Part shown: piece by piece, positions 1 to 39,571 of the stretch
Layout: each line of letters begins with the position of its first letter
Numbering within the stretch: the first letter of the stretch is position 1
IMG/VR virus record: IMGVR_UViG_3300035698_007205
Coordinates: 1-39,571 of that record
Origin: a virus
Reading direction: 5' to 3' (one strand)
DNA length: 39,571 bases
Position numbers and translations under genes: made by a program
The notes under the pieces: model-generated
The model's input: only the letters and a program-made list of their open reading frames with translations
Told to the model about the DNA's origin: nothing
Databases searched by the model: none

Positions 1-1388
1 TGAAAGACAAAATTAGGAGCGAAAAAAATGCCCCACCATCATTGCAAGCCCCTAGTTTGTTCCAGCGAGCAATTAGTTTTGTAACTGAACAATTGGGAAT
101 ACCTACTGACAATTATACACTATTTGATAGATGAAATAAATGGCAAACTTTATCAAACACTTTACTGCCAAACATTGATTTTGGTGACCAAACTGACAGA
201 GATAGTAATTTATTTTGAACTGGAGCGAAATATAAAAATATATGAAATGTTGACGAGTCATATCCAAAAGCTGGAAAGGTACACCCTTGGTGGGGACATG
301 ATGGCAGGGGCACACTGGAGTTAAAAAAGGGTCCCGATAATGAGAGCAAATTGAGTTGGTTGGCAGAGCATCATGGGGACGCAACAGACCCACATTTACC
401 CGGAGATGATATAGACGCTGTAGATTTTACAAAAGAATGGCCGCTTCCGGGGTTGAATTCTGGGATGTCTGATAGTGATACAGACAGGGCTAAAAATTAT
501 TACGCTTATGATTACGCTCAAATAAAAAGACTAGCAAGGGCGGAAAGTAATGATAATAATTTATTAAGAAGAAGTCTAAATTTCATAGACGCCGAAGGTT
601 CAGAGAATGTTTTATATATTAAATCAATGATTCCAAGTCAGAGACTAGAGAAGCTTGGATATGGTAAATATAGCCCAACGTTGCTAAGAAAATCTAATGC
701 TGATGTATTTGACGTCAATGGCGGTATTGCCGAACCATGAAAAGATGCTGTAGATAAAATAAACAATTTAGATTATGGCAAAGATTATCCTTCAGATGTA
801 AAAGATTTAATTTCATTTAAGATTAAAGATATACATAATGATAAGTGGATTATATTTAGAAGTTTTATAACTTCAATAACTGATTCGGTAAGCTCAGATT
901 GGTCGGAAAAAAGTTATGTAGGCAGACAAGATAAAGTACATATTTATACTGGGGCTAATAGAAACATGAATTTTACGCTAAAAGTAATGGCATTTTCGAT
1001 AGTAGAACTAAAGACGTTATGAAGAAAATTTAATTATTTGATTGGGCTTCAATACCCGCATAAACTTCCCGGGGATAACCCGAAAATGATTGCCCCGTTT
1101 GTAAAAATGACATTGGGAAGTTTGTTAAAAGATACTCCCGGATATATTAATGGATTAACTATTAATTATCCCGACGATATACCGTGAGAATTGGGTAATT
1201 ATGAAGATTCAAGATTAAGTGAGTTTAAGAATGTCCAGCTTCCTATGGGATTTGATGTAACAATTGACTTTAAAATTATACCGGACAAGTTGTTGGATTC
1301 GCAGTCGCAACATGTGTACGGCGTTCCTACTTCTTGGTTTCCTAGTAGTGATTTTGTTAAAGGGCCGCCTACTGAAGAGGTAAATTAA
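1..1388 (+). CDS. Baseplate/tail structural protein, 5' end outside window
   Basis: The frame is open from base 3 to TAA 1386-1388 once TGA is read as Trp (TGA at 132, 216, 243, 738, 1020 and 1185; eight further Trp are TGG). About 460 residues are visible. The C-terminal 200 residues contain a VGRQDKVHIYTG stretch, a repeated pattern of aromatic and hydrophobic strands, and QLPMGFDVTIDFKIIPD before the end. I recognise this pattern from virion proteins lying beside LysM baseplate proteins in myoviruses. The next two genes (LysM and hub-like) support a baseplate role. The exact T4 counterpart is uncertain. The start codon lies upstream of the window. Confidence 0.75.
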
Positions 1389-1390
1389 TT

Positions 1391-1663
1391 ATGGATAGAT
1401 ATAGATATACAAAAATTAAAGGTAATAAATATTTAACAACTATGCTTCCTGATATTCAAAAAAAGAATACAGACGTTATTAGAGAAGTTATGTATGGCGA
1501 TAGATTAGATATATTGGCAGAACAATATTATGGTGATTCAACATTATGATGGATTATTGCTAAGGCTAATGCTTTGTCTGGAGATTCTTATTTTATTAAT
1601 ACAAACCAAGAAATAAGAATACCAATAGATTATATAGAAATACTTAAAAAGTTAAAGGGATAA
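1391..1663 (+). CDS. LysM-type baseplate wedge protein (gp53-like)
   Basis: A protein of 90 residues starting two bases after the previous stop. Residues 30-75 match the LysM-like core of phage baseplate proteins: YGDRLDILAEQYYGDSTLWW, then IIAKAN and an I-P-x-D ending. The tandem Trp in STLWW is encoded TGA-TGG, so one residue of a well-conserved motif is written with TGA. The gp53-like family is known to join baseplate parts in T4-type phages. The role here is inferred from the motif and from the flanking structural genes. Confidence 0.85.
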
Positions 1664-1667
1664 GTTT

Positions 1668-3905
1668 ATGAAACAGTTGTGAGTTAGAAAGATTTCTGAT
1701 GAAATTGAAAGGGAATTAATTAAGCGGGAAGAATATCAGGCATTTAGGTGAGAGCCCGACGACGGCGGTTACCTAAATTGAAATGCTAAAACCCCATGAG
1801 TTACAGTATATTCAAATATAATGGAAAAGAATAATATAGATTCGGATAGTGAAGGCATGGACGAAGTTTATGATGATAACGGTGATTTATTATATAAAAG
1901 AGATAAGATAACAAATTATAACAGTGACACCGCCAAGAAATATATATTTAGAGGGTTAGTGTCAACTATTAACGGTAATAGAGAAACCTTTGACGAAATA
2001 TATAAATCAAATCCAGATGATGATTTTAAATTAAGGCCAGTTCCTTCTTTAGAAGGTTTATCAATAGAAAATTTAGATGAGTATGGTGGAGTTAGGAAGG
2101 CAACAATATCATATACATGTTATACAATAGACCAACTAGAAACTATGGAAAAATTATTTATGTCTCCCGGAGCTTCTTTGTTTATTCAGTGGGGTTGAAA
2201 TTTTATAGAAAGTCAAATACAAGAAATTGGATTTGATATAAAAAATAATTATGGTAACGAAAGTGGGTGAAGCGATTTGCAAGATAAGGTTAAAGGCGCA
2301 GATGGGAATTACGGCGCTTTGAATGGAACAATTACAAAATTTGATTGAAGTTTGGGCGATGATGGTAGTTTTAGTTGCAAAACAGAACTTGTTACTAGAG
2401 GATATTTAGATTTATTTCAAAATATTAAAGAAAATACAATAAAATTATTTGAAGATGAAGATGAAAGAACAATAATTGATGTTTTAAAAGGAATTAAAAA
2501 AAATGAATATATGGGGGGTAGTGATGCTTTTTATCATTTCGCTGACAAATTAAAAGAAAAATTTCATAATATAAATGGGAAAGGTGAGGCTATAACTTAT
2601 AAGGCGAAGAAGTATATTTCAATTAGATTTTTATTTAATTTATTAAATTTGTTTTATCCTAAAAATAAAAATGATGAAGTCGAAGAGATATGAAAAAATA
2701 CTATTCTTGCGGGAGAAGTGGACCCAAGAAGCCGTTCGCATGAAAAATATTATCCAATTCCAGTCATAATAGGCGACTATAAAAATAAACCGGTATTACG
2801 TTCGTTAGATAGAGAAGTATTTTTTATTCCTAGGATTGACGGGGCAACAACAATTGGATTTATTACGGCCCAATACTCTTCTGAAGATTTGTTTGAATAC
2901 CCTGAAGAGCTATGAGGTGCAATTGATACAAAAAAATGAAATATTTTTAAATCAATATATAGAAACGCAGAGGTTAAAGGCGAAAATGTTGGAATGGTAG
3001 ATAGCTTATTATTGAATCTAGAAATTGTAATTAATGCATTTGGTTCTGCAAATACATTTCAGGAAGGAGTAAGAAATATTTTATCTGAATTAAATAAAAA
3101 TTCAAATAATTTTTGAAATTTAGATTTAGATATAGGCGAATCAGGCAAAATTAGAATCATTGATAATAATTATATACCAACTAAAATTGACATTAACAAA
3201 GATAATATAGCAGATGCGGCTCATATTTTCCCAGCATTTGGTATGCATTCGGCGGTAAATAGTGTAAATTTGTCTGCTGAATTACCAGATGCCATGAAAA
3301 ATGCCGCCGCTTATAGTGGATTTAGTAATACAACTTCAAAGATACAAAATGGATTTGGTGCGCTTTATAAGGACGTTAGGGATAGTTCAAATAAATTTTT
3401 TGGCGGGACAACAGAGTTTCCCAAAGATAAAATGGCAATTTATGAAGCGTCAATAGCTGAACGTGGAGCAAGAACAAAGGCGGATAAATATTTTAAGAAG
3501 GGAAGTTATTTTAAAGATATGATAATAGAGTCAGAATATCGGACATGATTAGCAAAGAAATGAAAATTATCTACAGACGAACAGGCTGGTTATACTAGTC
3601 CCGGAATAATTCCACTATCGCTATCCCTAACAATAGATGGAATTGAAGGGTTGCAATTTGGAAATATAATCTCTGTAGATTATTTGCCCGATAGATATAA
3701 AAATAATTCTGCTTTTATGATTACTGGGATTTCACATGAAATTAGTGGCGAAGGCTGAACGACATCAATAGAAACGAAATTTAGAATATCTTTTAACAAA
3801 ATTCGGGAAGGTAACAAAAATGACAAACAACCTGAAACAGAAACATTTAGACCTGCCGAAATCATATTAGAAACTGAAGGCACCGCTGAATTTCAAGGAT
3901 TATAA
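1668..3905 (+). CDS. Large baseplate hub-like structural protein
   Basis: One 745-residue protein when TGA is Trp. Of 15 Trp codons, 14 are TGA and one TGG, the heaviest TGA use in the window; standard-code annotation would shred this gene. The last 130 residues (IIPLSLSLTIDGIEGLQFGN, then ISVDYLPDRY, FMITGISHEISGEGWTTSIE) have the pattern of the C-terminal domain of phage hub/gpD-like proteins, where the tail spike or lysozyme docks. The N-terminal part is acidic and unrecognised. The start ATG follows the LysM gene by four bases, and the next ATG comes three bases after the TAA. No catalytic domain is visible, so a hub role is inferred from the C-terminal pattern and position. Confidence 0.75.
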
Positions 3906-3907
3906 TA

Positions 3908-4435
3908 ATGGCACTACATACAAATGGAAAAGAATTTTTATTAAATGATAAACCTTATATTGGAATATATAATCAGGGGCCAGATAACAATTATTATACT
4001 GGTGAGAATTATGTGTTTGGTATATCGTTAGAATTGAGCCCGATTAGGGCTGGAATTGGTAAACGAATTGGAAATGAGGAATATGATTTGTTAGATTCTA
4101 ATTTTACTCAAAGAGAGTTACACTATGCTATAGATTATTACCCAGCAATAACAGAAGATGACATAAAGAAAAGATTTATATATAGGTATATTGTGCAACA
4201 ATCAAATGATATAAGGGCAAGGATTATTGAAATAGATAAGGGTCAATATGGAACAATTGATAAGGGATTTTATAAAATTGTAAAAGTTAAATGAATGATA
4301 GCTGGGAATATTACAGAAGTTTCGGATAATAACTTATTAGAAACCAAAACCGCATCAAAAGTAATTCCTTACATTACATTCAAATTAAACAACACAGTTG
4401 AGTTATATAATTCTGACAGGAATGATATAATATAG
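3908..4435 (+). CDS. Tail-associated protein of unknown function
   Basis: A protein of 175 residues with TGA 4292-4294 read as Trp and stop TAG 4433-4435. It is rich in Tyr, Ile and Asn with alternating strand-like segments and no signal peptide or membrane segment. It begins MALHTNGKEFLLNDKPYIG, a form reminiscent of short beta-rich tail or baseplate accessory proteins. I do not recognise a named family. Immediate linkage to the hub-like gene suggests a virion component. It is the last gene of the tail block in this window. Confidence 0.7.
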
Positions 4436-4449
4436 TTTTTTGTTTTCTG

Positions 4450-4465
4450 TTATATAGTTATATAA
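4450..4465. repeat. Short AT inverted repeat before polymerase gene
   Basis: A 7-base inverted repeat (TTATATA, GT, TATATAA) sits in the 53-base gap between the tail block and the polymerase gene. It is pure A/T, so the hairpin would be weak. It may be an operator, a weak terminator or chance. No TTGACA-type promoter is visible here. Confidence 0.25.
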
Positions 4466-4488
4466 AAATATATTATTAAGAGGTTATT

Positions 4489-5811
4489 GTGAGTATTGTT
4501 TCGACAGTCAGTCAGCTAGAGAAGATTTCATTTGGCAATGAAGTTATAATAATACCAATATTGAATAACCACTATGAGCATGTCAGCGTTAATCAACTTT
4601 CTTTACTATACATTTATGATATAGATAGCAAAGAAGATTACCTATTAAACTTTTCACATTATGACATAAAATTGAAATTGAAATTAAGCGATTTGGAGCT
4701 AATAAATTCTAACAATGTAAAGTATGTCTATGATAAGAAAGAAATGCTACAGATATTTAATTTTAATAGCTTATTTGACATTTCATTAATGCAGTATTTA
4801 CGGATTAACAAGACCATCAATACTGAGAAATACCTAACAGAAGCACACAAATTTTTTTATAAAGAATATAACAATTACAAGGGCGTTAATAAAATTATAC
4901 CAATTTATAAGCATTTAGAAATGTGTCAAAAAGTCACCAAAAGATTTTTGGGCATAATTAACAAGCATGAAGATAGCAGAGAATATAAATTTTATAATGA
5001 GATAGCATGTGAGGCGTTCAGTGGTATTGAAAGAAATGGATTGCATATTAATAGGCAACAATTAAACACGATGTTTTACAATGTTAATAAATACACAACA
5101 GATAACAAAGTATATACAAAATATAATTTTAATACTGCTACGGGAAGGCCTAGTAATTCTTTCGGTAATATAAATTATGCGGCATTAAATAAGCACGATG
5201 GTACGAGAGATAGTTTTGTCAGTAGATTTGGTCATGAGGGGATATTAGTTGAATTTGATTATGTTGCCTGTCATTTATATTTAATAGCCGACATAATTGA
5301 TTATAAATTTCCTGACGGTTTATCTGGGCACCAGTATATGGCTTCTCAATACTATAGTACTCCAAACCCAACTGATGAACAGATTAAGGACTCTAAGACA
5401 ATAACATTCAAACAGATGTATGGGCATGTTGAAAAGAAATATGAGCATATTGAATTTTATATTAAGTTGAAAGAGTTTATAAATTTAATTTGGATTGAGC
5501 ATTATAATAACAAAGAGATTATACCGGTAATAGAAAGGCGAACTGGTTTAATAGATAACAAGCAGAAGTTATTCAATTATTTCGTTCAGAACTATGAAAC
5601 GAAAAGGAATGTTCCATTAATATTAAAAATAAACAAGCTATTAAAAGATTATGCAAGCTGTTTAGTATTATATACTTATGATTCATTTCTAATAGACTTT
5701 AATAAATTAGATGGGAAGGAAGTGTTTAAAGATATAAAGGGGATATTAACGGAAAATAATAAGTTCCCTGTAAGTGCCAAGTTTGGCATCAATTATGGCA
5801 ACCTCAAATAA
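4489..5811 (+). CDS. Short family A DNA polymerase
   Basis: A protein of 440 residues starting at GTG 4489 behind AAGAGG. The polymerase core is recognisable. It has TATGRPSN with FGNINYAALN before motif A; motif A is EFDYVACHLYLIADI (Asp257); motif B is SKTITFKQMYG (Lys303); and motif C is TYDSFLID (Asp398). Both metal-binding Asp are present, but motif C has Tyr-Asp-Ser where most family A enzymes have His-Asp-Glu. The usual 3'-5' exonuclease motifs are not seen in the first 200 residues, and the protein is far shorter than Pol I (about 900) or T7 polymerase (about 700). It contains no TGA codon and one TGG, unlike the tail genes beside it. Either this is the whole replicative polymerase or proofreading lies in another gene. 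Confidence 0.85.
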   Translation: MSIVSTVSQLEKISFGNEVIIIPILNNHYEHVSVNQLSLLYIYDIDSKEDYLLNFSHYDIKLKLKLSDLELINSNNVKYVYDKKEMLQIFNFNSLFDISLMQYLRINKTINTEKYLTEAHKFFYKEYNNYKGVNKIIPIYKHLEMCQKVTKRFLGIINKHEDSREYKFYNEIACEAFSGIERNGLHINRQQLNTMFYNVNKYTTDNKVYTKYNFNTATGRPSNSFGNINYAALNKHDGTRDSFVSRFGHEGILVEFDYVACHLYLIADIIDYKFPDGLSGHQYMASQYYSTPNPTDEQIKDSKTITFKQMYGHVEKKYEHIEFYIKLKEFINLIWIEHYNNKEIIPVIERRTGLIDNKQKLFNYFVQNYETKRNVPLILKINKLLKDYASCLVLYTYDSFLIDFNKLDGKEVFKDIKGILTENNKFPVSAKFGINYGNLK

Positions 5812-5873
5812 TATGTAAAAAAGTTATTTTAGTATATATTTATCAATAGAACAATAGATATAGGGAAAAATTT

Positions 5874-6848
5874 ATGGATATAATATCAGAGTATATAGAT
5901 GACTTGGCTAAAAGAGTTATAAGAAAAACAAATAATGCATTTGTTGATTGGCATAATCATGATGACCTTACGGCATTGGAGGAAGTATTATCCGAAGATG
6001 ACGTTTCATTCCATTTAATTGATGAATTAATATTAAACCTTCAAAGTCAAAATAATATATTAAAAGAAAGCAATCCTTCGGAGACAAAACAAGTATTAGC
6101 CGAAGGGAAGGGAAAAAGTGTAGTAAAATTAAAATCTAATGTTGATATGGCACAATTGTCGGTTGAAGTACAAAATATAACTGCCGGGAAGAAGTTTGAA
6201 CAATTTTTGACTAAAAATTGTCAAATTCGCAGGCAGGATGTTAAGGGAACCAACGCAGATGATAAAAAAACGGCGTTTTATGATGTAACAGATGGTAAAA
6301 TATATTATGCCGCAAAATGGTCAATTGGGGAAAATCTAAGGAAAGTTTTAGATGGTACTATGAATAAAACTACCGTTGGAAGTTTTATTTCTCAAACTGT
6401 TCTTCAGTCTGGGGGCAATTATTCTCAAAAATTAAATTCTATGAAGAGTTTCAAAGAAGTAGATGAGTTTATTAAAGATGAGGGATTAAAAATTACTGCA
6501 AATAAATTTGGTATAATTACTGGAAAGTGAGAATTATCTAAAGATGGTAAAAATTTAGAGCTTATTATTGGAACAACAAATATATTGTCGGGTCATCAAA
6601 TTTATAATAGATTCAAAGAGATTGGTTGAAAATTAAATGATAAGCCAAGAGGTAAGCTTATTACTGAGCCGGTATGAACAGAATTGGCATCATCTCCAAA
6701 AATTTTTATATTGCCATTAGAAGACGTAAAAATTAAAGATATAAAAGATGAATTAGCACAAGATATTATTAAAAAATCATTCAAAACATCAGACCAATTA
6801 ATTAGCAGTTTAGAAAAAATATTAAGCACATGAAAAAATAAGGAATAA
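5874..6848 (+). CDS. Hypothetical protein, 324 residues
   Basis: Reading TGA as Trp (four TGA including 6528-6530, two TGG) gives one frame from ATG 5874 to TAA 6846-6848. A TAGGGA-like site lies about 10 bases upstream of the ATG. The N-terminal 60 residues are acidic and helical, and the remainder is mixed alpha/beta and Lys-rich. No family, catalytic motif, membrane segment or signal peptide is recognised. Its place between polymerase and SSB does not settle a role, and its TGA use is closer to the tail genes. Confidence 0.65.
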
Positions 6849-6859
6849 TATAAATAATA

Positions 6860-7267
6860 ATGAGCAGAGAATATATAAAGAATCAACTATTATGTACATT
6901 CAGTAAACCAAAACATTTAGAAAGAAATGTAGCAGATATTCATAGTAAATATGAATTGATACATGACAAAATAATAGTTATACAAAGCGAGGATGAAGAA
7001 AAAGAATTATTTTGTATATATAACATAGTTCTTAATAATGACGATAATAGTAATTACCCAAATACAATATTAGTTCATAGGAAAAGAAAAACTAATACAC
7101 TGTATACAATAAACAGTCTTAATCAATTAATATGAAGGCTTAACAATGGCAGTTTCAGTCATGACTTTATTGTACCTTGAGAGAATTATAGAAATACATT
7201 ATTATTGATTAGAGATAACGATTTATTGAAAGTAAAAACAAAACTATACAAAACCTTTAGATTTTAA
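6860..7267 (+). CDS. Conserved phage hypothetical protein
   Basis: A protein of 135 residues with two TGA-encoded Trp and no TGG, ending TAA 7265-7267. The second half has TILVHRKRKTNTLYTINSLN, then VPWENYRNTLLLI and a basic end. I recognise this arrangement from unnamed small proteins of other large phages. A TGA supplies the Trp in the PWENYRN motif. The ribosome binding site is poor: AAGGA lies about 15 bases upstream and a TATAAATA sequence (6849-6856) separates it from the ATG. No function is known. Confidence 0.6.
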
Positions 7268-7279
7268 TAGAGATATAAA

Positions 7280-7744
7280 ATGTATAAATTTTCGTTCAAA
7301 GCTCTGCTCAAAGAATATGCAGAAACAAAAAATAGAATTGATTATTTTGATAAAGATAAAAATGTCATTGGATATTTAGAATATGGCGATTATAATGACG
7401 TTCCATATGTTGATTATATTTATGTTGAAAAGGAATACAGGAAGAAAAAAATTGCGTATAAATTACTAAAGCAATTACAGCAAGAATATCCCAAAACTGA
7501 AATTGAATTTGGTATGTTAACCGGGGATGGTTCCAAATTATATAAGTCATTAAAGTTCAAAGCTACAAAAAATAAACTATATGACAAATTATATAAAAAG
7601 TATTTGAATAATAAGGCAAAACAAGATTATGAGACTAAAAATAATTTTCCAAATGGTGATTTGTGGAATGACCTACATGACCAAAATTATTCTATATCAG
7701 ATAAATTGAAGAATATGAAAAAAGAAACTAAAATAATTATATAG
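7280..7744 (+). CDS. GNAT-family N-acetyltransferase
   Basis: A protein of 154 residues. Residues 50-100 carry the GNAT acetyl-CoA core: strand VDYIYVEKEYRKKKIAYKLL (pyrophosphate-binding loop R-K-K-K-I-A in place of the usual R-x-x-G-x-G/A), then a strand and GSKLYKSLKF, the typical F/Y-x-x-x-G-F-like ending. The Lys-rich C-terminal 50 residues are extra. The substrate cannot be told. Such genes in phage structural regions can act on virion or host proteins, but that is inference. Confidence 0.7.
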   Translation: MYKFSFKALLKEYAETKNRIDYFDKDKNVIGYLEYGDYNDVPYVDYIYVEKEYRKKKIAYKLLKQLQQEYPKTEIEFGMLTGDGSKLYKSLKFKATKNKLYDKLYKKYLNNKAKQDYETKNNFPNGDLWNDLHDQNYSISDKLKNMKKETKIII

Positions 7745-7754
7745 GAGATATAAG

Positions 7755-8084
7755 ATGAACAATAACAATTTTCAAAAATTATTAAAAAAATATAAAAAAT
7801 ACAAGAGAAAATTACTTGTTGAAAGTTCAGGACAATTGTTACAAACAATTATAAAAGATGCGGTGGGTACAGTTGATTTATGAATAACTAGAGACTTAGA
7901 TGATTGACACAGTTCTAATACTAAAGACCAATATGATATTCTTAATGACAGTATAGATAATTATTTAGAAGATGTATACGATGATATTGAAGACGAGTTA
8001 GATGGAGAAAGTGTTGACAAATGAATTAAAAAATACAAAAAAACTATTATTAAAGGAATTCAAAAAGAGTTACTGAAGAGATAA
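7755..8084 (+). CDS. Small acidic/basic hypothetical protein
   Basis: A protein of 109 residues with three TGA-encoded Trp and no TGG. ATG 7755 lies 10 bases after the acetyltransferase stop and is preceded by AGGAGATATAAG. The N-terminus is strongly basic (runs of Lys), the middle is acidic (DVYDDIEDELDGES) and the end is basic again. It is probably all helical. No family is recognised. Intact only when TGA is Trp. Confidence 0.6.
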
Positions 8085-8219
8085 AAATATCTTAAAATAA
8101 AGCAAAGAAAAGAACGGCGAAAGTATATATATTATCAGTCAAGGTTTCAACTGCCGATAATGGCAAATGAAAATTAAAAAATGACAAAAAAAACGAATGG
8201 AAAAAAAGGAGAATGGAAA
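8085..8219 (+). other. Long leader upstream of SSB gene
   Basis: These 135 bases hold no supported gene. They include a possible hairpin: TTATC 8132-8136 and AGT pair with ACT 8150-8152 and GATAA 8156-8160. They end in AAAAAGGAGAATGGAAA before the SSB ATG. T4 gene 32 has a structured, autoregulated leader, so a similar function is possible here, but only the length and a modest hairpin support it. No promoter of the TTGACA type is present. Confidence 0.3.
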
Positions 8220-9005
8220 ATGAGTATTAACACAGATTTCTTAAAAAACCGCCTCAAACAACTACAAAGCAGAAAAGGTTTACAAGCAAACGTATGAAAA
8301 CCAAAACCCGGTCCAGAAACACGAATCAGAATAGTCCCTTACAAATTTAATAGAGAAAATCCTTTTATTGAATTACAATGGCATTGGCAATTTAATGGCA
8401 AAAATATTGTATCACCAACATCTTTTGGTGAAAATGACCCAATGGTAGAATTTGCCGATAAACTTAAATCTACTGGAGAAGCAGAAGATTATAAAAGTGC
8501 CAAAGACCTATATCCTAAATTGAGAACATATGTTCCAATAGTGGTTAGAGGTGAAGAAGACCAAGGCGTAAAGTTCTGGGGTTTTGGAATTACAATTTAC
8601 GAAGCTCTTATTAAATTAATGACTGATGAAGAGTGGGGCGATATTACCCATCCTAATACAGGTAGAGATATTGTTGTTGAATTCAAGACAGCAAAAGAAA
8701 CCGGAAAGGATTTCCCACAAACAGTAATCAGACCTAGTCCAGCACAAACAAAACTTACCTCAAATGCAAAAGTACTGAAAAGTCTTTTGAACGACCAAGT
8801 AAAAATAACTGAAGTCTATAATGTTCTTAGTTATGATGAACTTAAAGACGAATTAGAAAGTTATCTTAATGGTGGTCCGACAGATGAAGGCGATTCTGGT
8901 TCTGGGGCAACTGACACTAGCGATGATTATGAAGAAGTTGAAGATAGTTCTGACGAAGATTTGGACTCGGTTATGAGTGAGTTCGATGAAATGATTGACG
9001 AATAA
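8220..9005 (+). CDS. Single-stranded DNA-binding protein, gp32-like
   Basis: A protein of 261 residues from ATG 8220 with a strong AAGGAG site. Features of the T4 gp32 family are present: VWKPKPGPETRIRIVPY near the start, NPFIELQWHW, a SPTSFGENDPMVEFADKL segment, then a compact OB-type core and a highly acidic Ser/Asp/Glu tail that in gp32 contacts other replication proteins. The Trp of the conserved WKPKPG segment is encoded by TGA while four other Trp are TGG. It coats single-stranded DNA at forks and during recombination. RecA follows directly. Confidence 0.9.
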
Positions 9006-9029
9006 TAATAATTTAATAGGGGTAAAAAA

Positions 9030-10133
9030 ATGGCTACAGATAGAGACGCATTGGCGAACGCTCTTCATGACACCTTAAACAAAAAGTATAAAACACAAAG
9101 GGTTGCTTACTTTCTTAATGAGGACATTTATACTCCCACAGATGTGAGGGACTGGTTATCAACCGGTTCCTCCGTTCTTGATTTGGCAATAGCAAATTTA
9201 CCAAATGGTGGGATTCCTTATGGTAGAATTACAGAGTTGCAGGGTTGAGAAGGTTCAGGAAAATCTTTGATTGTAGCGAAAATGCTTGCCAACAATCAAA
9301 AGGCTGGTGGAATTTCTGTATTAATAGATACAGAGACATCTGTTCATAGGGGTTTTTTAGAAGTGTCTGGCATTGACTTGGACAAGTTACTATATTTAAG
9401 ACTTAATAAGGTTGAAGATATTTTTGACACTATCGAAACGATGATAGTGAAGGTCAGAGAGAAGAATAAAGATATAAAATTGGCAATAGCGGTTGACTCA
9501 TTGGCCGGAGCTACTACAAAGATAGAGGACGAATCTAATTATAATAAAGATGGTTGGTCAACTGCCAAAGCTATTATTACTTCAAAAGCAATGAGAAAAA
9601 TGACTGACATGATAGGCTCATACAATATAGCCTTAATATTTACTCAACAATTGAGAATTAATCTTGGGGTTACTTTTGGAGATAATGCAACCACATCTGG
9701 TGGTAAGGCGTTAGGTTTCCATGCAAGCGTAAGATTAAGATTAGACAAGTCTACAAAAATATATGACAAGGAAAAGAATGTCATAGGTATTAATATTAGA
9801 GCAAAAGTAATTAAGAATAGGATGGGGCCGCCATTAAGGGTTGCCGTATTCCAAGTTTATTTCGATAGAGGTATAGATGATTATAGTTCTTGGTTATTAA
9901 CACTAAAAGAGAAAGGGGTTATATCTGTAGGCGGAGCTTGGTACTCATTAATATTAAAGGATGGTGAGGTAAAGAAATTTCAATCAAAATCTTGGGACGG
10001 AATGCTAAAAGATAAAGAAATGAAAGAGTACGTTTACGGCCTACTGTGTAAAGCTTGTATTTTAGAGTACAAGCCAGAAAAAGCTATTGACATCGACGAG
10101 ATTGAAATTTCAGAAGAAATGATTGTGGAATAA
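9030..10133 (+). CDS. recA: RecA/UvsX-type recombinase
   Basis: A protein of 367 residues. The Walker A loop is G72-W-E-G-S-G-K-S79, and its Trp73 is TGA 9246-9248. With the standard code the gene would stop inside the P-loop. Other RecA signatures are LIDTET after strand 3, AIAVDSLAG (Walker B), IFTQQLR and the DNA-binding L2 region GDNATTSGGKALGFHASVRL. Five other Trp are TGG. It catalyses strand exchange and, in T4-type phages, recombination-dependent replication. It sits between SSB and the 5' nuclease, a normal replication neighbourhood. Confidence 0.93.
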
Positions 10134-10138
10134 CTGTC

Positions 10139-11197
10139 ATGTCAATGAAACAGAGCTATGCGGATATTTTGAAAAATTTATCCAAAAATAGAAAGCCAGA
10201 AAGCATCAATGATAAAGTTCTAATAATAGATGGTATGAATACTTTTCTCAGAGCTTATGCGGTATCCCCGTCGTCAATAGACGATGGTACGCATATTGGT
10301 GGCATTTCTGGCTTTTTATATTCTGTTGGCTATGCAATAAAAAGATTTACACCCACAAAATGTATAATAGTTTTTGATGGAATTGGTGGTTCGAAAAGAA
10401 GAAAGAAAATTGACCCCGAATATAAAGCAAACAGAAAAGTTCATACAAAAAAATACAATAGGGCTTATGATTTCCAAGATGATGTTAATGATGATAAAAT
10501 GAGAGCATTACAATTACAAAGATTGACAGAATATTTAGAAACATTGCCGGTTACAATCCTTTGCGAAGATTATGTAGAGGCCGATGATATAATCGCATAT
10601 GTAGTTGGTCTAAACAAAAAGAGTGATTATGTAATTATGTCAGCAGATAAGGATTTTTTGCAACTTGTAGATGACAACGTAAAAGTATGAAGTCCAACAA
10701 AAAAGGAAGTTTATACAATTAAAAAAGTACTACATGAATATAATATTCATCCATATAATTTTGCTTTATTTAGAGCAATAAATGGAGATAAGAGTGATAA
10801 TATAAAAGGAATTAAAGGTTTCGGACCTTCAACTATAAAGAAGTACTTCTCTTTTTTAAATGAGGGCGAGAGACATGATATAGGCGATTTAGTAAGATAT
10901 GCTGAAAAGAATAAGAAGTCGGTTATTTGCCAGACGTTAATTGATAATAAAACAACATTAGAAAGAAATTACAGTTTAATGCAATTAGAAGAATCAATAA
11001 TTTCTGGACAAATGAAGTTGAATGTTTTGGAACTATTGGACAACGAAATGAATGAGCTTAATAAATATAAATTTCAAGTTATGTCTCTTGAAGACAAACT
11101 TAATTTTGTAATTAAAAATATCAATACGTGGATATTATTATTTAGTAAGTTAAACTTATTTGCGGTCAAATATAACAAAAAGTCAAATAAAAGATAG
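10139..11197 (+). CDS. 5'-3' exonuclease / flap endonuclease (RNase H-like)
   Basis: A protein of 352 residues, with TGA 10688-10690 read as Trp. Hallmarks of the PIN/FEN superfamily appear in order: LIIDGMNTFLRAYA, VFDG followed by basic arch residues (KRRKKIDPEYKANRK), EDYVEADDIIAYV, VIMSADKDFLQLVDD, then FRAINGDKSDNIKGIKGFGP, the helix-hairpin-helix that follows the conserved GDKSDN. It removes RNA primers and 5' flaps on the lagging strand. TGA falls between the last nuclease Asp cluster and the helix-hairpin-helix. Stop TAG 11195-11197. Confidence 0.9.
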
Positions 11198-11224
11198 AAA
11201 GATTTTTCTTTTTTTTTATCTTTT
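11189..11224 (+). terminator. AT-rich hairpin at end of 5' nuclease gene
   Basis: AAAAGATA (11189-11196) pairs with TATCTTTT (11217-11224), and the inner GAAAGA can pair with the T-run with G-U pairs, giving a stem of about 14 pairs overlapping the nuclease stop codon. There is little T-run after the right arm, so this is at best a weak terminator or an mRNA 3' end. Confidence 0.4.
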
Positions 11225-11272
11225 GGGATTCTGCCGGTGTATTTAGATATAAAAGGTTACGGAGTGGAGAAA

Positions 11273-11431
11273 ATGAATAAAAAGAATGTTAAAATTAATG
11301 AAGATGCCTTTCACGAACTTAAGATTTATTGTGCGAAAGAAAACAAGAAAATCTATGAAGTGGCATCAATGCTTATAAGCGAGGGTATAAAAAAGAGCCA
11401 AGTAAAATCTAAAGATAAATCATATGAATAA
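11273..11431 (+). CDS. Small ribbon-helix-helix protein
   Basis: A protein of 52 residues. ATG 11273 is chosen over GTG 11237 because GGAGTGGAGAAA lies directly upstream. The sequence KKNVKINEDAFHELKIYC followed by a second helix (KIYEVASMLISEGIKK) fits the strand-helix-helix of Arc/CopG-type DNA-binding repressors. It lies directly before the split helicase gene. A second small ribbon-helix-helix gene lies beside the reductase break at 18041-18211. Autoregulation or regulation of the helicase operon is possible but unproven. Confidence 0.65.
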   Translation: MNKKNVKINEDAFHELKIYCAKENKKIYEVASMLISEGIKKSQVKSKDKSYE

Positions 11432-11479
11432 TTTTCTTTAATATAATTATCATTATGAAGAAAAATAAGGAGATGGTTT

Positions 11480-12790
11480 ATGACAGATACGCTGGGTAGT
11501 TTTGGCTATGCATTTCAAACAAAACTAATTACTGCTTTATTATTGGATAAGGAGTTTATAGAACAAATTAATGACGTTTTAAAAGTTAATTATTTTGATT
11601 CGGATTCTAATAAATGGATTGTTGGGAAGCAATTAGATTACTTTGAAAAATATAGGGCAACAATGTCTCTAGATGCTCTTAAAATAGAAGTAAAGAAAAT
11701 AAAGGGCGAAGTTGAAAAAACACAGGTGATTTCAACAATAAAAGATGTAATAAAAAACTTTAAGTCTACAGATTTAAATTATATTAAAGATGAAGCAATA
11801 ACATTTTGCAAAAACCAAGAAATGAAAAATGCAATATTGCAATCAGTAGACCTGCTGAAGGCTGGAAGTTATGATGCAATTCATTCATTGTTTGATGAGG
11901 TAATGAAAAAAGGACAAGTTAAAGATGTTGGTTTGGATTACAATGTTGACTTTGAAAGACGATATAATGAAGCATTAAGAAAATGTATAGTTCTGCCTTG
12001 GAATGTTCTAAATGAATTGACTGATGGCGGAATTGGTGCTGGCGAACTTGCTTGCTTTGTGGGCGGACCGGGAACTGGTAAAAGTTGGTTGTTGGCAAAT
12101 ATTGGGGCTCACGCCATAAAACTTGGGAAAAATGTATTACATTATACATTAGAATTAAAAGACAATTATACCGGACTAAGATATGATTCTCTTTTATCAG
12201 GATTTGCGACACAAGACTTAAAATATCATAAAGATAAAGTAAAAAAGGAAGTTGACAAATTAAAGGGTAAACTTACAATAAAAGAATATCCGACTTCTAC
12301 GGCAAGCATACAAACATTACAAGCTCATATTAAAAAGCATGAAACATTAAAATTTAAACCAGACCTAATAATAGTTGATTATGGCGATTTACTTTCAACT
12401 AAAGTTTCGAAAGGAATGGACAATAGTTATCATATTGGCGGCAATATCTTTGAAGAGTTAAGAGGTTTGGCTGGTATTTGGGATGTTCCATTATGGACAG
12501 CCTCCCAAGCTCAACGTTGCCATATTTTATCTGATAAAGTTATAACATTAAATGGAGAAAAAGAAATTGGCGATGTTAATGTTGGTGAAAAAATATTAAC
12601 CCACAAAGGATTCAAAAAAATATCACATAAGTTTCCAATGGAAAAACAAGCCGCATATAAAATTAAATTAAAATCTGGAAAAGAAATAACAATATCGGCA
12701 AACCATGAATTACCAGTTATGTATGGCAAATGTAAATCAATAGAAATGGGATTAAAAATTGGTGATAAACTTTTTACAAAGAAAAAATAG
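11480..12790 (+). CDS. Replicative DnaB/gp41-like helicase, N-terminal part fused to N-intein
   Basis: A protein of 436 residues behind AAGGAG. Residues 1-346 are helicase: an N-terminal helical domain, Walker A GGPGTGKS at 195-202, Walker B region LIIVDYGD near 296-303, and PLWTASQAQR, the motif preceding the DnaB arginine region. At Cys347 (12518) an intein begins. The gene then stops at TAG 12788-12790 with 90 intein residues and no C-terminal splicing motifs. The missing helicase end is in the gene at 12979, whose extein starts SSAES. Splicing in trans would give a helicase of 461 residues. Related gp41 split inteins at a similar site are known from marine metagenomes (Dassa and colleagues, 2009). 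Trp are all TGG (5). Confidence 0.92.
   Translation: MTDTLGSFGYAFQTKLITALLLDKEFIEQINDVLKVNYFDSDSNKWIVGKQLDYFEKYRATMSLDALKIEVKKIKGEVEKTQVISTIKDVIKNFKSTDLNYIKDEAITFCKNQEMKNAILQSVDLLKAGSYDAIHSLFDEVMKKGQVKDVGLDYNVDFERRYNEALRKCIVLPWNVLNELTDGGIGAGELACFVGGPGTGKSWLLANIGAHAIKLGKNVLHYTLELKDNYTGLRYDSLLSGFATQDLKYHKDKVKKEVDKLKGKLTIKEYPTSTASIQTLQAHIKKHETLKFKPDLIIVDYGDLLSTKVSKGMDNSYHIGGNIFEELRGLAGIWDVPLWTASQAQRCHILSDKVITLNGEKEIGDVNVGEKILTHKGFKKISHKFPMEKQAAYKIKLKSGKEITISANHELPVMYGKCKSIEMGLKIGDKLFTKKK
12518..12787 (+). other. N-terminal half of split intein (helicase)
   Basis: 90 residues starting with nucleophile Cys1 (CHILSDKVITLNGEKEIGDV), block A with a V-I-T-L-N-G-form hairpin. Block B is KSGKEITISANHELPV, where the usual T-x-x-H is S-A-N-H. 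It ends GLKIGDKLFTKKK, the normal end of a split N-intein. The partner is 12979-13119. Confidence 0.92.
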
Positions 12791-12794
12791 AAAT

Positions 12795-13004
12795 ATGGAT
12801 TTCAAATGCGGAAATGTAATTATAGAATATGATGGGGATTATTGACATAAAAATAAAGATTTAGATAAATTAAGAGATACCTATACAAACTCAAAGAATT
12901 ATAACACATTGAGAATAATGGGGAGCGAATATGGAAAAAACAAAAAAAAAGTAATTAGTAAATGTAAGGAGTTTATAAATGAAAATGCACAAATTAAATC
13001 CTAA
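12795..13004 (+). CDS. Minimal Vsr-like homing endonuclease between helicase halves
   Basis: An ORF of 69 residues lying exactly between the split-intein halves. It has IIEYDGDYWH (Asp13; Trp is TGA), a Lys/Asp-rich helix and TLRIMGSEYG. These align with the C-terminal catalytic core of the three larger endonucleases in the reductase (IExDGDYWH and LRFWExD). The N-terminal DNA-binding region of the larger ones is absent and the FWE motif is altered, so it is either a minimal catalytic core or a decayed remnant. No good ribosome binding site precedes ATG 12795. Its 3' end overlaps the C-intein gene by 26 bases. Confidence 0.7.
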
Positions 13005-13119
13005 AGATTTTATAATGGATGAAATAGTTTCAATAGAATTAATTGGAGACAAAGACACCGTAGATATATCTGTTGAAGACACACATATGTTTTTTGCAAA
13101 TGATATATATTCACATAAT
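12979..13119 (+). other. C-terminal half of split intein (helicase)
   Basis: 47 residues: block F TVDISVEDTHMFFANDIYSHN with the conserved H, terminal His-Asn at 13114-13119, and Ser as +1 residue. Its core SIELIGDKDTVDISVED closely resembles the C-intein at 22278 (SIELIKDDTYDIEVED), so the two split inteins are probably related copies. Confidence 0.92.
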
Positions 13120-13467
13120 TCGTCTGCCGAATCTGAAATTGTTCAAGGACATCAGGTAGCAGATAGTTATAAGAAAATTATGATTTCGGATTTTATTGTA
13201 TCATTATCAAGAACTGTTGAAGACAAGGTTGGGGGAACTGGCAGATTGCACATTATAAAGAATAGATTTGGGGCAGATGGTTTGACCTATGGCTCGTCAT
13301 TTAACGCTTCTAATGGCAATTTTGTAGTACACGATACTGTCACCGTGGAGGGTAGGAAGCAAACTGAAAAAGCATTTAAAAAGGACGGCATGAAAAGAGA
13401 ATATTATAGAAGAAAGTTTCAAGAGATAAATGATAAAACAGAGAATGATGAAGAAAAAGTTGAATAA
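12979..13467 (+). CDS. C-intein fused to helicase C-terminal part
   Basis: A protein of 162 residues from ATG 12979 behind AAGGAGTTTATAA. The first 47 residues are a C-intein ending in SHN. Residue 48 (Ser, codon 13120) begins the helicase C-extein SSAESEIVQGHQVADSYKK, which continues with VSLSRTVEDKVGGTGRLHII and the basic IKNRFGADG expected at the end of DnaB/gp41 RecA-like domains. 115 extein residues follow, with an acidic tail. The piece lacks an ATPase P-loop, so it must act after ligation to the 11480 product. There is no Trp. Confidence 0.9.
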   Translation: MKMHKLNPKDFIMDEIVSIELIGDKDTVDISVEDTHMFFANDIYSHNSSAESEIVQGHQVADSYKKIMISDFIVSLSRTVEDKVGGTGRLHIIKNRFGADGLTYGSSFNASNGNFVVHDTVTVEGRKQTEKAFKKDGMKREYYRRKFQEINDKTENDEEKVE

Positions 13468-13485
13468 TTTAATATTTATATTAAA
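13468..13485. repeat. Inverted repeat after helicase C-part
   Basis: A perfect 8-base inverted repeat (TTTAATAT, TT, ATATTAAA) starts at the base after the stop codon. A weak AT hairpin or an operator before the DHH gene is possible. A similar ATATTTATATTAAA string occurs just upstream of the endonuclease at 16631. Confidence 0.35.
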
Positions 13486-13505
13486 TGATTGTTGGGAGAC
13501 TATTA

Positions 13506-14930
13506 ATGAAAGTTAGTATAAAAAGAGAAATTATTTCCGAAATATTTGGAGAATATAAGGAATTATTTATTGAATCCGGAATTCAAAATATAAAGAAATT
13601 AGCGAAACAATATAAAAAGGCCGAGATGTGATTTCATGTAGATTTGGACGGAGTTGCGACTGCAATTGCTATGAAAGAATATTTAAAAAAATATGGGGTT
13701 ACTCTTGTAGATGCGTACCCAATTCAGTATGGGGGAAAAGAATTTACAACTAACAAAATGACCCCGGGAAGATTACATGTGTTAGTTGATTTCGCTCATT
13801 CGAAACCGGACATAAGAATTCATACTGACCACCACGATAATCAAACGGGCGTACCCGTAAAGGCTTCAAAATATTTTGTCAAATCTCCCTCAAATGCTAC
13901 CGCAATATCTGATAAAGTTGCCACAAGTAATATTTATAGTTCAAATGATTCTAAGGTAATTGATATGGTTGATTCTGCCAATTATGCAGATAATGATATT
14001 ACGCCGGACAATGTTATGAACACAGTATTTAAACTAGACAAAAAACTTGGGGTTGATAGAAACAACATTTATTTTGGACTAGTTGCTAACAAAATCCTCC
14101 TATCTTATAAGAATAAACCTAAATTTTTATCTAAGGTAGTGATGAACAGTTCTCCATCATTGAAAAGTATTTACTTAAATATGAAAGAAGAAGCCAAGAA
14201 ATTGGGATATGATATTAGTAAACTCAAAGCTAATAGCGTAGCATATCAAGACCAATCAGCTACAATTAAGGGAAAGAAAGATAAATTATTTTTAATGGGA
14301 AGCACAATAATGGTTTATGGATTGCTCGGAAGTGCTTTCAAGCCCGGGTCTTACGACAGATATACTGTCTTTAAATTATATCCCAAGTCAGATTATATTA
14401 ATATTTGTTGGCCAATGGGGCTTATTCAGCTTGCCAAAAATCCATTCAAAAAAGCCAAAAATCCATATCATTTGGGGAACATAGCGAAAAATGTATTAAA
14501 TAAATATAAAAGTAAATTAGATATAGAAACTAACCTAGAGGATATAAAAAGAATATTTGAAAGGGATATTACAAAAGAAAAAACACAATTAAATCCGGGG
14601 CAATGAATGAACTTTAATTTCACTGATTTTATGAATTTGTACGGAGATAAAATATATGGTATTGACGTAAAGAAAAAAAATGAACTTTTAGTAACACTAA
14701 AAAGTGTTGCTAAAAAAGATTGAAAAGATTTGAACGAAGATGAAAAAGAAATATTAACAAATGCAAAAATAAAAGTTTGAGATGTTATTCAAGCGTCATC
14801 TGGGGGGCACAAAGATATTACAAATATATCTGGATTGAATTTTTATGGCAAAGGTTATGTTGATTTAATGAAACAGATTTGAAAAGATGTCGGAGAAGAA
14901 ATGAAAAATAAGAAACTACAAGAAGGTTAA
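13506..14930 (+). CDS. DHH-family phosphoesterase (RecJ/NrnA-like)
   Basis: A protein of 474 residues with five TGA-encoded and one TGG-encoded Trp. Residues 43-50 are HVDLDGVA, the first metal-binding motif; later VDFAH and TDHHDN (Asp108-His109-His110) give the DHH signature. Near residue 433, SSGGHKDITNISG matches the GGH motif of a DHHA1 domain, although five TGA codons (from 13629 on) would hide parts of the gene under the standard code. The family contains single-strand exonucleases and nano-RNases. Here, among replication genes, a role in DNA end processing or nucleotide recycling is likely. GGGAG precedes ATG 13506. Confidence 0.85.
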
Positions 14931-14931
14931 T

Positions 14932-15111
14932 ATGTATAAATATAAAGGTTATGTAGGTCTTGGAGATACTGGCGGATTAGTACCATTTTCTTTTGAAATG
15001 ATTCATCCAATAATGAGAAGAGAAGATATGATGTTTACAATAAGTAAATGTATTAACCAGCCAATAAATAATATTCAATGAATAGAAGAATATAACGTAA
15101 AAAAGAAATAA
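14932..15111 (+). CDS. Small hypothetical protein, 59 residues
   Basis: ATG 14932 follows the DHH stop by one base. One TGA-encoded Trp lies near the end (NNIQWIEEYNV). Stop TAA 15109-15111. The sequence starts MYKYKGYVGLGDTGGLVPF and looks beta-rich. No family is recognised. The overlap-style spacing suggests translation coupled to the DHH gene. Confidence 0.5.
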
Positions 15112-15135
15112 ATAAAATAAAAGAGGTCACAAACA

Positions 15136-15684
15136 ATGAAAATATACAACGGCATTACATTGCCTAAGTTTTACAAAACAAAACCCTATTCAGGGAAAAC
15201 AAAAAAATACTTCTATACACCCTATAAAAAACTATTTGGTAAAATATGGTTAGTAAGCTATTATAAAAAAAACTCACAATACTATAACAAGAAAGCAATA
15301 TTATTTCTGATGCGGTATGTAAAGGTTGCTATAAATGAGGTAACTAAAGTAAATAACAAACAATATATAGAAGAAAAAGATGTATCAATATTAGACAGTA
15401 AAAATACATTATTAATTAGTTGCTATTCTAAGCAAGATGGTTGTTATGTTGGAATGCCTAATAAAGTAATGAAACTTATTACTGATAAAAAAATTACACA
15501 ATTTTACGGCAATGGACAACAAGATTATGCAATAGTTGGATATTCACCAAAACAAAAAAAACTATATCATTGGAATAAATCTAATATATATGAAATACAG
15601 ACTGATGAAAAGTTGACGGCAGAAAAAATAAAAATAATAGCAAAAATGATAGAAAAGAAAGATGAAGAACAAAAAAACGATTAG
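15136..15684 (+). CDS. Basic hypothetical protein, 182 residues
   Basis: Starts ATG 15136 after AAGAGGTCACAAACA. The protein is rich in Lys and Tyr with two TGG Trp and no TGA. The N-terminal 70 residues are strongly basic (TKPYSGKTKKYFYTPYKK), which would suit nucleic acid binding; the middle has LLISCYSKQDGCYVGMPNKV. The family is not recognised. It sits immediately upstream of the reductase genes. Confidence 0.6.
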   Translation: MKIYNGITLPKFYKTKPYSGKTKKYFYTPYKKLFGKIWLVSYYKKNSQYYNKKAILFLMRYVKVAINEVTKVNNKQYIEEKDVSILDSKNTLLISCYSKQDGCYVGMPNKVMKLITDKKITQFYGNGQQDYAIVGYSPKQKKLYHWNKSNIYEIQTDEKLTAEKIKIIAKMIEKKDEEQKND

Positions 15685-15703
15685 ATATTAAAAGGAGATA
15701 AAT

Positions 15704-16570
15704 GTGTTAATGAATGACTTTCAAAAGGAAATATGAAAACAAAATTACAAGTTACCATCAGAGAACAAAATAGAAGATACATGAAGAAGAATTGCCAAGG
15801 CAGTTGCAAGTGTAGAGAAAGATAAAGAATATTGAGAAGAACAATTTTACTATTTGCTGGAAGATTTTAAGTTTGTCCCCGGAGGTAGAATAAATGCCAA
15901 CATAGGTGTTAATGGAAGAAAGGAGACTACACTGTTTAATTGTTATGTTCACAACCCAAAAGACATTGGGTTTGAAGACCCAGATTCAATTGAAGGAATT
16001 TTTGAAATGGCAAAGAAACAAGCATTAACTCTTAAGTCGGAAGGTGGTTATGGAAGTAATTTTAGTTGGCTAAGACCTGCCGGGACATATATCGCTGGCA
16101 TAGGAGCAAGAACGCCGGGAGTCTTAAAGTTTATGGAATTATGAGATAAGTCCTCTGAAATTATTACTATGGGAACCACAAAGAGACATGGCAAAATAAG
16201 AGAGTATGAAAAAATTAAAATAAGAAAGGGTGCGCAAATGGGCGTGCTGAATTGTTTTTCTAAAAATACTGAAGTTCTTACAAGTATTGGTTGAATGGAT
16301 ATTATTGATATAATTAATAAAGTTTTAGATGGTCAAAAAATATTAGCATTAGATAAGAATGGAATGCCACATGAAATATATAATCCAATAATTAAGGAAC
16401 CAGAGCAATTATACGAAATAGAAACCGAAGATGGGGCTATTCTCCAAACGACAGCAGACCACAAATTTGAGGTTTATAACATTAATACAAAAGAAACATA
16501 TCTTAAGCCAATTTGTGATATTGAAATTGATGTAGAAATGCTGACCTCATTAAATACTCAGGATGTATAA
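15704..16570 (+). CDS. nrdJ: Class II ribonucleotide reductase part A, fused to N-intein
   Basis: The start GTG 15704 is six bases after AAAGGAG (ATG 15710 is the alternative). 183 extein residues carry the reductase N-terminus: FKFVPGGRINANIG, TLFNCYV with the active-site Cys80, SEGGYGSNFSWLRPAG and RKGAQMGVLN. At Cys 16253 an intein starts within GVLN/CWHPDIEEF. The gene ends TAA 16568 after 105 intein residues. Trp: five TGA, one TGG. The class II (adenosylcobalamin) assignment rests on this N-terminus and on the Cys-rich C-terminus of part D. The downstream continuation is at 17616. This is the first of four polypeptides that make the enzyme. Confidence 0.9.
16253..16567 (+). other. N-terminal half of split intein 1 (reductase)
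   Basis: 105 residues from Cys1: CFSKNTEVLTSIGWMDI is block A, with the Trp encoded TGA; block B is ILQTTADHKFEVYN with the T-x-x-H motif (TADH). It terminates without C-terminal blocks. The partner is 17616-17750, beyond the endonuclease gene. Confidence 0.9.
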
Positions 16571-16630
16571 AATATATTTTTTTACGAAAAAAAATGACAC
16601 CCAGATATTTATATTAAAGGAGTAATTAAA

Positions 16631-17665
16631 ATGAAAAATATTAATTTTTTTGAATATAATTTATTGTCTGATAGAAATATTTTAGATAATAATAAAAACG
16701 ATTATGTTATATGTCCAATATGTAAAAAAAAAATAACATTTAATGGATGCACCTCACATTCCAAAATCCATTTTGAAATTATTAATGCTAAGAGAAATTT
16801 TATAAAAAAAAAATATAAATTTCAAAATTATTGTTATTGCGGTAATGAAATAATTGTTCCAGAGAATATGAGAGATGCTAGAAGAAAACATACTCACTTC
16901 TGTTCTAACGAATGCTTTAATGAAGCAAAGAAAATTGTTAAAAAATATTATAAAACAAAATTATTAAATAAAAAATGTATAATATGTGGCAAAAAATTTG
17001 ATGCAAAGCACGTGAAAACAAAAACATGTTCATATAATTGTTGAACAAAGTTATTATCCAAAATAACAAAAAAAACATGAGATGATAGAACAGATAGAGA
17101 AAAAGAACAAATTGCAAGGAATATATCGTCGGGCTCTATTGGCAAACAAGGATGTATTGCTTGAAATAAGGGTTTATCGGGCGATGAATATATGAACCAT
17201 TACATTAAAGAGGATGGCACAAATTCTCTTTACGAAGCATTAAAAAATAATGATAAGTGATTTAGAAAAACAAATATTGAAAAAAAATTTGAAAGTTTAT
17301 TGTTAGAATTAGACGCAAGTTATCAGTATGGATTTTTCACACAGGGCTCTCAATTTGACTTTTTAATTTCTACAAATAAATTTGTTTATATTATAGAGCT
17401 TGATGGTGATTATTGACATAAATCAAAAAGATTATTTCCAAATATAAACGATAGAAAAATGAAACGACAAGAAGATAAATTAAAAGAAAAAAAAATAGAA
17501 AATATAAAAAATACAACAAAATCTTGAATAGTATTAAGATTTTGAGAGTATGATATAAATAATAATTTTAATAAAATAGAAAAGTGAATTAATAAATTAT
17601 TAATAGGAGAAAATAATGATAAAACAATATGTGAAATTAAAAAGAATTACGCCAATTGAAGTTAA
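16631..17665 (+). CDS. Vsr-like homing endonuclease 1 (reductase split intein 1)
   Basis: A protein of 344 residues behind AAAGGAG, with nine Trp all TGA. The N-terminal 140 residues carry Cys/His clusters that look like zinc fingers: CPICKKKITF with a distal H, CYCGNEI with CSNEC, and CIICGKKFD with CSYNC. A linker with GCIAWNKGLSG resembles a DNA-contacting NUMOD-type segment. The catalytic core is IIELDGDYWHKSK (Asp258) and later VLRFWEYD, the Vsr-type pattern shared with the other three endonucleases here. It lies precisely between the two intein halves. Its end overlaps the C-intein gene by 50 bases. Expected to cut intein-free reductase alleles and spread the arrangement. Confidence 0.85.
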
Positions 17666-17750
17666 TAAGTCATATGATTTTGCAGTTAAAGATAGCCACA
17701 GAATAATAGCAAGGAAGGGAGGGACAAAATTAGGAATTTATACATCTAAT
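17616..17750 (+). other. C-terminal half of split intein 1 (reductase)
   Basis: 45 residues with block F YDFAVKDSHRIIARKGG and the end KLGIYTSN, followed by +1 Cys. The penultimate residue is Ser (codon before AAT 17748) rather than the near-universal His, although Asn and +1 Cys are intact. Some functional inteins lack this His, so activity is likely but should be tested. Confidence 0.88.
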
Positions 17751-17993
17751 TGTTGGCACCCCGACATAGAAGAGTTTATAGTTGCAAAGCAAACGGCAGG
17801 AAGATTAACTAAGTTTAATTTGTCAGTTGGCATCACAGATGGGTTTATGGAGAAAATTTCTGAACCAGATAATAAAATTACAATTAAACTCAATGATGGC
17901 AGTGTATATTACGTCAAACCGAACGAAGAGATAGAGGTCGATGGAGAGGTTATTTTGGCAAAAGATTTCAAAATAAAACAGCAAAAAAAATAA
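17616..17993 (+). CDS. nrdJ: C-intein fused to reductase part B
   Basis: A protein of 125 residues from ATG 17616 behind AATAGGAGAAAAT. 45 C-intein residues end in TSN; the extein begins CWHPDIEEFIVAKQTAGRLT then FNLSVGITDGFMEK, the expected reductase continuation. After FMEKI comes a tail unlike the usual short link: ITIKLNDGSVYYVKPNEEIE, then VDGEVILAKDFKIKQQKK and TAA 17991. The reductase resumes at 19097 as a new gene with no working intein motif at this break. The tail resembles a Hint-fold strand pattern (DG...PNEEI..DG..AKDFK), so it is either a natural insert of this reductase or a dead intein remnant. Confidence 0.85.
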   Translation: MIKQYVKLKRITPIEVNKSYDFAVKDSHRIIARKGGTKLGIYTSNCWHPDIEEFIVAKQTAGRLTKFNLSVGITDGFMEKISEPDNKITIKLNDGSVYYVKPNEEIEVDGEVILAKDFKIKQQKK

Positions 17994-18040
17994 TTATGTG
18001 ATACTTATATATGTATTACAATGTAGTATTAGGAGATACA

Positions 18041-18211
18041 ATGAATGACAAAGGAACTAAAATGGTTAGTTTGAGAATGCCCATTCCAATTTATAATTAT
18101 TTAAAAAACAAAGCTGACAAAAAATTCTCTAACGTTAGTAGAATTATTATAGATATATTAGTTGATAATTATATGGAGGATAGTGAATGCCATATTGAAA
18201 AAGAGGATTAG
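18041..18211 (+). CDS. Small ribbon-helix-helix protein beside the second reductase break
   Basis: A protein of 56 residues. ATG 18041 is chosen because TAGGAGATACA lies just upstream; ATG 18011 is in frame but lacks a site. The sequence KMVSLRMPIPIYNYLKNKAD followed by SNVSRIIIDILVDNYM is a typical CopG/Arc strand-helix-helix. Its 3' end overlaps the next endonuclease by 25 bases, so the two are probably co-translated and inserted together. It may control endonuclease expression; that is inference. Confidence 0.65.
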   Translation: MNDKGTKMVSLRMPIPIYNYLKNKADKKFSNVSRIIIDILVDNYMEDSECHIEKED

Positions 18212-19116
18212 TCCCATCCAAAAGTGACTTAGTTGCTTCAATAAATAAATTTAAATATCAAAATAAAATTTGCGAATATTATAATGTATCAACCCCCACA
18301 TTTATGAAATGAAAGAAGTTATACAGATTGAATGATTTGTTTAATTTTAAAAAGAATTCGGGAAATTGAGGCCCAAAGCCGCCAATGACAAATGTCCAAA
18401 AAAAGAAAATCAGCGAAACAAAAAAAAAGCAATATAAAAATGGAATTTGTTCAAATTTAAAATCAGAGGTGATTGAGATAATATGCCCGATATATAATGA
18501 AAAATTTTTAACAACAAATGACAGCCATAGAAGAAAAACTTGTAGTAAAATTTGTGGGAATAAATTAACTGGATTAACAAATACAAAAATTAATACATTT
18601 AACGCTATTTGCAAACAATGTGAAAAAAAAATTTATAAATATCCAAGTCAGCGTAATTCTCATACGTTTTGCTCATATGATTGTGCTAACAAATGAAGAA
18701 GAGGAAAAGATTATGAAGAATTATATGGCATTGATAAAGCAAGAGAAATAAAAACAATTATAATGAAAAAAACAATTGAAAATAATAAAAATATGCCATG
18801 AATTACTAACCCTCATATTATTCTAAAAAACAAAATGATTGAAAATAAAATTTATGATGGGTTTAAAACTTCCCAACAATTATTTTGGTTTGAAATAGAT
18901 GAATTAAATCAAAATGATAAAATATGTATTGAGGTTGATGGGGACTATTGGCATAACAGACCTAAGCAAAAAATAAACGACAAACGCAAAAACTCTTATT
19001 TGAAAAACAAAGGGTATTTAGTGTTAAGGTTTTGAGAAAATGATATTTATAATAATTTAAATAATATTATAGAAACAATTAAATTGGAGTTAAAGAATGT
19101 TAAAATTAAAAAGTAA
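18187..19116 (+). CDS. Vsr-like homing endonuclease 2 (reductase break without intein)
   Basis: A protein of 309 residues; ATG 18187 lies seven bases after GGAGGATAG. Trp: six TGA, two TGG. The N-terminal 45 residues resemble a helix-turn-helix (KFKYQNKICEYYNVSTPTFM). Then come Cys clusters (CSKICGNK, CKQCEKKIY, CSYDCANKW), a Lys-rich helix and the catalytic core CIEVDGDYWHNRP (Asp251, Trp TGG) and YLVLRFWEND (Trp TGA). It separates reductase part B from part C, where no splicing intein exists. This mirrors the mobE insertion that splits nrdA of phage Aeh1 into two functional chains. Its end overlaps the next gene by 20 bases. Confidence 0.85.
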
Positions 19117-21226
19117 AGACATAAATAAAGTATATGAAAGCGGTATGTGAGAGTTAAAATTTCCTGATACAGAATTTGAAAAATATAAAACTGAATGGGG
19201 CGGTGATTTACAAGACTGAGAATCTAAAGGTTATCCTGTAGAAGTATATAAGAAAATTAAAGCAAAAGATTTATGAGACACTATAATGATTTCTACATAT
19301 AATAGAAATGAACCCGGAGTATTATTTTTAGATTTGGCAAATAAGTTAAATACAATTCCAGAAGATGAAACAATTCAGGCAAGTAATCCCTGTATTACAG
19401 GAGACACTTTGGTTGCAGTTGCTGACGGGAGAAATGCCGTTTCAATTAAACAACTTGTAAAAGAAAATAAAGAAGTTCCTATTTATTCAGTATCAAATGA
19501 AAAAGTAGTAATAAAAACTGCAACGAAGATTTTCAAAACAAAAGAAAATGCAGAGATATTAAAAATAACACTAGATGATGACAGTACATTCAAATGTACG
19601 CCAGACCATAAAATAATGTTAAGAACTGGCAAATACATTAAAGCAATAAATTTGAAAGAAAATGATTCATTGATGCCATTTAATTCATATATTTCAAACA
19701 CAAGATATAGACAAATTTCTTCCAATACTGGTAGAGATAGAAGACAATATAGAATGATGGCAGAATATAATAATTTAATTGTAGATGTAAAAAAAACAGC
19801 AATACATCACAAAGATTTTAATAGTTTTAATGACAAGATTAATAATTTAGAAGCAATGCCCCACACAGAACATAGACATATTCACTCAACTAGAATTAAA
19901 GGAAAGAATAATCCATATTTTAGAATGACAGATGAATGGAAACATAATTTTGCTTCTCATCCGGGAGAAAAAAATGGTAGATTTTCTGGTATTTCAAATG
20001 ATGAATTAAAAAATATTATATTAACTGAAATTAAATCTAGAAAAAGACAGATTACAAAAAGTGAATATTTTGTATTATGTAATAAGTTTGGATTACCCAA
20101 ATCATTTTCAGAATTTAGAAAAAATAGTTTAGGCAAATCTCCTGTAGAATTGATAAAGGAATTAACGGTTAAAGCTGGGTTTGAAATTATACCAAAATAC
20201 AAACTTAGAAGCCTTATACATTATAACCATAAAGTCAAAAGAATTGAAAAAATAAACAATGAAGATGTTTATGATATGGTTGTTCCGGGCACAAATAATT
20301 TCGGTATAATAACAAGTTATAATGATGATAAATATATTACAAGCTCTGGAATTTTTATTCATAATTGTGGGGAAATATTAATGTCAACTGGCGTATGTAA
20401 TTTGGGTTCGTTAAATTTACCTAAATTTATAACAAAGGATGGCGTTGCTCAAAGAGCGTATTTTGATTTTGATAAATTTGAGGCATGTATTATTATTGCT
20501 ATTAGATTTTTAGATAACATTAATGATATTTCAAACACACCACTTCCAGAATATGACAAATCATTAAAAGAAAAGAGAAGAATTGGATTAGGCGTTATGG
20601 GTTTAGGTTCTTTACATTTTATGATGATGATGAAATATGGCGGGCTAAAATCACAAGAATTTACTGAAATGTTATTTAAAACGAAATCTGGTTGTGAAAT
20701 TTTGGCATCAGCAATGCTGGGAGAGGAAAAGGGGTCATTTAAGTTTTTTGATAAGGGCAAATATTTTAATACACATTGGTGGAAAAATTTACAGATACAT
20801 GAAAATATTAAAAAAAATATCGAAACAATTGGATGTATGAGAAATAGTCATAGGTCAGCAAACGCTCCAACTGGTAATTGTGTGAGAAAAAACACAAAAA
20901 TCCAAACCAAAGATGGTATAAAATCAATTGCTCAAATTTTTAGAGAAAATAAAATTGATATATCGAAAGAAGAAAAAAATCAATCCTTTATTCCAATCAG
21001 AACTACAGAAGTTAAAACTTTAAGCGGATACAAAAGAATTACTGGGCTTTATATAAATGATAATAATAAAGTATATTCTGTCAAAACAAGCAATAAAAAT
21101 AAAATCGAAGGAACAAATGAACATAAGGTTTTGGTTAAAGTAGATGAAAAAACTGCAAAATGAGTAGAATTACAAGATGTAAAAGTCGGAGACAAAATTT
21201 TATTACAAAAAAAGCACCCACACTAA
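19097..21226 (+). CDS. nrdJ: Reductase part C: extein, full HNH intein, extein, N-intein
   Basis: A protein of 709 residues from ATG 19097 behind TTGGAGTTAAAGA. Residues 17-98 are reductase (MWELKFPDTEFEKY, GDLQDWESKGYPVEVYK, STYNRNEPGVLF) up to ASNP. A 325-residue intein (19391-20365) interrupts the catalytic NP/CGE site. 171 further reductase residues follow (TGVCNLGSLNLPKF, RIGLGVMGLGSLHFMMM, NSHRSANAPTGN). Then a second N-intein begins at Cys 20879 and the gene ends TAA 21224. Trp: four TGA, four TGG. The first 16 residues (MLKLKSKDINKVYESG) have no clear counterpart in typical reductases and are probably the chain start created by the break. Confidence 0.9.
19391..20365 (+). other. Full-length intein with HNH endonuclease domain in NPCGE site
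   Basis: 325 residues spliced in cis. Cys1 starts CITGDTLVAVADGRNAVSIK; block B is DDDSTFKCTPDHKIM (TPDH). The centre has an HNH endonuclease with AIHHKDFNSFNDKINNLEAM and EHRHIHS, plus a NUMOD-type GKNNPYF. Block F is NEDVYDMVVPGTNNFGI and the end is GIFIHN with +1 Cys, which restores NPCGE with the radical-site Cys. Insertion in the most conserved active-site motif is typical of inteins. No TGA codon occurs in it. Confidence 0.93.
20879..21223 (+). other. N-terminal half of split intein 3 (reductase)
   Basis: 115 residues from Cys1 (CVRKNTKIQTKDGIKSIAQI). Block B is NKIEGTNEHKVLV, with T-x-x-H as TNEH. It ends WVELQDVKVGDKILLQKK before the stop; that Trp is TGA 21161-21163. It interrupts NAPTGN/TGIYAG; the partner C-half is 22278-22418. 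Confidence 0.92.
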
Positions 21227-21261
21227 TATATATATATATAGAATTATAAGGTAGGTGCTTT
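21211..21261 (+). promoter_or_regulatory. Hairpin enclosing the ribosome binding site of endonuclease 3
   Basis: AAAGCACCCAC (21211-21221) pairs with GTAGGTGCTTT (21251-21261) at 10 of 11 positions. The stem includes the nrdJ part C 3' end and closes two bases before endonuclease ATG 21264, so it covers the only purine-rich ribosome binding region (AAGGTAGG). The loop is a run of AT repeats. Hairpins that delay endonuclease translation are known for T4 I-TevI. The same control is inferred here. Confidence 0.65.
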
Positions 21262-21263
21262 AG

Positions 21264-22277
21264 ATGGAAAGAAAAAAAAGAGGAAAATACAAAAGTTATA
21301 AAATGAGAATATATGAGGAAAATTCTAAGGAAGTTGCAGATAAATTATGAGAAGAATATTTACTAAAAATATCTCAAAGTTTAGATGGATTTGTAAAAAG
21401 ATATGGTAAAGAGTTAGGAGAAGAAAAATATAATTTATTTATTGAAAAGTCCAAACACACAAGGGTTAAATATATTAAGAAATATGGAGAAATGTCAGGA
21501 AATGTAAAGTGAAACGCTTACATTCAGAAGAAAAAAGAAACATCCAAAAGAAGTATTAAATATTGGTTGAAAAGATATGATGGTGATTATGAATTGGCGA
21601 AAATTGCCCAATCGAATTATCAAAGAAGAGATAAAGATTTTTTTATTAAAAAATATGGTAAAGAAGATGGTCAAATAAAATACAATCGTAGAGCAGAAAA
21701 ACAAAAAAAATCAATAAATGAACATTATAAAAAAGATGGGAGCAAAGAGGCTCATGCAATTTGTATAAAGACATTTATAAACAAATGAGGTGAAGACATC
21801 GGTGAACAAAAATATAAAGAATATTTATTAAAAACATCACCTAGTATAATTTGAAATAAATCATCCATTTCAAAAGTTTCACAAGATTTTTGCAATGCGT
21901 TAGAAGATAATATTGACGAGCCGTTAAGGGAATATATAAAGTATGCTACAAAAAATAATGAATGGTGAATTTATGACTCAAACAACAGGGGATATTTTTT
22001 TTATGATTTTACTATAGTTAAATCCAATAATAAAAAAATAATAGAATTTAACGGTGATTATTGGCATGCCAACCCTCAAATTTATACCGAAAATTGAAAA
22101 CATAATGTTTTGGATATTACTGCCGAAAAAATATGAGAAAGAGATGAATATAAATATAAATTGGCACGAGAAAATGGTTTTGATATATTGGTAATATGGG
22201 AAAAAGAATGAAGAAATAATAAGGAAGACGTTATAAAAAAAAGTATTAATTTTATAAAAAATATTGAGGAGAAATAA
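21264..22277 (+). CDS. Vsr-like homing endonuclease 3 (reductase split intein 3)
   Basis: A protein of 337 residues with eight TGA and four TGG Trp. Residues 43-184 contain at least four copies of a short motif of the form F-I/V-K-K/R-Y-G-x-x-x-G-x-x-K-Y (about 43-56, 70-83, 127-140, 171-184), probably a modular DNA-reading region and different from the zinc fingers of endonucleases 1 and 2. The catalytic core is IIEFNGDYWHANP (Asn263 where the others have Asp) and ILVIWEKEW. It lies between the intein 3 halves; its TAA (22275-22277) touches the next ATG. The start ribosome site is inside a hairpin. The Asn substitution may affect metal binding or may show that the next Asp (GDY) is the catalytic one. 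Confidence 0.85.
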
Positions 22278-22418
22278 ATGGAAATAATTAATATTGAAAA
22301 TTTAGATTTAATTGAAGAAGAAATCCAATCAATTGAATTGATTAAAGATGATACATATGATATAGAGGTAGAAGATGTTCACCATTATATTTTGAATAAT
22401 GGGATTATATCTCACAAC
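22278..22418 (+). other. C-terminal half of split intein 3 (reductase)
   Basis: 47 residues with block F TYDIEVEDVHHYILNNGI and terminal SHN (His 22413-22415, Asn 22416-22418), and +1 Thr. It is closely similar to the helicase C-intein over SIELIKDDTYDIEVED. Confidence 0.92.
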
Positions 22419-23558
22419 ACTGGAATTTATGCTGGAGTAGTTTCGGGTGGAATCGAACCTGTATTTATGAAACAATATGTACGATGGTCAATGGTTAGTG
22501 ATTACGAAAAAAGAAAAATGCTTAAGAGTGGTATTGAGTTTCCAGATATAGTTAAGAACGAATGGTTTGAAACTAAAAATTTCACATTTGTTCGTAAAGG
22601 TGATGAGCAAATTTTACAAGGTACAATAGATGATATAGATTATGAGATAGATAAGAATAGAGGGCTAACAAAAGCAACTGATGTTATAGATTATGGGTAT
22701 CAATGATTATTAGATAATGAAACAGACATTAACATTGCAGAGGCTGAACATGGAGAACAGTTAGCAACGACAACCGAATTAACCGTAAGAGACCATATCA
22801 ATATCTTAAAAATAATTTCACATTATACAGACATGAATAGTAGCAAGACGGTAAATTTGCCAAATGAATACACTTATGATGACTTCAAAGGTTTATATTA
22901 TAATGCTTGGGAAAATAACATAAAGGGCTTAACAACTTACAGGGCAGGTACAATGATAGCTGTTTTAGAAAAGAAAAAAGAGATTAAAAAATATCAATCT
23001 GAATTAGAAAAGATGTTCATTGAGGCTAATGGTAATGTTATTAAAGAAGATGTTAAAATACCAACAGAATATTTTTCTAAAGGATATGTTATTAAGGATA
23101 GAAACTTAAAGAAGTGGTATTTTAATGTTGCGTTTGCCGATAGTGCCCACAAGAAGCCTTTTGCTTTCTTTATTTCAACTAATAGAAGGGCCAGAGGCGA
23201 GGTTGCAGATAACGCTATTGAGGCTCTTGAAGGATTAATTAGAAAAAATAAAATTAGTGAAAAGTTAATTGATAGGCAAAAGGCGAAATATATAAATGAG
23301 AGTAATGTTAATAGAGTTGCAAGGTCAATTAGTATGGCATTAAGACATAACATTGCTATTGCAGATATTGTTAATGTATTAGATAATTGTCATGATGGAT
23401 TTGCTACAGTATTATTTGCTACTAAAAAAATATTAAGTAAATTTATAAATGATGGAACAAAAATTAAAGGTGAAAAATGCCCAGACTGTGGCAGGCGGAC
23501 TTTAGTTTACCAAGAGGGTTGTGTAATGTGCAGTAATTGTTCGTGAACTAAATGTTAG
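22278..23558 (+). CDS. nrdJ: C-intein fused to reductase part D (C-terminal part)
   Basis: A protein of 426 residues from ATG 22278, directly after endonuclease 3 and behind GAGGAG. 47 C-intein residues end SHN; the extein starts at Thr 22419 (TGIYAGVVSGGIEPVFMKQY), a conserved reductase barrel segment. 379 extein residues follow, with NEYTYDDFKGLYYNAWENNI, GLTTYRAGT and a C-terminus CPDCGRRTLVYQEGC then CSNCSWTKC. That Cys-rich ending is typical of NrdJ class II enzymes and provides the shuttle thiols. Trp: two TGA (22704-22706 and 23544-23546, the latter in the terminal Cys cluster), four TGG. Stop TAG 23556-23558. Parts A-D sum to about 911 extein residues. Confidence 0.92.
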
Positions 23559-23567
23559 GAGGTTGTT

Positions 23568-23822
23568 GTGAAATTTATTGCTGTAGTTGGTAGGAATAAT
23601 AGTCAGGCAAGTTATTGGATACATATAGGCGTTGACCCCAAAACTCTTGTCGTTAATAATAAGACAGAAATTGTATATGAAAATGGTGATACATATTTTA
23701 TAGTAAATAGTATACATGATTTGCATGGCATGAATATAGATGAATATATGATATTAGAAGGCGCCAGAGATAGAGAAGATTATAAAGAGTTGATAAGAGA
23801 ACTTGAATATAGGAAAAAATAA
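23568..23822 (+). CDS. Hypothetical protein, 84 residues
   Basis: Starts GTG 23568 with TAGGAGG directly upstream (the TAG is the reductase stop). The protein has a beta-rich N-terminal half (MKFIAVVGRNNSQASYWIHI) and an acidic/basic helical end. One Trp, TGG. The TAA overlaps the next ATG by one base, suggesting translational coupling. The family is not recognised. Confidence 0.55.
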   Translation: MKFIAVVGRNNSQASYWIHIGVDPKTLVVNNKTEIVYENGDTYFIVNSIHDLHGMNIDEYMILEGARDREDYKELIRELEYRKK

Positions 23823-24259
23823 TGAAAGATTATAAAGAGTACAAAAAGAAAGTAACCGTTATGGCAAAATTATTTGAAGAGGGTGACGAAGATGGAGTGA
23901 ATTGTTTACGAGACCGTGATTTTTGTTATTATTTAGAGAATCAAGAAAAATACAAGAAATGTGATAAATGTACTGCCCCAGTCAAAATAAAACCATACAT
24001 ATCAACATTAGAGAATCAAATGCATTTTGGGTTTTGGGAAGATAATTATATATGCATTGGTCCCAAAAATGAAAGATGACTTGTTAGAAAAGATATATTT
24101 GAAGAAACTTATGAGGAGATACCAAAGGTTATTATTGATAAAGAGCCCACCCAAAGGGTAGATGTTTTAGAGCTTATGAAGGCTTGCGGAGATGTCACTA
24201 AAGAAGAAATAGAAGAACTAAAACAACTCAAAATGGATAAATTTTATTCAAATATGTAA
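23822..24259 (+). CDS. Hypothetical Cys-containing protein, 145 residues
   Basis: ATG 23822 overlaps the previous stop. TGA 24077-24079 is read as Trp, extending the protein by 60 residues to TAA 24257-24259. Residues 35-70 have CYYLENQEKYKKCDKCTAPV, a possible zinc site with too few clear ligands to assign. The C-terminal region is acidic and helical. No family is recognised. Confidence 0.6.
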
Positions 24260-24282
24260 TTTATAAATTATAAGGAGATGTA

Positions 24283-24648
24283 ATGGAAGATAAAATTAAA
24301 GTATTATCAGCATTAAAAAAACAATTAGATTTAATGTTAGAAATTAGTATAATTTCGCTAAATGAAGGTACAAAAACAAGCAAAGCAATAAATGATTTAT
24401 GTGAAGCAGACATAGATTATATGTGAAGCAAATTCAACAAATATAGAAGGCATCTAATGGGAAATATGATAGACAACGATATACAGCCTATTAAAAAATA
24501 TAAACCAAAAATATATCATATGCCAACTGATTTATCTATTTGTCCCAAATGTGGCGGCGAAACAACGACTTACAGGCACCCCTATGCAAAGATATGGTGT
24601 AGAAATTGTGGCCATGTACTTAGGGAGGAAGGTCAGCGTGGAAGATAA
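24283..24648 (+). CDS. Small zinc-ribbon protein
   Basis: A protein of 121 residues behind AAGGAGATGTA. TGA 24423-24425 is Trp in YMWSKFN; one Trp is TGG. The C-terminal 40 residues form a zinc ribbon: CPKCGGETTTYR then WCRNCGHVL, two C-x-x-C pairs about 20 residues apart. The N-terminal 70 residues are helical. Possibly a transcription or nucleic-acid accessory protein, but nothing more specific can be said. Its last bases overlap the cupin gene. Confidence 0.65.
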
Positions 24649-25003
24649 ATTATTGCCACAAAAAGAAATATATAAGGTCAAAAAGGGATGGGGCTATGAA
24701 CTATGAATTCATAATGATGAGGATTATTGCGGCAAAATATTACACATTAACGTTGGCAAGAAATGTTCTTTGCATTTTCACTTAAAAAAGAAAGAAACTT
24801 TTTATTTACAGAAGGGTAAAATATTATTAACAATAATTTATAACGATGGAGAAAAATCTACATATATATTAGATGTTGGAGATTCAATGGAAATTAGTAG
24901 AGGATTGGTTCATCAAATGGAAGCGCTTGAAGATTCAGATATTATTGAATTTTCAACCCAGCATTTTGACAGCGATAGTTATAGAATAAAAAAAGGAGAT
25001 TAA
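24638..25003 (+). CDS. Cupin-domain protein
   Basis: A protein of 121 residues from GTG 24638 behind AGGGAGGAAGG, overlapping the previous gene by 11 bases. The N-terminus KVKKGWGYELWIHNDEDYCG (second Trp TGA 24704-24706) and KKCSLHFHLKKKETFYLQKG form cupin motif 1 (H-x-H, then E and G). GDSMEISRGLVHQMEAL is motif 2. The pattern resembles sugar-phosphate isomerase or dTDP-sugar-type single cupins. The substrate is unknown. Confidence 0.75.
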
Positions 25004-25005
25004 CG

Positions 25006-25548
25006 GTGAACAAAAATTTAGGAAAGATTATTATTGGCGAAGAAGCATTAAAAGCAAGAATTGAGCAGTTGGGAGTTGAATTAACCAATGATTATAGAGA
25101 TAAGAAACCAATATTTATCTGTATATTACGAGGTGGAGTAATGTTCTTATCAGATTTAATTAGAGAAGTTGGCACTGATTTAGAGATTGATTTTATGTCA
25201 GTTTCAAGTTATGGTAATAGTACCGAATCATCTGGAGTTGTAAAGATTCGCAAAGATATAGATACAGATATTAAAGATAGACATGTAGTTATTATAGAAG
25301 ATATTGTAGATACGGGCCTTACATTAAAATATATCTCTGAATATTTACAAAGACATAAACCTCTTTCTGTAAAAATATGTTCTTTATTAGATAAGGTTGA
25401 GGCTAGAGAAGTCGAGATAAAGGTTGACTATGTTGGGTTTGAAATAGAGAACGAATTTGTTGTTGGCTATGGAATTGACTATGCAGAAAAATATAGAAAT
25501 CTGCCTTATATTGGAGTCGTAAAAGAAGAAGTGTATATGGAGATATAA
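25006..25548 (+). CDS. hpt: Hypoxanthine phosphoribosyltransferase
   Basis: A protein of 180 residues, the usual length. GTG 25006 is preceded by AAAGGAGATTAAC. The PRPP loop is VVIIEDIVDTGLTL, preceded by CILRGGVMFLSDL (PPi loop); SVSSYGNSTESSG is the flexible loop; VDYVGFEIENEFVVGYGIDY is the typical C-terminal base-binding segment. It converts hypoxanthine or guanine plus PRPP into IMP or GMP, salvaging purines. No Trp. Confidence 0.93.
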   Translation: MNKNLGKIIIGEEALKARIEQLGVELTNDYRDKKPIFICILRGGVMFLSDLIREVGTDLEIDFMSVSSYGNSTESSGVVKIRKDIDTDIKDRHVVIIEDIVDTGLTLKYISEYLQRHKPLSVKICSLLDKVEAREVEIKVDYVGFEIENEFVVGYGIDYAEKYRNLPYIGVVKEEVYMEI

Positions 25549-25549
25549 T

Positions 25550-25951
25550 ATGGACAATAATTATACAAACATTATAAATGAATTAATAGTAAATGGCAGT
25601 AATAACGTTGATGAATTTGATTATGAGCAGGTTTCAGATGGGTTTCATACATTTGGCGAATTATATGAATTTAGAAAATTATATAATGCTTTATTGTTTA
25701 ATGAATGGGCGAAACATTATAAATTTTCTGTTCACAAATCACTTAGACATTATAACGGAGAAAAATGTTTTGACGGTAGCTGGTTTATTGTTTCGGCAAT
25801 GTTGCCGTCAGGTCAAATATCAAATCATTATAAAATAGAAGATTGGGATTTATTTGATGTTCCTATTGCTGACAAGGCAATATTTGCATTTGACGGGCAT
25901 ACTACAGGCGATGTAATAAAAAGGTTAAAAGAAACTTTGGAGGATAAATAA
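25550..25951 (+). CDS. Conserved phage hypothetical protein (DGHT family)
   Basis: A protein of 133 residues. The pattern FGELYEFRKLYNALLFNEWA, SLRHYNGEKCFDGSWFIVSA, QISNHYKIEDWDLF and FAFDGHTTGDVIKRL matches a widespread unnamed phage protein family ending in a D-G-H-T motif. The function of the family is not known to me. Three Trp, all TGG. Its stop overlaps the next ATG. Confidence 0.75.
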   Translation: MDNNYTNIINELIVNGSNNVDEFDYEQVSDGFHTFGELYEFRKLYNALLFNEWAKHYKFSVHKSLRHYNGEKCFDGSWFIVSAMLPSGQISNHYKIEDWDLFDVPIADKAIFAFDGHTTGDVIKRLKETLEDK

Positions 25952-26124
25952 TGAGTGCGTATGAACCAAAAAAGATACCAAAAAAAGTATGGATAACGCA
26001 TAAGAATTGACTGAAAAGAAATCCCTATGATTGTTCCACACCATTACCAAGACAAATTTATTTAACAGAAAGTAATATAAAGAAATTAATAAATGACCCA
26101 AATAAAACATGGAGATTGCAATAG
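25951..26124 (+). CDS. Small basic hypothetical protein, 57 residues
   Basis: ATG 25951 overlaps the previous TAA. One TGA (Trp in HKNWLKRNPYDCS) and two TGG. Basic N-terminal half, and the end (LINDPNKTWRLQ) may be helical. Stop TAG 26122-26124. The family is not recognised. Readable only with TGA as Trp. Confidence 0.5.
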
Positions 26125-26132
26125 GAGGAAAT

Positions 26133-26651
26133 ATGATTAAGGTTATAAAACCAACAGAAGAATATTTTGGATTAAATAAAGAAAAATGTGTCAAAGTTTT
26201 TTTGGCTGGCGGCATACAAGGCTGTCCAGATTGGCAAGGAGACCTTGTAGAAAATCTACATAGCCGGGCCTGGGCAAACCAAGGTATTCCCATTATCATT
26301 TATAATCCAAGAAGAGACACAAGGTTTGATAAGGACGATGATGATGAGTACGAAGCTCAAGTTGCTTGGGAAGCGGAGCATCTAAAAAGCGCAGATATAA
26401 TTGTTTATTGGTTTTCAAAAGGTTCTGTCAATCCAATAACATTATTTGAATATGGAATGTATGGGTTGTCTGGGAATAAGCCAATAGTTGTTGGCATTGA
26501 TAAAGAATATGAAAAAGAAAGAAGCGTGGTTATGCAAACATTATTGGCAAGACCAGAAACAGAAATAAATCTTGGTGGAGAATTTTTTGCCCATGATATT
26601 ATTGATAAAATAATTGAAGTAAATACTTCTAAAGGGGGCATAAGTAAATAA
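26133..26651 (+). CDS. Nucleoside 2-deoxyribosyltransferase-like protein
   Basis: A protein of 172 residues; ATG 26133 follows TAGGAGGAAAT. VKVFLAGGIQGCPDWQGDLV, YNPRRD, QVAWEAEHLKSADIIVYWFS and NPITLFEYGMYG match the nucleoside deoxyribosyltransferase-like fold (NDT/DCDPase family), including the L-F-E-Y/L-G motif with the active-site Glu. It would transfer or release deoxyribose from deoxynucleosides or dNMPs, in nucleotide salvage beside HPRT. Four TGG Trp, no TGA. Confidence 0.8.
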   Translation: MIKVIKPTEEYFGLNKEKCVKVFLAGGIQGCPDWQGDLVENLHSRAWANQGIPIIIYNPRRDTRFDKDDDDEYEAQVAWEAEHLKSADIIVYWFSKGSVNPITLFEYGMYGLSGNKPIVVGIDKEYEKERSVVMQTLLARPETEINLGGEFFAHDIIDKIIEVNTSKGGISK

Positions 26652-26835
26652 TGAAAAATAAAATTTCAGTATTTGGCAGTACACAATACGATTAAATCTT
26701 TACGATTTGGCCAAATTTGTCCGCTAAATATAGGGCACTCATGCATCACCTCTGTTGATATGGCAATAGATGAATTCAAAATAAAATTTGGAGAGTTTCA
26801 CAATAATATAGATAAATATAAAAAGGAGATTAAAG
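26651..26835 (+). pseudogene. Degenerate stretch with a 14-codon stub
   Basis: ATG 26651 gives only MKNKISVFGSTQYD before TAA 26693-26695. One frame over, an open stretch without ATG encodes SLRFGQICPLNIGHSCITSV and runs to TAA 26850-26852, overlapping the next gene. A third frame reads NLYDLAKFVR then stop. The start resembles a gene beginning but no frame is convincing, so this looks like a frameshifted or deleted gene remnant, or a sequencing error. Confidence 0.35.
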
Positions 26836-27075
26836 ATGGTAATAGAGATTAACGGACATAAGAGAATTAATTATGCAAATGTAGTTAGTGAGGATATAAT
26901 TTCCAGACTTGTTAATGATATAGTTCAAGTAAAATATTCACTTGTAAACGGGGACACCTTAGTATTGCAAATGACAGAATCAGAATATAATGCACTTGGT
27001 ATGGAAATTAGTAATGGTGTACAGAGTGTAATTAAAATTAAATGTAACATTCTGCAAAAATTATTAAAGGATTAA
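26836..27075 (+). CDS. Small hypothetical protein, 79 residues
   Basis: ATG 26836 behind AAAAGGAGATTAAAG. The protein is strand-rich (MVIEINGHKRINYANVVSED, QVKYSLVNGDTLVLQMTESE) with a helical end. No Trp. Unrecognised family. Last gene before the first of the seven sigma70-like promoters. Confidence 0.55.
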   Translation: MVIEINGHKRINYANVVSEDIISRLVNDIVQVKYSLVNGDTLVLQMTESEYNALGMEISNGVQSVIKIKCNILQKLLKD

Positions 27076-27084
27076 AGAAATAAT

Positions 27085-27112
27085 TTGACAGATTATATTA
27101 AATAATTATTAT
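27085..27112 (+). promoter_or_regulatory. Sigma70-like promoter P1
   Basis: TTGACA 27085-27090, 16 bases, TATTAT 27107-27112. It is the least typical of the seven in the bases after the -10 (TAACGCAAATAG). It drives the gene at 27144. Confidence 0.7.
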
Positions 27113-27143
27113 TAACGCAAATAGAAAGACCAAGGAGGGTGTT

Positions 27144-27548
27144 GTGATTAGTACTGATTACGGCTTGGAAGCAAAATTAGAAATATCAAACGGAGAAAAG
27201 GACGACAAAGGACAGGATATGATTTCCGTTACTTTCACCGTTAAAGAAAAATTGGCAAGAGATAAAGAGTTTAATAACTATTCTTATCTCCATTTGGACG
27301 AAGATGGAATAGTTATAATTGCATCAGCACATAATTATGATGATGAAAAAATATATTACGAAGAAGATGGGAAAGAAACTTGGGCAATTATTCTTGATAC
27401 AGAAATTTACATAGAGCCTGAATTTTTGACAGAATGCTTAAAAGCTTATGCAAGAGCAATGAAAAATGTTAATAGTTGGATTAAGATTCCAAATCATGAT
27501 GCTACAGAAAAATCATTTCTTAGTGCAATAAAACAAATATCGTTATAA
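27144..27548 (+). CDS. Hypothetical protein, 134 residues
   Basis: GTG 27144 with AAGGAGGGTGTT upstream and promoter P1 before it. The sequence is beta-rich and acidic (YLHLDEDGIVIIASAHNYDD, DTEIYIEPEFLTECLKAY). Two TGG Trp, no TGA. Unrecognised. Being first in the early block makes it an early-expressed protein by inference. Confidence 0.6.
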   Translation: MISTDYGLEAKLEISNGEKDDKGQDMISVTFTVKEKLARDKEFNNYSYLHLDEDGIVIIASAHNYDDEKIYYEEDGKETWAIILDTEIYIEPEFLTECLKAYARAMKNVNSWIKIPNHDATEKSFLSAIKQISL

Positions 27549-27693
27549 AATTTCCAAACATGGGGACTATGGAGAAAACAAGTATGTATTAATACAGAAA
27601 AATGGCGGCAAATTATTAGAAAAATTTTATCCATGGGCCAAAACAATAACGCCAAAAGATATTAGGGAAATTATTATAGAAGAAAATATATAA
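27532..27693 (+). pseudogene. Open frame without start codon, possible frameshifted 3' end
   Basis: Directly after the previous stop, another frame reads KYRYKISKHGDYGENKYVLI, QKNGGKLLEKFYPWAKTI and ends REIIIEENI at TAA 27691-27693. The composition looks protein-like but there is no ATG, GTG or TTG in a usable place. It could be the continuation of the 27144 gene after a frameshift, or a decayed gene. Confidence 0.4.
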
Positions 27694-27698
27694 ATAGT

Positions 27699-27739
27699 TT
27701 GACAAGAATTATAAAAAAATTATTATAGTAATGTAAATA
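27699..27739 (+). promoter_or_regulatory. Sigma70-like promoter P2 with downstream box
   Basis: TTGACA 27699-27704, 16 bases, TATTAT 27721-27726, followed by AGTAATGTAAATA. It drives the CCA-adding enzyme and PncA genes as far as the terminator at 29864. Confidence 0.85.
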
Positions 27740-27755
27740 GAGAGGGAGATAAAAA

Positions 27756-29156
27756 ATGAAAGAACAAAAACTACAAGAAATAATCCAAAAACTTCAAGAT
27801 ATCATTTCAGAAACTGTCTTTGAAAATCATGTATTTATTGTTGGTGGCGCAGTTAGAGATTATATTTTAAAAAGAGATATTAACGATATTGACATTGTAG
27901 TTGATTTGCCTATGGGTGGGGTTGGATTTGCTGAGTGGATTACAAGAAAACTTGGTGTTTACAAAAAAGATTCAAATCCTCTTTTATACGGTAGATTTGG
28001 TACGGCACAATTTAGAGTACTTGATGTTGAATTTGAAGCTGTTATGAGTAGACAAGAAGCTTATGAATACGGTTCAAGAAAACCTGCTGTTAAGTTTGGA
28101 ACTATTGAGCAAGATGTTTACCGTAGAGATTTTACTATTAATTCATTACTATTAAATGTTTCAGACGGAAATCTTTACGACAAAACTACTATGGGGTTGT
28201 CTGATTTACGTAATAGAACTTTAAGAACAACTTCTCATCCAAAATCTATTTTTTCAGAAGACCCATTGAGAATGTTGAGGGCCGCAAGATTTGTTGGGCA
28301 ATTATCTCCAATGACTACCCAAAAAAATCTTCAATTCAATATTGGCGAAGATGTTGTTAAAGCAATGATTTCTAAAGCAAAAGAAATTAAGAACATTTCA
28401 AAAGAAAGAATTAGTGCGGAATTAACAAAGATGCTACTATCAGATAACCCAGCAATGGGAATTGATATTTTAGTTTTTACTGGTGTTATGAATCATATCA
28501 TTCCCGAATTGGTTCAGTTAGTTGATATGAAGCAAAACAAATATCATCACCTAGATGCCTATAAACATACAATGGTGGTTGTTATGAGAAGTCAAAAAAC
28601 TTTAGTTTCAAGACTTTCCGCTTTATTTCACGATATTGGAAAATCTCAAACTGCTGTACAAAAAGAAGATGGTGAGTTTTCATTTATTAATCACGAAAAT
28701 ATTGGTGCTGAAATTGCTATGCGAATTCTCACTGAATTAAAATTTCCTAATGTTATTGTTAATAGTGTTTGCAAAGTTATCAAGATGCATATGATTACAA
28801 AGAATTGGGGAGATGACCTTGAAAATGTTACTGACAAATCTATTAGAAAGTTAGTAAAGAAAGCTGGCGATGATTTGGGCGACTTATTATCTGTAATTGA
28901 CGCAGACAACAAGGCACACACTCCAGAGCATGTTATGAAAAATCAGGTTGCTGAAATCAGAAGCAGACTTTTAACTATTAAAGAAAGAAAAGAACCCGTC
29001 GAAATGCCCGTTAGTGGGCATGATGTTATGAGCTTTTTTAACCTAAAGGCTGGCCAGAAAATTGGCGAACTACTTAAAATCGCAGAAGATATTTTTTTAG
29101 GAAATCCAACTATTTCTAAAGATGATTTGTTAAATAAAATTAAAGAACAAGATTAA
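27756..29156 (+). CDS. cca: CCA-adding enzyme / tRNA nucleotidyltransferase with HD domain
   Basis: A protein of 466 residues. The nucleotidyltransferase head has FIVGGAVRDYIL and DINDIDIVVD (G-G-x-V-R-D and D-x-D). RRDFTINSLLLNV and EDPLRMLRAARFV are the class II motifs that select CTP and ATP. Residues about 270-400 form an HD phosphohydrolase domain with LSALFHDIGKSQ. It rebuilds or adds the 3' CCA of tRNAs, and HD-containing forms can also have phosphatase activity. Two TGG, no TGA. Its codon use looks somewhat less A/T-ended than that of neighbours (more CTT and CGT), hinting at separate acquisition, though I did not measure this. It may maintain a suppressor tRNA or defend tRNAs against 3' trimming. 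Confidence 0.92.
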   Translation: MKEQKLQEIIQKLQDIISETVFENHVFIVGGAVRDYILKRDINDIDIVVDLPMGGVGFAEWITRKLGVYKKDSNPLLYGRFGTAQFRVLDVEFEAVMSRQEAYEYGSRKPAVKFGTIEQDVYRRDFTINSLLLNVSDGNLYDKTTMGLSDLRNRTLRTTSHPKSIFSEDPLRMLRAARFVGQLSPMTTQKNLQFNIGEDVVKAMISKAKEIKNISKERISAELTKMLLSDNPAMGIDILVFTGVMNHIIPELVQLVDMKQNKYHHLDAYKHTMVVVMRSQKTLVSRLSALFHDIGKSQTAVQKEDGEFSFINHENIGAEIAMRILTELKFPNVIVNSVCKVIKMHMITKNWGDDLENVTDKSIRKLVKKAGDDLGDLLSVIDADNKAHTPEHVMKNQVAEIRSRLLTIKERKEPVEMPVSGHDVMSFFNLKAGQKIGELLKIAEDIFLGNPTISKDDLLNKIKEQD

Positions 29157-29167
29157 GGAGTAATCTT

Positions 29168-29851
29168 ATGAAAGAAAAGATTAAGATTAAAAAACAATGG
29201 ACCATGGCAATTGATATTGACGCCCAAAAAGGATTTACTTCAATTTGTCCAGATGAGTTGCCAGTTAAAAATGGCGACAGAATAGTCCCAGAGCTCAATG
29301 CTAATGCTGAGTTTGCCTCATTAAGAATTGGAAGTAAAGATTGGCACCCAACTACAGCAGTTTGGATTGCTGACGAAGAAAACCCAATATTTTCCGAGAT
29401 TAATGGACATGGATTAAATGTTGATATTAGATGGCCGGCCCACTGTCTTGGCGGAACCAAGGGTGCCGAGTTGTTAGATGGACTGCCAGAGCCAAACGAA
29501 TATGACTTTTTTATTTGGAAGGGTATGGAGCCTAACTTACACCCGTATGGTATTTTTTATCATGACTTGGAAGAGCAATTGTCAACGGGTATGATGGAGT
29601 ATTTATTGGCAAATATTGAAATTGATACATTTCTCGTTGGGGGACTTGCCACTGATTATTGTGTTTATGAGACAACAAAACAACTGCTAAAATTCTTAGA
29701 GGATTCTGGTGAATTTGATTGCAGAGTAATTCTAAATCTTAAAGCGACCAAGGGTGTTGATTCGGCCTCTACCGCAAAAGCTTTAGAACACTTAAAGGGT
29801 TTGGGGGTTATCTTTATTAAAGACACTTCTGAGCTTGAATTAGACGAATAA
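29168..29851 (+). CDS. pncA: Nicotinamidase
   Basis: A protein of 227 residues from ATG 29168 behind AAGGAGTAATCTT. The isochorismatase-fold triad of PncA is complete: Asp18 in AIDIDAQKGF, Lys118 in FIWKGMEPNL, Cys165 in GGLATDYCVYET. Zinc ligands Asp58 and His60 (DWHP) and His92 (WPAHC) are present. It hydrolyses nicotinamide to nicotinate. With PncB (34590) and NadE (31364) in the same block, it starts the Preiss-Handler route to NAD. Five TGG Trp. Closed by a terminator. Confidence 0.9.
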   Translation: MKEKIKIKKQWTMAIDIDAQKGFTSICPDELPVKNGDRIVPELNANAEFASLRIGSKDWHPTTAVWIADEENPIFSEINGHGLNVDIRWPAHCLGGTKGAELLDGLPEPNEYDFFIWKGMEPNLHPYGIFYHDLEEQLSTGMMEYLLANIEIDTFLVGGLATDYCVYETTKQLLKFLEDSGEFDCRVILNLKATKGVDSASTAKALEHLKGLGVIFIKDTSELELDE

Positions 29852-29863
29852 TATATGCAAATG

Positions 29864-29905
29864 AAATGGCGTTAAAACTATATTATTTTAACACCATTTT
29901 TTATT
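29864..29905 (+). terminator. Rho-independent terminator after pncA
   Basis: AAATGGCGTTAAAA (29864-29877) pairs with TTTTAACACCATTT (29886-29899) with one mismatch, loop CTATATTA, and is followed by a T-rich run. It ends the P2 transcript between pncA and dut. Confidence 0.8.
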
Positions 29906-29935
29906 TAATTTTTAAAAAATAAAGGAGAAATATTA

Positions 29936-30397
29936 ATGTATCATAGTAGAACAAATGTACCTATTAAGATTATAAACACGTCAAGCAATCCATTGCCAAA
30001 ATATGCTAAGGATGATGACTCTGGTATGGATGTCAGAGCAAACGAAGATTATCAATTAGTTGGCGGAGAAACACATGCGATTGCAACTGGAATATATGTA
30101 GAAATTCCAGAAGGTTATGGAATAGAAATAATGTCAAGAAGTGGGTTGGCGTTGAACAAACAGGTTTTTGTATTAAATGCACCCGGAATAATTGACAGTG
30201 TATACAGGGGTGAAATTAAAATTATATTACATAACGCTAATTCAGACTATATACGTAACAATTTTTCAATCAAGAAGGGTGACAGAATCGCCCAACTTAT
30301 ATTGAAAAAAATTCCCAAAATAAAATGGGAAGAGGTTGACAAATTATCAGAAACTAATAGGGGCGATGGTGGCTTTGGGCATACGGGCGTTAAATAA
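29936..30397 (+). CDS. dut: dUTPase
   Basis: A protein of 153 residues with all five trimeric dUTPase motifs: DDSGMDVRA, MSRSGLALNK, APGIIDSVYRGEI (catalytic Asp), KKGDRIAQLIL and RGDGGFGHTG. It hydrolyses dUTP to dUMP, keeping uracil out of DNA and feeding dTMP synthesis. AAAGGAGAAATATTA precedes the ATG. One TGG. It follows the terminator and has no visible promoter of the TTGACA type, so its transcription source is unclear. Confidence 0.95.
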   Translation: MYHSRTNVPIKIINTSSNPLPKYAKDDDSGMDVRANEDYQLVGGETHAIATGIYVEIPEGYGIEIMSRSGLALNKQVFVLNAPGIIDSVYRGEIKIILHNANSDYIRNNFSIKKGDRIAQLILKKIPKIKWEEVDKLSETNRGDGGFGHTGVK

Positions 30398-30426
30398 AAA
30401 TATATTATATACATAAAAAATAAATT

Positions 30427-30458
30427 CTGTATATTTATATACAGACCATATCGTGGTC
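30427..30458. repeat. Two adjacent inverted repeats before the GIY-YIG gene
   Basis: CTGTATAT/ATATACAG (30427-30444) is a perfect 8-base inverted repeat. It is followed at once by GACCA-TATCG-TGGTC (30444-30458), a 5-base stem. They may terminate the dut transcript, form control hairpins for the endonuclease as in T4, or mark its insertion site. Confidence 0.5.
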
Positions 30459-30482
30459 AATAAATTATAGAGGAGATTTTTT

Positions 30483-31295
30483 ATGTATATTTATAAAACA
30501 ACAAATATAATAAATAATAAAATTTATATAGGCAAAACATTATACAAGAATGATAAATATTTTGGCTCTGGCGCCGTATTAAAACGGGCCATTAAGAAAT
30601 ATGGTAAGGAAAATTTTATAAAAGAAATTTTATGTGAATGTAAATCAAATGATGAATTAAATGAAAGGGAAATATATTGAATTAAAAAATTAAATTCACA
30701 AAATTACACAGTTGGGTATAATATATCAGCAGGTGGCGACGGCGGGGCTTTGTTTAAGGGACATCATCATACTAACGAATCACGTTTGAGAATGTCAAAA
30801 ACTCACAAACAACAAATAAAAGAAAATGGGCATAATATGATTGGGTTTAAATTTAGTGATAAATCAAAAAGAAAAATGAATCTTAATAGAATTGGAAAAT
30901 TTGCTGGCGCTAAAAATGGTATGTACGGAAAACATCATAGTATTGAATCAAGAAAAAAAATGAGTCGTCCGCAATTCGGCAACAAAAACGGTATGTACGG
31001 AAAACATCATAGTGATGAATCTAAGGCGAAAATATCAAAAAAAATGATAGGTGAAAACAATCCATTTTACGGAAAACATCATAGTGACGAATCTAAGGCG
31101 AAAATAAGTAAAAGCCGATTAGGAAAATATTTTGGGAAAAAAAACATACAAATTATTATTAATGGGGTTATTTATTTCTCTGCCGGCGTGGCATCCAGTA
31201 TATTGGGAATAAAAAAAGCAACCATTAGTTCTAGAGTAAAATCTAAATCAAAACAATTTGAACAATATAAATTGTATGTCAAGAATGAAATATAA
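30483..31295 (+). CDS. Free-standing GIY-YIG homing endonuclease
   Basis: A protein of 270 residues. The N-terminal GIY-YIG nuclease reads MYIYKTTNIINNKIYIGKT with a following Arg/Glu-rich core (ELNEREIYWIKKL, whose Trp is TGA 30678-30680, the only Trp). The C-terminal half holds tandem NUMOD3-type repeats, GMYGKHHS-E-S-K/R-K, at least three times, and a helix-turn-helix-like end. The repeats are also near-identical as DNA (TACGGAAAACATCATAGTGA recurs). It is a typical mobile endonuclease sitting between dut and nadE, and with 36240 and 36562 one of three genes in this block that use TGA. Confidence 0.9.
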
Positions 31296-31304
31296 AAGAA
31301 ATAA

Positions 31305-31345
31305 TTGACAAATTTTCTAAAAATACTATTATAGCAATATAAATA
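31305..31345 (+). promoter_or_regulatory. Sigma70-like promoter P3 with downstream box
   Basis: TTGACA 31305-31310, 16 bases, TATTAT 31327-31332, followed by AGCAATATAAATA. It drives nadE. Confidence 0.85.
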
Positions 31346-31363
31346 AAAAGTGAGGGAGAAAAA

Positions 31364-32254
31364 ATGTATAATAATAATGTAACAAACAAAATTGTAAATT
31401 ATGAAGATGTTTATAACAACATTAAAAGGGAAGCAATAAAATATCTTACAGAAAATAATATCAAGTCAATGGTATTAGGAATATCTGGCGGTATTGATAG
31501 TACTTTGGTTGCGGCAATTGCAAGGCAAATATCTGATGAAACTGGAATTATGTTTATTGGCAGAAGTCTTCCAATTATTCCCAGTGATTATTATAATAAG
31601 AAGAAGGAAATGTTTGGGTTTGAAAAAAATGATACAGCAATTAAAGTTGGAGAGGTGTTTTGTGATGATTTTAAAGTAGAAGATTTGTCCGGAGCATTTG
31701 ATTTCATTTGGATGGATTTGGGCGGCAATCATTCCGAGAAACAGAAATACAAAATTAGACGTGGCAATGTAATGGCAAGACTGAGAATGATAAAACTATA
31801 TGACTTATCTCATAGAACTGACGGGCTTGTTTTATCAACAGATAATCTAACTGAATTTTTATTAGGTTTTTGGACACTTCATGGTGATGTAGGTGATTAT
31901 GGAATGATACAAGAATTATGGAAAACAGAAGTATATAAATTGGCAGATTGGGTTTCAAGAAATGTATATCCAGTTGGCTCAAAAGCATTTTTGGCTATTC
32001 AGGAATCAATTGCCAAAAAGCCTACTGATGGGTTGGGCGTTAGCGATGGTGATTTATCGCAGTTGGGGGCGCCTACTTATAAAGAAGTTGATACTTTATT
32101 AAAAAGATATATCAATTACATTGATAGAACTATAACGCTTGACGAAAAACTTTGGATTGAACTTAAAAATCATCCAGTTATTAAAAGACATTTAGCAAGC
32201 ACTTTTAAGAGAAAAAATCCATTAAACATCAAAAGAAATATTTTATTAAAATAA
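31364..32254 (+). CDS. nadE: NAD synthetase, ammonia-dependent
   Basis: A protein of 296 residues. LGISGGIDSTLVAAIA is the ATP-pyrophosphatase P-loop; RRGNVMARLRMIKLYDLS, LSTDNLTEFLLGFWTLHGDV and AKKPTDGLGVSDGDLSQLG are the NadE core motifs. It has no glutaminase domain, so it uses ammonia. It amidates nicotinate adenine dinucleotide to NAD. Five TGG Trp, no TGA. It has its own early promoter (P3). The NMN/NaMN adenylyltransferase step is not seen in this window. Confidence 0.93.
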   Translation: MYNNNVTNKIVNYEDVYNNIKREAIKYLTENNIKSMVLGISGGIDSTLVAAIARQISDETGIMFIGRSLPIIPSDYYNKKKEMFGFEKNDTAIKVGEVFCDDFKVEDLSGAFDFIWMDLGGNHSEKQKYKIRRGNVMARLRMIKLYDLSHRTDGLVLSTDNLTEFLLGFWTLHGDVGDYGMIQELWKTEVYKLADWVSRNVYPVGSKAFLAIQESIAKKPTDGLGVSDGDLSQLGAPTYKEVDTLLKRYINYIDRTITLDEKLWIELKNHPVIKRHLASTFKRKNPLNIKRNILLK

Positions 32255-32259
32255 AAGAT

Positions 32260-32300
32260 TTGACAAAAAAACCTAAAACATTATTATAGTAATGTAAATA
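32260..32300 (+). promoter_or_regulatory. Sigma70-like promoter P4 with downstream box
   Basis: TTGACA 32260-32265, 16 bases, TATTAT 32282-32287, followed by AGTAATGTAAATA. It drives the metallophosphoesterase and Nudix genes. Confidence 0.85.
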
Positions 32301-32331
32301 AAGAGCAAAAAAAATAAAAGGAAAAAATAAA

Positions 32332-33081
32332 ATGAACAGGACATTCATAACGGGCGACACTCATAACGACCATGATATTGGCAAATTACAGCCTGATAGG
32401 TGGATACAGGGAAATTATCTCACAAAGGGTGATATTCTTATTGTAGCCGGAGATTGGGGTGCATTTTTTAATCCATCTGATAGTATGTGGGAAAAATACG
32501 ACACCGATATAAGAGCTTGGTGGGAAAAACGACCATGGACCACAGTAGTTGTTTTGGGTAATCATGAAAATTATAATCAAATATTAAAACTTCCAGTAAT
32601 TGAAAAATTTGGAAATAAAGTATGGCAAGTAAGTGATAGTGTATTTATCCTACAAAGAGGTATGGTATATATTATTAATGGCAACAAAATTTGGACAATG
32701 GGTGGCGGATTATCTATTGATAAGAACTATAGAATTAAAGACATAAGCTGGTGGGAACAAGAACATCCGTCTAGGGAAGAATTAGAGAACGGAATGGACG
32801 CTTTACAGCACGAAGACGTTGTTGGTAATGTTGATTATGTTATTACTCATGTTGCGCCAACAAAAATTGTTTATAAATTATATGGTAGTCAATGTACATG
32901 GCACCCAAAATATAGGGACCCGTTAAGTGTATATTTGGATGAGATTAAAGATATTTACTTAATTGACTATAAGCATTGGTATTGTGGTCATTATCATTTA
33001 AACCGAGAATTTGAAGAAGATAAATTTACAATATTATATAATGATATTGTAGAAATTACTGGGAGTGATAATGAAAGATAA
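32332..33081 (+). CDS. Calcineurin-like metallophosphoesterase
   Basis: A protein of 249 residues with the standard metal-binding order: FITGDTHND, VAGDWGAFF, VLGNHENY, VITHVAPTK and WYCGHYHLN. It has 12 Trp, all TGG, which contrasts strongly with the TGA-rich tail genes. Substrate unknown; such enzymes cut phosphomonoesters, cyclic nucleotides or nucleotide-like molecules. The Nudix gene overlaps its end, so a joint nucleotide-hydrolysing role is possible. A second family member is at 39166. Confidence 0.88.
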   Translation: MNRTFITGDTHNDHDIGKLQPDRWIQGNYLTKGDILIVAGDWGAFFNPSDSMWEKYDTDIRAWWEKRPWTTVVVLGNHENYNQILKLPVIEKFGNKVWQVSDSVFILQRGMVYIINGNKIWTMGGGLSIDKNYRIKDISWWEQEHPSREELENGMDALQHEDVVGNVDYVITHVAPTKIVYKLYGSQCTWHPKYRDPLSVYLDEIKDIYLIDYKHWYCGHYHLNREFEEDKFTILYNDIVEITGSDNER

Positions 33082-33607
33082 TCTAACGACAAAATATGCT
33101 GGAAAGTGGTTAACATTAATGGAAAGAAGTGTTGGTAAAACTAATTGGGAATTTGTCAAAAGAAATGGAACAAGAAATGCCGTTATAGCAATTGGGGTTA
33201 CAGAAGACAGTGAAGTAGTTTTAATTAAACAACATAGATATACATTTAATAAAACTATAATTGAATTCCCTGCCGGATTAATTGATGATGGCGAAAGTAT
33301 TGGCGAAACAGCATTGAGAGAGTTAGAGGAAGAAACTGGTTGCTCTGGCAAATTAATATCTGTTTCTCCATTAATTGCTTCAAGTTCTGGCCTTTCTACG
33401 GAAGGATTATATATTGCTGAAATATTAATTACCAATACAGAGGGTGAGCAAAGATTAGATGATATTGAAAAAATAGATTGGGAATTATATAAACTGGATG
33501 ACACATTATTGGATAGGCTTGAAAAAGAAGCCAAAGAAAATGATTATATTATTAGCAGTAGATTGTATGCTTATTTAATGGGAATGAGAAATAAATTGAC
33601 AAAATAA
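33071..33607 (+). CDS. Nudix hydrolase, ADP-ribose pyrophosphatase-like
   Basis: A protein of 178 residues; ATG 33071 behind GGGAG is preferred to GTG 33065. The Nudix box is exact: G-LIDDG-E-SIGETAL-RELEEETGC. PAGLIDDGE before it and SSSGLSTE after it are seen in ADP-ribose pyrophosphatases of the NudF type. It overlaps the phosphoesterase by 11 bases. ADP-ribose is a by-product of NAD cleavage, so a link to the NAD genes nearby is plausible but inferred. Three TGG Trp. Confidence 0.85.
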   Translation: MKDNLTTKYAGKWLTLMERSVGKTNWEFVKRNGTRNAVIAIGVTEDSEVVLIKQHRYTFNKTIIEFPAGLIDDGESIGETALRELEEETGCSGKLISVSPLIASSSGLSTEGLYIAEILITNTEGEQRLDDIEKIDWELYKLDDTLLDRLEKEAKENDYIISSRLYAYLMGMRNKLTK

Positions 33608-33637
33608 AGTATTATTTTTATTATAGCATTGTAAATA
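33596..33637 (+). promoter_or_regulatory. Sigma70-like promoter P5 with downstream box
   Basis: TTGACA 33596-33601, 17 bases, TATTAT 33619-33624, followed by AGCATTGTAAATA. It overlaps the end of the Nudix gene and drives 33659. Confidence 0.82.
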
Positions 33638-33658
33638 AAAAATAAGGGAGAGTTACTA

Positions 33659-33928
33659 ATGCCAAAGAATCTAGGAGATTATACAATTGATGAATTAAGC
33701 GCAGAGCTTAAAAAAAGAGAAGAAGAAGCATTGGAAGCGTATATGCCAAAAATCCGACCAATGATTGACCTTATAAGGGACTTACCAAAATTTGTGAGTG
33801 GTTATAAAAATGCAATCACGGAATGCTTGAACGACGAAGAGTATGATACACAATATGATTACGAGGCAGTTATGTGTTTTATATTTGGCGATGATGTTTT
33901 TACTTGGATAAATGAACATACAGATTAA
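33659..33928 (+). CDS. Small acidic hypothetical protein, 89 residues
   Basis: ATG 33659 behind AAGGGAGAGTTACTA and promoter P5. The N-terminal 30 residues (DYTIDELSAELKKREEEALE) are a likely helix or coiled coil; the rest is acidic with ITECLNDEEYDTQYDYEAVM. One TGG. The family is not recognised. Confidence 0.6.
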   Translation: MPKNLGDYTIDELSAELKKREEEALEAYMPKIRPMIDLIRDLPKFVSGYKNAITECLNDEEYDTQYDYEAVMCFIFGDDVFTWINEHTD

Positions 33929-33948
33929 AATAAAAAAGGGAGATTAAA

Positions 33949-34332
33949 ATGAAAATATATTGTTGCCAATGTAATGAAATGATTGACGCAAGATTAACAA
34001 ATGGAATAGAAATTTACCCGAAGCGTGGTGATTTATTTTTTCTATCATTTTGGATTTGTGATAATTGCGGCAATTATGTGGGCTGTCATAATAATTCAAA
34101 CAAAGTAACAGATAGAATAAAACCACTTGGCGTTATTGCAAATAAGGAAATAAGAGATTTGAGGCACAAAATACATTGCAAAATAGACCCAATATGGGAA
34201 GATGGATTTATACCAAGAAAAGATTTATATAAATATATTTCTCTAGAATTAGGGCGTGAATATCATACAGCAAATATAAAATCATTTGAAGAGGGAGAAA
34301 AAATATTAACTATAATTGATGAAATGTGGTAA
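33949..34332 (+). CDS. Zinc-finger protein resembling DUF3268
   Basis: A protein of 127 residues. YCCQCNEMIDARL and FWICDNCGNYVGCH give four Cys of a zinc site. They are followed by PLGVIANKEIRDLRHKIHCK and a helical end (IKSFEEGEKILTIIDEMW). This order (two C-x-x-C pairs, then PLG-x-x-A-x-x-E-L/I-R-x-x-R) is that of the zinc-finger-containing DUF3268 family common in phages. Function unknown. Three TGG Trp. Confidence 0.8.
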   Translation: MKIYCCQCNEMIDARLTNGIEIYPKRGDLFFLSFWICDNCGNYVGCHNNSNKVTDRIKPLGVIANKEIRDLRHKIHCKIDPIWEDGFIPRKDLYKYISLELGREYHTANIKSFEEGEKILTIIDEMW

Positions 34333-34348
34333 AAATAATAAAAAAGAT

Positions 34349-34389
34349 TTGACAAAAAAAGACAGAAATATATTATAGTAATGTAAATA
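34349..34389 (+). promoter_or_regulatory. Sigma70-like promoter P6 with downstream box
   Basis: TTGACA 34349-34354, 16 bases, TATTAT 34371-34376, followed by AGTAATGTAAATA. It drives 34405, pncB and probably further genes. Confidence 0.85.
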
Positions 34390-34404
34390 AAACAGGAGGG
34401 TTCA

Positions 34405-34590
34405 ATGGGAATTATAAAAAGCATTAAAAAATTATTTCATAAGCATAAATTTAATACTATACAAATTATAAAAAATGAATATGGTGAAATTTGGGAAGAC
34501 CACTGCGAATGCGGAAAAATTCAAAGAATAATTTTTGATGAACATGGAAAGTGTATTGGCATAAGAGACAAAAAATTAGGAGAGGAATAA
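34405..34590 (+). CDS. Small hypothetical protein, 61 residues
   Basis: ATG 34405 behind CAGGAGGGTTCA. A basic N-terminus (IIKSIKKLFHKHKFN) precedes WEDHCECGKIQRIIFDEHGK, which has a C-x-C pair. Its TAA overlaps the pncB start by one base. No family is recognised. Confidence 0.55.
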   Translation: MGIIKSIKKLFHKHKFNTIQIIKNEYGEIWEDHCECGKIQRIIFDEHGKCIGIRDKKLGEE

Positions 34591-35771
34591 TGAGAATAAT
34601 TAACAGTCTATTAGACACTGACGCATATAAATTTTCTATGGCGCAAGGAGTTCTCCATACTCAACCAGATGCATGGGTTAAATATAAATTTGCCCTAAGA
34701 AATGATGGAATTCAACTTGGATATTTGGCCGAAAGAGTGAAGAGAGAAATAAAAGCACTATGTAAATTATCATTTTCAGATGCCGAATTAGAAGCATTGC
34801 AAGATAAAATGCCATTTCTGAAAGATGATTTTATGGAATTTCTACGTTTACTTAGATTAAATTATAAGTATATTACTGTTAAAGATGCAAATGGCGATTT
34901 AGAAATATATGTAGAAGGGCCTTGGATATATACTATATGGTTTGAAGTACCTGTATTGGCAATTGTAAATGAATTATATTTTGGCCCGCCTTATTCTATT
35001 TCTTATAAAATTGCCCATGATAATTTGGAAGCAAAACTTGAGAAAATAATTCATGTAGATGGATTTAAGTTCGCCGATTTCGGCACAAGACGAAGATATT
35101 CTTTTGCTTGGCAAAATGATGTTATAGGGGAAATAAAAGAGTTTTTTTCTGATGCCGGACGTGCGGGCGAGTTTTTCGTTGGAACCTCAAATGTATTATT
35201 GGCGATTAATCATAACATTAAAGCTATTGGTACAATGGCACATGAATGGTTCCAAGGACACCAGCAAGCTCATGGTGTTGGTTTGTTAGATTTTCAAAAA
35301 GTTGCACTTGAAAGATGGTCGCAAGAATACAGAGGATTGTTGGGAATAGCATTGAGCGATATTATTGGCTTTGATGCTTTCTTGGAAGATTTTGATTTAC
35401 ACTTTGCAAAATTATTTGATGGCTGTAGACATGATTCAGGTGACCCATTTGAATGGTGTAAAAAATTAATCGACCATTATATTAGACTTGGAATTGACCC
35501 AAGAACAAAAACTGCTGTATTCTCAGATGGTTTAGATGTTGATAAAGCAATAAGACTATTTAGTGAATTTAATGGTAGAATTAATGTTAGTTTCGGCATT
35601 GGTACAAATCTTACAAATGATGTTGGGTTTGAACCATTACAGATTGTTATGAAAATGGTTGAACAGAATCGTAGACCAGTTGCTAAATTATCAGACTCTA
35701 AGGGTAAGGGAATGTGCGAATATCCTTGGTTTGTTAAACTATTAAAGAAAATGTTTAAATTAAAAATATAA
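34590..35771 (+). CDS. pncB: Nicotinate phosphoribosyltransferase
   Basis: A protein of 393 residues (E. coli PncB has about 400). ATG 34590 behind AGGAGAGG is chosen over the in-frame ATG 34551. Family motifs in order: SLLDTDAYKFSMAQ, WFEVPVLAIVNE, FADFGTRRRYSF, FFVGTSN, GTMAHEWFQGHQ (with the phosphorylated His region), FDGCRHDSGDPFEW, KTAVFSDGLD, SFGIGTNLTNDVG and PVAKLSDS. It makes nicotinate mononucleotide from nicotinate and PRPP. Eight TGG Trp, no TGA. With PncA and NadE it gives three of four steps to NAD. Confidence 0.95.
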   Translation: MRIINSLLDTDAYKFSMAQGVLHTQPDAWVKYKFALRNDGIQLGYLAERVKREIKALCKLSFSDAELEALQDKMPFLKDDFMEFLRLLRLNYKYITVKDANGDLEIYVEGPWIYTIWFEVPVLAIVNELYFGPPYSISYKIAHDNLEAKLEKIIHVDGFKFADFGTRRRYSFAWQNDVIGEIKEFFSDAGRAGEFFVGTSNVLLAINHNIKAIGTMAHEWFQGHQQAHGVGLLDFQKVALERWSQEYRGLLGIALSDIIGFDAFLEDFDLHFAKLFDGCRHDSGDPFEWCKKLIDHYIRLGIDPRTKTAVFSDGLDVDKAIRLFSEFNGRINVSFGIGTNLTNDVGFEPLQIVMKMVEQNRRPVAKLSDSKGKGMCEYPWFVKLLKKMFKLKI

Positions 35772-35786
35772 AAAAGGGAGAGTAAA

Positions 35787-36221
35787 ATGGGAACAAGAAG
35801 TAGTACAATAGTAAAAGAAGGAAATTTAGACTCAAAATCAATTATATACATGTACAAACAATTTGATGGTTATTTGTCAGGGCATGGTGCAGATTTAAAG
35901 GAAGCATTTGGTAATACAAGAATAATTAATGGTATAGGCGGCAGTGTACAAACTCCGGATTTTGCTAACGGAATGAGTTGTTTAGCGGCACAAATTGTGG
36001 CAGAATTTAAAGAAGAGATTGGTGGAATTTATTTACATCCAACAGACACTGACCCGCAATCATATGATTATACATTATATATCAAACCAGAAGGTTCAAT
36101 ATATAATATGCCTAGAGAAGGACTTCCGCTGTATGTTAAGGTTACTAGTTATGGTGATAGGGAAATATATGATGGATTGTTATCTGAAATGCCATTAAAT
36201 GAAGATGAAGACGAAGATTAA
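35787..36221 (+). CDS. Conserved phage hypothetical protein (MGTRS family)
   Basis: A protein of 144 residues behind AAAGGGAGAGTAAA. MGTRSSTIVKEG, IYMYKQFDGYLSGHGADLKE, NGMSCLAAQIVAEFK and GGIYLHPTDTD match a widely distributed unnamed phage protein. It ends in an acidic tail. No Trp. Function unknown. Confidence 0.78.
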   Translation: MGTRSSTIVKEGNLDSKSIIYMYKQFDGYLSGHGADLKEAFGNTRIINGIGGSVQTPDFANGMSCLAAQIVAEFKEEIGGIYLHPTDTDPQSYDYTLYIKPEGSIYNMPREGLPLYVKVTSYGDREIYDGLLSEMPLNEDEDED

Positions 36222-36239
36222 AATAATATTGGAGAGATT

Positions 36240-36455
36240 ATGACAAAAGAAAATGATATATGGACTTGCTTAACCATAAATAAAGAAACTAATGAGGAAC
36301 TATCTTTTGCTATTTGGAAAAATGGGAATAAAATGGAATTTACACCAGAAGAAGCTATAATAACATTTCCGAAAGCAATGAATAAACATAGACAAGGCTT
36401 AATAATGTATAATATTTGTGAGGGGGGTAGATATGAAGCTGATAGATGAAGATAA
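36240..36455 (+). CDS. Small hypothetical protein, 71 residues
   Basis: ATG 36240 behind TTGGAGAGATT. TGA 36447-36449 is read as Trp, so the protein ends DRWR at TAA 36453-36455; two other Trp are TGG. It overlaps the next small ORF. The family is not recognised. Confidence 0.5.
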
Positions 36456-36534
36456 AAAACCGTATATAGTAGAAACAGTTATTACAAAAGTAAGGAAGTA
36501 TAATCCTAACTATTGTGTTAGTGGAAGAATATAG
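36433..36534 (+). CDS. Very small ORF, 33 residues
   Basis: ATG 36433 with a good site GAGGGGGGTAGAT just upstream, within the end of the previous gene, and stop TAG 36532-36534. The peptide MKLIDEDKKPYIVETVITKV continues with a basic end. The ribosome site is the main support. No family. Confidence 0.4.
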   Translation: MKLIDEDKKPYIVETVITKVRKYNPNYCVSGRI

Positions 36535-36561
36535 AGATAGAAATTTACCAAAGGAGAAATA

Positions 36562-36726
36562 ATGAACAAATTATATGCAGAAGTAAAAGAAATGATTATT
36601 GAATATTATTTGCAAGAAAAAAATAAAATTGGTTGACAAAAACGTTTAATGCAAAAAACTGGACTAAGTGCTTATAAGATAAATAAAATACTAAAAGAGG
36701 AGAAAATTTATGGAAAAAGAACCTAA
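36562..36726 (+). CDS. Small helix-turn-helix-like protein, 54 residues
   Basis: ATG 36562 behind AAAGGAGAAATA. The only Trp is TGA 36634-36636 (NKIGWQKRLMQKTGLSAYKI). The second half, MQKTGLSAYKINKILKEEKI, has a helix-turn-helix shape (K-T-G-L-S-x-x-x-I). It overlaps the start of the next gene by 17 bases. Probably DNA binding. Confidence 0.5.
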
Positions 36727-37114
36727 GCAAGTTATTGTCATGCGCAAGGATTTGGGTATGAGTAGAGGCAAAATAATAGCCCAATCTGCCCACGCAACCA
36801 AGGCCCCAATATTCCCAGATATGATAAAAATTACAGAAGTTAATGGAATTGTTGGCGCTAAAGTAAAAGAAATACCATTACCAGTAGCATTATGGTTTAC
36901 GGGAAAATGGGTTGCGATTGGATTAAGAATTGATTCAGATGATGAGTTGTTAGAAATTTATAGACAAGCTAAAGCGGCAGGTTTACCATGTGATTTAATT
37001 ACTGACGCCGGTAGAACTGAATTGGGTAGGCCGACAAATACAGCAGTTGGAATTGGACCTTGGTGGCCAGAAGAGATTGATAAAATTACTGGGCATTTAC
37101 CGTTATATAAATAG
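36710..37114 (+). CDS. Peptidyl-tRNA hydrolase 2 family protein
   Basis: A protein of 134 residues behind GAGGAGAAAATTT. KQVIVMRKDLGMSRGKIIAQ followed by SAHA is the Pth2 N-terminal signature; LPCDLITDAGRTEL and NTAVGIGPWWPEEIDKITG match the rest of the fold. Pth2 proteins release peptides from stalled peptidyl-tRNAs and are typical of archaea and eukaryotes, but related forms are found in phages. Four TGG Trp. With the CCA-adding enzyme it points to tRNA upkeep by the phage. Confidence 0.85.
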   Translation: MEKEPKQVIVMRKDLGMSRGKIIAQSAHATKAPIFPDMIKITEVNGIVGAKVKEIPLPVALWFTGKWVAIGLRIDSDDELLEIYRQAKAAGLPCDLITDAGRTELGRPTNTAVGIGPWWPEEIDKITGHLPLYK

Positions 37115-37122
37115 GAGATAAA

Positions 37123-37287
37123 ATGAAGAGATTTTTGTTACTGGCGGTGGTAGTAATGGTATCAATATTTATTATTAATATAATCATGCCAAACGAACCT
37201 GCTTCATGGAGTAGATGGGGCGTTTGGGCAACTGGTTATATTACTGGTATAATAATAATGGGGATTAGTGCAAATGAAAAAGAATAA
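37123..37287 (+). CDS. Small membrane protein, 54 residues
   Basis: ATG 37123 behind TAGGAGATAAA. Residues 4-22 (FLLLAVVVMVSIFIINIIM) form one membrane segment and about 37-50 a shorter second (GYITGIIIMGIS), with a Trp-rich loop between (three TGG). It could be a small membrane-active protein such as a superinfection or host-takeover factor, but no family is recognised. Confidence 0.6.
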   Translation: MKRFLLLAVVVMVSIFIINIIMPNEPASWSRWGVWATGYITGIIIMGISANEKE

Positions 37288-37531
37288 ATGGCCAATATTC
37301 CCAAGAATTATGAGCGTAATAGTATGGGATAATGGAACATGTGAATTTCATGGAAGATTACCAACGAAAGAAGAAAAAGAGCATTATGAATTAGAAGCTA
37401 TGAAAGCAAAAGCTATCAGGGATGAAGAAAAGGTAAAGAGTGATGCTGAATTAAAAAAACATAAGGGTGCGTGGAAATTACACGAAATGTTTATATTAGG
37501 TGGAGTTAGAAATAATAAAGGATATAAATAA
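37274..37531 (+). CDS. Small hypothetical protein, 85 residues
   Basis: ATG 37274 is taken as start; GTG 37268 is an alternative. It overlaps the membrane protein by 14 bases and its TAA overlaps the AAA ATPase ATG. The N-terminal 40 residues are compact (IFPRIMSVIVWDNGTCEFHG) and the rest is a charged helix. Three TGG Trp. Unrecognised. Confidence 0.55.
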   Translation: MKKNKWPIFPRIMSVIVWDNGTCEFHGRLPTKEEKEHYELEAMKAKAIRDEEKVKSDAELKKHKGAWKLHEMFILGGVRNNKGYK

Positions 37532-38478
37532 TGCAGAATCAACCAAATCCTATTAAAAAATTAATAAGTCGAATTGATGCAGAAGAAGCTAAAAAAGAAG
37601 AAGTGAAAAATTATTACAAATATGTTAAAAGTGGAAGGGATTACATTCCATGTCAGCAAACGGCAGATGAACTTATGTCAGGAGTTTATAATGTAGACCA
37701 AGCAAGTGATGGTTCGTGGTTCTTTTCAGAAGTAAAATATGACAATTATGATTTAATTAAATTTGATGATACTGTTGGTGATGAAATATTAAGTGAGTTC
37801 GATAGTTTTTGGAACAGAAAAAATGAATATACAAAAAGAGGAGAACCACACAAAAGAGGATATTTGTTATGTGGCCCTGCCGGAAGTGGCAAGACTTGTT
37901 TATTAAGAATAATGATGGATAAATTTATTGCTAATGGTAATATAGTGTTTTTGCTTAATAGGCATATCCCAACAGAAGGTATAAAGATATTTAGGGAAGT
38001 TGAACCTGAGCGCAAAATAATGATTATAATAGAAGACATTGACACCTTCCTTGAATATGAAGAGGATGAACAAGCACTGTTGCAATTATTAGATGGCGGT
38101 ATTCAGCACTCAAATACAGTTATGATTGCTACAACAAATTATCCTGAAAAGTTGCCAGATAGAATTATTAACAGGCCATCAAGGATTGACAGAGTTGTAG
38201 AGATTGACATGCCTACCAAGGATATGAGAAGAGAGTATTTGAAAGTTAAAGCTTTGGAATTAGAAGAAGATAAATATGATAAATGGTTAAAGGATTCGAA
38301 AGGATTTAGTTTTGCTCATTTGAAAGAATTAATAATGGCTGTAGAAATATATGATATTAAATATGACGATGCTTTAGGCAGAATTAATAAAATGAGGAAG
38401 AAAATTATTAAGTCAAAAGATTGGCAAAAAGATTTAGATGGCAAATCTGATGCCCCAAATATTGGATTTGGAAGTTAG
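37531..38478 (+). CDS. AAA+ ATPase
   Basis: A protein of 315 residues. Walker A is GPAGSGKT at 115-122; the Walker B region is IMIIIEDIDTF; sensor 1 is MIATTNYPE; RPSRIDRVVEIDMP holds the arginine finger of the classic AAA clade (Bcs1/FtsH/Cdc48-like). The N-terminal 100 residues are a separate adaptor region and no protease domain is present. It probably remodels a phage or host protein complex. Four TGG Trp. The start overlaps the previous stop. Confidence 0.88.
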   Translation: MQNQPNPIKKLISRIDAEEAKKEEVKNYYKYVKSGRDYIPCQQTADELMSGVYNVDQASDGSWFFSEVKYDNYDLIKFDDTVGDEILSEFDSFWNRKNEYTKRGEPHKRGYLLCGPAGSGKTCLLRIMMDKFIANGNIVFLLNRHIPTEGIKIFREVEPERKIMIIIEDIDTFLEYEEDEQALLQLLDGGIQHSNTVMIATTNYPEKLPDRIINRPSRIDRVVEIDMPTKDMRREYLKVKALELEEDKYDKWLKDSKGFSFAHLKELIMAVEIYDIKYDDALGRINKMRKKIIKSKDWQKDLDGKSDAPNIGFGS

Positions 38479-38492
38479 GAAAGGAAGTTATA

Positions 38493-38714
38493 ATGAATTT
38501 TAATTCAATAAGAAAAAAGAAGAAAGGTAGAGACCCATGTTATAAATGTATTTATTGTGGTAAATTTATTTCTTATAAATCCATCAGTGAAGGAAAAATA
38601 GATTCTCAATTTACGCCAGATACAGAATATTCTATTGAACTTATGGAATTTTGGCATAAGAGTTGTAAGAAAAAAGAAGAAAAAAAAGGAAATAAATATG
38701 ACAGAAGATATTAA
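38493..38714 (+). CDS. Small Cys-containing basic protein, 73 residues
   Basis: ATG 38493 behind GGAAGGAAGTTATA. CYKCIYCGKFISY and a later FWHKSC suggest a small zinc site (C-x-x-C-x-x-C, H, C). Lys-rich at both ends. One TGG. It overlaps the next gene by 17 bases. Unrecognised. Confidence 0.55.
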   Translation: MNFNSIRKKKKGRDPCYKCIYCGKFISYKSISEGKIDSQFTPDTEYSIELMEFWHKSCKKKEEKKGNKYDRRY

Positions 38715-38862
38715 AAAATATAAAGAGATATACAACATGACTGACGAAGATTATGGCAACTTTTCAGACCGCATTGGAGTATTATTAGATTCTGAAGTTA
38801 TAAGCGAATATCAGGCAGTACTAATTGCTTTAGATGAAATGAAATTAAGAATAAAAGTTTAG
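38698..38862 (+). CDS. Small acidic hypothetical protein, 54 residues
   Basis: ATG 38698 behind AAAAGGAAATAAAT. The peptide begins MTEDIKKYKEIYNMTDEDYG and continues as an acidic helix. An in-frame upstream ATG at 38635 lies within the previous gene and lacks a site. No Trp. Unrecognised. Confidence 0.5.
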   Translation: MTEDIKKYKEIYNMTDEDYGNFSDRIGVLLDSEVISEYQAVLIALDEMKLRIKV

Positions 38863-38871
38863 GAGATTAAA

Positions 38872-39099
38872 ATGAAGACAGTGTATGGGGTAGTTATATC
38901 TTATGAATATGAAGGCGAAGACACATTGCCAACTCTTTATGAAGACAAGGTTAAGGCGAGAGAAATGATGCTTGAACAAATAGAAGCACATGAATTACAT
39001 ACTCATAGAAAAAAGTTTGTAGAAGTAGAAGAAGATACTTGGCAGTTAAAATCAATAATGTTTTATTTAAGAAGCTATGATTTAATAGAAAGTATATAA
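38872..39099 (+). CDS. Small hypothetical protein, 75 residues
   Basis: ATG 38872 behind TAGGAGATTAAA. Beginning MKTVYGVVISYEYEGEDTLP and ending with a helix and a short strand, it resembles the many small phage proteins with a single mixed domain. One TGG. It is the last gene before promoter P7. Confidence 0.55.
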   Translation: MKTVYGVVISYEYEGEDTLPTLYEDKVKAREMMLEQIEAHELHTHRKKFVEVEEDTWQLKSIMFYLRSYDLIESI

Positions 39100-39106
39100 A
39101 AAAGAT

Positions 39107-39147
39107 TTGACAAAATAATCTAAAATACTATTATAGTAATGTAAGTA
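39107..39147 (+). promoter_or_regulatory. Sigma70-like promoter P7 with downstream box
   Basis: TTGACA 39107-39112, 16 bases, TATTAT 39129-39134, followed by AGTAATGTAAGTA. It drives the phosphoesterase at 39166. Confidence 0.85.
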
Positions 39148-39165
39148 AAACAAGGAGGAGAAAAT

Positions 39166-39571
39166 ATGAAAGTTTATTTTAGTGCTGATTATCACTTTCA
39201 ACATGGCAATATGATTAAATATGCTGACAGACCGTTCAAAGATGTTGACCACATGGATAAAGCTATAATTAATAACATTAATAATAGAGCTAATTCTGAA
39301 GATATAATTTATCACATTGGAGATTTTATATTTAAAGGCGGCAAAGAAGCAAGCGGAAAGACAAAATCTCAAAATTATGAAGATAAAATTAATGCCAAAA
39401 TTATTCACATTATAGGAAATCATGATAGAAATAACTCTGTTAAAGGTGGACTTGAAAATGCAACAATTAGATTTGCTAACAAAGACTTCTATCTTGTTCA
39501 CTTTCCACCAACAGAAATAGAAGAAATTCCAGCCAATATTGATTGTGTTCTTTGCGGACACGTTCACCAAA
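39166..39571 (+). CDS. Metallophosphoesterase, 3' end outside window
   Basis: ATG 39166 behind AAGGAGGAGAAAAT, open to the window end (135 residues seen). FSADYHFQHGNM, YHIGDFIFKG, IIGNHDRNN, LVHFPPTE and CGHVHQ give the calcineurin-like metal-binding order; the first motif is A-D-Y-H instead of G-D-x-H. It is close to the small phage phosphoesterases that begin S-D-x-H-F-x-H-x-N. Substrate unknown. Confidence 0.88.
   Translation, partial: MKVYFSADYHFQHGNMIKYADRPFKDVDHMDKAIINNINNRANSEDIIYHIGDFIFKGGKEASGKTKSQNYEDKINAKIIHIIGNHDRNNSVKGGLENATIRFANKDFYLVHFPPTEIEEIPANIDCVLCGHVHQ

Follow-up and report, generated by a model that had tools for sequence, protein, structure and literature searches.

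Reading frames and exteins of the reductase

The window, i.e., the whole stretch of DNA analysed (39,571 nt), is a 39.6-kb phage fragment in which TGA is read as Trp (code 4). Its gene for a class II ribonucleotide reductase (nrdJ) consists of four co-linear ORFs, A, B, C and D, which match NrdJ/RNR profiles in this order and are each preceded by a GGAG-type ribosome-binding site (Table 1). None of the four is closed by a TGA stop. Nine TGA codons lie in frame within the exteins, and six of them fall in Trp columns of the alignment, as seen for the TGG codons. The gaps A-B, B-C and C-D each hold one free-standing nuclease-like ORF (V1, V2, and V3, respectively). Intein halves were found at A/B and C/D and a full intein within C, in agreement with a preliminary description of the locus as a four-gene nrdJ with three breaks, two trans-splicing sites and one cis-splicing site.

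Table 1. Features of the fractured nrdJ locus, with positions in the window.
Feature	Position	Strand	Basis or remark
ORF A	15704-16570	+	code 4, NrdJ/RNR profile match
A extein, NrdJ residues 1-183	15704-16252	+	GTG start or ATG at 15710; SD aaaggagataaat
IntN, split intein 1, 105 aa, Cys1, block B TADH, net charge -12	16253-16567	+	Npu DnaE intein match
V1, free-standing nuclease-like ORF, ELDGDYWH core, A-B gap	16631-17665	+	shares V2 core
ORF B	17616-17993	+	code 4, NrdJ/RNR profile match
IntC, split intein 1, 45 aa, ends YTSN then Cys+1, net charge +7	17616-17750	+	Npu DnaE intein match
B native extein, NrdJ residues 184-216 (CWHPDIEEF...GFM)	17751-17849	+	alignment
B foreign tail, 47 aa (EKISEPDNKITIKLNDG...QQKK)	17850-17990	+	absent from all relatives
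Small Arc/ribbon-helix-helix-like ORF, B-C gap	17996-18211	+	Arc-like repressor, weak match
V2, Vsr-like homing-endonuclease-type ORF, B-C gap	18187-19116	+	3R3P match, E 1.4e-5
ORF C	19097-21226	+	code 4, NrdJ/RNR profile match
C leader, 9 extra aa (MLKLKSKDI), own SD ttggagttaaaga	19097-19123	+	alignment
C native extein part 1, NrdJ residues 217-305, up to ...NP	19124-19390	+	alignment
Complete cis intein, 325 aa, HNH-type insert, in NP^CGE	19391-20365	+	junction alignment
C native extein part 2, NrdJ residues 306-476 (CGE...PTGN)	20366-20878	+	alignment
IntN, split intein 3, 115 aa, Cys1, block B TNEH, net charge +11	20879-21223	+	Pho RadA intein match
V3, VSR-type endonuclease ORF, C-D gap	21264-22277	+	match to annotated phage "VSR endonuclease"
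ORF D	22278-23558	+	code 4, NrdJ/RNR profile match
IntC, split intein 3, 47 aa, ends SHN then Thr+1, net charge -12	22278-22418	+	Pho RadA intein match
D extein, NrdJ residues 477-855, C-terminal Cys-rich tail	22419-23555	+	profiles, alignment

Judged by homology, which spans the full catalytic barrel and is best to NrdJ, the spliced pieces are a class II (adenosylcobalamin-dependent) reductase. NrdJ_Z is the top profile in A and C and the second best in B and D; the single pieces score under the cutoff set for the whole protein, as fragments should. Among solved structures, the spliced protein is closest to the Thermotoga NrdJ 1XJE (E 1e-57). The N-terminal redox Cys (LFNC, in the A extein), the second redox Cys, the NPCGE motif (NxCxE active site) and the C-terminal Cys-rich tail are all present.

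Alignment of the exteins with 12 intact or spliced relatives gave gap-free junctions and a native chain of ∼855 residues (854 in the nearest relative), with no native residue missing. The full NrdJ of ∼911 residues proposed earlier counts every extein residue, 56 of which are non-native and belong to the B tail (47) and the C leader (9).

Of the 173 residues invariant in 11 relatives, 166 are kept here and 167 in the relative without the B-C break. Every extein piece and split-intein half has dN of 0.02–0.29 against dS of 0.7 to >2, and by this measure all pieces and intein halves are under purifying selection. From this constraint the rebuilt chains are predicted to form a working enzyme. The B-C break may be recent, and the constraint measured against one relative may therefore mostly predate it. 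A search of the record, which is a fragment, revealed no further RNR gene, neither for a class III enzyme nor for the class I small subunit (PF00268), the radical-generating NrdB that a class II enzyme does not need; another reductase may lie in the rest of the genome.

Inteins and free-standing nuclease genes

At sites 1 and 3, complementary IntN and IntC halves lie at the same extein position with a nuclease ORF in the gap. The Npu DnaE intein aligns to split intein 1 over both halves and the Pho RadA intein likewise to split intein 3. The lengths of the halves (105/45 and 115/47 aa) are typical of natural split inteins (PMC12707363). The IntC of intein 1 has Ser instead of His before the terminal Asn, as does that of the closest relative. 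The two inteins have opposite charge polarity (N-/C+ at site 1, N+/C- at site 3), and this is conserved in the closest relative of the locus. In the searches that matched them to the Npu DnaE and Pho RadA inteins, inteins 1 and 3 gave no match to the solved NrdJ-1 intein. LR756501.1 also has an intein at NPC, to which the cis intein of C is 43% identical. With these junctions, trans-splicing at sites 1 and 3 and cis-splicing in C are predicted; the breaks A-B and C-D are thus probably repaired by protein splicing, while the B-C break is probably not.

A Vsr-like gene had been described in each gap. All three gaps do contain a nuclease-like ORF, but only V2 is clearly Vsr-like, whereas V1 and V3 are tied to this type by weaker links. 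V2, an open frame with its own Shine-Dalgarno sequence, matches chain 3R3P, a solved homing nuclease that we take to be I-Bth0305I. V1, whose 3' end overlaps the start of B, shares the core of V2 (42%) and had no Pfam or PDB match of its own and none in named phages. V3 matches the "VSR endonuclease" of Tenacibaculum phage PTm1; its own Pfam score is below the cutoff. The predicted structures of V1 and V2 were of low confidence (pLDDT 39 and 33, respectively) and were set aside. All three ORFs are putatively mobile. The small Arc-like ORF in the B-C gap probably starts at the ATG at 18041.

The B-C break and its explanations

The position of the B-C break, a non-conserved loop of variable length, is uninterrupted in 121 loci representing 111 distinct contigs; it is broken only in the nrdJ studied here. 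Among the relatives V2 is likewise found only on this contig, and neither V2 nor the B tail has close relatives. C starts at an ATG nine codons before its first native residue, with its own Shine-Dalgarno sequence, and this short leader without C/S/T at +1 bears out the earlier view that no working intein is present. The B tail gave no match in protein family and phage searches and lacks intein block A and the catalytic His; it weakly resembles block B (rank 4 of 2001, 2000 shuffles included). No group I or II intron matched Rfam within positions 15000–24000, even at E values up to 5. An inserted nuclease ORF, uninterrupted relatives and no intron or intein found is the pattern of genes-in-pieces.

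We consider the locus probably to encode a fractured NrdJ with two trans-splicings, one cis-splicing and two chains that join without a peptide bond. The alternative that survives best, though we find it unlikely, is that V2 entered the gene at B-C only recently and inactivated it, leaving a dying or dead reductase in a phage that relies on the host enzyme. Such an event would fit a break unique to this contig, the lack of close relatives of V2 and the B tail, and the loss of an invariant Ala at the break (A218 to K), but fits poorly with the separate start signals of C and with an otherwise intact gene free of further stops, frameshifts or excess loss of invariant residues. In each segment, this nrdJ and its closest relative show the same distance to outgroups. 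A gene lost in one lineage should also gather further disabling changes with time.

A considerably smaller chance is given to a hidden link between B and C, made either by an RNA intron around V2 that escaped detection or by a third split intein, now degenerate, of which the B tail would be the remaining N-half. Nuclease genes often reside in introns, but the negative Rfam search to E 5 speaks against an intron. For a split intein, the profile test of the B tail gave only the weak block-B signal above, and the junction residues are missing, as the C leader has no Asn-Cys/Ser/Thr junction; moreover, the non-conserved loop is unlike intein sites. That the breaks reflect misassembly or a wrong genetic code is the least credible of the three: the data are a single metagenomic contig with many in-frame TGA codons, but fractures 1 and 3 recur in the same gene order on an independent contig, the extein TGA codons mostly align to Trp, A–D end in stops other than TGA, and V2 is open with its own start signal.

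For the fractured NrdJ that we favour, homing nucleases would have invaded a class II RNR gene one after another, with V1 and V3 now in gaps bordered by split-intein halves and the cis HNH intein at the NPCGE active-site motif. After translation, intein 1 would ligate A to B, intein 3 would ligate C to D, and the cis intein would cut itself out of C. V2 would interrupt the frame in the B-C loop without an intein, so that B retains its stray tail, which could impair folding, and C its leader. The opposite charges of the split inteins would help the halves find their own partners. Since two breaks are probably spliced and one probably is not, the enzyme should consist of two associating chains, and not of the one full chain earlier expected from A–D. 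By analogy with the split NrdA of Aeromonas phage Aeh1, the polypeptides A+B (∼263 aa) and C+D (∼648 aa) may associate without a peptide bond. We are evenly divided on the broader proposal of a multi-segment assembly, in which four products, two mutually exclusive split inteins of reversed charge, a cis intein and a non-covalent joint are combined, and independently mobile fractures accumulate in one gene.

Relatives and known interrupted genes

In fractured genes (PMC3653736, PMC10448857) a conserved site is cut, the gene halves carry IntN and IntC, and a free-standing nuclease gene lies between them; RNR genes are frequent targets. The founding paper on split inteins with Vsr-like homing nucleases is said to be that of Dassa et al. 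in NAR in 2009. The nrdJ studied here shares this anatomy, but has two such breaks together with a cis intein, an intein-less break and TGA as Trp.

The closest relative, IMGVR_UViG_3300031227_000348 (77% identical), also reads TGA as Trp and has the order A, V1, fused B-C, V3, D. Fractures 1 and 3 are present there too, and their inteins and nucleases are orthologous to those described here (71–74% identity), but B and C are fused, the NPC intein is a different one (a mini-intein of unrelated size), and its V3 carries one in-frame stop. This locus of the relative would be a natural three-segment double trans-splicing design. In LR756500.1 (a 462-kb uncultured phage), NrdJ is split at the position of fracture 3, directly ahead of the Thr in the PTG motif. 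Its split intein is homologous to intein 3 (IntN E 7e-15, IntC E 4e-13) and its nuclease belongs to the V3 family, but there is one fracture only and the exteins are 27–29% identical. D had no relative among the genome contigs searched. The NrdJ profile matched mostly Bdellovibrio MAG contigs there (38–47% identity), which give no clue to the host of a phage with TGA as Trp. The split nrdJ of Thermus phage YS40 was rejected as a counterpart, as its break is at another site, near the C-terminus.

Phage Aeh1 nrdA is a gene-in-pieces, split without splicing by insertion of the mobE nuclease gene and still functional (PMC2988022). As proposed here, a nuclease gene lies in the RNR coding sequence and two chains rebuild the enzyme, but Aeh1 has a class I NrdA, an HNH-type MobE, a single break and no inteins, whereas our class II gene has splicing predicted on both sides of the intein-less break. 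The nrdE of Brochothrix phage A9 also comprises four ORFs with several kinds of interruption, but these are three introns and an intein-encoded endonuclease (PMC3653736), pointing to RNA splicing and not to trans protein splicing. Both kinds of break occur together in the DNA polymerase of PTm1 (AP019524.1), with a split-intein break (ORF-239/VSR ORF-240/ORF-241, the VSR ORF being homologous to V3) and an intein-less nuclease-associated one (ORF-236/237-238/239); it differs in the protein, its three pieces, the standard code and the lack of a cis intein.

The earlier statement that no described reductase is so broken therefore needs qualification, as heavily interrupted ones are known from A9 and Aeh1, while among open-licence PMC papers none was found that combines a pair of split inteins with both a cis intein and a break lacking any intein. 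Each element (fractured genes, NPC inteins, genes-in-pieces RNR) is already known; the combination, with its conserved opposite charge polarity, appears to be new.

The locus illustrates the extent to which an essential gene can be fragmented by selfish nucleases and its rebuilt product still be kept under selection. A single protein would combine both known ways of escape, protein splicing in trans and reassembly without a covalent bond, and the relative lacking only the B-C break provides a clean before/after pair. Three-segment protein ligation is currently designed by hand (PMC12707363), and the two split inteins may serve as an orthogonal pair in protein engineering.

Predicted assembly and conservation of the fractured reductase

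The four open reading frames A, B, C and D all have co-linear matches to class II ribonucleotide reductase, the best solved relative being Thermotoga maritima NrdJ (E 1e-57). As the preliminary description had proposed, the A-B and C-D junctions (sites 1 and 3) carry split inteins. The IntN that closes A and the IntC that opens B together align with the Npu DnaE intein throughout its length, and the corresponding pair from C (IntN) and D (IntC) matches the Pho RadA intein. The half lengths of 105/45 and 115/47 residues are ordinary for natural split inteins (PMC12707363). The complete HNH-type intein expected in C at the NPCGE motif was also found; it has 325 residues, lies exactly at NP^CGE and has Cys1 and His-Asn^Cys termini.

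Virtual splicing with every extein letter retained gives the previously claimed 911 residues, but alignment with 12 phage relatives, either intact or spliced, puts the native chain at 855 (854 in the nearest relative, contig L005/L036, IMGVR_UViG_3300031227_000348). The 56 extra residues are 47 in B past the native GFM and 9 at the start of C. The proposed alignment of the A-D exteins to intact NrdJ thus accounts for the whole enzyme: measured against these relatives, every junction of the window retains all native residues.

Of 173 positions that do not vary among 11 other relatives, the window keeps 166 and L005/L036 keeps 167, and the two are equally distant from outgroups, segment by segment. 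Across every extein, every split-intein half and the two shared nucleases, dN is 0.02–0.29 against a dS of 0.7 to saturated. The LFNC, NPCGE and GVCNLG motifs and a Cys-rich tail are present, and a GGAG-type ribosome-binding site precedes each of the four pieces. Together these features favor a maintained enzyme with predicted activity.

The B-C break

Neither an intron-family match nor an intein junction was found at B-C, in line with the earlier claim of no working intein there. V2, the nuclease-like open reading frame in this gap, hits a homing nuclease chain of solved structure, 3R3P (E 1.4e-5), which bears out its description as a Vsr-like endonuclease. The break coincides with a cluster of alignment gaps against Thermotoga NrdJ, suggesting that it sits in a tolerant loop. 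The simplest account is a genes-in-pieces break like that of Aeh1 nrdA (PMC2988022), with predicted products A+B of 263 aa (183+33+47) and C+D of 648 aa (9+89+171+379). The B tail could also be an intein remnant: its likeness to the intein block-B strand pair ranks 4 of 2001 sequences (2000 of them shuffles), slightly above nearly all shuffles. It has, however, neither block A nor the catalytic His. The break is private to this phage within the set compared, since the position is uninterrupted in 121 loci representing 111 distinct contigs (duplicates removed by contig name).

Genome setting and predicted pairing of the split inteins

The window is an entire IMG/VR virus record of 39,571 bases, treated as a fragment, and carries phage replication genes (RecA-type recombinase, 5'-3' exonuclease and DnaB). 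Its genes are open only with TGA read as Trp. Six of the nine in-frame TGA codons of the reductase fall in mostly-Trp columns of relatives that do not use TGA, as TGG codons do, and a tRNA search of the fragment found none. A cluster resembling NAD salvage was also observed.

Features on the window
Feature	Position	Basis or remark
DnaB-like helicase gene	11480-13467	second fractured gene
dnaB IntN	12518-12787	
dnaB IntC	12979-13119	
Nuclease remnant between dnaB intein halves	12759-13004	81 aa
NAD salvage-like cluster	27756-35771	
tRNA nucleotidyltransferase-type gene	27756-29156	profile match
Nicotinamidase-like ORF	29168-29851	by eye only
Free-standing homing-nuclease-type gene, GIY-YIG with NUMOD3	30483-31295	profile match
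NAD synthase	31364-32254	Pfam
Nicotinate phosphoribosyltransferase	from about 34584	Pfam

The two reductase split inteins have opposite charge polarity (IntN/IntC -12/+7 at site 1, +11/-12 at site 3), and L005 has the same pattern (-11/+7 and +11/-10). As charge complementarity drives the capture of split-intein halves (PMC12707363), this should favor correct pairing. In dnaB the split intein is gp41-1-like (match to 6QAZ, E 1e-18), and its net charges of +9/-6 have the polarity of site 3, so cross-reaction between the two is possible. The dnaB of L005 is uninterrupted and lacks an intein.

Related and known systems

Several relatives are intact and intein-free (L006, L037, L038, L039, L041, L045 and L029), three are interrupted solely by an HNH intein at NPC (L028, L043 and L044), and in L047 the LFNC motif is interrupted by a different intein. 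Right after nrdJ in L006, an HNH-type open reading frame (8852-9856) ends in a duplicate of the Cys-rich tail found at the NrdJ C terminus. The 462-kb uncultured phage LR756500.1 is also fractured at site 3, where it carries a split intein homologous to that of the window (IntN 33%, E 7e-15; IntC 54%, E 4e-13) and a nuclease of the V3 type, the one in the C-D gap here, although its exteins share just 27–29% identity with those of the window. Such a pattern would be expected if a fracture unit had moved horizontally.

The Tenacibaculum phage PTm1 DNA polymerase already combines a split-intein break, accompanied by a VSR nuclease, with an intein-less break adjoining the nuclease-like ORF-238; this polymerase B is encoded as three pieces (L050, 1318-7645). 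Multi-piece reductases have been described as well (PMC3653736), so the earlier statement that no known reductase is broken in so many ways would hold for the combination and not for division into several pieces. No single enzyme that unites two split inteins with a cis intein and an intein-less break was found in the open-licence PMC literature; every element is known singly, and their combination is, as far as found, new.

The closest contig, L005/L036 (77% identity over the spliced protein), has the order A, V1 (the nuclease-like ORF of the A-B gap), B and C as one fused piece whose NPC mini-intein differs from the window's intein, V3 (containing a stop) and D. It presents a natural three-segment design, A + (IntC1-BC-IntN3 with mini-intein) + D, in which a single mature chain would require two trans-splicing events and one cis-splicing event.
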